A stretch of DNA of 54,119 nucleotides from a virus, in IMG/VR virus record IMGVR_UViG_3300018080_000222, positions 1 through 54,119 of that record; one strand, given 5' to 3'. Shown piece after piece: positions 1-54,119 of this stretch (positions are counted from its first letter, which is position 1; the number at the start of each line of letters is the position of its first letter). The notes below the pieces were generated by a model. It saw nothing but the letters and a program-made list of their open reading frames with translations, made no database searches and was not told where the DNA came from. Position numbers and translations under genes: made by a program.

Positions 1-2163
1 CAAGGTCTTCAGTTCTCTCCGATTTCCCTCGGTATGCGTGCTAACCGAAGGTTCCGGAAGTTGCTTTTTCAATGTTTCTAATGCACCATTGAGAGTCCAA
101 TCATCCTGTGGTGGTCTCATCGTGTTATTGAACTCAGCAGCCTGACGACGAAGTTTATCCAACAAATCCTGTTGCTGTCTTAGATATTTCGACAATTCGG
201 TAGCATACTGCGATGATTTATAGGTGGTCTTGACACCGTTGATTGAAAATACAATCTGCATTGATGTTATAGTACCAGTTGTCTGTAGTTGATCACCAAT
301 ATTGACAGCAGGCAATCCTGCCACCTCTAGCTCAGCGGTTTTCGCATCTAGCGTCACATCTGCCACTGTTTTAATCTTTGACCTGGCTACCTGGTCCATT
401 AGGCTGATACCAGTAGAATTTGTAATGCCACGATAGCCAAATGCCCATGGAGTCAGAGAGGAGTCGATAATAACCTCGGCGCGGCCAATCGCAGTATTTC
501 TGTTGGACCATGGACCATATGTTTGCCTTTGATCCTGAAGTGCCAAATAGGTGTTATCTAGCTCAGTGAGTCTGGTCTTCGTTATAGTTCTACTGTTTCC
601 AGAATGCGCTACCTTTTTTACTCTCAGTGGTGTTGCTAGTGTAAGCACAAAATATTGATCGCTAAAGCTTTCACTCCATTCGTCTTTGAGGGCATCTGTG
701 TAAATCAATGTGCCGTTGGCAACTTGGGCTATATCGCTACTGATACTGGTAATGAACCTGGTAAAATCTAGTCGAGTCGTTGTTGATATATCGGGATATT
801 CATTGAAAAATAAGATCAGGGCCGAAGCTACGCTCGTAAACGTAATAGAATTTTGTATAAATACAATGAATAACTCAAGCCAATATTCCATCTCGGCAAA
901 GCCATCGACAATCTCTAGTGATGCCTTCAGGGATACATTTCGCTCATCATCTATGTAGCTATTAGGATTAGAAAAAAGTTCGTCATCCCACTGATATGTT
1001 AAGATAACGCCACCGGAAGAGGCCCTTTTACCAGGAATCGGTAGCGTAACAAATGTTACCCATCGTCCATCATCTGTTTGGAATTTCAATTGTCCATCTC
1101 TATTAAAGTCCATCGGAATAGAACTAGACTCATTCCATGCTGCACTGGTAGGCACTACCCAGGATTTACCATCCGATCCGATCGTCGAAGTTGGTGTAAT
1201 AAGACCGATGAATTTTCTTCCCCAATATTCATTTGCGTAGGACAATATCTTCTGAGCATCTTCTTCCGTAAAATCCTCCGAGGTGAAATCATTGTTAATC
1301 ACCTGTTCCATCACGGCCTCAGAATATACCGGGTCTTTCCTCTTATTCCCGGTTGCGTCAAATCCCCAAAACTGCTCCCACAAAGAACCATCGGCCTGGT
1401 GTAAGTACGATCGATATCCTCCTGATAGCACCACCTTCTGAATCGCATCTCGATTTTCCAATCCCTCATGTTTGCGAATGACAGCACCAGAATGCATGGC
1501 CTCTAATTGACTAACGGTAACATCAGTCAGATTAGTTCTGCCAAAAAAGTTGACAGAAATAACATTGCTTGACGACGTAGTAACGTACCAGTTATAACCG
1601 TGATCATTGGCAATCTGCGAGATCAACTCCACAAGGGACATGGTCCTGCCCTTTATTGAGTATTCAACAGAACTGCCTCTGGTTGGTAGCGTGAAATTAA
1701 AGTTAACCGTATATCTCTGGCTACCATACTTAATCGTAGCAGCTTCAACAGCCGTAGTGATCTCGCTAATCGGTATCCCATTTGATATCTGTGATGCGTT
1801 CTGTGGAGCAACAGATATCACATTATCTCCGTAGTCGTATGCCTGTGTATTGCCAGTATTAAAAGACGACCCTATCACAACCTGAGTGGCTTCTAGAACC
1901 GGCTTTGCATCCGTAATCCTAACCTGAAACACACCAGTACCAGCAATATCTTTCTTGGCCTCGCTCCACGACTGAACGACACCCCTAAAGTCAAGCTCTC
2001 CAACAGAAATATCAACCGCTTGTCGATTTGAGATACTGACAGTCTGAGCATCCCGAACAACAGTAGCAGTTATGACCGTTGGATTCTGATTAATGCCAAG
2101 TGAGACATTCAGACTTCTCACCTTACCATTAAAGAGTTCGTATGTGGTAATCGTGTCAGCCAC
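1..2163 (-). CDS. Tail-tip / baseplate hub-like protein, partial (3' end cut by window)
   Basis: I read this frame directly from the sequence. A GTG start at 2163 has a GGAGGG site about 10 bases upstream, and the frame stays open to the left edge, so at least 721 residues are present and the C terminus is missing. The start reads VADTITTYELFNGKV. The early part is beta-rich (GELDFRGVVQSW, FQVRITDAKPV), and the C-terminal part in the window turns helical and charged (KYLRQQQDLLDKLRRQ). It lies after the tape measure, the LamG/repeat protein and a second tail protein, which is where tail hub or tail-associated proteins sit. I assign a tail-tip structural role from position and composition only and recognise no catalytic motif. 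Confidence 0.6.
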   Translation of the reverse strand, partial: MADTITTYELFNGKVRSLNVSLGINQNPTVITATVVRDAQTVSISNRQAVDISVGELDFRGVVQSWSEAKKDIAGTGVFQVRITDAKPVLEATQVVIGSSFNTGNTQAYDYGDNVISVAPQNASQISNGIPISEITTAVEAATIKYGSQRYTVNFNFTLPTRGSSVEYSIKGRTMSLVELISQIANDHGYNWYVTTSSSNVISVNFFGRTNLTDVTVSQLEAMHSGAVIRKHEGLENRDAIQKVVLSGGYRSYLHQADGSLWEQFWGFDATGNKRKDPVYSEAVMEQVINNDFTSEDFTEEDAQKILSYANEYWGRKFIGLITPTSTIGSDGKSWVVPTSAAWNESSSIPMDFNRDGQLKFQTDDGRWVTFVTLPIPGKRASSGGVILTYQWDDELFSNPNSYIDDERNVSLKASLEIVDGFAEMEYWLELFIVFIQNSITFTSVASALILFFNEYPDISTTTRLDFTRFITSISSDIAQVANGTLIYTDALKDEWSESFSDQYFVLTLATPLRVKKVAHSGNSRTITKTRLTELDNTYLALQDQRQTYGPWSNRNTAIGRAEVIIDSSLTPWAFGYRGITNSTGISLMDQVARSKIKTVADVTLDAKTAELEVAGLPAVNIGDQLQTTGTITSMQIVFSINGVKTTYKSSQYATELSKYLRQQQDLLDKLRRQAAEFNNTMRPPQDDWTLNGALETLKKQLPEPSVSTHTEGNRRELKTL

Positions 2164-2168
2164 CTAAA

Positions 2169-3839
2169 CTAACCCTCCTTCAGGAACCTGGTGGTTCTCT
2201 CTGCGGCTCCAGTTTGCGGATTCCAGTTATTGACATCACTGATGATAGTACCACCATCCCCGTACGGTACCGTATTCAACGTGGGTTGCGTCGAGTGTCG
2301 CTTCGAACGGATCGTGACATTTATAATTTCTGACGTTACCGTCCCCATATCCTGTATAATGGGACCAGCAGCACGACCAGGGATAGGTATGTTGGCATAG
2401 ACAGAAACAGCTTCCTGAGTCTGAACCGTAATTTCAGTGCCGTGTGCATCCCTGTCTGTCCATGTCCAGCTACCCCTTACGACGCCACGCTTTTTATCGA
2501 AAGATTTTACTACTGAGACCTTGTTATATGTCAAGGTCGTGTTGGCAAGGTCTTTGGCGCTAGCCAATGCAACGGTATCGGTGGACAAACCTGTTTCAGC
2601 ATTAGCCAATCTTGTTGCAGAGGTTTCTCCCTTGCCCTCTATTGTTTGTGTATAGGTAAGGGTATTTAATTGGGTGTCGAGAGCATAAGAATGTTGAGCC
2701 TCCTCTGTTACAAAATAAGTAGCATTATCAGATGTGCTCCACTGATATGTGAAGCTAACTGTGCCGTCTTGCTGATTCAACGAAAAGGTCTTTTTACCAG
2801 GATACGTAGGTAGTGTTTTGCCGCCCAATAGCGAACCAACATATGATGTAGCAGTAGTTCTCGCGGCAGATATCGATGGAACAGCAGATTTCGCATGATC
2901 CATATTAACGATATTGCCGTCACGACTACCGTCCCCAACGCCGTAAATGGTTCCCTGGTATGTAACATCATACTCACCAGTAGTCTGATTATACTCTACG
3001 GTGAACTGACGTTCTTCGTACGAATTATCCTCCGATAAAACCCATTCTTCCGTGACACCATAAGTCCCGCCATCTTTGTCTATTTTAGTAACAGTACTAT
3101 AATGGCCAACAATCTGGTCTGTCGCGCCCAATGCAGCAAACATAACTGCACTGTCAACCGAACCACTCACCTTCGTATCTACCCAGTCCTTCGCCCGTTG
3201 CCACGGCTGTTTGTTCTCATACGGGTCTCCACCACCATCATAACCTAATTGGCCACCAGCATTAACATCATGCGTTACTCTATACTGCTGATTATTCCTG
3301 CCATCGGTCTCCTCAAATGACCATGTTTCCGATGATGTAGAAAGTAAATCTGTCGAGATATCATCTTCTAGGCTAACGGTACCATTGATATAAATCCACG
3401 GAGCTTCTAGCTCTATTGTATAATCGCACCTATCTGCCCATGGCCCTTCGGCAAACTTGATAGAAATAATGCGAGGATAGCACTTCATTGGAGGCTGACC
3501 ACCAGCAGGTTGCCACTCTAGCGAACCACCATCTTCGCTAAATAACCATCTTAGAGCTTCTTGTTTCCTAAGTATGGAATCAAATGTATCCTGGTCAAAG
3601 ACTCCAGGAGACTGATCCGGAGGATATCCCCCAACCGTCCAATGCGCATCGGCAATATTAATATAGTTTCCACTTGGACTACCCCTATATGGCAACAGCG
3701 TCCCCGTCAACACGATCGAATACTTAGCTCCGATTTTAGTTCCATCGCCGCGAGAGACATAATTTTTGCTAACAGTAACCAGCGGAGCAGGAATCACTTT
3801 ACGTCCAATGCTGTCTGATTTCGTATAAAAAACTGACAT
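2169..3839 (-). CDS. Tail-tip structural protein (556 aa)
   Basis: A 556-residue, beta-strand-rich protein starting MSVFYTKSD. It contains YxIxLEAPW and many Thr/Ser-rich strand segments (for example SFTYQWSTSDN, TYTQTIEGKGE) in a repeat-like series through residues ~200-480, each followed by a verb-like TWTDRDAHGT or EEWVLSEDN pattern. The ATG directly follows the stop of the HNH gene upstream, and its own TAG stop sits just before the GTG of the next tail protein, so the genes are probably co-translated. Position between tape measure and hub suggests a distal tail or baseplate component. No enzymatic motif is visible and the family is not recognised. Confidence 0.6.
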   Translation of the reverse strand: MSVFYTKSDSIGRKVIPAPLVTVSKNYVSRGDGTKIGAKYSIVLTGTLLPYRGSPSGNYINIADAHWTVGGYPPDQSPGVFDQDTFDSILRKQEALRWLFSEDGGSLEWQPAGGQPPMKCYPRIISIKFAEGPWADRCDYTIELEAPWIYINGTVSLEDDISTDLLSTSSETWSFEETDGRNNQQYRVTHDVNAGGQLGYDGGGDPYENKQPWQRAKDWVDTKVSGSVDSAVMFAALGATDQIVGHYSTVTKIDKDGGTYGVTEEWVLSEDNSYEERQFTVEYNQTTGEYDVTYQGTIYGVGDGSRDGNIVNMDHAKSAVPSISAARTTATSYVGSLLGGKTLPTYPGKKTFSLNQQDGTVSFTYQWSTSDNATYFVTEEAQHSYALDTQLNTLTYTQTIEGKGETSATRLANAETGLSTDTVALASAKDLANTTLTYNKVSVVKSFDKKRGVVRGSWTWTDRDAHGTEITVQTQEAVSVYANIPIPGRAAGPIIQDMGTVTSEIINVTIRSKRHSTQPTLNTVPYGDGGTIISDVNNWNPQTGAAERTTRFLKEG

Positions 3840-4616
3840 TTATACCACCCCATCAACAATTTCAGGCATACGGTCTCTTTTAACAAAACGGTTACATCTG
3901 AAGCACAAAAGCGTTAAATTATCAAGATAATATAATCGTCTAAGTTTATCAATAGTTGTAGCTGATGATAATGGTATTACATGATCTATGTCAAATCTAT
4001 TAATATCATAAGAAGTACCACACATCGGACACCGGTTCTTCTGTAACCTTCTAATGTGTTCCAGATGCTTGTGTAGTTGGTCGGCATTATATGGCAAATG
4101 ACGAGAAAAAGATATTTTGTGTCTTGCATACGCTTGCAGTGAACTTTGGATTCTAGTCTTATAATTGCCAAGAGACGATTTTCTGTATTCTCTTAGCCAT
4201 TCCCTACTGCATTTTATGCATTTTAGTCTATGCCCATACCGATAATATGTAGTCACACCATGTTTTTTACATTCAGCAACTACCCTATTGGTTCCACAAG
4301 ATCGCATAATCGGTTTTCGCAGTGCCTCTTTGTTTATATTGCGTATACCCATCTTGTGAGCCTTAGACCTTATGGCGTGATGGGTTCGTCCTGGTAATCT
4401 ACTAGCGATAATTACTCCTTCGGTAGGATAAAACTGAATCAATATCCGAATTTCCTCTTCTGACCACTTGGATGTAAGACCAAGTCTCGATATGCGAGAC
4501 TGAACTGATGTCAATGATCTACCCAGAATTACAGCAATATCCCTGGCAGTTTTATCTACATGATATTTAGTCAAGATACTATCTTCTGATTCTGTCCATT
4601 TTTTGTATTTCATCAT
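3840..4616 (-). CDS. Free-standing HNH homing endonuclease with SANT/Myb-like HTH N terminus
   Basis: A 258-residue protein. The N terminus has two tandem helix-turn-helix/SANT-like segments (KKWTESEDSILTKYH and KWSEEEIRILIQFYP), expected to bind DNA. A zinc-type CxxC pair follows near residue 136 (CIKC). The C-terminal HNH nuclease domain has CPMC, the core FDIDHVIPLS and the second pair CFRC. It sits exactly between two tail structural genes with no intergenic room (the ATG abuts the upstream TAA), which is typical of an endonuclease gene that has invaded a structural operon. Expected role: cutting alleles that lack the insertion so that it spreads by homing. Confidence 0.85.
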   Translation of the reverse strand: MMKYKKWTESEDSILTKYHVDKTARDIAVILGRSLTSVQSRISRLGLTSKWSEEEIRILIQFYPTEGVIIASRLPGRTHHAIRSKAHKMGIRNINKEALRKPIMRSCGTNRVVAECKKHGVTTYYRYGHRLKCIKCSREWLREYRKSSLGNYKTRIQSSLQAYARHKISFSRHLPYNADQLHKHLEHIRRLQKNRCPMCGTSYDINRFDIDHVIPLSSATTIDKLRRLYYLDNLTLLCFRCNRFVKRDRMPEIVDGVV

Positions 4617-6374
4617 TTAATACCCGTGCGTATATAGATCAGCAGATTGGTTGTATTCTCCGATATCAGTAACCTGTATGAATAACGTATGATCACCCGA
4701 AGCAATACCCTCTACACCGAAGACAAACAGGCTAACATTATCATTTATGGTATCCTTACCATAGGTATACACATCCATCGACCCAGAACTCGTTCCAGAT
4801 ATACCAAATATATATAGATTAGACGTGCCAGAGTACAGCGTTGGCCCAGCATACCCAGAGGTAAACAGATTGAGTCCACCACTAAGGCCAAGGTGAACTT
4901 GCGCAAATGCAGCTATCTCGGCGTTAAGCGCATAGTAGCCGTCGGATAATAATCCTGTATCACCACCATAGACAGATTTTCCTTCGACAAATAGACCAGC
5001 CGAACCAGTAGTCAATATCCCGTGAGGACTATCTCCCGACGCATGGCCTTGAATGTATAAGTTGGCCGTATTGTTAGAGGTATTTCCAACCTTTATGAAC
5101 GATGCCCATGTACTACTAGCATCAATTAGTGCAGGATCATCAACTTCAACAAATGATGACCACTCACCAGTTGTTGTTGACACCTCGGCAGTATCCTTGA
5201 TGAATAGTGTAATGTTGCCATTGGTGTAGAATAAATCGGGTTCCCCAGGAGTAGCTCCATGCACAAATAGATTTAAATCACCAGATGGATTGTTCGTAAC
5301 GACTTCAACATATGCATCAATATATTCTAGGCGTCCACGCATGTATAGTGACATATCACCAGATGCAACTGCGTGCCCCCAAGTATGTAAGTCGAGATTG
5401 TCGGTAATAAATGGGACACCAGATATGTATAAATCCATAGAACCAGATGATGGATTGTGGCCATGCATGTAATGGTCAATACTGCCGGAATACGGCGCAT
5501 TGGCCCGAACAAAAAGACTAAAGTCGCCAGACACAAAAGTTTGGGCCTGCAAGAATAATGGGATATTCGCAGTTTCTACTTGTCCAGGTATATACAGATT
5601 GAGTGAGCCAGAGGTATCAGTATGTCCATGGGCAAACAAATCGGTACTACCAGATGTTGTAGTGCCAAAAGTGCTGGTATACTCATTCATTGTCCTGCCA
5701 TGAGTATCGCCAAGCTCATACAAATTAGCAAGTTCCTGATCTGTGAATAGATCATTGCCTGCCCACAGGACAACTTCATCTAAGGCAAAGTCGACAGCAT
5801 CACTTCCCTGAGTACCAGCTACTCGGACCCTATCATCCGAGCCTGGGACACCAGTATTGGTATCTACACCCAGATCAACCCATCCACTCCCATCCAGACT
5901 AACTCGATGCCGCCATCCGCTAGTTTCATAGCGACCATCCACCAAGATTAAGTGCCATCCTGGATCATTGACCGGCGCGGGGGTCCAGTCTTTATATTGC
6001 GCCGTATTATCAACTTCTACATAAATCCGAAAACCAGTAGCCGTAGTTGCCTTATAGAACCACAAGGCATTTCGCAAAGAATCAGAGCTATTAGAATAAC
6101 CAATCTGGACGTACCTAAAGGTGGTATCATTTGTAAGAAAACCGCTGGTCCAGCAGGCACAGGTAAACCCACTCACACTGGCCATATCGCCATATGGGCT
6201 CAATACATGTTTCAGAGCGATGGAAGTGGTGGGAGCCTCTACGCCGCTAGTGAAAATAGATGGAGTAAACTGAGCAGCATCACCAGTCCAAGCTATATCT
6301 TGAGTGTACTCCGTTAGGTTATCTAACGGAAGATAATACCTGACATGTTCATCATGTAACAAGCCCGATGGCAC
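4617..6374 (-). CDS. Tail fibre-like protein: LamG-like domain plus SG-x-LFxxG beta repeats
   Basis: A 585-residue protein with a GTG start sharing its G with the stop of the tape measure gene; AGGAG lies 8 bases upstream. Residues ~1-60 (YYLPLDNLTEYTQD) resemble the N terminus of the 1049-residue protein at 38062-41211. Residues ~60-210 look like a concanavalin/LamG-like jelly roll (FTCACWTSG, WHLILVDGRY, FALDEVVLWAG, ELANLYELGD). From ~225 to the end come degenerate ~15-residue repeats of the type SGDLNLFVHG, SGSMDLYISG and SGDMSLYMRG, the same repeat found massively in the 1869-residue fibre. LamG-like folds often bind carbohydrate, so receptor binding is a plausible inference, not shown. 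Confidence 0.75.
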   Translation of the reverse strand: MPSGLLHDEHVRYYLPLDNLTEYTQDIAWTGDAAQFTPSIFTSGVEAPTTSIALKHVLSPYGDMASVSGFTCACWTSGFLTNDTTFRYVQIGYSNSSDSLRNALWFYKATTATGFRIYVEVDNTAQYKDWTPAPVNDPGWHLILVDGRYETSGWRHRVSLDGSGWVDLGVDTNTGVPGSDDRVRVAGTQGSDAVDFALDEVVLWAGNDLFTDQELANLYELGDTHGRTMNEYTSTFGTTTSGSTDLFAHGHTDTSGSLNLYIPGQVETANIPLFLQAQTFVSGDFSLFVRANAPYSGSIDHYMHGHNPSSGSMDLYISGVPFITDNLDLHTWGHAVASGDMSLYMRGRLEYIDAYVEVVTNNPSGDLNLFVHGATPGEPDLFYTNGNITLFIKDTAEVSTTTGEWSSFVEVDDPALIDASSTWASFIKVGNTSNNTANLYIQGHASGDSPHGILTTGSAGLFVEGKSVYGGDTGLLSDGYYALNAEIAAFAQVHLGLSGGLNLFTSGYAGPTLYSGTSNLYIFGISGTSSGSMDVYTYGKDTINDNVSLFVFGVEGIASGDHTLFIQVTDIGEYNQSADLYTHGY

Positions 6375-9300
6375 TATGCAAGCTCCTGTGCAGTATCCGT
6401 GGCTGCGATAGAAACTTCAGAATCACTCTTCGCGGCTAAACTTTCCAAGGCTTTACGGGTAATAGTTTTGGCTATGGCGACTGCTGCCTCTTCCAACAAT
6501 GGTTTAACCTCATCGGAAACATCTGACGGAAGAGTAGACAAATCCAAGTCGATTCGTTGATCGGTAACAACCCTTAGCTCATTAGGTTCTGCGAGGGCTG
6601 TTCTTAATCCGTCAATACTTTCGGTAAGCTGGCCAATTTGCTCACTAGACTGTTCCCCTACTTCTCGTGTTCCTGGAGCAGCGGGGGATTCAGTCCTTTC
6701 CAGCGGATTCTGTTCTTGACGGTCGTGAATCGCCTGTAAGATATCGGTTATGGCCCTGTTATTGGCATTTAACTCCAAACTAAAGCCCTCAAGTGCCTCT
6801 TGGGCCTGCCGGATGGTTACAGCACCAGAGCTTATCTGAGCGGGTGTAACCCCAGGCACTCCAAGGTTGGTTCCGGATTGGGACAATCCACCTAGACTCT
6901 TAAAATCAATAACAGCCTGCCCGAAGCTGGCGATATGATGCTTCATCATTTGGGCAGCATCCATTTGTGTACGAACAGACTCGCCAAACACACTAACGGA
7001 CATATCAAAATTCTGGACAACCTCTTCTTGCGTCTTGGTGTTATTGCTTACTTCTTTTGCCAAGTCTGCTCGTATCGCATTATCCTTTTCTATTATTACA
7101 TCAAACTTATCTTGCAGTGCCAACTGTTCCTGTAGGTGCTCCTGCTGTAGATCAAACATGATCCTTTGCGATCGTAGCGGACTCATGCCCCTTTCCTCTA
7201 TAGTCTCTCTCTGCTGCTGAGCCTCAAGCTGCTGCCTCAGCTTAAGGGTTTGCAATTCATAATCAAGTGCCTGCTTGGTACCCTGGCTTAGGGCTTCCAT
7301 GGATGTCTGCAATTCTATAATCTTGCGACTCAGATTCCCTGCCCTCTCGGTAACCGCCAAGAATCCCTGAGAACCTGGCTTAAGGGTTGCCAAAGCGGAC
7401 CTCGCTTCGGAAAGCTCAAGGGTAAGCCTGCGGAAACTATCTCGAACCTGCTGACGTACTCGTTCATCACCAGCGACATCAGCCAACCTTCTTCCGCGAC
7501 CCTCGAAGAAATCTGCTGTCGGAGTAGCGATACCAGCACGACCACCTCTCGCTATCCGCTCCTGTTCCAACAGTTGTAGCTCTTCGAATGTGCCTCTCTG
7601 TTGTCTTGAGGGAGTTCTGCCCCTAGCATATATACCGGATCGCCTTAACTGCTGCTCTAGGAAAACAGCCTGCGACTCTGGCCTGACAGGTACAGCTAAT
7701 TCCAGCCTACGGACAACCGCTAACCTATTCAACTCATCCTGAAGACGATCGAATGTATTTCGCAAAAACTGTCCGATAGTCTCTACGGCAGCATTAGACG
7801 CACCGAGACCTATGTCGGCAAATTCCTGCTTGAACCTACGCTTAATTTCTTCTGGATCAATGAGCTTACCTTCAGAAGCTAGCTGGATATCCTCTGCGAT
7901 AGTTTGGAAGAAATTCTCAAAATTATCCTTGACAGAGTCTGGGACATTTCGCTGGAATGCGAAGAACTTATCTATCTCACTACCCAAATCGACGCCAGAC
8001 GGCAAATTAGACACGTTAATGATGAATTGATCGATCAAGTCTTCGATCTCGGATATCCCGCCGACGAACCGTGGTATGTCTGGAGTAAAGGCGAACAGGT
8101 CCTTAAGACCATTGGTGCGGACAAGTTGTTCTATCTGCTGGGCACCGAAATCAAAGTCAAAAGAGGGTGCCTGAATCCCACCACGGATAATTGCTATGTC
8201 CCCCTCGAACAATTTTGCGGCAGTAGTTATCATCCGGGTAGTTTTATCGATTGCCTTAGAAAACTGCAATAGTTGTCCGACCAATCTAGGAGGTATAACC
8301 TGGGTTGTAAGTTGTAGAATCTTCTTCCGTTTCTCGGCTTCGTCCCTAATTACCTTAGCACTTTCGTTTACTTTGTTGGTCCACACCTCAAGGCCACCAG
8401 CAGATTCGATGACAGCACTAGCGAATTGATTAGCATCTGTGACGCTATACCCTTCGTCGAGGCCAGCCTCAACTAGTTTTCGTCTAGCTATAAATGGGGT
8501 TTCATCTATCTGGTTATCCTGAATAATGCTCCTGGCCGTACCCTCTATAATACTATTGATAATTTTGGGACTACCTTTAAGTATCTGTCTAACGTGTTCC
8601 TTGATATCAGATTGTGTTAGCCCACTTCTAGTCAATAGTGTGCCATAATCTCCCTCTAATACATTGCTTAGTTTTCTCCCTATACTATTAAAGACCTTAG
8701 AAAGATTAAAGTTTTTTCTTGGGTCTGAGCTAATAATTAATTCATTAACGCTTGCGTTGATATTGCTGTATAGTTGATCAATCCCACCAGATAGCGATTC
8801 CGCGTCTATCGGGTCTATATCTATGGAAGAAACTGACTGTATAGCAGTTTGCACTATTTTGTCACTTAGTTCTTTAGCTGTTTTAGTTGCCTGTAGTGCG
8901 GCAAGAGGTAGGGCAATAGCTGTTGTAGACAGTAGTGTTCCACCAATACCTCCTAGCAGGCTGTTTTTCTTCGATAGATTGCCGACTAATCCACCGCCAC
9001 TGATAAATTGAGCTATGGTTTGTTTTCTAAACAGGGCAATGGCCGCAGTAACAGCAGCGGTTGATGTGATTAATGTGGAAGCAAAAGTTCTGGTACCGTC
9101 AGCAGTTGTTAGAAAAGATGCTGCTAATTCAGAAGCTGCAATCAACAACCCTGCCTGAGCAAAAGGACTGGCTACGATACCGGCCCCAATGCCACGGGCT
9201 CCACCACCAGCAGCAGCAAAAGCAGCGGGACCAGCAAGTTGGCCGATCTTTGGACCTATGAAGCTACCAATCCCACCGAGTATTGCAGTACCCGCGAAAA

Positions 9301-10630
9301 GTGCACCCAATTTTGTCATAGTCGGAATGATTGGTTTCAGGGCATCTAACAAAACGATGGCACCCTCGGCAGCACTTGTCAATCCCTGGATGAACGGTAT
9401 GAATACACTTTCGCCCAATTCAATGGCAAGTTCCTTAGCTTTGGCTATTAAGATATCGACTTGCTTGCCAACTGCCTGCAAGCCCTGTTCAGCAGTTCTG
9501 TTCAGAGTTCCCCACGAATCTTGCGATTTGCCCAAAATCTCATTGGTCATCTTGGCGTTACGAGCCAGCGCTATAACACGACTGAATTGTCTTCTACCGC
9601 CGAGTCTAGTAAGTAGCTCGATATTTTCTTGGGTATCTAGATTACTTTCTAGAAATTCACCGATTCTTTTCAGAGCCTGAATGGGTCCGACAAATTGACC
9701 TTGTTCGAATATTCTAACGTTCTTAGTTTCCAAAAATTTAACTATTTTTGGATCGGCTAGTCTGGAAGACAATGTTTTAAGAGATGTGCCAACCGCAGAT
9801 GCACTTTCTCTCGTCTCTGCTCTGATTGTAACAAACGCAGCAATAAACTCATCCAGTGTTCCACCAATAGCCTGAAAAGCTGATCCACCTCTCTTAAGAC
9901 CTTCAATGATATCCGGGAAAGACGCAGCATAATCATTTTGCACCTTGAGCATTTTATCAAATACCTGTTCGACGGTTAATCCTTCTTGATCGAACTGTCT
10001 CATTGCTGCGATGACACCATCAACAGATTGCTCCATACTTTGAAAGATGGGCGTAAGTGGAATTTTAGCTAACTGTTCAATGGCTTCGGTTAACTCTTCG
10101 CCTCTGAACCCAGCTTGAGCCAGTAACTTCGCGGCGTCAGCGATATCGGAAGCACTAGTACCTGTGGTTACAGAAAGGTCTAAGAATTGTTGAGATAAAG
10201 CACCAAGTTGGTCAACAGATGTATTTAGAATCTGGGACAACGAAACCAGAGCCTGATCAAACTCTATAACAGATTTGGTACCAGCACCTATTAGTTGTAT
10301 ACCCTTGAATGCCCCGACTGTAGCGGCGAGAAATGCAGAGTACCTTTTCCCGGCAAGATATACCTGATCCCCAAAACTTTGAGCACCCTTGGCAGCTACA
10401 CCCAATTGTTTCCCGGCCCGTTGTGCGTTTTCCCCCAACTTAATGGTGACATTTGCTCCTTTGCCAATTTGTACCGCTGCTGTAGCAGCATTAAGCCCAA
10501 CGGTCTTGAGCCCAGCAGATAGTTTCCCAACGTTGCCCGTTTGTATACCGGCCAATTGCTGTTTAACCTTTGCTAGTCCTAAGACTTGCTGGACACGCAA
10601 ATTGACATCAAGAACGAAAGGAGTTGCCAT
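6374..10630 (-). CDS. Tail tape measure protein
   Basis: At 1418 residues this is the second longest reading frame here and fits the tape measure family, which sets tail length and is ejected during DNA entry. Residues ~100-330 match the phage tape measure core: FDQALVSLSQIL, DIADAAKLLAQAGF, FPDIIEGLKRGGSAF and ETRESASAVGTSLK. Hydrophobic Gly/Ala-rich stretches at ~440-540 (LGALFAGTAILGGIGSF, AAFAAAGGG) are probable membrane-insertion segments. Residues ~1000-1200 are long charged helices likely to form coiled coil (ELQLLEQERIA, RQQLEAQQQRETIEER). The preceding genes look like tail assembly proteins, as usual before a tape measure. At roughly 1.5 angstrom per residue the tail could be ~200 nm, which is only an estimate. 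Confidence 0.92.
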   Translation of the reverse strand: MATPFVLDVNLRVQQVLGLAKVKQQLAGIQTGNVGKLSAGLKTVGLNAATAAVQIGKGANVTIKLGENAQRAGKQLGVAAKGAQSFGDQVYLAGKRYSAFLAATVGAFKGIQLIGAGTKSVIEFDQALVSLSQILNTSVDQLGALSQQFLDLSVTTGTSASDIADAAKLLAQAGFRGEELTEAIEQLAKIPLTPIFQSMEQSVDGVIAAMRQFDQEGLTVEQVFDKMLKVQNDYAASFPDIIEGLKRGGSAFQAIGGTLDEFIAAFVTIRAETRESASAVGTSLKTLSSRLADPKIVKFLETKNVRIFEQGQFVGPIQALKRIGEFLESNLDTQENIELLTRLGGRRQFSRVIALARNAKMTNEILGKSQDSWGTLNRTAEQGLQAVGKQVDILIAKAKELAIELGESVFIPFIQGLTSAAEGAIVLLDALKPIIPTMTKLGALFAGTAILGGIGSFIGPKIGQLAGPAAFAAAGGGARGIGAGIVASPFAQAGLLIAASELAASFLTTADGTRTFASTLITSTAAVTAAIALFRKQTIAQFISGGGLVGNLSKKNSLLGGIGGTLLSTTAIALPLAALQATKTAKELSDKIVQTAIQSVSSIDIDPIDAESLSGGIDQLYSNINASVNELIISSDPRKNFNLSKVFNSIGRKLSNVLEGDYGTLLTRSGLTQSDIKEHVRQILKGSPKIINSIIEGTARSIIQDNQIDETPFIARRKLVEAGLDEGYSVTDANQFASAVIESAGGLEVWTNKVNESAKVIRDEAEKRKKILQLTTQVIPPRLVGQLLQFSKAIDKTTRMITTAAKLFEGDIAIIRGGIQAPSFDFDFGAQQIEQLVRTNGLKDLFAFTPDIPRFVGGISEIEDLIDQFIINVSNLPSGVDLGSEIDKFFAFQRNVPDSVKDNFENFFQTIAEDIQLASEGKLIDPEEIKRRFKQEFADIGLGASNAAVETIGQFLRNTFDRLQDELNRLAVVRRLELAVPVRPESQAVFLEQQLRRSGIYARGRTPSRQQRGTFEELQLLEQERIARGGRAGIATPTADFFEGRGRRLADVAGDERVRQQVRDSFRRLTLELSEARSALATLKPGSQGFLAVTERAGNLSRKIIELQTSMEALSQGTKQALDYELQTLKLRQQLEAQQQRETIEERGMSPLRSQRIMFDLQQEHLQEQLALQDKFDVIIEKDNAIRADLAKEVSNNTKTQEEVVQNFDMSVSVFGESVRTQMDAAQMMKHHIASFGQAVIDFKSLGGLSQSGTNLGVPGVTPAQISSGAVTIRQAQEALEGFSLELNANNRAITDILQAIHDRQEQNPLERTESPAAPGTREVGEQSSEQIGQLTESIDGLRTALAEPNELRVVTDQRIDLDLSTLPSDVSDEVKPLLEEAAVAIAKTITRKALESLAAKSDSEVSIAATDTAQELA

Positions 10631-11515
10631 TTAACTCACCGTTTTCTTTTCTCTCTTCTTTGGCTTTTTTGCTTTCCCACCTCTGGACTTACCTAGCGGC
10701 TCCCCGGTATCATCATCTAAAAATGGCTTAGTTTTCACAATAAAATCACCATTCTCGTCCACTGGTCTTCCTTGATTGTCGATAAAATTGCCTTTTCCAT
10801 CAACAAATCGTCCGTTCTCATCAATAAGTTGACCATCTTCGTTAATCAACTGTCCCTTATCGTTGACAAGCCTCCCCGAATCATCGGCGAATCTAAACTT
10901 TCTCAACCATTCGTTCTCAACAAGGCTTGCCTCTGACTGCTGATCGTAACCATATAGAATTCCAGCCAAGACGGTTGCACTATCCACAGCAGCCTGTTCT
11001 GCTTGTCTTGCTTCATAGTCTATAACATCAACAAAAAGAGGCTTATTGTCACCTTGTGTCATCACGCATTTTGTCATAAGAAACTTGAACTTCTTATTGT
11101 CAGCAATCGATTCCATTGTTATAGCGTCAAACTGCGACCGCTTTGCATATAGGGCCATCATGATTTTTCTTTTGGTCCTAATGGCTATAGCGATGTTTCT
11201 CCCCTCTGAGACGGTAAGGCCACCCTTCTTCAGTTCATATTCGAGAGATCGTAGCTCCAACTGCAACGTTAGAAAAGTTTTGGCATCTTCTTCTGTCCAG
11301 ATACCCAGGTCACTGAGGTGCTTGTCAAGTTGCTGCTTCGAGAAAAGCTGGTCACCATCTGAGACACTTTTTCTCATTAGTCTAGTCAATTCGATACTAT
11401 AGACCATCTGAGCTTCTTGTAGTATCTTGTGACCCGGAGTTCTAACAACCAACTTGATATCCTGACCATCAACGTCTACTGTATCTACAACCGTAGTCTC
11501 CACAACATTATCCAT
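10631..11515 (-). CDS. Tail assembly-type protein with D/N-G repeat tail (294 aa)
   Basis: I place the start at ATG 11515 (MDNVVETTV) because GGAG lies 7 bases upstream; it overlaps the previous gene by 8 bases. Residues ~25-110 (PGHKILQEAQMVYSIEL, LSDLGIWTEEDAKTF, LQLELRSLEYELKKGG) share layout with the 361-residue protein two genes upstream (PPTQMEQARSTIVYN, LIDLGQWSDKQEAE). Residues ~225-275 are a tandem ~8-residue repeat of the type DxxGxhhxxxG (GRLVNDKGQLINEDG...). The extreme C terminus is Lys-rich (KAKKPKKREKK). Genes in this slot before a tape measure commonly encode tail assembly chaperones. That role is inferred from position, and I see no slippery heptamer that would indicate a G/GT frameshift. 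Confidence 0.6.
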   Translation of the reverse strand: MDNVVETTVVDTVDVDGQDIKLVVRTPGHKILQEAQMVYSIELTRLMRKSVSDGDQLFSKQQLDKHLSDLGIWTEEDAKTFLTLQLELRSLEYELKKGGLTVSEGRNIAIAIRTKRKIMMALYAKRSQFDAITMESIADNKKFKFLMTKCVMTQGDNKPLFVDVIDYEARQAEQAAVDSATVLAGILYGYDQQSEASLVENEWLRKFRFADDSGRLVNDKGQLINEDGQLIDENGRFVDGKGNFIDNQGRPVDENGDFIVKTKPFLDDDTGEPLGKSRGGKAKKPKKREKKTVS

Positions 11516-11873
11516 CACTTTCTCCTCCAAAACTAATACTATATCCTCGGAAACTGATTTGATGCAAATCAATCTCCATTCCTAAAGCACGCGACTGTGC
11601 GTTCCCTTTATCCAATATGTTCTTGCGAATCTGTTCCCATCTCTTTCTGTTGGCTATTTGTTCCGGACTCAATACATCTTCTGGCAAATTGTGTCCCCAA
11701 AGTTCCTGACCAAAAGTATTCTCGAATTCAGACAATGCAGCTATAAAACAAGTCCGAAACTTTCTTTGCGATATCCTCTTGAGACGGTTCCTGGAATCTT
11801 GGTCAACCCTCTCTTTGTGAACACTCCGCTGTGATCGATTTAGGGCTGCCAATTCTTCTTCTTTACTTGACAT
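11508..11873 (-). CDS. Small tail-module protein, unknown (121 aa)
   Basis: A charged protein of 121 residues starting MSSKEEELAALNRSQ, with GGGAG 7 bases before the ATG. Predicted mostly helical, with FRTCFIAALSEFENTFG in the middle and NRKRWEQIRKNILDKG near the end. It lies 10 bases after the 361-residue protein and overlaps the next gene by 8 bases, so it is part of the same translationally coupled set preceding the tape measure. I do not recognise the family. A tail assembly or connector function is an inference from context. Confidence 0.55.
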   Translation of the reverse strand: MSSKEEELAALNRSQRSVHKERVDQDSRNRLKRISQRKFRTCFIAALSEFENTFGQELWGHNLPEDVLSPEQIANRKRWEQIRKNILDKGNAQSRALGMEIDLHQISFRGYSISFGGESDG

Positions 11874-11883
11874 CGGAATCTCC

Positions 11884-12969
11884 CTATCTACGACGACTGA
11901 TGTCCTTAACCGTTTTTCGCTGCATAGCTGCCAGTTGCTCTCTCATTTCCTGCTGGCTATCTGGCATATCCTGTTCTCGCACCGAACCACATCTTTCCAA
12001 TACCTTTTGTCTAGCTCGTATTTTGGCCCTAGCTCCAGGATCATTCATGTCATACACCCGCTTAGCACCATCTCTATCGGCCATGATGAACTGCTCATTA
12101 CGACCAGGCTTTGTCGGTCCATTAGCCATATTGGCCTTAGACGTTTTGTCGGTCTTTTTGCTTTGCCGCATAAACCAGGAATCTAACAAATCATCATCAT
12201 CTATTACATCTTGTGAAGGTCTTTCATACGCACCATAAACCGAATCATATACGGTAGACCAATAAACCAAATCTCTCTGATTCGGGGACCATAAAGAGAT
12301 ATTGTTGCCGAACAAATCCCCCGTATTTTTGGCGATCTCCCAGTACACCCTCCATGGCTGAGACCTTGCAACCCTACGTATAATCTTAGAAGACATCTTC
12401 GATTTTCTGAAAAAGATATCACATAATTGGGTTATTAGCCCGATGTCGTCACATTGTTCGAAATCATCTATCGTTTCCCAAAATGGCTTACCATCTTCTG
12501 CCTCAGCAATGCGACTAATCAGATATCGCTGCTGACTAATAAGAGCATGGGCCTCTGCACTATTTTGGGTTAACTCCTGTCTATTCGATAATCTTTCTAC
12601 CAACGCAGCTTCAGCACGACGCAATAGAGACCGTGTTTTCTCCAACTTGGTCATATCGAACAAGAAATCAAGCAGCCCCAGCCTTATCTTATATATGTCG
12701 TCTTGCAAACCTGATATCTCGGCTTCCTGCTTATCACTCCATTGTCCCAAGTCAATTAGCTGTTGTATTATGTCAGCCTCACACGACAATCCAAGTATCA
12801 GTGCTTTCTGACATTCTGTATTATATACAATGGTTGACCTAGCCTGTTCCATCTGGGTGGGAGGACGTAAAAGGAGTGAAAGTTCGGTGCCACTCTTGGT
12901 AGTTACAAATGCCGGGGTATTACTCCAGCTAATAGTAGCGATTAATCGTTCTATTTCACCGTTATCCAT
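11884..12969 (-). CDS. Tail assembly-type protein (361 aa)
   Basis: First gene of the set leading to the tape measure, 361 residues, starting MDNGEIERLIATIS. Residues ~25-110 have the layout seen in the 294-residue protein downstream (TECQKALILGL, DLGQWSDKQEAEISGL, DDIYKIRLGLLDFLFD), suggesting the two are paralogues. The middle (SQPWRVYWEIAKNTG, LSLWSPNQRDLVYW) is Trp-rich, and the C terminus is basic (RRR). A TGGTGTATAA promoter-like motif lies about 60 bases upstream and a strong terminator closes the preceding unit. A tail chaperone-like or tail completion role is possible. I cannot name the family. Confidence 0.55.
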   Translation of the reverse strand: MDNGEIERLIATISWSNTPAFVTTKSGTELSLLLRPPTQMEQARSTIVYNTECQKALILGLSCEADIIQQLIDLGQWSDKQEAEISGLQDDIYKIRLGLLDFLFDMTKLEKTRSLLRRAEAALVERLSNRQELTQNSAEAHALISQQRYLISRIAEAEDGKPFWETIDDFEQCDDIGLITQLCDIFFRKSKMSSKIIRRVARSQPWRVYWEIAKNTGDLFGNNISLWSPNQRDLVYWSTVYDSVYGAYERPSQDVIDDDDLLDSWFMRQSKKTDKTSKANMANGPTKPGRNEQFIMADRDGAKRVYDMNDPGARAKIRARQKVLERCGSVREQDMPDSQQEMREQLAAMQRKTVKDISRRR

Positions 12970-13028
12970 GTTTTTCCCAGTCCCAAATCAACAAGGCACT
13001 GTCTGTCCCTACCACTTCTGTCCACAGG

Positions 13029-13039
13029 TTTATACACCA
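13029..13039 (-). promoter_or_regulatory. TGGTGTATAA-class promoter-like motif
   Basis: On the minus strand this reads TGGTGTATAAA, one of eight intergenic copies of the same motif in this window. It follows the terminator at 13075-13105 and precedes the tail gene set starting at 12969, so it is well placed to start that unit. There is no recognisable -35 element 16-18 bases upstream. Confidence 0.55.
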
Positions 13040-13074
13040 TTGTTATTCTAGGAAATAGGGGCCAACTAACCAAT

Positions 13075-13105
13075 AAAAAAAGGCCGACAGCTTTCGCCAT
13101 CGGCC
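13075..13105 (-). terminator. Rho-independent terminator
   Basis: On the minus strand a GGCCGA/TCGGCC stem, extended by an inner GC pair and a GAAA-type loop, is followed by a run of seven T. It closes the unit carrying the 182-residue structural gene at 13128-13676. Confidence 0.9.
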
Positions 13106-13127
13106 CAATGGGTATCAATTTAGCCTA

Positions 13128-13676
13128 TTAGAATCGGCCCTGATCTGTTACCTCGGTTGGGATACAAGTGACAATTGCCAACAGTTCCACGGGAGTTGAT
13201 CCTGCGACCCCGATAGCGTCCTTAGCCTGAGCAGATAGGGTAGCCCTCAAGGAACCTCCCTTTGGAACGGCCACGTAAGTCTGGTCTAGGCTTAAATTGA
13301 AAAGACCACTGGCATTGGAAGGTGCACGAAGTAGCAGCTTGTCGGTACTGGATACCGATCCAGAAGCATCCTGCGTCACCACTGTATTCCACGAAGCACT
13401 AGATGGTTGTGTCGGAGACGTATCTTTCGTAGTTGAGCTTTGTAAAGCTACAGTGAGATTTGATCCACTGCCACTGAAACCAGCACCGGATACAGAAACA
13501 CATTGCACTTCAAAATCAAGTACCTTGATCGGAAATGGACAATTCTTGTTGTAATAGTTCTCAGTATCAGTTGTTGCTGACCCAGAGACAGCCGTTACCG
13601 ATAGCGTTTTATACATCTTGATCGGCTTTGGCGACGGATTCCGATTTGCTCCCCAAGTGTCTGTTACGAGTGTCAT
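13128..13676 (-). CDS. Putative virion structural protein (182 aa)
   Basis: I choose ATG 13676 (MTLVTDTWGANRN) because a perfect GGAGG lies 7 bases before it; the longer frame to 13721 has no such site. The protein is Ser/Thr-rich and beta-type, with few charged residues (NLTVALQSSTT, LSLDQTYVAVPKGGSLRATL), which suits a capsid-decoration, minor tail or fibre component. It is a single-gene unit, with a TGGTGTATAA motif upstream and a terminator downstream, which suggests separate and perhaps strong late expression. I do not recognise a family. Confidence 0.6.
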   Translation of the reverse strand: MTLVTDTWGANRNPSPKPIKMYKTLSVTAVSGSATTDTENYYNKNCPFPIKVLDFEVQCVSVSGAGFSGSGSNLTVALQSSTTKDTSPTQPSSASWNTVVTQDASGSVSSTDKLLLRAPSNASGLFNLSLDQTYVAVPKGGSLRATLSAQAKDAIGVAGSTPVELLAIVTCIPTEVTDQGRF

Positions 13677-13754
13677 AGCACTACCTCCATCAAAAGATAA
13701 GGCCAAAGGGATTCCGGCCACGCAACCGAAGGCCCAGTGGATTCACCTGTTCTG

Positions 13755-13765
13755 GTTATACACCA
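13755..13765 (-). promoter_or_regulatory. TGGTGTATAA-class promoter-like motif
   Basis: Reads TGGTGTATAAC on the minus strand, ~80 bases before the start of the 182-residue structural gene. Same class as the sites at 49842, 46532, 42009, 28795, 27993, 24607 and 13029. Confidence 0.55.
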
Positions 13766-13857
13766 AATGGAGGTTTAAATGGAGTGTTTTATTGTCCATG
13801 GTGACATTTAATTCGCCACAGTTCAGTTGGAGGTGAACCATGTCTAATCATGGGATA

Positions 13858-14046
13858 CTAACTCCTATGTGTCGGCCATCTATCCGGATCAATCCGCCTA
13901 AGCTGTCGGACGGCCATAATCCGCTGGCATTCGTGAATGCTGCGACGAAAATCATCTATATCATCTGGATGTGTCGGCGTGAGTTTCACGAAATGATTCC
14001 AGGCAGATATGAGATTGTCGGAAATTTCTTGTTCTATCTTACACAT
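13858..14046 (-). CDS. Small conserved-looking phage protein (62 aa)
   Basis: A 62-residue protein beginning MCKIEQEISD. The core HPDDIDDFRRSIHECQR, followed by RRIDPDRWP, is a charged helical pattern of a kind I associate with short phage and prophage proteins, although I cannot attach a family name. A GGAG site 8 bases upstream lies only a few bases after the 3' end of tRNA-Gly, so the transcript probably passes from tRNA to this gene. Function unknown. Confidence 0.6.
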   Translation of the reverse strand: MCKIEQEISDNLISAWNHFVKLTPTHPDDIDDFRRSIHECQRIMAVRQLRRIDPDRWPTHRS

Positions 14047-14059
14047 TAAACATCTCCGA

Positions 14060-14132
14060 AGTCGCCATTCGGATTTGCACCGAGACCCCCTGGTTGGAAA
14101 CCAGGAATGCTGCTGTTAAACACCACGGCGAC
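14060..14132 (-). tRNA. tRNA-Gly (anticodon TCC)
   Basis: A full cloverleaf reads on the minus strand: acceptor GTCGCCG pairs with TGGCGAC, anticodon stem CCTGG/CCAGG, loop TTTCCAA with anticodon TCC. The T loop is TGCAAAT, with G instead of the usual T at position 55, and the D stem is weak. No CCA is encoded. It ends 13 bases before the next CDS and starts 3 bases after tRNA-His. Confidence 0.8.
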
Positions 14133-14135
14133 GAA

Positions 14136-14207
14136 TACCAGCGACAGGAGTCGAACCTGCATTACCTGGTCCACAGCCAAGCGTTCTACCGTTAAACTAC
14201 GCCAACC
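14136..14207 (-). tRNA. tRNA-His (anticodon GTG)
   Basis: Minus-strand cloverleaf with anticodon stem CTTGG/CCAGG, loop CTGTGGA (GTG) and T arm GCAGG-TTCGACT-CCTGT. A G precedes the acceptor stem, as expected for histidine tRNA. The outer four acceptor pairs are all G-T wobbles and the discriminator base reads A rather than C, so the acceptor stem is unusually weak. Confidence 0.75.
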
Positions 14208-14238
14208 ACTACAACCGACTTTCGAGACCAATCCCAGT

Positions 14239-14421
14239 TTACTGTCTCCCAAAGACAGATGGTGAGTCCCCACATCTGATACATCGTTTCATAAAATGTG
14301 TATTGTTACCCCAACGGTCATGTTCAACCAGAGTATGGGGCTCAGCATAACTGTGACCCAAGACCCAACACACCGCACGACGCAACCAGTACCTTAAATT
14401 CCTTGGCGGTATTCTTTTCAT
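14239..14421 (-). CDS. Small zinc-motif protein (60 aa)
   Basis: A 60-residue basic protein starting MKRIPPRNLRYWLRR. It has C18 and H23 (CWVLGH) and a later CIRC pair, a possible single zinc-binding site. Its ATG overlaps the TGA of the HNH gene upstream (ATGA), indicating translational coupling. It lies just before the His/Gly tRNA pair. Function unknown. Confidence 0.6.
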   Translation of the reverse strand: MKRIPPRNLRYWLRRAVCWVLGHSYAEPHTLVEHDRWGNNTHFMKRCIRCGDSPSVFGRQ

Positions 14422-15014
14422 TTCTTATCTCCTGTCTGATTAATTTCCATAATCTTTTTTAATTCATCTCTCGGGGTTAGACTGGATGACCTATAAACCC
14501 ATCCGTCATTAGTCAGCAATAGGTGTCTAATCGCATGGTGATTGTGGCACAGAATCTCTAGGTTGGCTATGTTATTGTTGTTTTTATCCCCATCTATATG
14601 GTGAACCACCAACATATATCTATGTTTAACACCACAATCCGAACATTGGTTAGGGAGCATCCGATACGCAATATCTCGATAATTAGATGGACTTACCGGG
14701 TTATAGTGTCGTGGATGTATGTCAGAACAACTACCCAAAAAGCTTTGTGCATAATCTTTACACCGTCTGCTACAAAAGGTTTTGCCGTGCTTAGAGTTTT
14801 TAAGCTTATTGGGGGTGCGGCTAAATGGTTTTCCACAATTATCGCAGACAACAACAATCCTGTTTCTGCGACCGATATTAGAACAATTGTGTGAGCAATA
14901 TTTTGGCTGCGGTCTTGTATCAGAGACCAATCTCTCCACAAATTCTAAGCCACAGGTTTGACACACATATATCTTCCCACGACGTTTGTGTCCATATTTG
15001 TCTGTAAAGGTCAT
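14418..15014 (-). CDS. Free-standing HNH endonuclease with zinc ribbons (198 aa)
   Basis: The start is placed at ATG 15014 (MTFTDKYGHKRRG), with GGAGG 8 bases upstream; a longer frame would run back into tRNA-Ala. Two N-terminal zinc modules are visible (CQTC...CSHNC and CDNC...CSRRC), then a C-terminal HNH domain with CSDC, VVHHIDGDKNNN, NLEILCHNHH. The IDGDKxNNxxxNLxxLCxxHH signature is classic for phage HNH enzymes. It lies between tRNA-Ala and a small gene pair, so it may be a homing insertion in the tRNA-containing operon. Confidence 0.85.
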   Translation of the reverse strand: MTFTDKYGHKRRGKIYVCQTCGLEFVERLVSDTRPQPKYCSHNCSNIGRRNRIVVVCDNCGKPFSRTPNKLKNSKHGKTFCSRRCKDYAQSFLGSCSDIHPRHYNPVSPSNYRDIAYRMLPNQCSDCGVKHRYMLVVHHIDGDKNNNNIANLEILCHNHHAIRHLLLTNDGWVYRSSSLTPRDELKKIMEINQTGDKK

Positions 15015-15028
15015 ACAGTTACCTCCAC

Positions 15029-15100
15029 TGGAAGCATTCGGATTCGAACCGAAATCTCCTGCGTGCAAAGCAGGCGTGTTCCCATTATCACTATGCCCCC
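15029..15100 (-). tRNA. tRNA-Ala (anticodon TGC)
   Basis: On the minus strand acceptor GGGGGCA pairs with TGCTTCC, anticodon stem CCTGC/GCAGG encloses TTTGCAC (TGC), and the T arm is TTCGG-TTCGAAT-CCGAA. The D stem has only three good pairs. The first base is shared with the stop codon of the upstream 155-residue gene, and the discriminator is A. Confidence 0.9.
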
Positions 15101-15567
15101 TAATCTAACTGAATCTTTCTTTTCAGGTCATAACCAATCGCCTTCTTCTCCGGTTCGTGCTCCGGAGGTGGAGACTCGTGATCGTCTGGCGGGTCATCTG
15201 TAGAGGTATAAGAATTAGTATTAGCAGCACCAGTTAGCTCTGGACTGGGCAAATATTCAAATGAATCACCCGGCTGTGACATCATGAATTTGACGGCACT
15301 CCCATGCATTTTGTATATCTTGCCAGGAGGCACATAGTCACTAGCGATAATTTTAATACCACATATCATCATCGTTGTTCGCGAATGTTCGACCACAGCA
15401 CTGCCAGGCCAGTCGTTACGCTGCCTCAATTGAAAAGTTATGTGCTCAAAATCACCGCCCCATACCAAAAGCGTATCTACGGGATTGATATTGCCGTCCT
15501 GGTGGTGTACTTCAGCAATTATTTTCATAACATCATCAAGACTGACGACATGTTTATCTTTGTCCAT
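15100..15567 (-). CDS. Hypothetical protein with acidic Pro-rich tail (155 aa)
   Basis: A 155-residue protein starting MDKDKHVVSLDDVMK. Residues ~1-105 look globular (LLVWGGDFEHITF, MMICGIKIIASDYV), and the tail is Pro/Glu/Asp-rich (DDPPDDHESPPPEHEPE). Its TAG stop overlaps the first base of tRNA-Ala, so coding and tRNA sequence share one transcript. The family is not recognised. Confidence 0.55.
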   Translation of the reverse strand: MDKDKHVVSLDDVMKIIAEVHHQDGNINPVDTLLVWGGDFEHITFQLRQRNDWPGSAVVEHSRTTMMICGIKIIASDYVPPGKIYKMHGSAVKFMMSQPGDSFEYLPSPELTGAANTNSYTSTDDPPDDHESPPPEHEPEKKAIGYDLKRKIQLD

Positions 15568-15577
15568 ACTTCAATCC

Positions 15578-15895
15578 TTATCGAGACAGTCGTTTTAGCA
15601 TCTCTTGATACTCCTTACGGAGTTTTTCCAGTACCGCCTTCACTTCTTTGCGCCCATGTTCCAATCCTTCGTTATACCAGATTTTATTAGTCGCAGAAGT
15701 TTTTCCACCACACCTAGAACACCGGTAATCACGAATTAATTGTTTCCCTTCTACCGGTATCGGTTGGAAATCGTGAGGTCCCCTGCAACTCCTCAGCTTA
15801 GCCTGATTGGCCTTAACATCCCTCCATATCTGATCTACAGTTTCAGGTTCCACGTCAGCAAACTCCAATATCTCTTCGATATCATTTAGGTTCAC
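15578..15895 (-). CDS. Small zinc-ribbon protein (105 aa)
   Basis: Starts at GTG 15895 with GGAG ~10 bases upstream and overlaps the end of the glycosylase-like gene by 14 bases. Residues 1-30 are acidic helical, a C37/H41 and CSRC group suggests one zinc site (CRGPHDF, RCSRCGGK), and the C-terminal 30 residues are a charged helix likely to form coiled coil (EVKAVLEKLRKEYQEMLK). Function unknown. The zinc-plus-coil layout suits a small nucleic-acid- or protein-binding factor. Confidence 0.55.
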   Translation of the reverse strand: MNLNDIEEILEFADVEPETVDQIWRDVKANQAKLRSCRGPHDFQPIPVEGKQLIRDYRCSRCGGKTSATNKIWYNEGLEHGRKEVKAVLEKLRKEYQEMLKRLSR

Positions 15896-16310
15896 CTTGG
15901 GTTATCTCCGCTTTTCTTATTGGCCAAACATATGGCAACTGGTCCGTTTCGCTCCACCCAAATTGTCCATACCACTCATGGTTCTTGCGCAATAAATTCG
16001 ACCTATGAGAAGCATGGAATTTTTCATTCCCGAACCACGGTGGCATCTCAACTGGTTCTGTTACTTCTGCAATCTGCATCGTATTGTTATATCCACGTCG
16101 AATCCACTCATGGATACACTTATTCATGTACAGCCGCAATGCATTCTCGTATCCCCACCACATTAAAACGGCAGGGTGATTTGCCCACCGACTACCGTGG
16201 ACAAGAGTATTAATAATCTGCATGGCTTCTACTCTTTGCTTACCAAGCCTTTTATAATCAAGACATTGCACACTCTTGCCAAAATTGGCATATGGAAGAA
16301 AAGTTTGCAT
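15882..16310 (-). CDS. MSMEG_6728 / pyrimidine-dimer glycosylase-like protein (142 aa)
   Basis: The start is set at ATG 16310 (MQTFLPYANF), which has GGAG 6 bases upstream; the in-frame TTG further up is unlikely. The N terminus MQTFLPYANFGKSVQCLD, followed by YKRLGKQRVEAMQI and HPAVLMWWGYENAL, matches my memory of the MSMEG_6728 family, which some databases group with pyrimidine-dimer DNA glycosylases. If so it may act in DNA repair, but direct activity is not established for this branch. It follows tRNA-Asn by 15 bases and is co-directional. Confidence 0.7.
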   Translation of the reverse strand: MQTFLPYANFGKSVQCLDYKRLGKQRVEAMQIINTLVHGSRWANHPAVLMWWGYENALRLYMNKCIHEWIRRGYNNTMQIAEVTEPVEMPPWFGNEKFHASHRSNLLRKNHEWYGQFGWSETDQLPYVWPIRKAEITQGEPK

Positions 16311-16324
16311 CTTATTCTCCAAAA

Positions 16325-16397
16325 CTTACCCGATGGGATTCGAACCCATGACCTAACGGTTAACAGCCGTTCGCTCTGGCCCCTGAGCTACGGGCAA
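16325..16397 (-). tRNA. tRNA-Asn (anticodon GTT)
   Basis: On the minus strand acceptor TTGCCCG pairs with CGGGTAA, anticodon stem AACGG/CCGTT encloses CTGTTAA (GTT), and the T arm is ATGGG-TTCGAAT-CCCAT. The discriminator is G and no CCA is encoded. It sits 4 bases after one gene and 15 bases before the next. Confidence 0.93.
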
Positions 16398-16400
16398 GGT

Positions 16401-16649
16401 CTAGTCGTCATCTGGCCAATTCCTATCAATTTGTTCCTGGGCAAAACTTCCAGGACGCCTCGCGATACCTGCCCCCGGCATGGATGACTCCAGAGCTATA
16501 CAGGCAGCTATGTCACACCTTTTGGAGCACACCGGACCACCGTAGAAGTTCATGGGGAGCCTATCACCTGTGTCAGGATGCAAAACAACTCCACCAGATG
16601 TTTTCTTAAGCAAACGTTCACAATAACGACATCGAACTTCATCATCCAT
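16401..16649 (-). CDS. Small cysteine-rich protein (82 aa)
   Basis: The start is set at ATG 16649 (MDDEVRCRYCERLL), overlapping the end of the DUF4326-SLOG gene by 8 bases. A treble-clef-like cysteine set is visible: CRYC near residue 7 and VCSKRCDIAAC near residue 48, probably one zinc site. The rest is short and Pro/Gly-rich. It ends 4 bases before tRNA-Asn. Function unknown. Confidence 0.6.
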   Translation of the reverse strand: MDDEVRCRYCERLLKKTSGGVVLHPDTGDRLPMNFYGGPVCSKRCDIAACIALESSMPGAGIARRPGSFAQEQIDRNWPDDD

Positions 16650-17274
16650 CGATAATCTCCACAGTAATCCCTCGCTTCTTCGCTTCCCGGACAATATGCT
16701 TCGTGCCCTTTGATTTCGACATATCATCATGGAAGGCGATAAGCAAATCTGGTTTCGTATTCAACATCCTAATGTTCCTTTTGGGTCCTGCTGCTTTACC
16801 ATATTTCTTCCACGCTGCCGGGAATTCAACCACCTCTAATCCGATATCCAGAGCAACTTCGCGAGCGATCAAGTCAGCCCCTTCGCACCCACCCTCGATC
16901 ACAGTGGTGATATGTGGCAACTCAAGTAATCTCTTACGTATAGTTGGGATATCTTTCCAGTCCCGCGAGCCACATACAATAACCTTCATGTTTCCATCCA
17001 AGTATTCGACGATCACATCTCCGTGACACGCCTTGGGTTTACAAAAACATCCGAGTCTTTTGCCTCTGAGTAATTCGATACGTGCAACAAACTCTGGATC
17101 AACCCGTAGCCGTTGATAAAAGTAATCACGATATAACTCAATTACTCGCTCTCTGCCGCCATCCTTACCTATGGCAAACGGATTTCCAAAGTATCCATCA
17201 TCACCATCCCTCGCCCGGCCAACATAAACATCGCACTTATTGGTCCGTATGTTGACTACCGTGGTTTTCCCCAT
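16642..17274 (-). CDS. DUF4326 - SLOG (DUF2493, YspA-like) fusion protein (210 aa)
   Basis: Two domains are readable. Residues ~1-92 match DUF4326: VYVGRARDG, GNPFAIGKDGGRERVIELYR, then LRGKRLGCFCKPKACHGDVI. Residues ~95-210 match the DUF2493/YspA branch of the SLOG superfamily (nucleotide-binding Rossmann-like): VIVCGSRDW, VIEGGCEGADLIA, WKKYGKAAGPKRN and LLIAF, ending in GT..IVREAKKRGI. SLOG proteins bind or process nucleotide ligands, and DUF4326 has a conserved Cys-His site. I know both as common separate phage proteins; a fusion suggests they act on the same small molecule. The exact reaction is unknown. Confidence 0.85.
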   Translation of the reverse strand: MGKTTVVNIRTNKCDVYVGRARDGDDGYFGNPFAIGKDGGRERVIELYRDYFYQRLRVDPEFVARIELLRGKRLGCFCKPKACHGDVIVEYLDGNMKVIVCGSRDWKDIPTIRKRLLELPHITTVIEGGCEGADLIAREVALDIGLEVVEFPAAWKKYGKAAGPKRNIRMLNTKPDLLIAFHDDMSKSKGTKHIVREAKKRGITVEIIDG

Positions 17275-17470
17275 CTATTTCTCTCTTGGCCAAGACTAAT
17301 ACGTCTATATAACCGATGTTTTCTCGATCCCACTCCTGATGCATCTCAGGACGACCAGCGAGATATCCTGCGACTAAATCATGACACTTCTCGTTACAAC
17401 GAATAGTGTCCGGATCATTCAAGCAGGATAATCCCCATCTTACCCACCCCGACTTCTGAAACAATGGCAT
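17237..17470 (-). CDS. Hypothetical protein (77 aa)
   Basis: I choose ATG 17470 (MPLFQKSGW) because a GGGGGTGG site lies just upstream; the longer frame would start inside the terminator at 17500-17524. The protein has CNEKCHD and LAGRPEMHQEW motifs, with two or three cysteines possibly binding metal. It is the first gene after the putative attenuator and overlaps the DUF4326-SLOG gene by 38 bases. Function unknown. Confidence 0.55.
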   Translation of the reverse strand: MPLFQKSGWVRWGLSCLNDPDTIRCNEKCHDLVAGYLAGRPEMHQEWDRENIGYIDVLVLAKREIDGENHGSQHTDQ

Positions 17471-17499
17471 GATCCACCCCCTATGTCCGATATACCAAC

Positions 17500-17524
17500 A
17501 AAAAAACCCGTGATTTCTCACGGG
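17500..17524 (-). terminator. Rho-independent terminator within a leader region
   Basis: The minus strand has CCCGTGA-loop-TCACGGG followed by seven T. It lies downstream of a 22-codon open frame and upstream of the 77-residue gene, so it would stop or attenuate transcription from the promoter at 17641-17668. Confidence 0.9.
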
Positions 17525-17555
17525 TAAAGTCCTCGATTCTCATGGGACCTTACCC
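17522..17555 (-). promoter_or_regulatory. Leader hairpin overlapping the terminator stem (candidate anti-terminator)
   Basis: On the minus strand GGGTAAGGTCC pairs with GGACTTTACCC (11 pairs, one G-T) around a 12-base loop. Its 5' arm contains the stop codon of the leader peptide (17550-17552), and its 3' arm shares three bases (17522-17524) with the terminator stem. The two stems therefore compete partly. A regulatory role is inferred. Confidence 0.5.
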
Positions 17556-17618
17556 AGGCGCGCACCAACCCCCAGCGGCATTATGATTGGGTACATTTGG
17601 TCTGCATAAGGTTCTCAT
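17550..17618 (-). CDS. Putative 22-aa leader peptide
   Basis: ATG 17618 has GGAGG 8 bases upstream and lies 23 bases after the -10 of the promoter at 17641-17668. The frame reads MRTLCRPNVPNHNAAGGWCAPG and ends in TAA inside the 5' arm of the hairpin at 17522-17555. Position suggests a leader peptide controlling termination. A free small protein with two cysteines is the alternative. There is no run of one amino acid that would name an inducing signal. Confidence 0.5.
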   Translation of the reverse strand: MRTLCRPNVPNHNAAGGWCAPG

Positions 17619-17640
17619 ACGTCGTTCCTCCGGATGTTAT

Positions 17641-17668
17641 GTTATACCCCAAAGTGGTCAGTTTGTTC
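17641..17668 (-). promoter_or_regulatory. GAACAA-N16-TATAAC promoter
   Basis: On the minus strand GAACAA (17668-17663) and TATAAC (17646-17641) are separated by exactly 16 bases. It is one of five such sites in the window and drives the leader ORF and hairpin/terminator region. Confidence 0.75.
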
Positions 17669-17678
17669 TAGGAAAAAT

Positions 17679-17713
17679 AAAAAAACCGCTGATTCGCCAG
17701 GCGGGCTCAGCGG
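17679..17713 (-). terminator. Rho-independent terminator
   Basis: On the minus strand CCGCTGA pairs with TCAGCGG around a 14-base loop, then seven T. It ends the unit containing the 88-residue gene, just before the GAACAA promoter. Confidence 0.9.
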
Positions 17714-17726
17714 AAGCCTTTGTGGA

Positions 17727-17993
17727 TTACCTGCCACTGGCAGAGAACTTAGCTTCTAGCCTTTTTTCGATTTCGGGCAAAAACTTAAGGCTATTATTCC
17801 ACCGACCGAAATAGAAATACCACTCAAACATTGTTAATTTCTTGCCATTGAAATTTTTCAGATGTTCCATATTCTTTGCAAAGTAATCCAAGGCAAATTT
17901 TGCATTATCCACAAATTCATTGACCGGAATAATATCGTCTGGTGGATCAAATAAGTCTATATCAGAAATATGCGACAAATCTTCCTGTGTCAT
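17727..17993 (-). CDS. Hypothetical acidic protein (88 aa)
   Basis: An 88-residue acidic protein beginning MTQEDLSHISDIDLFDPPDD. Its middle is aromatic and helical (AKFALDYFAKNMEHL, MFEWYFYFGRWNNSL). The ATG overlaps the previous stop (TAATG), and AAGGAGA lies about 9 bases upstream. It is the last gene before the terminator at 17679-17713. Family not recognised; expression as a real protein is likely. Confidence 0.6.
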   Translation of the reverse strand: MTQEDLSHISDIDLFDPPDDIIPVNEFVDNAKFALDYFAKNMEHLKNFNGKKLTMFEWYFYFGRWNNSLKFLPEIEKRLEAKFSASGR

Positions 17994-18178
17994 TAATTGG
18001 TCTCCTTATGTTTAAAAAATTCTATTTGTCTAAGGCGATCCTGGGCTTTCTTCTTGGTTGGGTAGCATCCCAGCTTTTTCCCGCTCTTGCTGAATACACA
18101 ATACTGTGTTCCAACCTTCCGAACTACAGCCTGTACGTAATATTCCGGATTAACTACCTCTTTGTTCCAATCGGTCAT
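17993..18178 (-). CDS. Small protein with phage 'VxSKSGKKLG' pattern (61 aa)
   Basis: The start is set at ATG 18178 (MTDWNKEVV), with GGGGGAAA just upstream. The core YCVFSKSGKKLGCYPT, followed by KKKAQDRLRQIEFFK, resembles a short module often present in phage proteins, in which a beta hairpin precedes an A..RL..IE.F helix. It overlaps the previous gene by 29 bases. The function of the module is unknown. Confidence 0.65.
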   Translation of the reverse strand: MTDWNKEVVNPEYYVQAVVRKVGTQYCVFSKSGKKLGCYPTKKKAQDRLRQIEFFKHKETN

Positions 18179-18434
18179 CACTTTCCCCCTTTTGCTCTCG
18201 ACATTCATAATATGCTGCCAAAGTTTTATCCCAGTCATGGGCCTTTTTGCCAGCAGCAATCAATGCTTCGCCCATTTGAATGGCCTGATCGCCGGTTAAA
18301 TCCATCCCATAAAATCCTGGAGTGAACCCCTTTGTTGAGACTCGATGGTCGTGGACATTGATCAAAACGTCCGGTCCATCGCCCCAGGTGCACGCAACTG
18401 CTATTTTTACCCCATAATTTGTCATAATATTCAT
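18150..18434 (-). CDS. Hypothetical protein (94 aa)
   Basis: A 94-residue protein starting MNIMTNYGVKIAVAC, with AGGAG about 9 bases before the ATG. Residues ~40-75 read as a helix pair (LTGDQAIQMGEALIAAGKKAH), with TAAYYECREQ following. A small GGGGTC/GACCCC inverted repeat without a T run lies 24 bases upstream (18458-18472). Function unknown. Confidence 0.6.
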   Translation of the reverse strand: MNIMTNYGVKIAVACTWGDGPDVLINVHDHRVSTKGFTPGFYGMDLTGDQAIQMGEALIAAGKKAHDWDKTLAAYYECREQKGESDDRLEQRGS

Positions 18435-18511
18435 TTAATTGGCTCCTAAGCGTTTCAGGGGTCCAGGACCCCGAGCAAGACGTCAAAGTGGCACACAGGC
18501 CGGGGAACGGA

Positions 18512-18730
18512 TTATTTGACCCCTTCTAGAAGGTCACCCGTGAGAGCAGAAGGGTCATTCCCCAGGTTATCTGCGTTATCCCAGTAAAATTGCCAACATG
18601 TGGAGAACCCGTCAACACATGCAGCGAAATTCCACCCTCCGACGTCACTGACCATCGTCTCCAGTAGCTTGCAGCCATTGCAAAACATGGCCCCAACTGT
18701 TAAAATGATAATACATAGACTTTTACGCAT
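18512..18730 (-). CDS. Small secreted or lipoprotein-like protein (72 aa)
   Basis: The start is set at ATG 18730 (MRKSLCIIILTVGAMFCNGC), overlapping the upstream gene by 8 bases. The N terminus is a typical signal peptide: two basic residues, a hydrophobic stretch, then FCNGC, an imperfect lipobox. The mature part is small, acidic and Trp-rich (GGWNFAACVDG, CWQFYWDNADN), with two further cysteines. It could be a membrane-anchored lysis or exclusion factor, but nothing specific shows this. Confidence 0.6.
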   Translation of the reverse strand: MRKSLCIIILTVGAMFCNGCKLLETMVSDVGGWNFAACVDGFSTCWQFYWDNADNLGNDPSALTGDLLEGVK

Positions 18731-18938
18731 CTGTCCCACCCCATCCTCTCGTTCGACCTCGTTTACCCACGTTTGGTGGTTTCCGAAGCGGAGGAAAGCG
18801 ACTATAAATCTCTCCGGTAGATAGATTTCCCAGTTCAGACAACCACTGCTTTTCAATTGCTGGTGTCCACGGATTAGGATTGCCAATTAAATCAAGTACG
18901 GCCTGATTCGGTGGACTCTTTTTCTTGCTCTTACCCAT
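18723..18938 (-). CDS. Hypothetical basic protein (71 aa)
   Basis: The start is set at ATG 18938 (MGKSKKKSPPNQAVLD), preceded by AGAGGTG. The N terminus is Lys-rich and the C terminus Arg/Gly-rich (KRGRTRGWGG), with PPLRKPPNVG in between, so it is likely a small nucleic-acid-binding or disordered protein. It follows tRNA-Thr by 24 bases and overlaps the lipoprotein-like gene. Family not recognised. Confidence 0.5.
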   Translation of the reverse strand: MGKSKKKSPPNQAVLDLIGNPNPWTPAIEKQWLSELGNLSTGEIYSRFPPLRKPPNVGKRGRTRGWGGTDA

Positions 18939-18962
18939 TTTATACACCTCTGCTAACTTACA

Positions 18963-19035
18963 AGCTAGGAGTGGGATTCGAACCCACAACCCCCGCTTCA
19001 CAAAAGCGGTGCTCTACCATTTGAGCTACCCCAGC
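18963..19035 (-). tRNA. tRNA-Thr (anticodon TGT)
   Basis: On the minus strand acceptor GCTGGGG pairs with TCCTAGC, anticodon stem CCGCT/AGCGG encloses TTTGTGA, and the T arm is GTGGG-TTCGAAT-CCCAC. The loop register gives TGT. Position 37 is G, unusual for a tRNA reading ANN codons. A one-base slip would read GTG (His), but the stem does not fit that register. Confidence 0.75.
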
Positions 19036-19039
19036 ACTC

Positions 19040-19339
19040 TTAAAATCCACACTGCTTACCGTATTCTTCCCAGATTGCCTTCCGGAAATCTCTGGGCAAT
19101 CCCCAAAGAGCATCGACAAGCGACCTCTTCCTGCCAGTAGCTCGACAGAAATTATCATTAGGATGACAAACTGCCATTCCATCATTCGCCAATTTCCCAT
19201 CGATCAGTAATACGGCAGATGAACATCTTCGTGATTCATCTGTAACGATACCAGTTCGTCCCTCTACCTCGCCTGGCTTAAGACGACCATGGTAAAAACG
19301 TATTTCGGCTTTACATCCATCATGCGTAACTCTTAGCAT
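19040..19339 (-). CDS. Hypothetical protein (99 aa)
   Basis: A 99-residue protein starting MLRVTHDGCKAEIRF. The C-terminal half (VCHPNDNFCRATGRKRSLVDALWGLPRDFRKAIWEEYG) is conserved-looking: an ATGRKRSL turn followed by an amphipathic helix. I have seen this pattern in phage proteins of unknown role. It overlaps the DUF4406-like gene by 7 bases and ends 5 bases before tRNA-Thr. Confidence 0.6.
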   Translation of the reverse strand: MLRVTHDGCKAEIRFYHGRLKPGEVEGRTGIVTDESRRCSSAVLLIDGKLANDGMAVCHPNDNFCRATGRKRSLVDALWGLPRDFRKAIWEEYGKQCGF

Positions 19340-19683
19340 CCTTCTTCTCCATTTTCCAACTCTCTTTTCAAAACCTCACAAAGTTCTTCAACCGATGTAT
19401 AAACCGGTTTACCTAGTTGCTTGGCTAACTCTACTTCTTGGGTAGCCCCCTTGGAAGGACCGGCCAATCTTAGGACAATATCACATTGCCTAACCCACTC
19501 CATACACATATCCATCCACGTATGATAATTCTGCGGATGAACAAAATGCCAAAAATGAAACAAGTGTGGTACGAATGGAGCACAGTCAAACTCCACCAAA
19601 CGATTAGCAGCATCGATAGCTGCCCTGACGTTCAGGATAGTATCTCCCTCAGTATATGGTCCTGCTATGTAAACCTTGTACAT
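19333..19683 (-). CDS. DUF4406 / nucleoside 2-deoxyribosyltransferase-like protein (116 aa)
   Basis: The start is set at ATG 19683 (MYKVYIAGPYTEGDTILNV), with AGAGGAG upstream; the frame extends further but into the structured RNA region. The YIAGPYT.G...NV..A start, the central HPQNYHTWMDMCMEWV and DIVLRLAGPSKGATQEVELA, match DUF4406, a Rossmann-like branch of the nucleoside deoxyribosyltransferase/SLOG-type folds. Glu in the EVELA segment is the usual catalytic position. It may recycle or exchange nucleobases of deoxynucleosides, but the substrate is unknown. Confidence 0.8.
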   Translation of the reverse strand: MYKVYIAGPYTEGDTILNVRAAIDAANRLVEFDCAPFVPHLFHFWHFVHPQNYHTWMDMCMEWVRQCDIVLRLAGPSKGATQEVELAKQLGKPVYTSVEELCEVLKRELENGEEGC

Positions 19684-19701
19684 TGAATCTTCTCCTCTAA
19701 T

Positions 19702-19996
19702 GGCTACGGGCTGGATTCGACCAGCAGTTCCCTGTTGCTTGCGGCAACTTTCGTTCATAGGTCCTAAAACTTGAACTTGGCAGTTTTGTGGGAACACCCC
19801 GCCAAAGCCGACTATCTGTCGAGTGTCGCCCTAACAAGACACACCGCAGCCTAGTCCAGGAATAGGGGGCCTCGCACTCCCCTCGGTGGTCACTATTCCG
19901 GCGTTCACCACTAACTACCGCGACTTCGGTTTCAGCACAATTTCTTGCGAGCCCATTGCTCGCTCATGCTCTCTCTAGTGTCGCCTAGAGTTAGAT
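19702..19996 (-). ncRNA. Gene-free, highly foldable RNA segment (candidate structured RNA)
   Basis: About 295 bases lie between tRNA-Asp and the DUF4406-like gene with no convincing gene. Read on the minus strand the segment has many short helices. A 150-nt domain is closed by GGCTGCGG (19851-19844) with CCGTAGCC (19709-19702). Inside it are GTGTC/GACAC (19842-19823), GTTCCC/GGGAAC (19795/19727), GTTCA/TGAAC, GTTGC/GCAAC and a T-arm-like GCTGG-TCGAAT-CCAGC (19725-19710). Upstream are CTCTAG/CTAGAG, GCGAGC/GCTCGC and GGAATAG/CTATTCC. GGACTA (19857-19852) and TAGTC (19814-19810) bracket a hairpin as P7 brackets P8 in group I introns. The class is unresolved. Confidence 0.45.
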
Positions 19997-20069
19997 CGAC
20001 GATGATGGGATTCGAACCCACATCTCCTGGATCGACAGTCCGGGGCTCTACCAGTTAAGCTACATCGCC
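19997..20069 (-). tRNA. tRNA-Asp (anticodon GTC)
   Basis: On the minus strand acceptor GGCGATG pairs with CATCGTC, the anticodon loop is CTGTCGA (GTC), and the T arm is GTGGG-TTCGAAT-CCCAT. One mismatch (C-A) lies in the anticodon stem and the discriminator is G. The first 15 bases are also the end of the upstream 95-residue gene, including its stop. Confidence 0.9.
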
Positions 20070-20342
20070 ATTCTCTCGTATCTTTTCGTCCTCATAGGTG
20101 CTCATGTGTCTACGACGAAACTCAGCAGCAGCTTCGGTCATCGCAGACATAACAACGGCCATCCTGGCATATGATCTTTTGCCGCCAGTTTCCTGATTCG
20201 TGAGGAGCTTGGCGAGACGGAAAAGGATATAGTTAAGCTCTCCACCAACTGAGCCATCGCTTTCCCTCGTATTAAGAATATCTGCGAGTCTATCAATCAG
20301 TGGATCATATTTGTCTCGCTCTGGTTTCTTGATATATGGCAT
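20055..20342 (-). CDS. DUF6899-like small protein (95 aa)
   Basis: The N terminus MPYIKKPERDKYDPLIDRL, the middle GGELNYILFRLAKLL, and the end RRHMSTYEDEKIRENGDV match the small phage/prophage family I recall as DUF6899 (MPYI.KE.R..YD..I..L; GELNYV; YED.KI.ENGDV). Function is unknown across the family. Its last codons and TAA lie inside tRNA-Asp, an unusually tight overlap. The start overlaps the preceding stop (TAATG). Confidence 0.75.
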   Translation of the reverse strand: MPYIKKPERDKYDPLIDRLADILNTRESDGSVGGELNYILFRLAKLLTNQETGGKRSYARMAVVMSAMTEAAAEFRRRHMSTYEDEKIRENGDVA

Positions 20343-20974
20343 TATTGTTTAGTCTTTCTTTTTTGTCCAGGTACAACGGATAGGGCCTCTTCGACAGACC
20401 ATCCTGCCGCCAACCTATATTGAATAGTACCCACTTTTATTCCAATATCATCTGACCATTTGGTTATACATTGTGTCTTGCCCCCATATGTTAACACATG
20501 ATTATTCCTTCTGTTGGATTGCTGTTCTTTTCTGGTAGCCCACCTACAATTTTCTGGACAATAATTGCCATTGTTATCTATCCGATCCAGAGAACGTCCT
20601 TCGGGACGCTCTCCCATATCTGCCAAGAAGTTTTCAAATTTAAGCCATCTTCGGCAAACGACAATCCCGCGACCACCGTAATCTTTGTACTGTTGGTATA
20701 TGCGATTAGTACATCTTTGGATCATGTGATCCCATGATTTATAGGTACCAGATATTTGTCCCGTACTGTGCCCATGTCGAGTCATGATGTCCTTATGGAA
20801 GCAACCACAACTATTAGTGTGTCCATTAACCAAATGACTGCCTGCGACAACGGTCGTTTGGCCACAGTGGCACTCACATAACCACATAGAATTTCCACGG
20901 CTATTGTTGGAAACCCTTTCCACAACAGTCAAGCGTCCGAACTTATCACCGATTAATCTCAGGGGTTTAGACAT
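20342..20974 (-). CDS. HNH-type homing endonuclease (210 aa)
   Basis: Cysteines near the N terminus (CECHCGQ, CGCFHKD) may bind zinc. The body has the signature YKSWDHMIQRC, YKDYGGRGIVVC, then FLADMG, SLDRIDNNGNYCPENCRW and KEQQSNRRNN, the phage HNH/AP2-associated endonuclease pattern, with a C-terminal DNA-binding segment (GGKTQCITKWSDDIGI, GWSVEEALS). It is a sister of the protein at 23682-24155. It sits between the DUF6899-like gene and the RNA ligase with TAATG overlaps on both sides, so it behaves as a passenger in the operon. Confidence 0.85.
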   Translation of the reverse strand: MSKPLRLIGDKFGRLTVVERVSNNSRGNSMWLCECHCGQTTVVAGSHLVNGHTNSCGCFHKDIMTRHGHSTGQISGTYKSWDHMIQRCTNRIYQQYKDYGGRGIVVCRRWLKFENFLADMGERPEGRSLDRIDNNGNYCPENCRWATRKEQQSNRRNNHVLTYGGKTQCITKWSDDIGIKVGTIQYRLAAGWSVEEALSVVPGQKRKTKQ

Positions 20975-21951
20975 TAGGATTTTGCCAGATATCTGTTGCC
21001 AACTACCTTCAACTTTAATCTACCGATCTTGGGAGAACTTCGTTCCGTCGGTAGAGACACGACTACTCCCTCCCGATGATGATTGGCTCCTGGATAGGCA
21101 GAATCTTCTTCTGCCATCGCTAAAACCTTCTCCTTAATATATGGTCCTCTGTATAAAAACGGCACCCATGGGAGAGCACTACCAATATCCCTTGCTTCAT
21201 CAAAATCAAGCCAACGATTACCCTGTAATAAATCAAAAGCCGCCACGAAAACCCTGCCGTTCATAGAACCATATTTAAGGTTTTGGACATTCCCGAAAAC
21301 TTCGGCATATATAGTTATTCCCTGATTGTGCCTACACCATGCGTCTAAGACCGGATAGTTGTAGAAGGCTTTCCACCATAAGTTGTCCTTGTCCTCGGCC
21401 TTCCACTGTTTGCGAGACCCACAATACATCTTGTCGTTAACACAAACAAAACGCGCAGAAGCCCCGTGAAGCTTCTCGGACAAACATATCTCTTCACCAT
21501 CCTCTAGTAAATAGGAATATTTTCTAAAATTTGGTACATCATATACCGGATAGAAACCATCTGGTCCAGCAATGTTCTCGACAGAATCTTTCTTTAGCGG
21601 ATTATTCGGTCCCATGCTGCATCGGATAGGTGGCTCATAGTGTTCGATACCAAGCTGTTCCATACAGTCATCGCCGACTTGGGCTCCGGGTGGTGCAGGA
21701 ATCAATAGCCCCATGGACCATTCGCCCCTGAGCCTACGAGCCTTAATGCGACGATTGCCATTCAGAAAAGCAAAATCTGGCGTATCTGGTACTATGCTGT
21801 CGGGCTCAATGTATACAGCAAGATCGCCGTCTCTCCAGTCATCGGTTCGAACTGCACACTGGAAATCATCAACCATGACCAAACTCAAAGAGTCGGCATT
21901 CGGATGAGGCTCTAGTTTGACCCGGACCACCTCGGCAGTATGTTCTAGCAT
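20974..21951 (-). CDS. RNA ligase, Rnl5 / DraRnl-type (325 aa)
   Basis: The N-terminal ~90 residues form an OB-like domain (AEVVRVKLEPHPNADSLSL, WRDGDLAVYIEPDSIVPD), as in Deinococcus RNA ligase. The C-terminal nucleotidyltransferase domain has motif I SEKLHGASARF (nucleophile Lys in EKLHG), then IYAEVFG, FVAAFDLL, motif IV HREGVVV and motif V RLKLKV. This family seals 3'-OH/5'-phosphate breaks in RNA duplexes using ATP. Next to six tRNAs, it could repair tRNA or other RNA cut by host defence nucleases; that link is inferred. No polynucleotide kinase/phosphatase is visible in this window. The start overlaps the previous stop as TAATG, with GGAGAGGG upstream. Confidence 0.85.
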   Translation of the reverse strand: MLEHTAEVVRVKLEPHPNADSLSLVMVDDFQCAVRTDDWRDGDLAVYIEPDSIVPDTPDFAFLNGNRRIKARRLRGEWSMGLLIPAPPGAQVGDDCMEQLGIEHYEPPIRCSMGPNNPLKKDSVENIAGPDGFYPVYDVPNFRKYSYLLEDGEEICLSEKLHGASARFVCVNDKMYCGSRKQWKAEDKDNLWWKAFYNYPVLDAWCRHNQGITIYAEVFGNVQNLKYGSMNGRVFVAAFDLLQGNRWLDFDEARDIGSALPWVPFLYRGPYIKEKVLAMAEEDSAYPGANHHREGVVVSLPTERSSPKIGRLKLKVVGNRYLAKS

Positions 21952-22319
21952 TATCCCTCTCCCGACTCAGTTCCGGTAAATATGCCTTGGATGATCTCTC
22001 CCCCTAGACCGACCAGCTTGAGGTGTTTTTTGTTTAGCAAACGGCAACATCTATTAAACTGATCCAATATTTCTTCGTGAGATAATGCTTTCCATTCATC
22101 CAATACTCTGGCATCACGATATGCCGAGAAACACTTTATTGGATATCCATCTTCACCGGTCATAATACATAGGAGCAAATCGGACTCAGTTTCGTTCTCG
22201 AACCAAGACTCTTCTACTACCGAGATATCGGGTCTGAACGTCCAAATGTAACAGATATTGTTGCCATCCCGGTCTCTCATGGCACCATTGGATGGTCTCA
22301 GGAAGAGATTAGCCATCAT
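21951..22319 (-). CDS. Hypothetical protein (122 aa)
   Basis: Starts MMANLFLRPSNGAMRDRDGNN; either of two adjacent ATGs can start it next to the preceding TGA. The middle (ICYIWTFRPDISVVEESW, ETESDLLLCIMTGEDGYPIKCF) is beta-rich, and residues ~70-95 are an amphipathic helix (ALSHEEILDQFNRCCRLL). It is coupled to the RNA ligase downstream. Family not recognised. Confidence 0.55.
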   Translation of the reverse strand: MMANLFLRPSNGAMRDRDGNNICYIWTFRPDISVVEESWFENETESDLLLCIMTGEDGYPIKCFSAYRDARVLDEWKALSHEEILDQFNRCCRLLNKKHLKLVGLGGEIIQGIFTGTESGEG

Positions 22320-22651
22320 TCATCGCCTTTGTCGCTACCAAATACATCAGGTCCAACTCTGGGCTTTGGGACATCTTTGCTGTCTCGCACCCATCGTTGT
22401 GGGTTGATTTCTTCTATCGGCAGATTGGGTGGTTCAACATGATCTAATGGACGCTTGGCCGGATGGATAATTGTATCTGGTCCGGCACATCCTTGGCACA
22501 TAGTCAGAGACGTTGGCGATGGAAGTTTCTCAAGTTCACCCAATACAAACCCAAGTACCGAAGCCAACTCACTGACCAAAACCTTCGGATGCTTAGTCCC
22601 AGTAGACTTACTGATGTCTGCTAGCTTCTTTTTCGCTGACTCTAAATTCAT
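22316..22651 (-). CDS. Hypothetical protein (111 aa)
   Basis: I set the start at ATG 22651 (MNLESAKKKLADIS), with GGAGG 5 bases upstream. The first 50 residues are helical (LVSELASVLGFVLGELEKL). A CQGC pair occurs at ~50, and the C-terminal half is Pro-rich and probably disordered (PAKRPLDHVEPPNLP, KPRVGPDVFG). It overlaps the phosphoribosyltransferase end by 44 bases and the next gene by 4. Function unknown. Confidence 0.55.
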   Translation of the reverse strand: MNLESAKKKLADISKSTGTKHPKVLVSELASVLGFVLGELEKLPSPTSLTMCQGCAGPDTIIHPAKRPLDHVEPPNLPIEEINPQRWVRDSKDVPKPRVGPDVFGSDKGDE

Positions 22652-23165
22652 CTCTACCTCCATCCGTTATGTACGGCAATTCACGACACAGGCCATCCCT
22701 ATCTAGTCCGTAACCGAATACAAATTTGTCCGGTATGTCGAACCCAACGAAATTGGCCACAACACCATTGGTCGCCTTACCCGGTTTCCTTAACAATACT
22801 GCCGTCGTAATATCTTCTGGATTAGAAAATCTGAGTTCCTTCTTGACTACACTTAGTGTAACGCCGGTATCCAGAATATCATCTATTAACAGGACTCTGG
22901 TACCGAATAGTGAGGTAATCGGTTCGGCAATAATCTTCGGCATCTGGGGAACAGTAGCTAGACCAGGATAAGTAGATGTCCTGATAAAATCAATCTGGAC
23001 TTCGGTTTTCATCTTTCTGATCAGGTCAGTCATGAAAAAGAGGGCACCAGACAGAACTCCGATTACGACAATAGGTCTTCGCTCGTTCCTGTAATAGTCA
23101 TCAACCCTACCAGCCATTGCCGCGATTCTAGCTTGGATTTGATCTGCGCTGATAAGCTCTCTCAT
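22608..23165 (-). CDS. hpt: Hypoxanthine-guanine-type phosphoribosyltransferase
   Basis: Type I PRTase of 185 residues; start ATG 23165 overlaps the previous TGA (ATGA). Motifs in order: PIVVIGVLSGALFFMTDLI (purine PRTase N-terminal strand-loop), IDFIRTSTY, the PRPP loop VLLIDDILDTGVTLS (Asp-Asp pair plus TGxT), and FVGFDIPDKFVFGYGLD, diagnostic of hypoxanthine/guanine PRTases. It would convert base plus PRPP to IMP or GMP and pyrophosphate in the cytoplasm, salvaging purines during infection. A substrate shift is possible, but the FVGFDIPD segment argues for 6-oxopurines. Confidence 0.9.
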   Translation of the reverse strand: MRELISADQIQARIAAMAGRVDDYYRNERRPIVVIGVLSGALFFMTDLIRKMKTEVQIDFIRTSTYPGLATVPQMPKIIAEPITSLFGTRVLLIDDILDTGVTLSVVKKELRFSNPEDITTAVLLRKPGKATNGVVANFVGFDIPDKFVFGYGLDRDGLCRELPYITDGGRDEFRVSEKEASRHQ

Positions 23166-23443
23166 AAGTCCAGCCTTATCTTTCGAATACAACCGATAGC
23201 CCTATAAACAGCCTTCTTCAGCCTGGCAACGTGTCCGTCAACCGAACAATTCTCTGGGTCTGTATTGACCGGCAATTTGGTCCATCTGCTCTTGATCACT
23301 ATGCCGTCTAGCGTTATAACGATATCAGCCTGTCGCTGTAAAAAATCATCTTCAGTGTCCTTGAAGTCGCTATCGACTATCAGGATTTTCCCGGTAATCA
23401 TTCGGGCCTTTATTCGTTTAACGCCCTCTAGCTTGTGGTACAT
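23162..23443 (-). CDS. Hypothetical protein (93 aa)
   Basis: A 93-residue protein starting MYHKLEGVKRIKARMITG. A short beta-rich N terminus (GKILIVDSDFKDTEDDF, ADIVITLDGIVIK) is followed by a basic helix (VARLKKAVYRAIGCIRKI). It lies 3 bases after the small lipoprotein gene and overlaps hpt (ATGA). Family not recognised. Confidence 0.55.
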   Translation of the reverse strand: MYHKLEGVKRIKARMITGKILIVDSDFKDTEDDFLQRQADIVITLDGIVIKSRWTKLPVNTDPENCSVDGHVARLKKAVYRAIGCIRKIRLDL

Positions 23444-23446
23444 ATC

Positions 23447-23593
23447 TTAGTAGTCGTTTACCTGACTCTGTATGCCGGAATCGTGACGCTCATGGGAATA
23501 ATTGCCAGTTGATGCGCAACCCAAAAGGGTAGCAGCCAACATCACAATTGCACCAACCACTATAATGGTTGGAAGAACATTTCTTAGCTCCAT
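23447..23593 (-). CDS. Small lipoprotein (48 aa)
   Basis: A short gene starting at ATG 23593, with GGAGAAAAG just upstream. It reads MELRNVLPTIIVVGAIVMLAATLLGCAST: a hydrophobic signal segment ending in a consensus lipobox LLGC, followed by a 23-residue polar mature part (NYSHERHDSGIQSQVNDY). It should be lipidated at C26 and anchored to the membrane. It stands directly after the GAACAA-N16-TATAAC promoter at 23640-23667. Possible roles are superinfection exclusion or a lysis accessory; nothing identifies which. Confidence 0.7.
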   Translation of the reverse strand: MELRNVLPTIIVVGAIVMLAATLLGCASTGNYSHERHDSGIQSQVNDY

Positions 23594-23639
23594 TTCTTTT
23601 CTCCAAAACAGACCATGTCAAGTTTGTCTCGACTACTAC

Positions 23640-23667
23640 GTTATACGTTGAAACCCGGTGCTTGTTC
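23640..23667 (-). promoter_or_regulatory. GAACAA-N16-TATAAC promoter
   Basis: On the minus strand GAACAA (23667-23662) and TATAAC (23645-23640) are 16 bases apart. It precedes the small lipoprotein-to-tRNA-Asp gene run. Confidence 0.75.
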
Positions 23668-23681
23668 TCAAAAAAGCCAGA

Positions 23682-24155
23682 TTATTTTTTTCTTGTAGCG
23701 GCTTTTCTGTATTTCCGAACCGGTGTCGTAAGAGCCTTGTCTATAGACCAATTATACCTATATATTCTGTCATAAATAGCAGCGTATGGAATACCAGTTT
23801 TCTCGGACCACTCAAGCAATAGCACAGTAACCCCACCGTACGTTAGGTAGATATTATTTCTTCTGTTCCTATTGTTCTCGCGAGAAGTGACCCAACGACA
23901 ATTTTCGCAAAAATATCCTTTGCTATTATCAAGGCGATCTATTTGTAGGCCCGGTTCCCACCGGTCTCCCATATCTTCTTTAAAGTTATCAAACCTTAGC
24001 CAACTGTCACATACCGTAATGCCTCTCCCTCCATAGTTTGCATAATCTTTGTCTTTTGGGTTAGCGCATCTTTGTAGCATATTATGCCACGATTCATATA
24101 ATCCGGTTGTCGTACCTTTTCTGGCATGGCCATGCCTGATATTTTTTACAGACAT
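23682..24155 (-). CDS. HNH-type homing endonuclease (157 aa)
   Basis: Sister of the protein at 20342-20974, without its zinc-like N terminus: LYESWHNMLQRC, YANYGGRGITVC, then FKEDMG, LQIDRLDNSKGYFCENCRW and RENNRNRRNN, then a C-terminal DNA-binding-like part (TYGGVTVLLLEWSEKTGI, NWSIDKAL). Expected to cut DNA site-specifically and spread by homing. It lies between a membrane protein and the small lipoprotein promoter. Confidence 0.85.
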   Translation of the reverse strand: MSVKNIRHGHARKGTTTGLYESWHNMLQRCANPKDKDYANYGGRGITVCDSWLRFDNFKEDMGDRWEPGLQIDRLDNSKGYFCENCRWVTSRENNRNRRNNIYLTYGGVTVLLLEWSEKTGIPYAAIYDRIYRYNWSIDKALTTPVRKYRKAATRKK

Positions 24156-24168
24156 ATCTAAATACTCC

Positions 24169-24489
24169 CTATCGTAGTGTCATACAGAATATAACCCACC
24201 ATCCGACCAAAAATAAGCAAACCGAGAGTCCGAATACTGAAACTGCTACACTCCATCGATAATCCTTGTGTCTAATAATATACACCATTAGGATGCAAGA
24301 CACCAAAGTGACAGTCAGCTTGAATGTTACCAGACCTACTGTGCCGTGGGTTTCCCAAATGTATTCTGCTACTGGGTTGGCTTCCTCGAAGTGTTCGACA
24401 TGACGATCACAATATAAAGTGGCACCTAAATCACAGATAGAAACCAACAAGACAATAGTTGGCAGGATGAGGTACCAATATCTTTTCAT
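24169..24489 (-). CDS. Membrane protein, about three transmembrane segments (106 aa)
   Basis: Starts MKRYWYLILPTIVLLVSICD; hydrophobic segments at ~5-20, ~54-72 and ~80-102. The motif CDLGATLYCDRHVEHFEEANPVAEYI resembles the D..T......EANP pattern I recall for DUF5658-type membrane proteins. It could be a holin or small permease-like protein, but there is no lysin nearby. The ATG follows the terminator at 24502-24530 by a few bases, so transcription from the upstream promoter would have to read through. Confidence 0.65.
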   Translation of the reverse strand: MKRYWYLILPTIVLLVSICDLGATLYCDRHVEHFEEANPVAEYIWETHGTVGLVTFKLTVTLVSCILMVYIIRHKDYRWSVAVSVFGLSVCLFLVGWWVIFCMTLR

Positions 24490-24501
24490 CGATTATCCAA
24501 T

Positions 24502-24530
24502 AAAAAGAGGGGACCGTCTTTCAGGTCCCC
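24502..24530 (-). terminator. Rho-independent terminator
   Basis: On the minus strand GGGGACC pairs with GGTCCCC around an 8-base loop, then TCTTTTTATT. It sits between the TGGTGTATAA motif at 24607 and the membrane protein gene. Confidence 0.85.
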
Positions 24531-24605
24531 GTTCTAAGGTAGCGAAACGACGCGCAAGGATGGCGTAACTAACTTTCGACGCCTGCTATTTGCCTCGTTC
24601 CATAT
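24509..24605 (-). ncRNA. Short intergenic transcript candidate, complement matches conserved 23S rRNA
   Basis: Bounded by a TGGTGTATAAT motif (24617-24607) and a terminator (24530-24502), a minus transcript of about 80-100 nt has no ORF. On the plus strand 24534-24547 reads CTAAGGTAGCGAAA, identical to the conserved 23S rRNA stretch after helix 69 (about E. coli 1925-1938). Then 24560-24568 reads ATGGCGTAA, also found a little further on in 23S. The intervening helix 71 hairpin is absent. The minus transcript would be antisense to 23S rRNA. Function unproven. Confidence 0.45.
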
Positions 24606-24606
24606 A

Positions 24607-24617
24607 ATTATACACCA
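24607..24617 (-). promoter_or_regulatory. TGGTGTATAA-class promoter-like motif
   Basis: Reads TGGTGTATAAT on the minus strand. Its TAA is also the stop codon of the 66-residue gene (GGT GTA TAA). It precedes the short 23S-complementary transcript candidate and the membrane protein gene. Confidence 0.55.
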
Positions 24618-24808
24618 CTGTCGTTACGAAATACCCCCAGAGCATCCTGCTTCCATTTAGGCCACTTTCTCCATATTTCGGTTGCCTTGTCTAGGGTTCG
24701 GAGGATAGATTTTTTCTTTTCTTCTCGGCTCTTACGACAGTTATCGCAAGCACATTTACAATCGCACATACAGCCTCTCCCTACCCAAATACCCACTGAG
24801 ATTTTCAT
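24608..24808 (-). CDS. Small cysteine-rich basic protein (66 aa)
   Basis: The start is set at ATG 24808 (MKISVGIWVGRG), with AAGGA ~9 bases upstream. The sequence CMCDCKCACDNCRKSR, followed by EEKKKSILRTLDKATEIWR, has seven cysteines within ~15 residues, suggesting a metal-binding cluster, then a basic helix. The last codons read SGV-stop inside the TGGTGTATAA motif. Overlaps the previous gene by 53 bases. Function unknown. Confidence 0.55.
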   Translation of the reverse strand: MKISVGIWVGRGCMCDCKCACDNCRKSREEKKKSILRTLDKATEIWRKWPKWKQDALGVFRNDSGV

Positions 24809-25133
24809 GGGTTTTATCCTTGATGACCTTTTCGATGTCCTGCGGTGTTTTCTCAACCGGTCCAACTATAGACAAACAGTCTATCTTCACAAAATGTTCG
24901 GTGGTAGCATTATGATCTTCTAAGTACGATATTGCCTCATCAACAGACACAATAGTCCAGTGTCCTTCTCTAATCATATGATCTGCATATCCTGGATAGT
25001 CTATGGAGACTTTGGCCTGCTCTATTTTCCCATCCATTCGAACTGTGTAACATTTTCTTTCTGATTCTACGACTACCAACAGCGTCCTTTCCCAATCGTC
25101 GCGGCTGCTGCGATAAATGAGTGGATATTCCAT
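24756..25133 (-). CDS. Hypothetical protein, paralogue of the neighbouring gene (125 aa)
   Basis: Starts MEYPLIYRSSRDDWERTLL. It shares a pattern with the N-terminal half of the 207-residue protein upstream (PLIYR; YTVRMDG versus YHLKRDG; ISYLEDHNATTEHFVKIDC versus LQYLEDHNVPTESFKKLEC), so the two arose by tandem duplication. Ends overlapping the cysteine-rich gene. The family is not recognised and no catalytic motif is visible. Confidence 0.6.
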   Translation of the reverse strand: MEYPLIYRSSRDDWERTLLVVVESERKCYTVRMDGKIEQAKVSIDYPGYADHMIREGHWTIVSVDEAISYLEDHNATTEHFVKIDCLSIVGPVEKTPQDIEKVIKDKTHENLSGYLGRERLYVRL

Positions 25134-25757
25134 CTAATCATCTCCCCCAAATGCACGTCGTAAGTTATCATCCCGTTGCTTCTTAAGTCTTGCATCTACG
25201 TCGTGAGAATTAGGATGGCGTCCGTAGTCTTCTAGGTTCCTCAAAACCCAATCTTGTTCGAGAGTATGGACTGATCCGCAACAACACATTCCCTGGATAA
25301 CATCGCATGGGTCATTGGACAAATAGAATCTTGGGGGCCAGTGGGACGGATACGAGATAGTTTCAGTACCCGTTGCTAGTTCCTGGCAATCTACACATAT
25401 CTTAGAATTGGGTGCTTGCTTATTCTTCTGACAACTGATACAGATTCCAGCCTTCAGTGGCATTGACTCCTCCTGTTTGCTAAAACATTCAAGTTTTTTG
25501 AACGATTCTGTCGGAACATTATGATCTTCTAGGTATTGCAAAGCTTCTTGGAATGATAATGATAACCAGGTTCCCATATTGATATTAAAAGTTATGCGCA
25601 ATACTTCCTGTTGCGGGATATTTGAAAATATTCTAAGATGTCCATCCCTCTTAAGGTGATATACCGTATCGGTAGAATAAAGAACACAAAAGACAATATC
25701 TCCCCAGAGTGTTTCATCTTTACCACGGTAAATCAATGGGCAAGTTGGCTTATTCAC
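25134..25757 (-). CDS. Hypothetical protein with duplicated YLEDHN module and zinc ribbon (207 aa)
   Basis: Starts at GTG 25757 (GTG AAT AAG), overlapping the stop of a mini-ORF. Residues ~1-90 carry the PLIYR ... YLEDHNVPTESFKKLEC module shared with the next gene. Residues ~100-130 form a zinc ribbon (CISC, CVDC). The C-terminal ~75 residues (WPPRFYLSNDP, MCCCGSVHTLEQDWVL, DARLKKQRDDNLRRAF) are a separate cysteine-containing and helical part. Preceded by a GAACAA-N16-TATAAC promoter. Function unknown. Confidence 0.6.
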   Translation of the reverse strand: MNKPTCPLIYRGKDETLWGDIVFCVLYSTDTVYHLKRDGHLRIFSNIPQQEVLRITFNINMGTWLSLSFQEALQYLEDHNVPTESFKKLECFSKQEESMPLKAGICISCQKNKQAPNSKICVDCQELATGTETISYPSHWPPRFYLSNDPCDVIQGMCCCGSVHTLEQDWVLRNLEDYGRHPNSHDVDARLKKQRDDNLRRAFGGDD

Positions 25758-25803
25758 GTTCCTCTACCTTAAACTCAAAAACCTCATCGGCTAGCTTTGA
25801 CAA
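25750..25803 (-). CDS. Mini-ORF (17 aa) coupled to the next gene
   Basis: A TTG at 25803 with AGGAG about 8 bases upstream reads MSKLADEVFEFKVEERE, and its TAA overlaps the GTG start of the 207-residue gene. It may be a translation-coupling leader or a real micro-protein; the TTG start and length make it uncertain. Confidence 0.3.
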   Translation of the reverse strand: MSKLADEVFEFKVEERE

Positions 25804-25845
25804 CAGTTCTTCTCCTGTTGGTCAAATGTGCCCTTTTCCACTACT

Positions 25846-25873
25846 GTTATACGATGAAACAGCCTACTTGTTC
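25846..25873 (-). promoter_or_regulatory. GAACAA-N16-TATAAC promoter
   Basis: On the minus strand GAACAA (25873-25868, within TTGAACAA) and TATAAC (25851-25846) are separated by 16 bases. It precedes the duplicated YLEDHN gene pair. Confidence 0.75.
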
Positions 25874-25892
25874 AAAAAATTTTAACAATTAG

Positions 25893-26705
25893 TCAGGTTT
25901 TGTCTTTATCGGCACATAGATCGATTTCAGCTTGTGGCAGGGTTCCGCCATTAATGTGTCTTCCAAAGTTACAATTGTGACAAAGGACTCTGAAGCCTTC
26001 CGGGAAGTTATTATCAACCAACCACTTATAGAACGTTGATCCATATTTATTGATTTGTTTCCGATGACTATTGCCCTCACCATCGTTTATGTGATCTATC
26101 GCTAAGCACTCGGGCCTACTCTCTCCGCAGTGAACACATTTGCCCCCATAATGTTCGATAACAATAGCCCGACGCTGTTCCCGCCTAGATTTGTCCTTAG
26201 CCTGAGTTGGTGATCCTTTGTACCAATCATTTCGCTTGTCGATGCAGGTTTGGCATCGTTTGCCTTTACCAGCCGGATGGTTTTTGCCACACTGAGAACA
26301 AAGGCCGCTTCGCGAATTACAGTCTCGCTTATCTTTCTGGAGAGAAGCCCGTCTATCTGCACATTGCTGGCAAGTGTTTTTGCCGGGGACAGCCTGCCTG
26401 GAGCAGAAAACACATTGACCTTCAGATTTTCTGGTAGCATACCTCTTAACATGCGCGTTGTGGCTATATTCGGATGCATTGGACCTGCAAGTTTCGCAGA
26501 GACGAGAAGAACCAACCGGAGGGTTTTCCCCACAGTTGGTACAAAGATTAGCCTTAATCTTTTTCTGTCTATGTCTCTCGGTTTTTTCAGCCGCCTTCTT
26601 AAGACAATACTCACACATTTTTCGCCCAGGTTTATTGGGCCTGCCATCGCGAGGGCACAGATCGTGCTCTTTTCGATAAGCCAATGTCTTTGGATCAGTT
26701 GCCAT
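25893..26705 (-). CDS. HNH endonuclease with tandem zinc ribbons (270 aa)
   Basis: The start is set at ATG 26705 (MATDPKTLAYRKEHD), with AAGGAG 8 bases upstream. Four CxxC...CxxC-type ribbons occupy residues ~15-165 (CPRDG...CEYC; CTNCGE...CETC; CVFC...CQQC; CSQCG...CQTC). They are followed by an HNH-like domain: CVHCGESRPECLAIDHINDG, YKWLVDNNFPEGFRVLCHNCN. The HINDG/CxNCN variant resembles phage HNH enzymes. It has its own GAACAA-N16-TATAAC promoter and follows the terminator of the tail tube gene, suggesting a movable expression cassette. Confidence 0.85.
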   Translation of the reverse strand: MATDPKTLAYRKEHDLCPRDGRPNKPGRKMCEYCLKKAAEKTERHRQKKIKANLCTNCGENPPVGSSRLCETCRSNASEYSHNAHVKRYATRKSEGQCVFCSRQAVPGKNTCQQCADRRASLQKDKRDCNSRSGLCSQCGKNHPAGKGKRCQTCIDKRNDWYKGSPTQAKDKSRREQRRAIVIEHYGGKCVHCGESRPECLAIDHINDGEGNSHRKQINKYGSTFYKWLVDNNFPEGFRVLCHNCNFGRHINGGTLPQAEIDLCADKDKT

Positions 26706-26727
26706 AACCATATCTCCTTCTATGTGT

Positions 26728-26755
26728 GTTATACGTGTAATCTTGAGGTTTGTTC
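26728..26755 (-). promoter_or_regulatory. GAACAA-N16-TATAAC promoter
   Basis: On the minus strand GAACAA (26755-26750) and TATAAC (26733-26728), spacer 16. It directly precedes the zinc-ribbon HNH gene, following the terminator at 26764-26796. Confidence 0.75.
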
Positions 26756-26763
26756 TCAAAAAA

Positions 26764-26796
26764 TAAAAAAAAGGAGTGGTCCGAAAACCACTCCTT
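26764..26796 (-). terminator. Rho-independent terminator
   Basis: On the minus strand AAGGAGTGGT pairs with ACCACTCCTT (10 pairs) around TTTCGG, followed by a T-rich tract. It ends the tail tube transcript and separates it from the accessory island. Confidence 0.92.
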
Positions 26797-26823
26797 CTGA
26801 GATATATCTTATATTGTTGTTCG

Positions 26824-27939
26824 TTATGTAGCTAGGCCAGCAGGGTCTTGCGTGTGAGTAACGCGTAAGCTGTTGAAATTCGAATAGTTGTAGCTTGTGG
26901 CGACATTGCCACCACCTGCATCCCCACCGCCGTAGCTCACAGACGATAGTTTGTTCTTCGCCCCGAGGTTAATTCTTGTACCCTCTTCAACCCAGATGAA
27001 AATCTTATGTTCGGTAAGGTTACTGCCACCGACTGGGTCTGCCATGGCGTCAATCAGATCACCCTCAGATGAAGTAGAGTCGATTGCACAGGTGACTTCG
27101 GTCGGGAACGAAACAAACCGGTGATACGGTCCTCGGCGTCCTAGTTCGAATAGCTCTTCACGACCAAGGTCCGTAGAAATCGTTACGGTCTGGAGGTGAG
27201 CAGCATATGCATCCCCGTCTACCAGGTTCCAGCCGTTGGCATCGATTCCATCGATCTCCGTGGGCCAAATACTACCACTAACACCAGTAATGACCCCAGC
27301 ATCACTCATGGAGCAACCTGAACCCATCAATACGTTTTCTCTACGGGCTACGCCACCAGAAGCAGCGAGAGAGAGTGGTTCATCTGAGCCATCGAATACA
27401 GATGGAGCGAAGTGGGTTAATCCAGAAGCAGTCCATTCCTTGTTATTGCCCACTAGGGTAATATCTTCGGTAGAACTACCCTCAACATTCAGTGTATACG
27501 TCAGAGTCGAGACGTACATACCGGACATACCCACAGACTGTAGCGGCGTTCCGGAAGCATTATCATTGGTATCTGGATAGATATTCAGAGCAGCAAAGCA
27601 CCGCTCATTGGACCTTCCAACCAGGGTCGCAGAAGTAGCACCAGGAGTTGCTAGGTGATACAGCAACGGATAGCCATCCAACACCTTCTGTGCTGTTAGC
27701 TCAATATCGGGGATACCCTCGACATTCTCATACAGTTCTAGTTGACCAAGCTCAAATACCTGCTCAAGATTGAATGTGGTATTTAAACCAACACTTTGAA
27801 CACCATGCGCAGTTCTGAATCCAGACGGGTGCGTTCCGGAACCAGCATGGAGTGCACCGGCGTCAAGCGGACATAATTGATCATGCTCCGCGAACCCCAA
27901 TGCCTGCCCGGCGTAGAAAATTCTTGAATTAACACTCAT
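26824..27939 (-). CDS. Major tail (tube) protein candidate (371 aa)
   Basis: A 371-residue beta-rich protein of low charge (MSVNSRIFYAGQALGFAEHD). It has repeated features: FNLEQVFELGQLELYENVEGIPDIE and STDLGREELFELGRRGPYHRF appear as two halves of the same pattern (~70-100 and ~255-290), suggesting an internal duplication typical of tube proteins. It has its own promoter-like motif and a strong terminator, as expected for an abundant protein. It follows the connector/neck genes and precedes (after the accessory island) the tape measure set. I assign tail tube from this; a spike or decoration role is less likely. Confidence 0.65.
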   Translation of the reverse strand: MSVNSRIFYAGQALGFAEHDQLCPLDAGALHAGSGTHPSGFRTAHGVQSVGLNTTFNLEQVFELGQLELYENVEGIPDIELTAQKVLDGYPLLYHLATPGATSATLVGRSNERCFAALNIYPDTNDNASGTPLQSVGMSGMYVSTLTYTLNVEGSSTEDITLVGNNKEWTASGLTHFAPSVFDGSDEPLSLAASGGVARRENVLMGSGCSMSDAGVITGVSGSIWPTEIDGIDANGWNLVDGDAYAAHLQTVTISTDLGREELFELGRRGPYHRFVSFPTEVTCAIDSTSSEGDLIDAMADPVGGSNLTEHKIFIWVEEGTRINLGAKNKLSSVSYGGGDAGGGNVATSYNYSNFNSLRVTHTQDPAGLAT

Positions 27940-27992
27940 CTTATTACCACCTCACTTTACAAAGGATACTTTCCCAAACTGTCCATCAATGT

Positions 27993-28003
27993 ATTATACA
28001 CCA
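27993..28003 (-). promoter_or_regulatory. TGGTGTATAA-class promoter-like motif
   Basis: Reads TGGTGTATAAT on the minus strand; the TAA is also the stop codon of the LAGLIDADG gene (GGT GTA TAA). It stands ~55 bases before the tail tube gene. Confidence 0.55.
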
Positions 28004-28773
28004 ATAGCACTCAAATATTTCCGTGTTAATGATATGCTAGTATTATCATAAAGAGCACACAATAATCTGGCTATATATTTACCAGCATACTTAATTTCCC
28101 AACAACAATCTGTTTTTTTATATGGCGATACATTCGGTGACCATCCCAAAATATGGCTTATGAATTGATGGAAATTAACAACTACATCATAGGTACCGCA
28201 AATACCGAGTATTTTCTTGCTCACCCACCCATCCCCATCAATCATCCCTCGCCAAAAATGCCTATTGCTTTTCAAAGCTTCGGGAACTTTAGCAATCCTA
28301 CTTTTTCGAGGAACAATCCCATATTCTGCCAATTTTTCCACAATTCTGTTGGAATAAATACTCAAGAAGACTCCATTTTTATTGTAATACAACGGCTTAT
28401 CAGAACCAACGAATTTTTTGAACTTTTCCAAGTGCTCCCAATCCTTAGCAGCCAACCCTAAGTTCAATTGCTTCGATCTTCTCGGGGGATGGTAGATATT
28501 ACCATCAGCCAAAATAAAGCCTACCCAATAGGCGCTTTCTTCCGTAATTGTATCGAAGATATTTTCTCTAATCTGATTCGTCCTTTTCGCGTTGCTGCGA
28601 TTCCGGACAAAAACCCCTCGCCTTTTTAATAGAGACGTAATCGTAACATCAGCAACATTATATTTAAATCCTAATTGTCTGGCAGACTTTCCTCCTTCAT
28701 ATTCCCCTATTATTTCCTGCGTTACTGCCTCGCTCGGATTCCACTGATCTGATCTACTTTTTCTGTCCTGCAT
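27994..28773 (-). CDS. Free-standing LAGLIDADG homing endonuclease (259 aa)
   Basis: An N-terminal helix-turn-helix (IIGEYEGGKSARQLGFKYNVADVTITSL) is followed by two LAGLIDADG motifs, AYWVGFILADGN (~95) and FWRGMIDGDGWV (~185), so it should fold as a monomer with two active sites. Its own TGGTGTATAA motif lies upstream, with AAGGAGG before the ATG, and it is placed between virion genes. Expected homing activity into the same intergenic site in phages lacking it. Confidence 0.9.
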   Translation of the reverse strand: MQDRKSRSDQWNPSEAVTQEIIGEYEGGKSARQLGFKYNVADVTITSLLKRRGVFVRNRSNAKRTNQIRENIFDTITEESAYWVGFILADGNIYHPPRRSKQLNLGLAAKDWEHLEKFKKFVGSDKPLYYNKNGVFLSIYSNRIVEKLAEYGIVPRKSRIAKVPEALKSNRHFWRGMIDGDGWVSKKILGICGTYDVVVNFHQFISHILGWSPNVSPYKKTDCCWEIKYAGKYIARLLCALYDNTSISLTRKYLSAIGV

Positions 28774-28794
28774 AAGTTCTACCTCCTTGCATTA

Positions 28795-28805
28795 CTTATA
28801 CACCA
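28795..28805 (-). promoter_or_regulatory. TGGTGTATAA-class promoter-like motif
   Basis: Reads TGGTGTATAAG on the minus strand, 22-32 bases before the LAGLIDADG start codon. Confidence 0.5.
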
Positions 28806-28820
28806 ACTTTATGCAATCCA

Positions 28821-29759
28821 TTATATATTTCCTACGTCAATTTCGATCTCCCAGGTGACCCTAGCCCTGAATAATTTAGAATTCAATGAATTAATTGTGG
28901 CTGGAGTACTATCTATCACTCTCATTAATTTCCAGGGATGGGCAGAGACCAAATCAGACCAATTTGTTGCCCCAGAAACCACATCGCCATATTCGTCAAA
29001 TGGGAATGTAATACCATTTAAATCAGCCAGCCAGAAGGTGCTCCGACTCTGGTAATCTAGCCAATCCATCAACAGATTCCTAGTTCCGGGACGATCGGCG
29101 AAAATGTGGAATGTGACATACCTGGTCTTAATTTGACCACCACCAAGCTGTAGTCCCCTTGCTGATCCATTAATTACCTCGATAAATACGCTGGGTAGCC
29201 ATATTTGATGCTCCCTGGTCGGGGTGCCAGACGGCAAAGCGTCAGTCTGAAACTCCTCAACCGCATTCAACATCATCGTCCTGAACTCGGGGTCATCTGC
29301 AAATCCAACATGTACCTGTCTACCAGTATATTCAAGTCGGATATCATCGTCATCGGCATTTTTGGGTTCATCGAAAATAACTCGCCCATTTAGGTAATCG
29401 ATGTGGTGAGCATAGATACCACCAGCAGTAGTAGAGTGGAAGTTTCCATTCACATATACTCCAGAAACACGGAATGGATCAGCACTGCCGCTGCCGAAGG
29501 TAACTCCACTTTCCCACACGAATTCCCTAGCGGATGCCTCCCAAACCCGTCCCTGGCCATATCTCTCATCTTCGACCGGATGCAATTTGGACTCATCGTC
29601 ATCCCAATGGCTGGCCGAGCTATACTCATAAATACTGAATCCACCATTGCGGACAAAGTTCCAGTCTGCGAACCACCTCAGGTTGTACAGAAGCTGATCG
29701 GTCATTGAGTATCCACCGAATCCAGCATCTTCGATTCCCTTAAAAGTTAAGGCACACAT
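28821..29759 (-). CDS. Neck / tail-completion structural protein (312 aa)
   Basis: A 312-residue beta-type protein starting MCALTFKGIEDAG, with a Gly-rich RBS (GGGGGG) just upstream. Residues ~95-160 (DPFRVSGVYVNGNFH, IDYLNGRVIFDEPKNADD) form a recognisable set of strands; ~210-235 (RYVTFHIFADRP) and 245-300 (WLADLNGITFPFDEYGDV) follow. It is last in the head-tail connection run, before the tail tube. Its assignment as a tail terminator or completion protein is by position only. Confidence 0.55.
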   Translation of the reverse strand: MCALTFKGIEDAGFGGYSMTDQLLYNLRWFADWNFVRNGGFSIYEYSSASHWDDDESKLHPVEDERYGQGRVWEASAREFVWESGVTFGSGSADPFRVSGVYVNGNFHSTTAGGIYAHHIDYLNGRVIFDEPKNADDDDIRLEYTGRQVHVGFADDPEFRTMMLNAVEEFQTDALPSGTPTREHQIWLPSVFIEVINGSARGLQLGGGQIKTRYVTFHIFADRPGTRNLLMDWLDYQSRSTFWLADLNGITFPFDEYGDVVSGATNWSDLVSAHPWKLMRVIDSTPATINSLNSKLFRARVTWEIEIDVGNI

Positions 29760-29771
29760 ATTCCCCCCTAG

Positions 29772-30467
29772 CTAGACCGTGGCCATTAATATCTTCGCTG
29801 CATCTTCTGCCACATGTGGTTGGCCCAGACTGTACTCTATAAAATTTTGGCCAGATTGTCCCGAAATTATATCTGGCAATACATACCCACCTGTGCCGCC
29901 AAGTGCCTTGAGTGAAACCATGATGGCCCTACCACTTCTCGACACCTTTTGAATCCTTACGTCTAGCTGTTGGTTTTCCCCACGAAACACTATGTCATAT
30001 GCCGCTTGACCGATATCGATAGTCGGGTCCATAAGTAGCCACCTAACGACCGGAATTACTACGCTCGAAGGACTAGAAACATATTGTGCGCCGGGAAGAG
30101 CCAAGTAACTATTCCAATCTCTCGGAACCGCCTGAATACGCAACGATACCTCCTTGGCACTACCGCGACTCAAAATCCTCACAGATGATCTAATCAGTTC
30201 GGCCATACCATCAGCAAGTGCATTGGCCATGCTATTCGTGAGACCAAAGTGCGCTGGCAAATCTTCCGGACCTTGTCCCCTAAGAGACTTGGCAACAGGG
30301 GTATTGTTGAAAGTAGTTACTAACATCCTACCAATTTTTTGGCTTGTGGTCGATGCCTTGGCCATTGCTCGTCTTGCCCACGTTTTCGAACCTTCCCTAA
30401 GAACTCCCTTAAAAAGCTGGGAATTAAAGTTCATAGTTGGTACCACTCTAATATCGAAATTAGCCAT
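29772..30467 (-). CDS. Neck or minor tail protein, HK97-gp10-like candidate (231 aa)
   Basis: The start is set at ATG 30467 (MANFDIRVVPTMNFN), overlapping the previous TAA (TAATG). The helix-rich N terminus (GSKTWARRAMAKASTTSQKIGRMLVTTF) is followed by an alpha/beta body with TPVAKSLRGQGPEDLPAHFGL. Size and position resemble gp10-like minor proteins of the neck and tail completion group. Family assignment is uncertain. Confidence 0.5.
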   Translation of the reverse strand: MANFDIRVVPTMNFNSQLFKGVLREGSKTWARRAMAKASTTSQKIGRMLVTTFNNTPVAKSLRGQGPEDLPAHFGLTNSMANALADGMAELIRSSVRILSRGSAKEVSLRIQAVPRDWNSYLALPGAQYVSSPSSVVIPVVRWLLMDPTIDIGQAAYDIVFRGENQQLDVRIQKVSRSGRAIMVSLKALGGTGGYVLPDIISGQSGQNFIEYSLGQPHVAEDAAKILMATV

Positions 30468-31057
30468 TATAGCAACTCCCAATAACTGATACAGTACCTG
30501 TCTTCTCTAAGACCCACGGGAATCGGCCCTTTGACCTTACGGACTCTCAACTGCATAACATTACGAATATCATAATTGACTATCGCAGTCTCGGCTCTCG
30601 TCAGACTGGGTGCATGTGTCAGGTAAGTCTTTATCCGTACGATACCCTTGTGGTCAGCAACTGATATACCGAAATCTTCTGCGTCATGCGGATTCCATTT
30701 CAGCAGAGCGTGGATACACTCCGTAGCTGCTGTTTCCAGAAAGCCTCTCCCCTTACAATATGGGCACCTACGTCCTCTCTCGAACGGACGTGGTCCTCCA
30801 GGTCTGTATACGCCATTCGATCTTTTGCGTATTGTATCGTAATAACAGTTGGTACACGGCGACTTGGTCGGGGTAAATTCTATCCACACGTATTTGCCAA
30901 GTTGATTGATAAGTGCATCAATTCTATCCTGGTATATGGTAATCAATTCATCACTAATCTGGATAGCTGCGTCTGGATCAAGGATGGGACATGATGAATC
31001 ATCAGGGACCGGGCTTCCATTCATAAATAGATTTAGCGTTCCACTCGTACTAGCCAT
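30467..31057 (-). CDS. Connector-like protein with CxxCxGxG motif, duplicate of the fibre C-terminal domain (196 aa)
   Basis: The start is set at ATG 31057 (MASTSGTLNLFMNGS), with GGAGG 8 bases before. The first ~15 residues keep one copy of the SGxLxLFxxG fibre repeat. From residue ~22 on (CPILDPDAAIQI) the protein aligns along its length with the C terminus of the 1869-residue fibre (residues ~1692-1869). The motifs shared are CTNCYYDTIRKRSNG, RRCPYCKGRG and the terminal PxPxGLREDxYCISYW. CxxC plus CxxCxGxG indicates a zinc site. It overlaps the fibre stop by one base (TAATG), so the pair is a tandem duplication; the function is probably in the neck or collar. Confidence 0.7.
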   Translation of the reverse strand: MASTSGTLNLFMNGSPVPDDSSCPILDPDAAIQISDELITIYQDRIDALINQLGKYVWIEFTPTKSPCTNCYYDTIRKRSNGVYRPGGPRPFERGRRCPYCKGRGFLETAATECIHALLKWNPHDAEDFGISVADHKGIVRIKTYLTHAPSLTRAETAIVNYDIRNVMQLRVRKVKGPIPVGLREDRYCISYWELL

Positions 31058-34000
31058 TAGATGGTCCTCCAAAAACTAATGCAATATTTGTCCTCCCTGA
31101 GACCGATCGGATACGGGCCTTTAACCAATGTAGCCCGGTATTTGACCAGGTTTATCACCTGACGATCTATTATGGCTATTCTGGCCCTCTGTAGGTCCGG
31201 AGCGTTGTCAATCAATGTCTTGAGCTTAACTATTTCTTCACTTTTCTGTACCGAAATGCCAAACTTGGCCACATCGGTAGGATTCCATGTTATCAAACAT
31301 TTTATACACAATTCTGAGACTTCCTCCAGAACACCCCTTCCCTTACAGTACGGACACCGACGCCCATCTTCAAACGAGACAGGCCCTCCAGGTACGTAAT
31401 GACCGGACGATCTTTTCCTCACCGGATCATATTGGCAGTTGGGACAATCGGTTATTGCTGGTTCAAATTGCAGGGTGACATTCTTCCCTGCCTGGTTCAG
31501 CAAGGCATCAACCCTACCTTGATATATATCAATTATACTTGATGGTATTTGAATCGCAGCGGTAGGATCAAGAATGGGGCACGCTATAGGTTCTACCGGT
31601 TCATATCCATTAATTACAAGAGTAATCTCTCCAGAATGGGGAATAATGCCTGACCCCGTCATCACCAGAGGTATGTTACCACTGGTTGTTTCATGTCCAC
31701 CTATAAATAGTGTTGTATCTCCAGAGGTACCCAGGTAACCATGGATAAACAGAGTAATGTCGCCAGAAGGTACATCGTACCCACCAATAAATAATGGGAT
31801 ATCTCCTGAAGCACCAATATGACCACCAATATATAATGGGATATCACCAGAGGCAAGCTGGTATCCGCCTACGAATAAGTCCATGCTACCGCTAGTGGTA
31901 CTATGTCCTTCAATAAACAGTGGTATGTCACCGGAAGCTATAGTATGTCCATTGATATACAAAGGAATATCACCGGACGTACTACTGTAACCATTGATGT
32001 ATAGGGGAATATTGCCAGACGACAAAGTATAGCCACCGATGAACAGAGTTGTATCACCAGAAGCCCCGGTGTGGCCTCCAATGAACAGTGGGATGTTTCC
32101 CGACGCTTCAGTTATAGCCGCTGTTCCACCTATGAAGAGTGTTGTGCTGCCAGAAGTAGTACTGTAACCATTGATATATAAAGGTATGTCACCGGAAGCA
32201 TTGACGTATCCACCAATGAATAGCGGGATATCCCCAGATACCGAACTGTGACCATGGATGTATAGTGTTGTGTCGCCAGAAGTAGTATCGTAGCCCCCGA
32301 TGAATAGATCAACGCTACCACTTGTGGTTTCGTAACCTTGGAGAAACAGGTCTATAGAGCCCGAAGTAGTTTGGCCAACCCCTGTCCCACCGATGAACAG
32401 TGGAATATTCCCAGATGCAAGATTATGCCCGCCAACGTAAAGCGAAATATCACCTGAAGCTAGACCATATCCTCCTATGAATAAATCGACAGAACCAGAG
32501 GCTGGTTCGTCTCCATGGATGAATAACGGAATATTATCTGTACCACTTTGGCGTCCTGCTATATATAGATCAATACTACCGCTAGCAGATTCATCTCCAC
32601 CTATAAAGAGGGTGGTTTCGCCAGACGCAGAAGTGTAGCCACCGATAAATAATGGGATATCACCTGAACTACCGGTGTGACCACCAATGTATAGTGGAAT
32701 ATCTCCGGAAGCAAGCTGATGTCCACATATGAATAGATCAATATTGCCACTTGCAACACTGTATCCGTTGATGAATAATGGGATATCTCCAGATGCGACA
32801 GCATATCCACCAATAAATAGTGTAATATCCCCAGAGCTTGGAGAGTAACCACCTACATATAAGGGTATGTCTCCGGACGCCGTGGTATATCCACCGATGA
32901 ATAAATCTGCATTCCCACTTGTGGTATCATGTCCCTGTATAAATAGGTCTATCGAACCAGAAGTCGTTTGACCGACTCCTGTGCCACCGATGAATAGTGG
33001 AATATTCCCAGATGCAAGATTATGCCCGCCAATGTAAAGTGGGATATCACCTGAAGCTAGACTATATCCTCCTATGAATAAGTCGACAGAGCCAGAGGCC
33101 GGTTCATGCCCACGGATGAACAGTGAGATATTACCCGATGTCTCTTCGTGACCACCGATGAAGAGTGAAATATCTCCAGACGCAATGGTATAGCCACCAA
33201 CAAACAGATCAATCGAACCAGAAGCCGTAGCTTCTCCTTTGATAAACAGCGGGATATCGCCCGAAGATGCAACATGTCCACCTATGAACAAGTCGGCTGA
33301 GCCAGAAGCCGATTCGTATCCATGGATAAATAGTGGGATATTGTCAGTGCCACTTTGGCGTCCTGCAGTATATAATGGCAAGTCTCCAGTGTTCTCTTGA
33401 TATCCACCGACGTACAAAGGCGTAGTACCACTGGACGTGCCAAGACCTCGAACGAAGAGATCGCGGCTAGTCAGGCGGTGATCATCTGTGGCTACTTTGA
33501 TATCAGGAGTTTGTCCCGACGGATATGTAGCAAAAATTTCTGTAGTATCTATTGGTTGTTTAACATAACCAATGTCACTGTCCGGACTGCTATCGGTACG
33601 AGCGAAATATATCCACTGACGGATAGAATTGATATCTATTTTTTCGGTATTCTCAGGCAGATTAGTGGCGATCACCGTTTCGTTGCTGCCACCCAAACTA
33701 CGACGTCGTATGTCTTTTCTGTTGGTCGTAAGGTAATATATGTGGCCATTGTCCGGGTCTATGCAAATGTCATTGTAGTAACGGGACCATTCGGCCCATA
33801 ACAGATAAGGAGATGAGCCATCTAAATTGGATCGCCATACTTCGGCTCGACCAAACTGTATGGAATTTTCGATCCAGTATAATTTGTCATTGATGGAATC
33901 AATGTCGAACCCAGTTATTGTAGCTGGACCGCTTCGGTCGAGTATAACTATTGGGTCGGACCCATCGATATTGGCTCGCATAAACCATAGTGCAGTCTCG

Positions 34001-36666
34001 TCTACCCAATACAAATAGTCATTGTCTATGTATAATGGACCAGGATTGCCGCTGGTGATAATATTTCTAATAGCTTGAGTGCTGGCTTCAAAGCGGTTTA
34101 TCTCTCCATGAGATGATTCGGACCAAAATACATTGCCATTGGAATAATCAAGCCCCAAGTGTCTAGGATATGTATTGCTAATATCGAATAGAGTTGTATC
34201 AGATTGGCCATTCACATCATATAGCGCCACGAATCTTGATCCAGTCGGGTCATTGTCATCATAAATATGATAAATCGAATCTCCCGGAAGTTTTTTGTGT
34301 CCTTGGATGTATAGAGTCATATTGCCCGAACACGGAATGCCGCCACCCCGGACAAATAGGTCTACATCGCCACTGATAGGCTGCACGCCTTCGACAAACA
34401 GGGCAACTTCGTCGTTAGCCTCATCAACGCCACCGATGAATAGTGATATTGAGGACAAATTCGGGTCATTATTCACTAACGCTACGGTGGGTTCTGAGTT
34501 AGGATCGTCATCAACCAGAATCACCAATTCATCAGTGACTAAATTAAGCGAACCTATCTGGCCCTTATCTAATCCGTCGGGAGTTGACCAGAATAATTGA
34601 TGCTGATTCTGATCAATAACAATTTCGCCGATATATTGTGGTAAATCCTCAGCGACAGTGGTGACATTGCTGCCATCAAGATGTGACTTGAATATGGCTT
34701 TGTACGTTTGAGTTTCGGAATAATATAGGGCATCATCATCAACATCTAGGGCAACTCCACGATAGTACTGGTCTTCTTCTACTCGCAACAGTTCTAGGTC
34801 AGAACCATCAAAATTAGCCCGATATATCGCACCAGAATTGCTCGGGATGTTATAATTTTCAGACCAATATATTTTCCCGTTATCGACATCGATGTCGAAA
34901 TAACTGGTCACATTTGACCTAGAGAATAACGCCTGGGAGTTTTCTCCATCCAGGTCTGACGCCACAAACGATGCAGAATCACCATCCACCCAATAGATTT
35001 TTCCATTGGTCTCGTCTATGCGAAGACCCCACGGCGATCCGCTGGCCAAAACATCATAAGTATCGCCATCCCGTTGGCGGTAGACCTTAATTTTGTCAGA
35101 ACCCAGCTCTTGCCAATAAACATCACCATTAGTAGTATCGACATCTAACTTACGGGGGTTGGTATTGCCAATATCATACAGAGTTTCATCTACGTCTGAT
35201 CCTACTGAGTATCGGTTCAGGTTGGCATTGCCCATCGAGTCTGAAATATGATATAGTGCATTACCAGGATAAGAATCGTGGCCGTGCACGAGCATAACAC
35301 ATGACCCAGACGCTAAGCCATGGCCGTTTGTATATAGGGAAACATTACCACTGGTGGTTTCTGAAACTGAGCCCTTAGACCTAACCCACAGCATACTATA
35401 CCATGGACCACGATGGTCGCCTGAACTAGTAGTCAAATTAGCATCATTAATCGATCCGCCAGAAGCAGGTTCGCAAGTCCAGTTGTGTATATGTGCACTG
35501 CCCTTTGCTCCAATAACAGATTGTTTGTTTGGAGAAGTAGTGTTCGCAGGAAATGCGTCGTTCCAGAAAAATTGTCCAATTATAATGTGGATGTGAGAGC
35601 CAGAAGTTTCATGGTCGTGGGATGACTCGTGCGTATGATAATCACTAGACGAATCAGTATCACCAATCTCCGAGTAATCTGTAGTGATTTTAATTTGGGT
35701 ACTGGTTAAGTCTATGGTAGTGCCACTACCGTTGCATATCTCCCACCATTCCGTATCTAGGCTACCGGAACTGCCAACATACCCAAATATCAAACCAGAT
35801 GGAACATCACTGGTACCGGTAGTTTGCACACCAAGCAACTTAGTGTAGGCTGGCTCTAGCCCACTGGCACTAGCATCTGTCGTAATGGTACTACTTGCAG
35901 CACCTGATGTCGACGCAACTGCCGAAGCTAGTGTGTGGTGTACCGGCTGAGCACGTCCTGGGATAGAAACCCCTGGTGAAGTGTTGAAGCTTCCAGCTAG
36001 ACCACAATCAGTTATTGGGTGATTATGATCATCGGCATCATGCCCATGTAACCCGCTAGTCTCGTGTGCATGACCACCAGAGGCAGCATTGACAGTTCCA
36101 CCATCTTGACCAGATGCAGCACCAACTACAAATAGGCCACTTAAACTGGGATAGCCGTTTACTCCACTGGCAATGGAAAACCCGTCTGGAGGAGTTTCTC
36201 GGTCAGTAAACGCAACAATGCCGCTTGGGATAGATGATGTCTCACTATCCGGTTTAATAACAATTGCGGTAATGTGTTGAGGGAAAAGTCCGGATATAGC
36301 TGTCGTTCCACCCGGATCAGAGGTGCTATAGTCAATTGAAGCAGGAGCAATATCATCACTATAGTGGGTATGTATTTGATTCGGTGCTAATATCCCTCCA
36401 CCCGCGTTGTCATATTGATTTACACCAGTTGCAGGTCCACCACTATCACTATTTACCCAGTGAAAGTGAGTATCCGAGGTATGTTCGTGTTCCGGGATGG
36501 TGTGATAGTGTCCGCTGCCACCGCCAAAAACTCCACCACTGACGGCACCCTGTAGGGCTCTACCATCACCAGAATTATCCCTAGAAAATCCCGCAGGGAT
36601 ACCACTGGGTCCAGATTCATCATGAATCCAGATCAAGCGGAAATTAGAGTCAAATGTTGGGGGCAT
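31057..36666 (-). CDS. Giant fibre: tail-collar-like + two YWTD propellers + ~44 LFIGG repeats + connector domain (1869 aa)
   Basis: Domain order: residues ~50-70 and ~200-225 are His-rich (HYHTIPEHEHTSDTHFHW; GHAHETSGLHGHDADDHNH), flanking a phage tail-collar-like segment (TDRETPPDGFSIASG, LSGLFVVGAASGQDGG) that may bind metal. Residues ~470-720 and ~800-1060 are YWTD-type beta-propeller arrays (NGKIYWVDG, DGSDL). Residues ~1069-1685 are about 44 copies of a ~15-residue SGD-x-PLFIGGY repeat. Residues ~1692-1869 are the CxxCxGxG connector-like domain duplicated in the next gene. The layout suggests a very long fibre or whisker attached at the neck; attachment is inferred. Confidence 0.75.
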   Translation of the reverse strand: MPPTFDSNFRLIWIHDESGPSGIPAGFSRDNSGDGRALQGAVSGGVFGGGSGHYHTIPEHEHTSDTHFHWVNSDSGGPATGVNQYDNAGGGILAPNQIHTHYSDDIAPASIDYSTSDPGGTTAISGLFPQHITAIVIKPDSETSSIPSGIVAFTDRETPPDGFSIASGVNGYPSLSGLFVVGAASGQDGGTVNAASGGHAHETSGLHGHDADDHNHPITDCGLAGSFNTSPGVSIPGRAQPVHHTLASAVASTSGAASSTITTDASASGLEPAYTKLLGVQTTGTSDVPSGLIFGYVGSSGSLDTEWWEICNGSGTTIDLTSTQIKITTDYSEIGDTDSSSDYHTHESSHDHETSGSHIHIIIGQFFWNDAFPANTTSPNKQSVIGAKGSAHIHNWTCEPASGGSINDANLTTSSGDHRGPWYSMLWVRSKGSVSETTSGNVSLYTNGHGLASGSCVMLVHGHDSYPGNALYHISDSMGNANLNRYSVGSDVDETLYDIGNTNPRKLDVDTTNGDVYWQELGSDKIKVYRQRDGDTYDVLASGSPWGLRIDETNGKIYWVDGDSASFVASDLDGENSQALFSRSNVTSYFDIDVDNGKIYWSENYNIPSNSGAIYRANFDGSDLELLRVEEDQYYRGVALDVDDDALYYSETQTYKAIFKSHLDGSNVTTVAEDLPQYIGEIVIDQNQHQLFWSTPDGLDKGQIGSLNLVTDELVILVDDDPNSEPTVALVNNDPNLSSISLFIGGVDEANDEVALFVEGVQPISGDVDLFVRGGGIPCSGNMTLYIQGHKKLPGDSIYHIYDDNDPTGSRFVALYDVNGQSDTTLFDISNTYPRHLGLDYSNGNVFWSESSHGEINRFEASTQAIRNIITSGNPGPLYIDNDYLYWVDETALWFMRANIDGSDPIVILDRSGPATITGFDIDSINDKLYWIENSIQFGRAEVWRSNLDGSSPYLLWAEWSRYYNDICIDPDNGHIYYLTTNRKDIRRRSLGGSNETVIATNLPENTEKIDINSIRQWIYFARTDSSPDSDIGYVKQPIDTTEIFATYPSGQTPDIKVATDDHRLTSRDLFVRGLGTSSGTTPLYVGGYQENTGDLPLYTAGRQSGTDNIPLFIHGYESASGSADLFIGGHVASSGDIPLFIKGEATASGSIDLFVGGYTIASGDISLFIGGHEETSGNISLFIRGHEPASGSVDLFIGGYSLASGDIPLYIGGHNLASGNIPLFIGGTGVGQTTSGSIDLFIQGHDTTSGNADLFIGGYTTASGDIPLYVGGYSPSSGDITLFIGGYAVASGDIPLFINGYSVASGNIDLFICGHQLASGDIPLYIGGHTGSSGDIPLFIGGYTSASGETTLFIGGDESASGSIDLYIAGRQSGTDNIPLFIHGDEPASGSVDLFIGGYGLASGDISLYVGGHNLASGNIPLFIGGTGVGQTTSGSIDLFLQGYETTSGSVDLFIGGYDTTSGDTTLYIHGHSSVSGDIPLFIGGYVNASGDIPLYINGYSTTSGSTTLFIGGTAAITEASGNIPLFIGGHTGASGDTTLFIGGYTLSSGNIPLYINGYSSTSGDIPLYINGHTIASGDIPLFIEGHSTTSGSMDLFVGGYQLASGDIPLYIGGHIGASGDIPLFIGGYDVPSGDITLFIHGYLGTSGDTTLFIGGHETTSGNIPLVMTGSGIIPHSGEITLVINGYEPVEPIACPILDPTAAIQIPSSIIDIYQGRVDALLNQAGKNVTLQFEPAITDCPNCQYDPVRKRSSGHYVPGGPVSFEDGRRCPYCKGRGVLEEVSELCIKCLITWNPTDVAKFGISVQKSEEIVKLKTLIDNAPDLQRARIAIIDRQVINLVKYRATLVKGPYPIGLREDKYCISFWRTI
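31615..33470 (-). repeat. ~44 tandem 15-residue SG(D/N)xPLFIGG(Y/H) repeats
   Basis: Within the fibre gene about 44 units of roughly 45 bases follow one another. Longer near-duplicates exist: two blocks around 32360-32530 and 32965-33115 share long near-identical runs (both contain GTGVGQTTSGSIDLF and the following units), pointing to recent segmental duplication. Confidence 0.9.
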
Positions 36667-36667
36667 G

Positions 36668-36925
36668 TTATGTCACTTCGGGTTGTGCTCCCTGAATTGC
36701 CTTGTCTATCTGCTGTTGTAGCTCTATCTTATTAATGGTCTTTTCAATGCATACCTCCAAGCCATGGACAGCACACGCAACAGCCACCAAATCACCTTCG
36801 TGACGGAAAACAAACTTGTCGTCCACCATAGCTGCTAGCCCAAAGAAACGAACGTTTTCTAGCACCCTTACTGGAATTGGACTACCATTATCGTCGTTTT
36901 TTTCTGGGTCAATATAAATTTTCAT
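36668..36925 (-). CDS. Small head-tail module protein (85 aa)
   Basis: Starts MKIYIDPEKNDDNGSPI. Beta-type first half (VLENVRFFGLAAMVDDKFVFRH), helical second half (VACAVHGLEVCIEKTINKIELQQQIDKAI). It lies between connector genes and the giant fibre with 1-3 base gaps, so is surely translated. Role unknown. Confidence 0.55.
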   Translation of the reverse strand: MKIYIDPEKNDDNGSPIPVRVLENVRFFGLAAMVDDKFVFRHEGDLVAVACAVHGLEVCIEKTINKIELQQQIDKAIQGAQPEVT

Positions 36926-36927
36926 TA

Positions 36928-37149
36928 CTATCTCGATCCAAAAAGCAACAGTGCATCAATAACGTTTTGCGAACAACTATCCAGTATGCCACGATAATGA
37001 TTCAATAGTCTTGTTAATACTGTTTCATCCCCCATGGTGCTTCTCATCTTGAGCAAATACCTTAGACCATGTGCCGCTTCTAGTCCTTGTCCAAGGTTAG
37101 TCTCTATCGTCTCGATAATAGACTTGATCTCTGTATCGGAAAGTGCCAT
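36928..37149 (-). CDS. Small helical protein (73 aa)
   Basis: Start at ATG 37149 (MALSDTEIKSII), with GAGG just upstream and one base after the preceding stop; a longer in-frame extension overlaps the connector gene and is unlikely. Entirely helical (IETIETNLGQGLEAAHGLRYLL, LTRLLNHYRGILDSC). Head-tail module context; function unknown. Confidence 0.55.
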   Translation of the reverse strand: MALSDTEIKSIIETIETNLGQGLEAAHGLRYLLKMRSTMGDETVLTRLLNHYRGILDSCSQNVIDALLLFGSR

Positions 37150-37150
37150 T

Positions 37151-37690
37151 TTACCTCGTACTCCTTCTGCCTGTTGCGAATTGATCATAGTACCAAGATA
37201 TTGTATCAGAAGAAGTGCCGGTCGGTAGGCGATATGGTCCGAAGACTGCCTTACCGACACCTCCACCAGACAAAACACCCGCTGCCTCAAGAGACCATTT
37301 AAGTTTCTCATAAGCAGCGCACGGTCCTAACTCCAGTATATCCCGATACCCACGAAAACTAACGCTGGTATCGATCATACTATCTCCATCCCTAACCTTG
37401 ATTCCCTGGCCAAGAGCCTTCTTGAATTCACCCTGGTTCAGAATACACGCAGCCTTCAACGGAATCATCGCCATGAAAACTTGGTCTTCAGAAGTAACTG
37501 GATCAGGAGAAATAGTCAAGTCTTCTATATCATAGGTGTATGTGTAATCAAATGCTACCTCAGCATCGACCATTATACCAGCCGTAATTAGCACCCTCTG
37601 GATGTAGGCATCAGTATATGTCTGTGGGGTATCTATATCGCTCACGAGGACACGAACCATCAAAACCAAATCTGTTGACCAGGCCATCAT
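37151..37690 (-). CDS. Head-tail connector (adaptor) candidate (179 aa)
   Basis: Mainly helical 179-residue protein. The pattern LVMVRVLVSDIDTPQTYTDAYIQRVLITAG, then the helical IPLKAACILNQGEFKKALGQGIKVRDG and YEKLKWSLEAAG resembles gp6-like adaptor proteins that bind the portal (helical bundle with D....YTD..I...L..A). It lies after fibre-like genes in the head-to-tail order. Role assigned on pattern and position, not on an exact family match. Confidence 0.65.
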   Translation of the reverse strand: MMAWSTDLVLMVRVLVSDIDTPQTYTDAYIQRVLITAGIMVDAEVAFDYTYTYDIEDLTISPDPVTSEDQVFMAMIPLKAACILNQGEFKKALGQGIKVRDGDSMIDTSVSFRGYRDILELGPCAAYEKLKWSLEAAGVLSGGGVGKAVFGPYRLPTGTSSDTISWYYDQFATGRRSTR

Positions 37691-37699
37691 ACCCTCCCA

Positions 37700-38050
37700 T
37701 TAATTCTGAACAATATATGAAGACTTGTCATTAAGGGATGGCATTATACCATCCTTGCCCTCATTAGTGATCAGGATAAAGTCACCATCGTCCGTAGCAC
37801 CAGCCAATGACTCCATCCTGTAGGAATATTGTGCTCGGCTAGTAGTTGTTACGGGTAGGTTGGCAGTAGACCAGCTAAACTTACCGGTCGTGTCGATTTC
37901 AGTGCAGCCACTAGACGTCAAAACCTGCTCAACGCCACTTTGCCATACGGTTATCGTTACCGTAGCACCTGCTGCTAGTTCTCCTACAATTACTGGAGGA
38001 TCATCGACAGAATAGTGGTAGGTTCTGATTAATGATCCAGTACTTGCCAT
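37700..38050 (-). CDS. Small Ig-like protein, paralogue of the 1049-aa protein's C-terminal domain (116 aa)
   Basis: All-beta 116-residue protein (YHYSVDDPPVIVGELAAGATVTITVWQ). It aligns with the last ~115 residues of the next protein: SGCTEIDTTGKFSWSTANLPV versus SGCYAIGSTGRWGWSTSYLPV, and AQYSYRMESLAGATDDGDF versus QFFYRMVGNTGGVSDGEF. RBS AAAGGAGAG before the ATG. So a single Ig-like or fibre-tip domain exists both free and fused. Confidence 0.65.
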   Translation of the reverse strand: MASTGSLIRTYHYSVDDPPVIVGELAAGATVTITVWQSGVEQVLTSSGCTEIDTTGKFSWSTANLPVTTTSRAQYSYRMESLAGATDDGDFILITNEGKDGIMPSLNDKSSYIVQN

Positions 38051-38061
38051 GTTACTCTCCT

Positions 38062-41000
38062 TTACAGTAGGTATTCACTCTGTGACCCAGGATGGAACCA
38101 TCTTATACTTTCTGGTACATCAATCTTGAACTCGCCATCAGAAACACCACCGGTATTGCCAACCATACGGTAGAAGAACTGTTGACGATCAGTATTCATC
38201 ACTGGCAGGTAAGATGTTGACCAGCCCCATCTTCCAGTACTGCCGATCGCATAACATCCACTTGAGCCCAGTGACAATTCGGTATTAACCCCTCCGGTAA
38301 TGTTCCATATCTGGATAGTCACCGTTGCTGGACTACCGCTTACGCTTCCAACTAACTGTGGCGTATAATCAGCAGTCTTGATAAACTCTTCGGCAGACCT
38401 ACCCTGATATGTCCAGGCAACAGTCGTATCTCCGAAAATATACAGGGGTATATCTGCGTATTCTCTTTGTCCTGCTATGTATAGGTTGCCAGAAGCTGTA
38501 ATCAATTCGTGTCCTGGCACGACTAGGTTAACAATATCATTATTATATACACCAAGCTCTATGCCATCTGGATATTGGAGTCCAGCAGTTATGATGTCCT
38601 GAAGATTCGAACCGTCTAGATCGCATCTCTGCAATTTATCGGTCCCAAGATCAACGAAAAAGATATGTCCGTTAACCAAGTCGAGCGTTAGGCCGTGTGG
38701 GGTCTGGAGGGTGCCAGACGCAATAAGGGTCTCAATGCTGGTACCGTCCATGTTGGCCCGTTTGATAGTATCGTTACCAAAGTCTGTCCAGTACATCTTG
38801 CGATTAGGTAGGTCTAACTCCAGTCCTACCGGCAGGTCTAAGTCGGTATTAATGATTTCGACAAGATTTGAACCGTCTAGGTTGGCTCGATAAATAGCGT
38901 CATATATATTATCCACAAAATACATATGGCCACTAGCGACATCGAGACAAATACCCTGTACCCCACTTATGCCGGTCGTTATTAAGTCTGTTACTTCGGT
39001 ACCATCGTATTTTGATCTCTGCACCTTGTGGGCAGCAGCGTCAGTCCAGTAGAGTAACTCATTATCTGCATCAAATGCGATCCCACAGGGATTATCCAGT
39101 CCTGTGACAACTGTTTCAAGATTACCTCCGTCTAGATCGCATCTTTGAATTATGTCAGTATTGCTGTCAAGCCAATATACCTTCCCGTTAATCTCGTCAA
39201 CAGTCAAGTCTCTAGGTTCTGGAACACTACCGACCAAAATCTCGATATCCGAACCATCAAGGTTACATCTACGGATATTCTCGGTGTCTCTGTCTGAGAA
39301 GTACAACTTGCGGGTCTCACCGTCGTAGACATAGCAACCTTCAATAAAGCAATCCATACTACCAGGTGTTGGTCCCTGCCCTGCCGTATAAAGGTTACAT
39401 GTACCAGTCAAAGAAGCTGCCCAGTACGACGTATAGTTGGGCATGACATCATCGTATGTATCTTTCAAATCGTATAGGTTTCCGAGTTCTACGGCGGTAA
39501 GTTGACTAAAGCCGCTTCCACCCCAAACGATTACTTCGTCAATCCAGCTATCATAGTTATCGGTTCCAGATGCCATGATTGACGGAGCACTTCCACTACT
39601 GCTCAATACCGAAGCTGTGCCAGTATTTTGGGTACCCTGGTCAACCCACCCTGAACCATTAACAGATGTAGATAGTGTCCAATTAGTCCCTCCGGTATTC
39701 GCAAAATCGAATACGACAAAATGCTGCGAACCATCATTAACCGAAGTCATCAGATCAGAAATGCCAGAATCGTTCCATGTGGCATCACCGTCACCAAACA
39801 CAATGCTGCCACTGGTAACACCAATATTATAACCAGCATCGATGTACCACTCAGATGCTAAGACGGTTGGTTTCTGAGTCCAGAAAGCCAGGGTCAACCT
39901 ATCTGCATCCTCCAAAGAAGGATATACTCCTTGATCTGATGCGTAAATATGCGCAACACCACTAGTTAATAACACCTGTAAGTCGCCACGATCTTCCGTG
40001 ATATCATTGTCGTAAATTACGAAGCTAGTATTGCTCAGCGGTATAACTTGAATTTCGGTACCTTCGTCAGTTTCGTATGCCTCACTGACTATACCAGATG
40101 TTGCCGTTAGTCTTACTATCTGTGTCTGGATACCAAATGTGTTCTTACAAGTACTGACAATAAGGTTATTGCTGTTGAGAACATTCATGTCGCGGCGATC
40201 TGAATGCAAAACCTCAATCCCGCTAGCCGGGACACCACTGGTGGTTCCTCCAGTCAGGTAGAATTGGAATATTCTATCATTCTCATCGGAGATTTTCGAA
40301 TACATCGCGAGACGATTTGCCTCTACTCGCCTAACTATCGGTACTTCGACTAACGTACCCTCGCGAACGCTACCACTTGTGCCCATCGTAACGGTCAGGC
40401 CACTGAGACTACCTTGGATATAGCGACCAATTTCATCTGCGGCTGGTGCCTTTGGCGTGAAGAATGCTAGAAAATCATCGGAGTTAAACGATCCAACGGC
40501 CAGATATCTACTGTGATCAAGATCATCTATTACCACCGCAGAACCACTATCAACAGTAGTACCGCTAACAGCTAGCGCTCTCATGTAGCATTTGTTGTCA
40601 GTATTGCTTTTATTGGTAAGGGCATATATGCCCGAAGATGTCCCACTGACATATGGGGTCATCTCACACATAGTCATCTCGTATACAAAATTGCCATCGA
40701 ATTCTGTGGTCGATCCTTCGCTGATGGTAGTGCCATCAACATTTAGTACAGCCACATGTCCCTTATTGGGATCAGCACCACGGGTAACAATAAAACTATC
40801 ATCGGTGACCCTTTGTACGGCGACAGCATTGGAATATGTGGTATAGCTCTTACCGGCAATAACGGTATACTCATCCCCGGAGGTAGCCACATTATCCGTA
40901 AACTCTATGACTTTGGCAAAAAGGTCTTTGTTAAACCCAGTCTCTTTGATATAGACGCAAACATGTTTAGTGTCGGTTAGTTTGGTTGACCACAGGGCTG

Positions 41001-41211
41001 GAGTACCAGTTCCACTAGGCCCCATATAGGTTTGGGTCGGCAATGCCGTCAAATCATTGCCCTGATCTGGTGCGAAGCCCACGGGGTCGCCAGACGGCAA
41101 AACACCAGATACAAAAAGTCCGGAACCTGCCCAGATTTGACTTTGGGTATTCTCGGTGTTGTCGTCTACGGGATGATAGAAGTTAACTTCATTGGTTCTT
41201 AGGAATGCCAT
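38062..41211 (-). CDS. Fibre-like virion protein: propeller-like + LamG-like + YWTD propeller (1049 aa)
   Basis: N terminus (FYHPVDDNTENTQSQIWAG) is related to that of the 585-residue tail protein. Residues ~80-430 carry short RVTDDSFIVTRG-like strands, probably a propeller-type fold. Residues ~430-595 form a LamG-like domain (LTLAFWTQKP, WIDEVIVWGGSGF, ELGNLYDLKD). Residues ~634-890 are six or so YWTD repeats (GKVYWLDSN, LLYWTDAAAHKVQRS, KMYWTDFGNDTIKRANMDG). Residues ~895-930 carry two degenerate LFxxG repeats, and ~935-1049 the Ig-like domain duplicated in the preceding-listed small gene. Likely virion surface protein; receptor recognition is inferred. Confidence 0.75.
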   Translation of the reverse strand: MAFLRTNEVNFYHPVDDNTENTQSQIWAGSGLFVSGVLPSGDPVGFAPDQGNDLTALPTQTYMGPSGTGTPALWSTKLTDTKHVCVYIKETGFNKDLFAKVIEFTDNVATSGDEYTVIAGKSYTTYSNAVAVQRVTDDSFIVTRGADPNKGHVAVLNVDGTTISEGSTTEFDGNFVYEMTMCEMTPYVSGTSSGIYALTNKSNTDNKCYMRALAVSGTTVDSGSAVVIDDLDHSRYLAVGSFNSDDFLAFFTPKAPAADEIGRYIQGSLSGLTVTMGTSGSVREGTLVEVPIVRRVEANRLAMYSKISDENDRIFQFYLTGGTTSGVPASGIEVLHSDRRDMNVLNSNNLIVSTCKNTFGIQTQIVRLTATSGIVSEAYETDEGTEIQVIPLSNTSFVIYDNDITEDRGDLQVLLTSGVAHIYASDQGVYPSLEDADRLTLAFWTQKPTVLASEWYIDAGYNIGVTSGSIVFGDGDATWNDSGISDLMTSVNDGSQHFVVFDFANTGGTNWTLSTSVNGSGWVDQGTQNTGTASVLSSSGSAPSIMASGTDNYDSWIDEVIVWGGSGFSQLTAVELGNLYDLKDTYDDVMPNYTSYWAASLTGTCNLYTAGQGPTPGSMDCFIEGCYVYDGETRKLYFSDRDTENIRRCNLDGSDIEILVGSVPEPRDLTVDEINGKVYWLDSNTDIIQRCDLDGGNLETVVTGLDNPCGIAFDADNELLYWTDAAAHKVQRSKYDGTEVTDLITTGISGVQGICLDVASGHMYFVDNIYDAIYRANLDGSNLVEIINTDLDLPVGLELDLPNRKMYWTDFGNDTIKRANMDGTSIETLIASGTLQTPHGLTLDLVNGHIFFVDLGTDKLQRCDLDGSNLQDIITAGLQYPDGIELGVYNNDIVNLVVPGHELITASGNLYIAGQREYADIPLYIFGDTTVAWTYQGRSAEEFIKTADYTPQLVGSVSGSPATVTIQIWNITGGVNTELSLGSSGCYAIGSTGRWGWSTSYLPVMNTDRQQFFYRMVGNTGGVSDGEFKIDVPESIRWFHPGSQSEYLL

Positions 41212-41214
41212 GGG

Positions 41215-41961
41215 TTATGTCGTCCTTTCGCCAACAACAGCCTGGATCGCGTTGATTACCGACGGCGTCATGAAGTGCTGTTGAAACTCTTCTTCACTGT
41301 AGCCGATATCGACAGCAACTGCCTGGGTTCTGGTTGGAAAACTGATAGACTGCAATCTCTTCGTTACCGTAGAAGCATGAACTCCCAGTAGTCTCCCAAC
41401 CTGTGATGCAGATAAACCCAAGTTGTATAGAATTATGAATATAAAATCGGGGAAAACCTTATTGGCGGCAGACCTGCTTCGGAATTGTACGCCCATTTTC
41501 TTGAGCTTGTTATAAATTGTCGTCTCACTGCAAAGGGCCATTTGAGCAATTTCCGCACAACTCTTGCGTTCTTGCTCATAAAAATACTGGATTTGAGCGT
41601 CCGATATATGTATATATCCGCTGTGCCTCATTCTGTCTTGGGTATTCTCCGCGTTAGTACCATATTGCAAATTTTCTAAACGATTATTGGTTGAATTTCC
41701 GTCTAAATGACGAGTCTCTAGGCGCTCTGGACGTGGACCCACAAATGCCGCTAGAACCAGGTGATGTATTCTGTATGGCTTACTCCTGCCATTTTGGCAA
41801 AGACTAACTGTCTGATAGCGATTAAATCTGTCGGTTCTACTGGGCGAAAGAAGCCTTTCACGACGACAATTATGTCCCGCCAACCTTTTAATTCGTCCAT
41901 GGCTAGAGACTTGATATATGCCTTCGTACTCCGGTATATCTTTCCAAATTTCAGCAGACAT
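41215..41961 (-). CDS. NUMOD4 / HNH homing endonuclease (248 aa)
   Basis: Start chosen at ATG 41961 (MSAEIWKDIPEYEGIYQVSSHG). NUMOD4 signature EIWKDIPEYEGIYQVSSHGRIK is followed by HNH_3-type HHLVLAAFVGPRPERLETRHLDGNSTNNRLENLQYGT. The C terminus has two HTH-like segments (IAQMALCSETTIYNKLKKMG, QVGRLLGVHASTVTKRL). Own TGGTGTATAA motif upstream. Inserted between a virion protein gene and another HNH gene. Confidence 0.92.
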   Translation of the reverse strand: MSAEIWKDIPEYEGIYQVSSHGRIKRLAGHNCRRERLLSPSRTDRFNRYQTVSLCQNGRSKPYRIHHLVLAAFVGPRPERLETRHLDGNSTNNRLENLQYGTNAENTQDRMRHSGYIHISDAQIQYFYEQERKSCAEIAQMALCSETTIYNKLKKMGVQFRSRSAANKVFPDFIFIILYNLGLSASQVGRLLGVHASTVTKRLQSISFPTRTQAVAVDIGYSEEEFQQHFMTPSVINAIQAVVGERTT

Positions 41962-42008
41962 TATGCCATTTATCTCCAAGGAATGAAAGACCTTTCACCA
42001 ATCAATTG

Positions 42009-42019
42009 ATTATACACCA
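42009..42019 (-). promoter_or_regulatory. TGGTGTATAA-class promoter-like motif
   Basis: Reads TGGTGTATAAT on the minus strand, just after the terminator at 42033-42055, about 50 bases before the NUMOD4/HNH gene. It may also serve the following fibre gene. Confidence 0.55.
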
Positions 42020-42032
42020 GGAGTGGGAAAAG

Positions 42033-42055
42033 AAAAAACCCGCCAGGATGGCGGG
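42033..42055 (-). terminator. Rho-independent terminator
   Basis: Minus strand CCCGCC-loop-GGCGGG followed by TTTTTT. Ends the unit of the 417-residue HNH protein. Confidence 0.92.
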
Positions 42056-42091
42056 CAGTGGGATGCTTCGGCAGGAATTATTGTGTCGGTT

Positions 42092-43345
42092 TTACTCTTC
42101 CATAACGTTTCTAATAGTAGCCTCGCTCACTTCATACATCCTAGCCAGTTCAGGAATTGTAACCCCAGCCTTACTCAATTGGATCACCCGATCTTTTTCT
42201 TGTCTCGCCTTGCTTTCAACAGACTTCTTCCTATTGCCGGGCGTTATGTTATTCTCTCGCAGTATCTTATATAAAGTGCTACTGGCAATTCCATACCTGT
42301 TGCATATTGCCCGAGTAGTCTCACCACGAATGTACGCTTCTAGGACACCAGACTTAGTTTCATCAGAAATTTCAAATCTCTCCCTATTATAAAAGCTCGT
42401 ACTCCTCCTGGCTTGACCTATCGCCATGAACCTGGCACGAACAAAGGACAATGACTTACCAAAATGCCTGGAAATTCGCTGGCAGGACCACCCCCGATCA
42501 TGCAGAGCCAATAATTCTTCATCCTTAATCCCATTGTGCATGTGCAGTCTCTTGTGCATATCGGCTGTTACGGTCATTCCATTATTAATGTCCCAGAACT
42601 GTTCAAATGATTGTGCTAGTTCGAACAATTGATCACAGTTATCTATGGGGTTCAAATTCGAATGTTCCTTCAGGAATGCGTTGAAAATCTTAGAAAAACT
42701 AGCAGGATAATGGTGCACTTCCAGCTTCCCGGTCTCTCCAGTAACCCTACACTTATAATCATCTCTCTCCATACACGCCCTTCGCCAAAATTCTGCCCTT
42801 TCACAATGACGAATTCTATCATGCAGTCGAGTGACGCCACCTTTGTATGATTTAATTCTGGCACCCTCATGCTCCGGGGTAATGCCGTTCGCTTTCAGTA
42901 TATTAGCTATCGTACCCTTATGGACCCCGTAGTCTTTTGCGATATCTGCACAGCTTTCGCTTTCGTTGGCCTGGTATCGATCACAAATAGCCTGGTATTC
43001 CGATTCTGGAATTTTGCGGATGGCCTTCGCAGCTTCTGCCTTCCTATCTCTCATCTTGACACCGTTCTTTGATAATCTTTCCCATACTGATGATGCGTTC
43101 ATTCCATGTTTTTCGGCGATCTCGGTAGTAGACATATGAAGGTCTTCATATTCACATCGGATAGTTTCGTCATCTACTTTACTCCTCAAGCCACCAAGAC
43201 CACGTATCTCTACGCCATTATCTCTTAATCGATTGATCAGCGTTTGAACAGCACAGCCGACAATCTTCGCAACTTCTGTACTTGATTTACCTTCATCCCG
43301 ATACAGTCTTGTCGCCAATTCGACATCTATTTGTTTCTTCGCCAT
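42092..43345 (-). CDS. HNH endonuclease with multiple helix-turn-helix repeats (417 aa)
   Basis: Repeated HTH segments: ~1-45 (SSTEVAKIVGCAVQTLINRL), ~55-95 (STTEIAEKHGMNASSVWERL), ~115-155 (SCADIAKDYGVHKGTIANIL), then after a central HNH-like region (RRACMERDDYKCRVTGETGKLEVHHYPASF) more HTH repeats (CQRISRHFGKSLSFV, TRAICNRYGIASSTLYKIL, TIPELARMYEVSEATI). The array of about six HTHs around one HNH suggests a long DNA target. Promoter GAACAG-N16-TATAAC upstream and terminator downstream: a self-contained cassette between the capsid and fibre genes. Confidence 0.85.
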   Translation of the reverse strand: MAKKQIDVELATRLYRDEGKSSTEVAKIVGCAVQTLINRLRDNGVEIRGLGGLRSKVDDETIRCEYEDLHMSTTEIAEKHGMNASSVWERLSKNGVKMRDRKAEAAKAIRKIPESEYQAICDRYQANESESCADIAKDYGVHKGTIANILKANGITPEHEGARIKSYKGGVTRLHDRIRHCERAEFWRRACMERDDYKCRVTGETGKLEVHHYPASFSKIFNAFLKEHSNLNPIDNCDQLFELAQSFEQFWDINNGMTVTADMHKRLHMHNGIKDEELLALHDRGWSCQRISRHFGKSLSFVRARFMAIGQARRSTSFYNRERFEISDETKSGVLEAYIRGETTRAICNRYGIASSTLYKILRENNITPGNRKKSVESKARQEKDRVIQLSKAGVTIPELARMYEVSEATIRNVMEE

Positions 43346-43366
43346 AACTCAATCTCCTTCTACATC

Positions 43367-43394
43367 GTTATACGTCGAAACGACTGTTCTGTTC
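43367..43394 (-). promoter_or_regulatory. GAACAG-N16-TATAAC promoter
   Basis: Minus strand GAACAG (43394-43389) and TATAAC (43372-43367), spacer 16. Drives the 417-residue HNH gene. Confidence 0.75.
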
Positions 43395-43423
43395 GTGGAA
43401 AAAAATATTTTCTTAGTCCAAAT

Positions 43424-43452
43424 AAAAAAGGGGCTGACAAATTGCCAGCCCC
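43424..43452 (-). terminator. Rho-independent terminator
   Basis: Minus strand GGGGCTG-loop-CAGCCCC followed by TTTTTT. Ends the capsid transcript. Confidence 0.92.
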
Positions 43453-43473
43453 ATATTTGCTGTTAGAAACAGC

Positions 43474-44499
43474 CTAAAACGATCCTAAGAGGACCCTGCG
43501 ACCATCTAACGCCGCAAAACCATGCTCCTGCCACCCGTAAAATCCGGCCTTCTGACGTCTGTGCAGCATGTCGTCCTCGAAGATCGAGAGCGGACGCTTG
43601 ACAGGCATGACGAAGGAATCACCGTGTGAAAGGTCGAGACCGATCACGATTTCCTCATCACTCGTACCCATACTTGCACCTAGAGTTGCGAAGTATGTCT
43701 GGAATTCCTGACCCACTCCCAGTTCGTCCAGTGGATGCAGGTTAACCCCATAGATACGGGCCATAGGACCACCATCATCACCAGCCGTAAAGATTTCCCG
43801 ACGAGTCAGGTCATCTACCTCATCAGCATCCCACTCGCGAATGTCTTCGAGAGCTTCAGGACTGATATAGAGGTCGGTCAAGCGACCACGGTTCGGAGTG
43901 GCACTGTTGCCACCAGCAAGACGAGTCATTGTGGTCTTCATCAAGGAGACAAGACGCTTGGTGAATTGACCAGCAGTAGCTGCACTATCATAAACCATAG
44001 GAGCACCACTGTTGTAGTCAGTCCGACCAGCACCGGCAGCAATGATTACTCTCCAGCCATCGGTGTTCATCTTCTTAACAAAACCAGCCTCAAGAACCTC
44101 CATAGCACGTGCAACGATGTTCCAACGCGCAGACGTGGCATACTTCAGTGGCCAGTCAATCGCATTACCGACATCGTATGTGCTGACGGTTACAGCATCC
44201 CCGACGACTGCACGCAATGGTAGAGCGCCTTCGCTAGGTAGCATGTAAGCGACAAAGTCATTCTCATCGGCAGTCTGATAGAAATCCAATGGATACTCAG
44301 CAACTGCACTCGGGTCCAAGACTTCCGGCGTATAAATCCCACCAAGAATGTCGCCATTCAGGAGTGCCGAACGCAGAGGAACCTGTAGCGCGACAGCGAG
44401 AGAATGCATGGCCTCAAGTGCCTCGGCCTTATTCTCAGAACCTGTTCGCTTAAGAAGCGCAATTTGATCTTCAGTTGGTCTTACAATTTTCCTACTCAT
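43474..44499 (-). CDS. Major capsid protein candidate (341 aa)
   Basis: Start at ATG 44499 (MSRKIVRPTEDQIAL), with AAAGGGGGTG upstream. 341 residues of mixed alpha/beta with N-terminal charged helices (residues ~1-50), then the body ILGGIYTPEVLDPSAVAEYPLDFYQT, FVAYMLPSEGALP, TDLYISPEALEDIREW and EFQTYFATLGASM. Follows protease/scaffold and decoration genes and is closed by a strong terminator, the canonical place for an HK97-fold capsid subunit. I do not see an exact family signature but position and size agree. Confidence 0.8.
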   Translation of the reverse strand: MSRKIVRPTEDQIALLKRTGSENKAEALEAMHSLAVALQVPLRSALLNGDILGGIYTPEVLDPSAVAEYPLDFYQTADENDFVAYMLPSEGALPLRAVVGDAVTVSTYDVGNAIDWPLKYATSARWNIVARAMEVLEAGFVKKMNTDGWRVIIAAGAGRTDYNSGAPMVYDSAATAGQFTKRLVSLMKTTMTRLAGGNSATPNRGRLTDLYISPEALEDIREWDADEVDDLTRREIFTAGDDGGPMARIYGVNLHPLDELGVGQEFQTYFATLGASMGTSDEEIVIGLDLSHGDSFVMPVKRPLSIFEDDMLHRRQKAGFYGWQEHGFAALDGRRVLLGSF

Positions 44500-44513
44500 T
44501 CTTTTCACCCCCT

Positions 44514-45005
44514 TTATGCTAGTTTGGACGGGATTGACAGACGGACCTTACAGAATCCATTTGCATCCTCAGTTGACTCAAATCTACCCACACTGGGTGC
44601 TCCACCAGCAGATGATGTAGCAAACAGTCCACTTGCACCGAGATAAGCGATACCACCAGCAGTTGGCGTGCCGCTAATCATGTCGGTTACAACAAAGCCA
44701 TCCGTAATGAGAGTACACTTGTCGCCAGGACGAATCTCATTCTTCTCAAGATTCGGAAAATCTCTGGTGGTACTCATTTCTGGAGCCACACTCTGGATCA
44801 AAACACCGATCACATGCAGAGCACCGGCAGCAGTAGCGTAAGTCACCGTGTTTGGATCGTCGGTACTATTTGTACCCATTGCGATACCAGAGCCTACGCC
44901 AGACGCTACGGCAAGACCACCTGGTGCAGCAGTCGTTGGAGTAGCTGCCCAGAAGAAAGAAATATCTGTGGTCTCGTTATAATCGCGATCACCCTTCATT
45001 GCCAT
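44514..45005 (-). CDS. Capsid decoration-like protein (163 aa)
   Basis: Small beta-rich Gly/Ala/Thr protein (FWAATPTTAAPGGLAVASGVG, KCTLITDGFVVTDM, GGIAYLGASGLFATSSAGGAPSVGRFE, FCKVRLSIP). The G.a.ylg..G......g...vGrf......fckVrl pattern resembles head decoration (DUF2190-like) proteins that stabilise the capsid. Sits between the protease and capsid genes as is common. RBS GGGGGTG. Confidence 0.7.
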   Translation of the reverse strand: MAMKGDRDYNETTDISFFWAATPTTAAPGGLAVASGVGSGIAMGTNSTDDPNTVTYATAAGALHVIGVLIQSVAPEMSTTRDFPNLEKNEIRPGDKCTLITDGFVVTDMISGTPTAGGIAYLGASGLFATSSAGGAPSVGRFESTEDANGFCKVRLSIPSKLA

Positions 45006-45008
45006 AAC

Positions 45009-46511
45009 CTATTCACCCCCTTCGTCTGTTTCGTTTTTCTTGCCGCACAAAGCGTGCGCCATACCAACCCACTGGCCAGCCTCTGACTTCTCAACATCTT
45101 CCGATGCATTAAATTCAGGACCACCATCTTCGTCCACATTATCCAGAGCAGCTTCGGCTGCTTCTGCCTCATCATCCTCAGTCGTCTGCTCTGCCTTCTC
45201 AGCTTGGTCACTTTCGGTAGCTTCTGTCTTATCTTCAACTACCTCTTTCTCGACCTTAGCCTCTCCAGCAAACTTCATAACAGACTCAAATTCTGAGTCT
45301 TCCATGTCTCGTAGTGCAGCTAGTGTTGCGTCTTCGTCTTCAATAGACCTTACTGCCGCCAACTTAGCTAGTCGTTCCCGAGCCACTTCGGTCTTCCGGA
45401 TTTCACTCAATTCAGCTTCACTTGTTTCAGCACGCTTCACCGCTTCGTCGAGCTTCGTCTGAAGTTCCACCTTCTCAGCCTCTACAGCCTCGATTTTCTC
45501 AGACGTCTCTGTGACATTAGCAGTCAATGTCGCAACCTGACCGTCATAGTCCTTCTCTTCAAAATCCTGAACGGTCTTCTTCAACTCCGCTACTTCCTGC
45601 TCCTTCTCATTGAGTTTTGCCGTTACCTCATCCAGCTTTGCCTGAAGTTCCTCCATTTGTTTTTCATCCACGTCTTCTACACCTCCTTCCAATAGGTCTT
45701 TGAGTTCAGCAGTCACGAAAACCTGAGAAGCAGCCTTGCGATTAGCTGCCACCCTTATCACAGATTCTGGATTAGCAGGCGTATCAACGAACCCCTGCGC
45801 ACCAAAAACAAAATCCTTTAATACTCTACCAACCCTATACTCTTGGTACTGGCCAGTCCCGCCATAAGCTCTTAGGTGCTTGGTGAGAAAGGCCGTATTC
45901 TCATTCCTGGAAATAAGCTTGGTCTCTCCGGTCGCCGAATCGATCAACCCATAATCAAAATCAGGGAACCATGCCTCCATAGAAACAAAAATATCCCCAG
46001 CCTGAGCCTTCTCTATAATTTCGTTGATCCTATCTCTGAGGTCGGGGAACTGTCTATACAGAACACCAGCAACCTCAAGATCAAAGTCGGCAGGGAGGTC
46101 ATCGCCCTCTCCAATACTTATCTCGTCGCCAGACTTATCGATAGCCTTACTCTGAACGATGTGGCCCAAAATCTTGGTTGCATCATGCTGATCATTCATC
46201 GGCTTGTGAACTGGGGACGACCGAGCTTTCCACACTTCTGCCGGAACAAAGACATCGTCGTTTAAATTCCAGCCGGTACTCACTAGGATAGAAACAACTA
46301 GCGCCAGATCGAACTGCTCTTTGCCAAGAAGTTCCTCGACACTCTGAACAGACGCTGCGGCATTCTTGATCAGATCGGCTACGGACATATCCTTGAAATA
46401 CTGCTCTACGTCTCCAAGTTGTACTTGTGCCGTAACAAAAGCGGAAGAACGACCGTCTTCGCCCGATTTGTGGTCTATCCCAGCATCCTTTTCAGCTTGG
46501 TAAGTTCGCAC
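45009..46511 (-). CDS. Prohead protease / scaffold fusion (500 aa)
   Basis: Start chosen at GTG 46511 with GGAGG 5 bases before it. Residues ~50-270 look like a capsid maturation protease: WNLNDDVFVPAEVWKARSSPVHKPMNDQHD (candidate catalytic His), then GDIFVSMEAWFPDFD (candidate Ser) and FGAQGFVDTPANP. Residues ~280-410 are long coiled coil (MEELQAKLDEVTAKLNEKEQ, VEAEKVELQTKLDEAVKRAE), and the last ~80 are strongly acidic (TEATESDQAEKAEQ). This protease plus coiled-coil layout matches phage protease-scaffold fusions that guide capsid assembly and are then degraded. Confidence 0.75.
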   Translation of the reverse strand: MRTYQAEKDAGIDHKSGEDGRSSAFVTAQVQLGDVEQYFKDMSVADLIKNAAASVQSVEELLGKEQFDLALVVSILVSTGWNLNDDVFVPAEVWKARSSPVHKPMNDQHDATKILGHIVQSKAIDKSGDEISIGEGDDLPADFDLEVAGVLYRQFPDLRDRINEIIEKAQAGDIFVSMEAWFPDFDYGLIDSATGETKLISRNENTAFLTKHLRAYGGTGQYQEYRVGRVLKDFVFGAQGFVDTPANPESVIRVAANRKAASQVFVTAELKDLLEGGVEDVDEKQMEELQAKLDEVTAKLNEKEQEVAELKKTVQDFEEKDYDGQVATLTANVTETSEKIEAVEAEKVELQTKLDEAVKRAETSEAELSEIRKTEVARERLAKLAAVRSIEDEDATLAALRDMEDSEFESVMKFAGEAKVEKEVVEDKTEATESDQAEKAEQTTEDDEAEAAEAALDNVDEDGGPEFNASEDVEKSEAGQWVGMAHALCGKKNETDEGGE

Positions 46512-46531
46512 AAAACCCTCCAATCATTTGT

Positions 46532-46542
46532 TTTATACACAA
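46532..46542 (-). promoter_or_regulatory. TGGTGTATAA-class promoter-like motif (variant)
   Basis: Reads TTGTGTATAAA on the minus strand, one mismatch from the consensus, 20 bases before the protease gene. Confidence 0.45.
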
Positions 46543-46591
46543 TAATTAAAAGAGAAAATGATAAAATGATGACTTTTCACCACTATGTCGG

Positions 46592-46918
46592 CTACGATCG
46601 ACGTCGCTCCTGTAGGAAGGCGATTACGTCTTTTTGGGCTACTTCGTCGTCATGCACCACCTTCGACGCAAAACCATCCTCATTCAATCCGGCATGAGCC
46701 TCTGTGGCCACCTCTTCTGGTGTTGGAAGATAATATTGCTTCCTTTCCTTGAGGCCATTTTCATTGGTGCTTTCTACGGTATACGCAAACCTCACGTATT
46801 CCTCACCTTCATATGTGTGCTTTTCCAAATAGCAGTCAGAAAGCGGCACAACAACACCATTAATTGAAAGAACAACCTGTCTGCTGCCAGTATCCAACGA
46901 TACATTAACAATCGCCAT
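46592..46918 (-). CDS. Hypothetical head-module protein (108 aa)
   Basis: A 108-residue protein starting MAIVNVSLDTGSRQVVLSINGVVVPL, a beta-sandwich-like N-terminal half (VRFAYTVESTNENGLKERKQYYL), then a helical, charged C-terminal half (HDDEVAQKDVIAFLQER). RBS AGGGGGT upstream. Lies between the FkbM-like gene and the protease. Family not recognised. Confidence 0.55.
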   Translation of the reverse strand: MAIVNVSLDTGSRQVVLSINGVVVPLSDCYLEKHTYEGEEYVRFAYTVESTNENGLKERKQYYLPTPEEVATEAHAGLNEDGFASKVVHDDEVAQKDVIAFLQERRRS

Positions 46919-46920
46919 AA

Positions 46921-47619
46921 CTACCCCCTATCCGTTTCCAAGTTCTTGTTGACAAATAGATGGCAAGGCCAATCATTCTTTTCCTCGACCACCCAGAAAA
47001 ACTCCGACATTTGTTCGACCAGATCGACTGTCTCCTCTTGGGGATAAATACGTCCCCCATGAAATGATACACAAAGTTGACCCATTTTGGCTCGCAATTC
47101 CGGTTTGGCCAGCACTTCCTTCAAAACGCCTACTTCTCCACCTTCACAATTTAGGAATAGCAGGTCAATCCTATCACAGTTGTTTTCGTCCATAATCGTC
47201 TCAAGACTCACAGACCTTACCTTGCTGGTCCTGCGAAGATGTCTCCCCTCACCAATGTGTCTTGGATATATGCTGTTAGACGATTCTTCCTGGAATTCGA
47301 AAAACTCTACCTCGCCATCGGAACCGGTAACAGCGGCTCTGTGGGTGATTACAGGACGATAGAAATTGCCACCTGAACCTGGGAAATGATAGCTTACTCC
47401 CTGACATAATGTTGCAAAGTTCTCTTTGCCAGCCTCATATGCGATCATTGTTAGTGCATATCTGTGATCCCTATAAAACCTGTCACACAGTTTAATCCCA
47501 TGTGCTCCATGGATCGATCCTACCTCTACAATCGTAGGATTATCTGGCAACATATTGGATGCAAAATACATATATTTATCACATCGATCAAACTCAAGGG
47601 TCGGTTTATCAGCCACCAC
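46921..47619 (-). CDS. FkbM-family-like methyltransferase (232 aa)
   Basis: The SAM-binding start PTIVEVGSIHGAHGIKL (Gly-x-Gly-like loop) followed by AYEAGKENFATL, then IMDENNCDRIDLLFLNCEGGEVGVLKEVL, which is the FkbM hallmark (D.l..D.EG.E..vL). FkbM enzymes O-methylate sugars or other hydroxyls. Placed between portal and head genes, GTG start with AGGAG upstream. It could decorate a virion glycan or be cargo; substrate unknown. Confidence 0.8.
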   Translation of the reverse strand: MVADKPTLEFDRCDKYMYFASNMLPDNPTIVEVGSIHGAHGIKLCDRFYRDHRYALTMIAYEAGKENFATLCQGVSYHFPGSGGNFYRPVITHRAAVTGSDGEVEFFEFQEESSNSIYPRHIGEGRHLRRTSKVRSVSLETIMDENNCDRIDLLFLNCEGGEVGVLKEVLAKPELRAKMGQLCVSFHGGRIYPQEETVDLVEQMSEFFWVVEEKNDWPCHLFVNKNLETDRG

Positions 47620-47626
47620 TGATCTC

Positions 47627-49789
47627 CTAATTCGGTGTATCTTCCCAAGTTCCGTTGGCCAACGCTGCCCATACGAGAGAGGTTAGCATTCGTTTTTCTT
47701 TGACGTTGGGTTCTCGCTTCGTCGAAGAGGTAAAGTCTGACACCATTTCATTAAACCTGTATTCAAAGATTGTAGATGGCTTTTCGGCATTATCTAGCCT
47801 GGAAGCTATTAGCTTTTTGGTTACTTTGTCACCAGGTTGCAGGACAGACAAGATACCCCTCTTGACGCGATCCAATTGATTTCGCTGAGCCTTTGTTAGA
47901 GACCGCATATTCTTGATATTGTGTTCTTTGAGGAATGCTTCGTCTATTAGGCCATCGACTTGGTCGATAAAGCCATCGGCAACGATGTTGAGGACCGAAA
48001 GGGTAGTTGGAGTGCGTTCATCTCTATCTTTAGTGTCCTTTGTGGCCGGTGGTCGTCCTGGGTCATTATCTCCATCATCCCTTGGTTGATCGCCGATTGG
48101 GTTATCTCCACCTCCGTTGTCATCACCTGGATGGTCGGGGAATTTGGTATCGTAACGGTAACCAAGCTTGACTCTTTCCAGTTGCAAGGCTAGTTCGCTT
48201 TGTTTTTCCATCACCGAAACAGGTCGGTAGTATGGACCAGCCTTTTCGAGCACTCCCGGATTATCCTCTCTTATTCTCTGTTCGCCCTTCATCCTCTCTA
48301 GTTCGATCATGTAATTAACGCCGAATACCTCTGTCGTCTTCTCCGAAGAGATAATGCCTCTATCTAGTAATTGAATCATCAATTGTTTTTCAGCGGCTTC
48401 ATCTCTAAGCGACATAATGCCGAAGTTGATCGCTGGGATTCTCTTGAAGCCCATGGCGTCTGCGACTAGCCTAAGTTCTCCTTCGATCCAGCGAATCGCT
48501 TTGCTTCTAACGTACTCAAGTCTTTCTACAAGGGTCTTCAACTGGACAAAAGCTGACTGAGCATTACGTGTTCCGAGATCAGCCCCACCAACTAATGAAT
48601 CTGGGATACCGAGACCACGGACGATATCTGCATTAACTCCAGCATATTTCTCTGCACCGAGAATTTTATCTGTCGGAGGATATTCAACCTTTAGGTCGAT
48701 CATATCGTCCCACACCAGGTCCATGACTCCTCCACCGCCATTGTGCTGAAGAATATCTACCAGCTTATCAACCGCAGCAGCAGTCGGAAGAATCTGTTGA
48801 TCAGATTTGCCCAATCTCCACAGACGGATTACGTTAATAACGCCGTCTAGAGCAGCCATATCAGCCAGCCTCATTTTCTCCTTGAACATCACATCTTCAA
48901 GCACGCCGTAGAGGAATGGGGTACCCCAGTCCTCCCAGTCGTCCTTCTTGTAATAATCAACATATATTTTATCCATATTCAGCGCTATCATGCCGCCCTT
49001 TTTCTTAGCTGCCGCAACCACTTCCGCTGGCAATTCTTTGACAAATTGTCTAGCAGCAGCAGTTTTGGGAGACTTAATCGAATTCGCCAAATCGTGTGGA
49101 ATGCGCATCCCCAGCGCGTCTGAGCCGAAGAACCTACCAAGATCACCACCAATTTTTTCTATAATGGTCGGAGACAGAAATGTGTATTTCCACGGTATTT
49201 CACGTTTCTTGGCTTTTCTTTTGTCTAGTCCGATTTTTTCTGGTGGTTCAGCGACCTTGCTTTCATCGACTGTCCCAGTCGGAGTCACGCCGCCCTTAGC
49301 CATTTCGTTAGCAGCCGGTACGGATAGAATACCGTTCTTGCGACGGACGATCACATTCGCATCACGCATTAATAGCTTCATAAAGTCGTGGGCTCTACCT
49401 TGTAGGTCAACACGTCTTGCCCACTCCCTGAAGAACCTCTCTTGCTTTTTGGTGGTATGCTGTAATTCAAGACCCTCAGCCGCAAAATCGGTCATTAGGT
49501 CAATAATATTGCGGACCATGCCGACCCTGCGATAAATAGCCTGACATGCCATGATTATCTCTGCATGTTCTGTCGGCAACTTATCGTGTGGACGGTCAAG
49601 ATCATAATCGTGCCTATTGTGTCCTGCCCTCAGACTAACGTCAGTCGCTATCGTGCGAGTGGGTAAACCGTGGCTGGCATAACATGCCTCTGGCAGACTG
49701 TGGTTATTAAGACCTTGGGTGCCCTTTGTGTAAAGTTTACCTTTTGATTTGGCTGCTTCACTTTTTGGACTGGCTTTTCTCTTGGCCAC
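47627..49789 (-). CDS. Portal protein (720 aa)
   Basis: GTG start at 49789 with GGAGG 5 bases before. Portal features: CQAIYRRVGMVRNIIDLMTDFAAEGLEL (first helix, D-rich), FMKLLMRDANVIVRRKNGIL, WKYTFLSPTIIEKIGGDLG (clip and crown region), KMRLADMAALDGVINVIRLWRLGK (stem helix), PTDKILGAEKYAGVNADIVRGLGIPDSLVGG. Immediately downstream of terminase, the standard position. It forms the dodecameric ring for DNA entry. The C-terminal ~170 residues are an extension with a Pro/Asp-rich linker. Confidence 0.85.
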   Translation of the reverse strand: MAKRKASPKSEAAKSKGKLYTKGTQGLNNHSLPEACYASHGLPTRTIATDVSLRAGHNRHDYDLDRPHDKLPTEHAEIIMACQAIYRRVGMVRNIIDLMTDFAAEGLELQHTTKKQERFFREWARRVDLQGRAHDFMKLLMRDANVIVRRKNGILSVPAANEMAKGGVTPTGTVDESKVAEPPEKIGLDKRKAKKREIPWKYTFLSPTIIEKIGGDLGRFFGSDALGMRIPHDLANSIKSPKTAAARQFVKELPAEVVAAAKKKGGMIALNMDKIYVDYYKKDDWEDWGTPFLYGVLEDVMFKEKMRLADMAALDGVINVIRLWRLGKSDQQILPTAAAVDKLVDILQHNGGGGVMDLVWDDMIDLKVEYPPTDKILGAEKYAGVNADIVRGLGIPDSLVGGADLGTRNAQSAFVQLKTLVERLEYVRSKAIRWIEGELRLVADAMGFKRIPAINFGIMSLRDEAAEKQLMIQLLDRGIISSEKTTEVFGVNYMIELERMKGEQRIREDNPGVLEKAGPYYRPVSVMEKQSELALQLERVKLGYRYDTKFPDHPGDDNGGGDNPIGDQPRDDGDNDPGRPPATKDTKDRDERTPTTLSVLNIVADGFIDQVDGLIDEAFLKEHNIKNMRSLTKAQRNQLDRVKRGILSVLQPGDKVTKKLIASRLDNAEKPSTIFEYRFNEMVSDFTSSTKREPNVKEKRMLTSLVWAALANGTWEDTPN

Positions 49790-49841
49790 GCTAACCTCCT
49801 CAGCAAATCAATGGCAATGCAATCAGACTAGAATACGATTG

Positions 49842-49852
49842 ATTATACACCA
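49842..49852 (-). promoter_or_regulatory. TGGTGTATAA-class promoter-like motif
   Basis: Reads TGGTGTATAAT on the minus strand, ~53 bases before the portal gene start, immediately after the terminase stop codon. Confidence 0.55.
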
Positions 49853-49855
49853 AAG

Positions 49856-52800
49856 CTATATCCTCTTACCCCTCTTTACGGCCTTGAAGATACCCCCACT
49901 GCGAGCATCGTTCGCATTTCGCATACGACCTACCCCAGAGCCCCGATACATGGGTTCATCCTTCGGCGCATTTGATCGCTTAACGATATTGCCGGGCACA
50001 TCCTCATAATCGATATCATTAGTCGGCGTAACTTCAGTATCATATACATGTTTATGAACCAATAGTAACGCAGTGTATCTGTCCTTCCTCAGCCTACCCT
50101 TTCGGGTCCTGCCCTCAACTGCCCCCGGCTGAACCACCTGTGGGGTATCGAATCTTTCTTTCCCAGTTGCTGTCTCGCTCATATGGATGGTGCAAAGCTC
50201 ATTTTTAAGCTCCTCAATGTTGAAAACGTTATCCTCGAATGTGTCGAAAATGATACCGGCAGCCTTTTCGGCTTCGATGGCACCGTACATCTTGACACTA
50301 TCGAACGCAGGAAACAATAGCGTTCTGGTCTCAAAGCTCTTGTGGAGTACTACGTTGGCCTTTTGGTTAAATTCATTGCTTTGCTGAACCAGATGCAGAA
50401 TGTGCCGTCCATCGACTTCACCATCGGTTTCCTTGGGCTCATCTGGATCAATAACCTCATAGATCGGGAAATCACCATCATCAAGATTCATTAACTTTTT
50501 ATTCCGCAACATCTCTGAAACAGCGTATCCACCACCCTGGCTATCCATCTCTATCCGGACGGGATTAAATATCTTGGTAACATCACGAATCTTTGAACAG
50601 CAATAGGCATAATAATCATCGTCAGTAACAAGACCATTCTTCTTCCTTTTGGAAAACTCCTTTTTGTTCACAGACCAGCAATATACCACCCTATAGTGAT
50701 TCGGCCAAATTTCTAGGACAACAATAGTCAAGTTGTCTCTCTCGGCAGCGGGATCAATGCCAATAACGTACTTACGTTTCGATTGTCCCCTCATTAGTGG
50801 GGTGAAGGTAACCGGACCATCCGGTGTCTCAATCGGCTTATTCGGCCCAACGGTACATCCTTCGATCAGACTTCTTGAAAAGAACCCGTCGGAATCTTTA
50901 ACAAAACAATTGTGATGAATACAACCATTGCCCATATAGCTATGATCGTCTTCTACCTCAAGATTATAAACATAGCCTTCATAGTGCTCTTCTCGATAAT
51001 TTTCAATGTCAACCCAAACTTCACGACATGGTTCGACAAGATTGCCTGCGATAATCGATTCAAAAATATGCTTATACCCACCTTTAATCTTGAGCAGCCA
51101 TGATTCTAATCCATCAAAATATCTATCCTCTTTGGCAAAATAGGTTCTTTTCGGTGGTCTCCTCCTAATATATGAATAGCATCCAAGAGATAAAAGAAGT
51201 CGTTTTATGTCAGAAACCAAAGATATTGAAATAGACGCAGCATGATAATCATTCGTGCCTAAGTGTCCATCCGCGTACCAATAACCACTGATAAGTCCCA
51301 TCGCTCCCGATTCGGTCAAAATATTCGAACAACGTATCCTTTTGTCCTTAGCTCCACGGCCTATCAAAGCATTCAACAATTGACAAACTATCTTGCTATT
51401 TATGTGAACCCTAGTGACATTTTCATATTCTCTATTAGTAATAGTGCAATCTACCCCAAAAACTGATTTTACTGCATCTATGAATTGGTTGACATATTGT
51501 CGCTGCTTTCTATTAAATGTAATATTCACTTGAGTAAGTTTTGAATTTATATCTCCATCGCCAGCGTAAAAGCCCAATATCATACCAAGACAATAGTTAA
51601 CTGGTATGTACCTTGGAATATTATTTTTGGTCCTATATCTAGTGACTTGCCTACTAGATTTATCGCTTCCCCATCTTGGGTATATGAATTCATCACCATC
51701 ATAATTGGCCAAGCAATAATCTCTACAATAATCTGTAAGGTCTATCGAAAATCCATCTTTTAATTTATCTCCAACCAACTTGACCCTATCTCTGGGATGT
51801 AAATCTCTGACAGAGACAAAGCCATTATTCGTATATATCGGATGATCGATTGTGACACTAACTGCATCATTGAGACCACAATTGAATTTTGAAATAACTC
51901 CATTGTAATATCTATATTTTCTTGCAGAAACTCTTTTCCATCTACCCTTGTGTGTAAAAACGACGTCTCCTACAACAATATCTTCTATTCTCTTAACGCC
52001 ATCTAGGGTATCAACCAATGATCCCGGCAACTGACAGGCACCATACTCCATGAGATATATATTTCTTGGAAGAGTGGCTTTGGCATGTGCCAACTGTCTT
52101 TTATCTAATAGGCCATCTGGTAGGTGTGTATGGGGAATACGGATTATAGCATAGTCACGATGATTGAAGCCGTCTGGAATCAGATTCTCTCCCCCAAATA
52201 TTTGTGAAACTCTATCTTGATCCCCCTTGCTGCGAATGATATCCTGCCACATATCATGCTTTTTGGCAAAGTGATTAAAGGCATAATAGGCAGTACCAGA
52301 ATATACGATCTGGTTGCCGTGCATTCTCCCGTCATCCGTAGTCAGTTCAGTCTTGATGTCTTTTGGGAGGTCCATTTTTGCCAGTTGCCTATCAAACGCT
52401 GCCTTCTTAGCTTCTTCTACTGGTGTCTTGGCAGTAGCAGCAAAACCACGGACGACTACGTCAAAAACATCTTCGGGAATTGATGCAAATTCGTCTGCGA
52501 TTACGACGTTGGCGCGGAAACCCCTAATTTTTGTGTTGTGACTATGAAACCCGTTCGCGCAGTATTCATGGCCATCTGGGACATGCACATCGAACGTAAC
52601 GCATTCATCATCTTCTATGGATACGATTTCATCGTAATAGATATTGGGGTCAGCAAGACAACGAATAGTGTCGATTCGTGGATCATCTATGTGGCCGTAA
52701 ACTCTCAAAAAATTATCGACGAGAGGACGAGAAGCGGATTTCTTAATCCTTAATCTGGCTGCGCAAACAGATGTACAATTCCCCGTATTCCTCGCCGCCC

Positions 52801-54119
52801 TATAGTTCTCCGCAATATCTACCATATCATCCAAAATATCGGGAATATTATCATTTTGATCCATCCATCGCTTTTTCTTGTCTATGCCTGCCAGCAAGAC
52901 ATCTTGTTTTCTTTTGAGCCTAAAACCAATTTCAGTGGCAAAAATCAACACGTCCCTACCAGTTATCGAAAGCTCATAGCATTCTTCCCATTCATCTTTT
53001 CTTTTACGGGACTTAACATGGGCTACGATACCATAATGAAGCAATATATACTGAAGTTGTCTAACAAGCTCCTTGCTGGTATTATAAAATGTGACACCTA
53101 TCTGGGTACCGCCACGTTCAGTAGTAACCTGAACAGAACCATCCGTGTCGAAAAGACCCGAAATAAATGCAGAAGTTACATCGCGAGGAGATTTAAGAAT
53201 GGTTGATGGAAATCGTTTATCTTTGGTTTTGAGATGATCAAAACCAATCCCAAATTTTGTAATCAAATCGTCAATTTTCTTTTTCCCATACATATTCCAA
53301 TGGACAACATCTGCTGATTGCTTAAAGCCTCCAACAACCTGAATCGCGTCTGCCAATTCCCTATCTTCCGTGGCAAAACCCAATCTGTATCCGTTTTGTC
53401 CGATAAAACATCCATCACCTGTCAATAACCCTAGTGCATACGCTTCCTCATCAGTAACTCCAGAATCACCATTGTGCCATCTGGCAGAACGATCCAACAG
53501 AATACGATCACCAACCCGCATTTGATCCATTCTAGACCAAACAATTCCGCCATTTCTGACAATTTTCAACTTATGATTGTGCGTGCCCTCAATCTCAAAA
53601 CCATGGTGTGTTCTTGCCCTTTTTGTCTGCGACTTCCCATTGCAATAAGATTCATCACTCAGTCTAAATTCGCCATTGCCCCAAATTTTTCTATCACGCT
53701 CAATTGTATTGTTTGTAGTCTGATCTGCTGGTTGATCATCGGCAATGGTCCCAAAACAGTTTTCATAAGTCGTTGTGGTATAAGGACTTACGCAGCCGTC
53801 TCCCATCGGCAGAGCATATATTATGCTGTCGCCTACCCTGAAATAACATAGATCGACATTTTGTCGCGGACCAGACTTTTTGCCACCACCGACTATGTTT
53901 CGCAATACCGGTGAACTATTCCAGATAGTGTCAATGTAATTAAATACCAGCCTTGCCTGACGCAAACCAGCACCAACAATAACAACCTTCGTTCCGGGGT
54001 CTAGCAGTGCCCTCAGTACGGCATAAACTGCAAGCATAAATGATTTACTACCACCACGACATGCTATCAGCATTGGGAATGGTGTGTTCCACATCATCTG
54101 AAGAATAGCAATCTGAATA
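49856..54119 (-). CDS. terL: Terminase large subunit with two inteins, partial at window edge
   Basis: The frame is open to the right window edge: codons before the first ATG at 54097 are coding (IQIAILQ then MMWNTP), so the N terminus is missing. Numbering from that ATG: Walker A-like ACRGGSKSF at 12-20; intein 1 at 102-521; Walker B VVIADEFASI at 531-540; intein 2 at 688-1063; RNase-H-like nuclease with IGIDPAAERDNL (D1115) and RIEMDSQGGGYAV (D1185). Removing both inteins leaves about 617 residues in the window. It cuts and packages DNA at the portal. Confidence 0.95.
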   Translation of the reverse strand, partial: IQIAILQMMWNTPFPMLIACRGGSKSFMLAVYAVLRALLDPGTKVVIVGAGLRQARLVFNYIDTIWNSSPVLRNIVGGGKKSGPRQNVDLCYFRVGDSIIYALPMGDGCVSPYTTTTYENCFGTIADDQPADQTTNNTIERDRKIWGNGEFRLSDESYCNGKSQTKRARTHHGFEIEGTHNHKLKIVRNGGIVWSRMDQMRVGDRILLDRSARWHNGDSGVTDEEAYALGLLTGDGCFIGQNGYRLGFATEDRELADAIQVVGGFKQSADVVHWNMYGKKKIDDLITKFGIGFDHLKTKDKRFPSTILKSPRDVTSAFISGLFDTDGSVQVTTERGGTQIGVTFYNTSKELVRQLQYILLHYGIVAHVKSRKRKDEWEECYELSITGRDVLIFATEIGFRLKRKQDVLLAGIDKKKRWMDQNDNIPDILDDMVDIAENYRAARNTGNCTSVCAARLRIKKSASRPLVDNFLRVYGHIDDPRIDTIRCLADPNIYYDEIVSIEDDECVTFDVHVPDGHEYCANGFHSHNTKIRGFRANVVIADEFASIPEDVFDVVVRGFAATAKTPVEEAKKAAFDRQLAKMDLPKDIKTELTTDDGRMHGNQIVYSGTAYYAFNHFAKKHDMWQDIIRSKGDQDRVSQIFGGENLIPDGFNHRDYAIIRIPHTHLPDGLLDKRQLAHAKATLPRNIYLMEYGACQLPGSLVDTLDGVKRIEDIVVGDVVFTHKGRWKRVSARKYRYYNGVISKFNCGLNDAVSVTIDHPIYTNNGFVSVRDLHPRDRVKLVGDKLKDGFSIDLTDYCRDYCLANYDGDEFIYPRWGSDKSSRQVTRYRTKNNIPRYIPVNYCLGMILGFYAGDGDINSKLTQVNITFNRKQRQYVNQFIDAVKSVFGVDCTITNREYENVTRVHINSKIVCQLLNALIGRGAKDKRIRCSNILTESGAMGLISGYWYADGHLGTNDYHAASISISLVSDIKRLLLSLGCYSYIRRRPPKRTYFAKEDRYFDGLESWLLKIKGGYKHIFESIIAGNLVEPCREVWVDIENYREEHYEGYVYNLEVEDDHSYMGNGCIHHNCFVKDSDGFFSRSLIEGCTVGPNKPIETPDGPVTFTPLMRGQSKRKYVIGIDPAAERDNLTIVVLEIWPNHYRVVYCWSVNKKEFSKRKKNGLVTDDDYYAYCCSKIRDVTKIFNPVRIEMDSQGGGYAVSEMLRNKKLMNLDDGDFPIYEVIDPDEPKETDGEVDGRHILHLVQQSNEFNQKANVVLHKSFETRTLLFPAFDSVKMYGAIEAEKAAGIIFDTFEDNVFNIEELKNELCTIHMSETATGKERFDTPQVVQPGAVEGRTRKGRLRKDRYTALLLVHKHVYDTEVTPTNDIDYEDVPGNIVKRSNAPKDEPMYRGSGVGRMRNANDARSGGIFKAVKRGKRI
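50909..52036 (-). mobile_element. Intein 2 of TerL with LAGLIDADG endonuclease (376 aa)
   Basis: Residues 688-1063. Begins at Cys688 in the context YGA|C; N-terminal blocks CQLPGSLVDTLDGVKRIEDI and VTIDHPIYT (block B His); two LAGLIDADG motifs (GMILGFYAGDG, LISGYWYADGH); C-terminal block YVYNLEVEDDHSYMGNGCIHHN|C, ending His-Asn with Cys+1. All splice residues are present. Removal restores a continuous LMEYGA-CFVKDSDGFF terminase sequence. Confidence 0.95.
52535..53794 (-). mobile_element. Intein 1 of TerL with LAGLIDADG endonuclease (420 aa)
   Basis: Residues 102-521. Begins at Cys102 (GDG|CVSPYTTTTY); block B-like GTHNHKLKI; LAGLIDADG motifs ALGLLTGDG and FISGLFDTDGS; ends HEYCANGFHSHN|T with His-Asn and Thr+1. 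Removal restores ALPMGDG-TKIRGFRANVV next to Walker B, the usual conserved terminase site. Flanking extein is intact. Confidence 0.95.

Follow-up and report, generated by a model that had tools for sequence, protein, structure and literature searches.

A previously undescribed family of RNAs, each of about 100 bases, was found in large uncultured phages and, judged from its sequence, may represent a viral antisense RNA acting on the host ribosome. The member analyzed here is encoded in a stretch of 54,119 nt (hereafter the window), a 54-kb piece of a large uncultured tailed phage, where it sits between the minus-strand ORFs 24608–24865/24756–25133 and 24169–24489 and forms a minus-strand unit with its own promoter and intrinsic terminator (Table 1). 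This RNA unit is conserved, has a defined structure and is complementary to three sites in domain IV of 23S rRNA. The interpretation that it is a stand-alone phage sRNA acting in trans as antisense on domain IV of the host 23S rRNA has, in our estimation, about an even chance of being right.

Genomic setting and transcription unit

Nearly all long genes of the window are encoded on the minus strand, and six tRNA genes were predicted by the program ARAGORN. DNA searches with the window against phage and plasmid records yielded no real match, a close relative was not found among the deposited phages, and scans with the flanking proteins (window 24169–24489 and 25134–25757) returned nothing. Based on its AlphaFold model (pLDDT 75.8), which matches T5-like major tail proteins, the product of the gene at 26824–27939 was identified as the putative tail-tube protein. 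An RNA ligase (PF09414; 20974–21951, minus strand) and a phosphoribosyltransferase-domain protein (PF00156; 22608–23192, minus strand) are encoded near the sRNA. The DUF5658 gene, starting approximately 20 nt past the terminator, is probably a neighbour and not part of the sRNA mechanism.

The window also contains a non-coding stretch of about 300 nt directly 3' of tRNA-Asp (19697–19995, minus strand), which is 76% identical to positions 7955–8266 of the related locus L002 and folds strongly (−111.9 kcal/mol, z −2.9). It had no match in Rfam even at E ≤ 1 and probably represents a large and structured phage RNA not described before.

Table 1. Features of the sRNA locus in the window.
Feature	Position	Strand	Remarks
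Promoter motif GTGTATAAT of the sRNA	24607–24615	−	Copy number, strand bias, conservation in relatives
Small RNA, ~99 nt	24502–24600	−	Sequence; covariance model R1; ends predicted
P1 5' strand GAACGA	24595–24600	−	Pairs with UCGUUUC 24550–24544
P1 3' strand UCGUUUC	24544–24550	−	Arm-swap pairing test
Segment 1 GCAGGCGUCG (family GCAGGCGUCA)	24577–24586	−	Complement of 23S UGACGCCUGC, helix 67 5' strand and flanks
Segment 2 GUUACGCCAU	24560–24569	−	Complement of 23S AUGGCGUAAC, helix 67 3' strand and flanks
Segment 3 (seed) UUCGCUACCUUAG	24534–24546	−	Complement of 23S CUAAGGUAGCGAA, linker after helix 69
Intrinsic terminator hairpin GGGGACC-loop-GGTCCCC	24509–24530	−	U-run 24506–24502; stem covaries in relatives
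DUF5658 membrane protein gene, 106 aa	24169–24489	−	Pfam PF18902, 36 bits (cut-off 25.2); downstream of the sRNA

The promoter motif occurs in four copies in the window, all four on the minus strand, compared to 0.49 expected. It lies directly upstream of the RNA also in relatives, where a further copy precedes the tail-tube gene by about 70 nt. The shorter core TGTATAA, usually preceded by G or GG, was found on the minus strand of the window at positions 49849, 46539, 42016, 28802, 28000, 24614, 18946, 13762, and 13036, several of these copies being situated just ahead of gene starts, and likely represents a phage-specific promoter class. Since the promoter motif is common to the tail-tube gene, the sRNA is probably expressed late.

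The 5' end of the RNA was set approximately 7 nt past the −10 motif and the 3' end was placed in the U-run, both ends thus being predicted positions. On the minus strand, the hairpin 24530–24509 is followed by TCTTTTTATT, which together constitute a terminator-like site. An earlier note on this DNA, made from the letters alone, had interpreted the hairpin as the counterpart of helix 69; it is actually the terminator of the minus-strand RNA. The overall observation of that note was nevertheless real, as the 14-mer shared with 23S rRNA, a second motif, the minus-strand promoter motif and the terminator were all recovered. A degenerate tRNA was ruled out, since ARAGORN found no tRNA at the sRNA locus, and a known riboswitch or other known RNA family was discarded because Rfam gave no match. 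The RNA family is new to Rfam.

Occurrence of the RNA in related phages

Related loci were reached via the RNA ligase, which gave L002, and via the tail-tube protein, which gave 80 loci. In L002, the homologous stretch shares 83% DNA identity with the window element, whereas the neighbouring protein is only about 57% identical. The element was found in L002, L006, L007, L009, L010, L012, L015, L016, L017, and L018. The covariance model R1 matched the window (24606–24499) and, in addition, no fewer than 13 genomes of related uncultured phages; 14 out of 20 related records had matches at E ≤ 1, the 11 clear ones being at E < 1e-7. R1 added the divergent members L013/L014 (49 bits) and L019 (34 bits), and L023 (21.5 bits) and L022 (17.6 bits), the former without the seed, probably carry the element as well. 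In the divergent members, the sequence between the segments was lost or changed and the segments themselves were largely retained. The R1 matches in L020 and L035 are located immediately behind the tail-tube gene, whose terminator they resemble. In other phages of the wider clade, the R1 search indicated that the element is absent.

The short terminated minus-strand RNA proposed in the earlier note is thus established as a conserved family by the covariance model and the relatives. The earlier note had also suggested looking in related phages for this element ahead of homologous membrane genes, and it was indeed found there. Exact-pattern scans of viral contigs with its motifs found nothing, at least partly because of an extra U in the seed region of the window (TCGTTTCG).

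The only matches of the clade in bacterial and archaeal genome records were one ‘Heimdallarchaeota’ genome and one SAR202 MAG, neither of which matched the RNA model significantly, and the host is not settled by them. The former record (L110; Candidatus Heimdallarchaeota ‘bin6 chromosome’, CP070695.1, 40971–56083) encodes a tail-tube gene 86% identical to that of the window and is probably bacterial-type phage sequence placed in an archaeal MAG by misassembly or misbinning. Furthermore, L002 features a phage-borne tmRNA gene (3464–3815, plus strand; Rfam RF00023, 132.9 bits), preceded by a small lipoprotein-like ORF, and a similar tmRNA-like 5' end begins at about position 10560 of L017; no tmRNA gene was found in the window.

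Structure and covariation

The promoter, P1, P2, the linker and the terminator all recur in the relatives. Compensatory changes in P1 are present in L009 (GAGUGA/UCAUUC) and L019 (GAAAUC/GAUUUC), and in both cases the own arms outpair the swapped arms. In L010, L016, and L018, P1 includes G-U pairs (GGACGA/UCGUUC) that are possible on the minus strand only. The stem pairs of the terminator likewise covary across the relatives. P2 is formed by the arms GGCGU (5', within segment 1) and ACGCC (3', within segment 2), and its covariation support is weak because it varies little. One sRNA copy, in L006 (10991–11070), is devoid of the P2 hairpin but retains the seed and the terminator, the loss resembling a deletion between two GCGTC repeats.

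Segment 3 is mostly single-stranded and located between P1 and the terminator; the mean probability of the seed being unpaired was 0.74 in the window RNA and ranged between 0.10 and 0.76 across the members. Folded alone, the window RNA achieved unremarkable z-scores (−1.4 to −1.6), and single-sequence folding would not have revealed the element. The middle of the RNA, CAUCCUUGCGCGUC, is invariant in most close relatives and has no partner in 23S rRNA.

These results also bear on other readings offered in the earlier note. An rRNA mimic transcribed from the plus strand disagrees with the location of the promoter motif and terminator of the family on the minus strand and with the P1 G-U pairs restricted to that strand, and a relic of a homing site does not fit a unit that is conserved as RNA. 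Comparison with the Rfam rRNA models, likewise proposed there, gave no LSU match (RF02541), neither at the gathering threshold nor at E ≤ 10; given this result and the placement of promoter and terminator on the antisense strand, a 23S homologue or relic was ruled out.

Complementarity to domain IV of 23S rRNA

The sequence CTAAGGTAGCGAAA is present at 24534–24547 of the plus strand with zero mismatches to the 14-mer of E. coli 23S rRNA (13-mer at index 1919), and ATGGCGTAAC follows at 24560–24569, 12 bases past the 14-mer, both as previously described. The chance of 1 in 2500 quoted for the 14-mer holds if the motif was fixed beforehand, but not if any part of 23S rRNA is admitted, in which case about 1.2 shared 14-mers are expected (2 × 54119 × ~2900/4^14). 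With approximately one chance exact match expected, the 14-mer alone is weak evidence. The element is raised above chance by its conservation in relatives and by a third complementary segment (24577–24586), which the earlier note had missed.

To rank possible sites, the best contiguous helix was averaged over 15 members against E. coli 23S rRNA, which may not be that of the host; contiguous helices were used because whole-sequence duplex energies with loops were too noisy for this purpose. Positions are given as gene index, with E. coli K-12 numbering presumably about 6 higher. The top three sites in the 2898 nt of E. coli 23S rRNA all fall within about 150 nt of domain IV. Segment 1 accounted for the best site (−22.25 kcal/mol, index 1821) and forms 10 of 10 pairs in most members. 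The second-best site belongs to segment 3 (−21.3 to −21.7 kcal/mol, index 1927), with 12–13 of 13 pairs in 14 out of 15 members, and the third-best to segment 2 (−17.1 kcal/mol, index 1966–1968, AUGGCGUAA), with 8–10 of 10 pairs in members possessing an intact P2 arm. The three most strongly conserved segments of the RNA are thus complementary to domain IV, which supports the antisense-to-23S reading already considered in the earlier note.

When 23S rRNA was randomised by a Markov procedure, −22.25 kcal/mol was attained by the best site in 5.5% of 400 sequences and −21.7 kcal/mol by the second-best in 0.25%. An equally good three-site cluster appeared in 3 out of 1600 such sequences (p about 0.002), the p-values for the 23S cluster being moderate and the target having been prompted by the finding itself. 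For 16S rRNA, no comparable cluster was detected, with a value of −45.7, equal to the random average, versus −60.7 for 23S rRNA. For L019, the helix formed with the helix 67 strand of site 1 extends over 17 bp (p about 0.0003).

According to the Rfam 23S structure, sites 1 and 2 hold the two strands of helix 67 (CGCC with GGCG) and site 3 is largely unpaired. P2 of the sRNA consists of the complements of the two helix 67 strands. Segments 1 and 2 do not count as independent evidence, being linked in part by their mutual pairing, which parallels that of helix 67.

Six distinct changes were observed in the seed interior, five of which remain compatible with pairing as G-U wobbles (p about 0.03). 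Of ten 23S genes (Chloroflexota), nine have an unaltered site 3, and host-to-host differences occur at sites 1 and 2. The sequence GCAGGUGU, carried by L017 and L023, is perfectly complementary to the ACACCUGC variant of L117–L119, a match that may serve as a lead for host matching but is not proof. The antisense model predicts that the hosts of L017 and L023 have UGACACCUGC, as in L117–L119, and that those of L009 (GCAGACGUCA/GUUACGUCAU) carry UGACGUCUGC/AUGACGUAAC.

Alternative roles of the RNA

The main rival is a cis-acting leader, i.e., an attenuator or regulator-bound element of the DUF5658 gene, whose complementarity to 23S rRNA would be accidental. DUF5658 directly follows the terminator in 11 out of 15 members, including the divergent L013 and L019, with other genes in the remaining four, and no other promoter was noticed between the RNA and the DUF5658 gene. 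However, no upstream segment pairs with the 5' arm of the terminator better than shuffled sequences in the 15 members, so that an antiterminator is not evident. In L007, L017, and L022, the unit is independent of the downstream gene, the full RNA preceding genes other than DUF5658 that are equipped with a TATAAT-like promoter of their own, and G015, the phage of L021, possesses DUF5658 without the RNA. For these three reasons a stand-alone sRNA is favoured, and since a leader would also leave the 23S match unexplained, we consider it unlikely, if the most serious competitor.

The RNA could instead act in trans by repressing phage or host mRNAs, covering ribosome-binding sites via UCCUU and ACCUU. 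The anti-Shine-Dalgarno-like cores AUCCUU and UACCUU are indeed highly conserved, and phage antisense sRNAs of the mRNA-repressing kind are known, for example, c4 RNA (cited in PMC12197685). On the other hand, AUCCUU is altered in L013, L019, and L022, and the conservation of a 13-nt seed among divergent phages is more easily understood for an invariable target than for mRNAs, which vary. Outside the sRNA locus, the phage genomes contain only scattered single one-mismatch matches to the full seed complement, and by family-averaged score no target in the window was as strong as 23S rRNA, making mRNA repression quite improbable.

It is a little harder still to favour an RNA binding a protein of the phage or its host (a regulator or a component of packaging or the virion) and matching 23S rRNA by chance. 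The promoter motif common with the tail-tube gene, the compact conserved fold and the conserved middle without a 23S partner would all be in line with such a role, but the clustering of three segments in one 23S domain and the wobble-preserving seed changes would be left unexplained. A splint or guide that holds the sides of helix 70/71 so that 23S rRNA cut near U1939 by a MazF-type toxin is resealed by the phage ligase is scarcely credible: the sites paired by segments 2 and 3 flank helix 71 and the UUCCU cleavage site of MazF-mt6 and MazF-mt3 (PMC5408214), and the phage does encode an RNA ligase, but this role is purely inferred and phages that have tRNA genes often encode such a ligase.

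Proposed mode of action

Under the antisense reading, a more specific mechanism can be tentatively outlined, in which invasion of helix 67 and of the linker that follows helix 69 by the viral RNA would serve to control the assembly of ribosomes or the joining of their subunits in infected cells; we hold this version to be somewhat short of an even prospect. The minus-strand sRNA gene would be transcribed from the promoter type common to tail genes, with transcription ended by the intrinsic terminator, and in the ~99-nt RNA the conserved seed CGCUACCUUAG stays mostly unpaired beside the helices P1 and P2 and the terminator hairpin. The seed would then pair with the near-universal CUAAGGUAGCGAA after helix 69, whereupon P2 would open and its arms and flanks would pair with the two helix 67 strands. 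As a result, the domain IV interface of the free or assembling 50S subunit would be clamped or unfolded, and 50S maturation or 30S joining would be hindered. We infer that the pairing takes place in cells, that expression is late and that the effect is inhibitory.

A block of 50S maturation or subunit joining is favoured because it fits the reported behaviour of this region: helix/loop 70 is a substrate of MazF-mt6 in the 50S subunit and is not cut in 70S particles, mutation of helix/loop 70 abolishes subunit association (PMC5408214), and a PNA against helix 69 inhibits the growth of E. coli (PMC7038079). The order of segments 1, 2 and 3 in the sRNA is unlike that of a simple antisense transcript, and simultaneous pairing at all three sites would therefore need strand exchange. 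The probable late expression fits poorly with an early host shut-off.

Comparison with known systems

Proteins are the means by which phages are known to take over host ribosomes. If the antisense reading is true, a base-pairing sRNA against rRNA would represent a new route of host takeover and would mark a site where natural antisense can block 50S assembly or subunit joining. As the target of the seed is nearly universal, expressing the RNA in a laboratory strain would test this proposal directly.

The I-CeuI-type homing site in 23S rRNA includes CTAAGGTAGCGA, which is also contained in the element; only part of that site is present here, however, and what is conserved is a structured, putatively transcribed RNA. 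Box C/D guide sRNAs and snoRNAs likewise pair with 23S rRNA through segments of about 10–13 nt, whereas the phage RNA features a bacterial-type terminator and has no guide evidently beside a box D; Rfam snoRNA matches to it were all sub-threshold (18.7 bits, cut-off 52; 9.4 bits, cut-off 50).

Among phage RNAs, c4 RNA (P1/P7) and the anti-sRNAs of EHEC prophages are likewise short and structured with an exposed antisense seed, but they target mRNAs or sRNAs, and the sRNA described here possesses its own promoter and terminator. A review of phage sRNAs (PMC12197685) makes no mention of rRNA, and no rRNA-targeting phage sRNA was found in the literature searched, which covered few subscription journals. 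MazF-mt6 and MazF-mt3 act on the same domain IV interface, with access of MazF-mt6 in 50S and not in 70S (PMC5408214), but these enzymes are cleaving proteins, whereas the phage element is an RNA predicted to pair. The growth-inhibiting PNA (PMC7038079) is antisense to a neighbouring part of domain IV; it is artificial and aimed at helix 69 itself, whereas the phage sRNA is predicted to act on the linker after this helix.

Follow-up and report, generated by a model that had tools for sequence, protein, structure and literature searches.

Within the window, by which we mean the whole 54,119-nucleotide stretch of viral DNA analysed, the gene P0001 is one uninterrupted ORF of 1869 aa on the minus strand (31057-36666), which agrees with a preliminary description of this sequence as encoding a multi-domain protein of that length. 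Read from the N-terminus, P0001 comprises a His-rich region, 2 repeats, a propeller, 4 repeats, a second propeller, 44 repeats, and a stopper-like domain; this domain content is established by computation. Searches of P0001 against PHROGs and INPHARED retrieved no match. The features of the gene and its surroundings are listed here with the basis of each assignment.

26824-27939, minus strand: putative tail tube protein, named by position (synteny)
28821-29759, minus strand: putative tail terminator (synteny; a profile comparison matches it weakly, at E 0.07, to a terminator of solved structure)
29772-30482, minus strand: neck protein, Ne1 position (synteny)
30467-31057, minus strand: standalone stopper gene, one repeat plus the zinc domain (similarity to the P0001 C-terminus)
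31057-36666, minus strand: whole fibre gene P0001, 1869 aa (ORF reading)
31060-31584, minus strand: C-terminal stopper (head-closure-like) domain with CxxC...CxxC (53% identity to the standalone gene)
31594-33474, minus strand: main array, 44 repeats of 14 aa, consensus SGDIPLFIGGYxxA (motif count, periodicity)
33487-34284, minus strand: YWTD propeller 2, residues about 795-1060 (phmmer, AlphaFold, VIA-align)
34288-34458, minus strand: inter-propeller array, four repeats of 14 aa, residues 737-793 (motif count, periodicity)
34504-35271, minus strand: YWTD six-bladed propeller 1, residues 466-721 (phmmer, AlphaFold, VIA-align)
35269-35352, minus strand: pair of 14-aa repeats on the N-terminal side of propeller 1, residues about 439-466 (motif count, periodicity)
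35371-36666, minus strand: residues 1-432, the His-rich region, made up of three modules that bear HxH clusters (HxH count, profile match)
37151-37690, minus strand: putative head-tail adaptor, named by position only (synteny)
37700-38050, minus strand: 116-aa standalone copy of the second anchor (judged Ig-like only by inspection)
38062-41211, minus strand: second giant fibre, 1049 aa, with a YWTD propeller, repeats, and the second anchor at residues 947-1041 (Ldl_recept_b 1.1e-33)

The ATG of the standalone stopper gene (31057) overlaps the stop codon of P0001 as TAATG, with GGAGG upstream.

Modules of the fibre protein

A His-rich, collar-like N-terminus had been described for P0001, and the enrichment was confirmed: residues 1-432 contain 27 His, against 9.6 expected from the rest of the protein, and 11 HxH triplets; in the three N-terminal modules, such triplets are in register. 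A Pfam search of this region yielded no match, and a profile built from 4 homologues gave a weak match to a PDB tail fibre (9qgo, E 2.9e-4, 67 positions). The modules were modelled without confidence in the AlphaFold monomer.

The two LDL-receptor-type YWTD propellers proposed earlier were borne out. When compared to PDB chains using phmmer, they matched LRP4 at 4.5e-27, and in the AlphaFold model, where most propeller blocks have a pLDDT of 80-94, both are six-bladed and LRP6-like, with a VIA-align Z of 26 to LRP6. Per Pfam, DUF5050 matches P0001 at 2.3e-12, and Ldl_recept_b falls under its cut-off (16 vs 21 bits); in the second giant fibre, Ldl_recept_b is above the cut-off. No EGF match was found in P0001 with Pfam, and 14-aa repeats come after both propellers. 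Because a homologue at locus L008 has the collar, repeats, and stopper without propellers, the propellers are insertable modules; among relatives, the adhesive modules vary (YWTD, RCC1, and collar-like). The YWTD propellers had no match among 50,697 phage records or in PHROGs, in keeping with the earlier remark that they are unusual in a phage fibre, although propellers are already known in phage receptor-binding proteins (PMC4901313).

The main array does hold the 44 copies of an LFIGGY repeat estimated in the preliminary description, but with a period of 14 residues rather than 15, as identity within the array is 46% at lag 14 and 6% at lag 15. The pattern L[FYVA][ILVMTCQ]xG has exactly 44 matches in residues 1070-1683 and 6 others in P0001, a total of 50 compared to a mean of 1 and a maximum of 6 in whole-protein shuffles. 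Structure prediction, earlier proposed as a check, yielded the propellers but did not support a repeat solenoid, the repeats being modelled at a non-confident pLDDT of about 50 in the AlphaFold monomer. A repeat-stretch scan of viral contigs, sensitive to close relatives only, matched the window's own contig only.

Fold, gene position, and relatives of the C-terminal domain

The C-terminal CxxCxGxG domain and its separate gene copy, both noted before, are indeed present, the motif reading CPNC...CPYCKGRG and the domain being 53% identical to the downstream gene. The fold was predicted on the standalone copy only (AlphaFold, pLDDT 89.5) and is a beta-barrel with an N-terminal helix, as used here to recognize stoppers. 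The best nine VIA-align matches to this model are all phage neck proteins (Z 8.1-9.7), among them lambda gpFII (9.7), Chi neck (9.3), Pam3 neck (8.6), T4 gp13 (8.1), and T1 stopper (8.1), whereas unrelated flavin reductases reach a Z of 7.1 or less. Foldseek against the PDB placed T4 gp13 in the top three places with modest E-values (best 7e-3), and some BFVD matches are annotated as ‘head closure protein 1’ or ‘neck protein’. A stopper-like fold is supported by computation, and the C-terminal domain of P0001 is predicted to fold like head-closure/stopper proteins. Stopper families diverge widely in sequence, and sequence searches of the zinc domain against PDB and PHROG stoppers matched no named stopper family. 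A DnaJ-type zinc domain was rejected, having retrieved only a chance Pfam score (0.46) and weak UvrA/DnaJ matches.

The four cysteines are invariant in 78 sequences as CxxC...CxxC (the search patterns themselves contained CxxC), and this tetra-cysteine domain would be expected to bind zinc. Among the 78 relatives, a distant clade has the domain standalone, and the 14-aa repeats are absent from its loci; in a near clade, from large uncultured phages, the domain repeatedly ends fibres of 400-1869 aa. The near-clade gene order is decoration, MCP, second anchor, adaptor, stopper(s), Ne, terminator, and tube. In every near-clade locus with neighbours in view, the zinc-domain gene takes the stopper position, these neighbours being named mainly by position; the putative adaptor of the window had no match in the PDB or PHROGs. 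Computation supports this gene position as well as the interchange of fused and standalone forms, as seven neck modules have fibre-fused stoppers only, seven (the window and six relatives) have both forms, and six have standalone stoppers only. The adaptor-to-Ne intervals of the fused-only modules (L014, L015, L016, L018, L027, L028, and L085) are complete, and a search of six of these seven records in whole, which may be fragments, found no standalone copy. Because the fused copies retain all four cysteines and do not form one clade (AU p 0.0006, by which a single origin of fusion was rejected), fusion arose or was lost several times.

Searches of the 50,697 phage records using tblastn with P0001, the zinc domain, the MCP, the 1049-aa fibre, and propeller 1 retrieved nothing, and the sole match of the portal was Bacillus phage G (24%). 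One outcome of the analysis is a large clade of uncultured phages that lacks close GenBank relatives. We would like to note that L085 sits in a Heimdallarchaeota ‘chromosome’; the viral part, though, is bounded by a scaffold gap of 100 N (14845-14944), which leaves an archaeal host undemonstrated. The short L084 contig was assigned to a Phycisphaerales bin.

Of the repeat-bearing ORFs, 33/36 end in one of two anchors, the stopper domain (21) or the second anchor (12), giving a modular scheme of an adhesive module, a 14-aa repeat shaft, and one of the two anchors. The second anchor had no match in the PDB, Pfam, NCBIfam, or PHROGs. It is too variable for an alignment scan.

A proposed neck whisker and its alternatives

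We consider it probable that P0001 is a giant neck whisker, with the C-terminal zinc domain as a stopper-ring subunit and the adhesive modules at the distal N-terminus. Attachment at the neck through a connector-like domain, hinted at in the preliminary description, is well supported by the stopper fold, the stopper gene position, and the seven phages in which the only stopper is fused. Because the C-terminal domain is predicted to fold like a head-closing ring protein, the neck of the virion probably includes the fibre as a directly built-in part. The zinc domain would take its place in the stopper ring with the adaptor on one side and the tail terminator on the other, and the ring could consist of the fused stopper alone or mixed with the standalone stopper of the next gene. 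The fibre would exit the ring via the N-terminus of the stopper domain and project outward, the 44 14-residue repeats presumably folding into a shaft and the two YWTD propellers being set into the repeat array; binding of the host surface probably falls to the propellers and to the distal N-terminal tip, which is His-rich and collar-like. Usual phage fibres attach by the N-terminus. With its C-terminal domain in the ring and the fibre leaving by the N-terminus, P0001 would therefore have inverted polarity.

It is unlikely that P0001 is instead a precursor, cut by a protease at the junction of repeats and stopper to give a normal stopper and a separate fibre attached elsewhere. At 45009-46523, the window does encode a putative head protease/scaffold, a name given only from its position and general look. 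In the fused-only genes, a scan of the junction turned up no start codon preceded by a Shine-Dalgarno sequence, bar one weak site in L014 (for one L023 gene and the window's own gene, the scan missed the true junction, its anchor having landed within the zinc motif). The one candidate internal start, a TTG with a weak AAGG inside the L014 domain, was rejected as a source of free stopper; because the fused genes lack a convincing start there, a free stopper could arise only via cleavage. Nevertheless, the standalone stoppers of the window and L006 carry one or two N-terminal repeats, which argues that a repeat is tolerated on the mature stopper, and a different anchor forms the C-terminal end of twelve other fibres in the same way.

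Distinctly improbable, in our view, is attachment of the fibre elsewhere (baseplate, tail tube, or capsid vertex) through a recruited stopper fold, which would leave the ring to the standalone stopper only. The window and six relatives, which have both forms, would fit this arrangement, as would the lower identity of the window's fused copy to its nearest relative (62%, against 68% for the standalone copy). In contrast, fused forms occur alone in seven neck modules, and the fused genes lie inside the neck gene cluster, not with tail-tip genes. We find it hardly credible that the domain has lost its stopper role in a protein that is dispensable or outside the virion, such as an assembly chaperone, as suggested for phage 812 neck whisker/decoration proteins (PMC12886913), since the domain is conserved across the clade with its four cysteines, the adhesive modules are varied, and fused-only neck modules exist.

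As a neck whisker, the fibre appears to form one covalent unit with the head-closing ring; it seems to have been gained or lost repeatedly and to be the sole stopper in some phages. A direct link from host-surface contact to the retention or release of the genome can thereby be put to the test. Our judgement is evenly balanced on a broader proposal, in which the two structural domains are interchangeable C-terminal anchors for changing giant adhesins in an uncultured lineage of large tailed phages, some of which bear a fibre on every stopper-ring subunit. In such phages, the head-closing ring and the host-contacting whisker would therefore be one polypeptide, through which surface contact could act directly on the genome gate.

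Comparison with known systems

The P0001 propellers resemble those of LRP6, LRP4, and LDLR in having a fold of six blades (Z 26) and in sequence (E as low as 4.5e-27). However, each propeller of those receptors is followed by an EGF module, whereas those of P0001 lack one and are set in a 14-aa repeat array. Similar to P0001, the phage adhesins phi11 Gp45, PRD1 P2, and phiKZ gp131 contain beta-propellers (PMC4901313), but these are five- or seven-bladed, sit in other structures, and are not fused to a neck protein. To phage tail collar domains, P0001 is weakly similar, with a putative collar-like signature (the 9qgo match) and HxH clusters, though its collar-like region is at the N-terminus of the chain and has no Pfam match.

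The zinc domain shares its predicted fold (Z 7.3-9.7) and its gene position, from adaptor to neck/terminator/tube, with lambda gpFII, SPP1 gp16, T4 gp13, and phage 812 gp97, with no detectable sequence similarity. Phage 812 gp97, a stopper, has a zinc-binding tetra-cysteine loop, and the Herelleviridae motif CPC-(X)n-CxxC was stated not to be conserved in any other phage group (PMC12886913). The domain described here has CxxC-(26 residues)-CxxC, a likeness at the motif level, and at that level tetra-cysteine stoppers would extend beyond Herelleviridae. Unlike known stoppers, the zinc stopper here is duplicated and fused to giant fibres.

The literature searched, of incomplete coverage, yielded no description of a fibre built on a stopper. 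Published accounts treat the known neck appendages as separate collar or neck proteins placed around the neck (PMC10491603, PMC10747895), and the TP901-1 NPS has been proposed to dock over the adaptor through its N-terminal domains. P0001 would share its neck place with T4 fibritin (wac), the XM1 gp40 collar spikes, phi29 gp12, and the TP901-1 neck passage structure, and likely also their job of surface contact or sensing. Compared by description, however, those are separate added proteins, whereas the P0001 chain ends C-terminally in the ring protein itself.

The fibre gene and its neighbourhood

The minus-strand gene at window:31057-36666, within a virus record of 54 kb, encodes a single 1869-aa protein, the giant fibre P0001. 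The morphogenesis cluster reads from right to left as follows, "adaptor" and "terminator" being names given by gene position:

terminase with inteins, portal (match 4.9e-08), protease/scaffold, decoration protein, major capsid protein
1049-aa fibre (window:38062-41211), 116-aa protein (37700-38050), putative adaptor, P0001, 201-aa paralogue of the P0001 C-terminus
neck protein, putative terminator, tail tube; further left, tape measure protein (match 1.2e-26)

The terminase large subunit frame (window:49856-54097) contains intein splicing and LAGLIDADG domains, apparently from two inteins, and between the portal and protease genes is a methyltransferase-like gene (window:46921-47619; a weak match in PHROGs, FkbM-like by inspection). 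HNH/homing endonuclease genes occur among the structural genes (window:27994-28773, 41215-43345 and 3840-4616), the stretch from tail tube to tape measure (window:14060-20070) contains six tRNA genes along with many small ORFs, and an RNA ligase is encoded at window:20974-21951.

P0001 opens with a His-rich region (residues 1-432; three modules, 27 His, 11 HxH motifs), a four-sequence profile of which matched the solved phage tail fibre 9qgo (E 2.9e-4) via a collar-like signature and matched no Pfam family. The following elements come next:

residues 466-721, YWTD propeller 1
residues about 795-1060, YWTD propeller 2
residues 1070-1683, 44 tandem 14-aa repeats

Both propellers had been proposed in the preliminary description, and they are borne out by a sequence match to LRP4 (4.5e-27), by a model with pLDDT 80-94 in most blocks and, for propeller 1, by superposition on LRP6 (VIA-align Z 26, 2.5 A over 238 residues). 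The roughly 44 repeats described there were likewise counted, with 4 more between the propellers and 2 ahead of propeller 1, but the period of 15 residues must be corrected to 14 (identity 46% at lag 14 vs 6% at lag 15; at most 15% at every lag in shuffles). The model of the repeats and His-rich tip is of low confidence, so a "solenoid" fold is at most a possibility. The YWTD propellers found no match in GenBank phages and, as far as these tools and an incomplete open-access library reach, are new in a phage; propellers as such are already known in phage receptor-binding proteins (PMC4901313). Beside the tape measure gene, a 585-aa protein (window:4617-6374) carries about 13 copies of the P0001 14-aa repeat, with neither of the two anchor domains discussed below at its C-terminus.

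A stopper-like C-terminal domain

The C-terminal domain of P0001 does recur as a separate gene, as had been claimed, being 53% identical to the adjoining one. The ATG of this standalone gene overlaps the fibre stop codon (TAATG) behind a GGAGG, which suggests coupled translation. From a 78-sequence alignment, AlphaFold modelled the standalone copy at pLDDT 89.5. Its best three Foldseek matches in the PDB were all T4 neck protein gp13 (lowest E 7e-3), and all nine top VIA-align matches were phage neck proteins, including lambda gpFII (Z 9.7), Chi neck (9.3), lambda neck (9.2), Pam3 (8.6), T4 gp13 and T1 stopper (both 8.1). Below these nine came phage 812 stopper (7.8) and SPP1 gp16 (7.3); flavin reductases scored no higher than 7.1. 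Predicted viral structures labelled head closure, head-tail joining and neck protein were also matched. No named stopper family matched the domain in sequence, so its assignment as stopper-like rests on predicted fold and gene position. All 78 sequences share the four cysteines, an invariance that is partly built in, given that CxxC was part of the search patterns. The phage 812 stopper binds zinc via a tetra-cysteine loop, reported by its authors from Herelleviridae only (PMC12886913), a possible parallel to the four cysteines here at the level of sequence motif.

Fused and standalone copies among relatives

Scanning viral contigs with the domain yielded 75 loci, to which bacterial/archaeal genomes added two. 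All distant-clade copies (about 30% identity) are standalone proteins of 169-227 aa; near-clade copies often form the C-terminal end of longer proteins (400-1869 aa). In near-clade loci the gene for the domain maps between that of the adaptor and those for neck, terminator and tube.

Forms of the domain in the window and related loci (L numbers) in which the adaptor-to-neck interval is in view or almost so (the L023 locus begins within it); contigs may be fragments
Fused only: L014, L015, L016, L018, L027, L028, L085
Both: window, L009, L010, L019, L023, L025, L026
Standalone only: L011, L012, L013, L017, L021, L084

Whole-record searches agreed with these counts. No convincing internal start was found at the repeat/stopper junction of fused-only genes. 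A single clade of fused copies was rejected (AU p 0.0006; 8 changes on the best tree). The window's fused copy groups with the fused copies of L009/L010, as does its standalone copy with the standalone ones there, so the pair predates these phages. Homologues in L008/L010 lack propellers but share the His-rich tip, the repeats and the stopper domain, which marks the propellers as inserted modules; a 1458-aa stopper-fused fibre (L019:10674-15050) has an RCC1-type propeller in place of YWTD (Pfam 3.3e-48).

The 116-aa protein also forms the C-terminal end of the 1049-aa fibre. This second anchor, which matched no family library searched, occurs throughout the near clade, where other phages encode one to three fibres ending in it beside a standalone copy. 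Among 36 repeat-bearing ORFs in near-clade loci (ORFs rather than independent phages, with a few duplicate fetches of single contigs), the stopper domain is C-terminal in 21, the second anchor in 12 and neither in 3, one of which is truncated at a contig edge; no such ORF turned up in distant-clade loci. That 33/36 end in one or the other points to a modular scheme of adhesive module(s), a 14-aa repeat shaft and one of two putative virion anchors. A second-anchor fibre lies between adaptor and stopper in L011, L012, L013 and L017, which have no stopper-fused fibre, and L014 and L018 have both kinds. It is as if the two anchors substituted for each other in the adaptor-stopper interval.

Links to Heimdallarchaeota and Phycisphaerales through MAGs are insecure. 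In the Heimdallarchaeota MAG "chromosome" CP070695.1, a 100-N gap (L085:14845-14944) joins the near-clade phage region to its flanks, and this region may thus be a mis-scaffolded phage contig.

A putative neck-anchored fibre

Domain content, stopper-like fold, gene position and the exchange of fused and standalone copies were obtained by computation. In the arrangement we propose, the fused domain would take up stopper sites in the neck ring, from which the shaft would exit through that domain's N-terminus, and the His-rich tip and propellers would be distal and bind the host surface. Phages that encode both forms may have a mixed ring; in those with fused forms alone, every ring subunit would bear a fibre unless cleavage removes it. 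Within the reach of these tools and of an incomplete open-access library, a stopper domain as C-terminal fibre anchor is new, as are its repeated fusion and the fused-only neck modules. Neck appendages are already known (T4 fibritin, XM1 gp40, phi29 gp12 and TP901-1 NPS; PMC10491603, PMC10747895), but those are described as distinct proteins, whereas here the fibre itself ends in the stopper-like domain.
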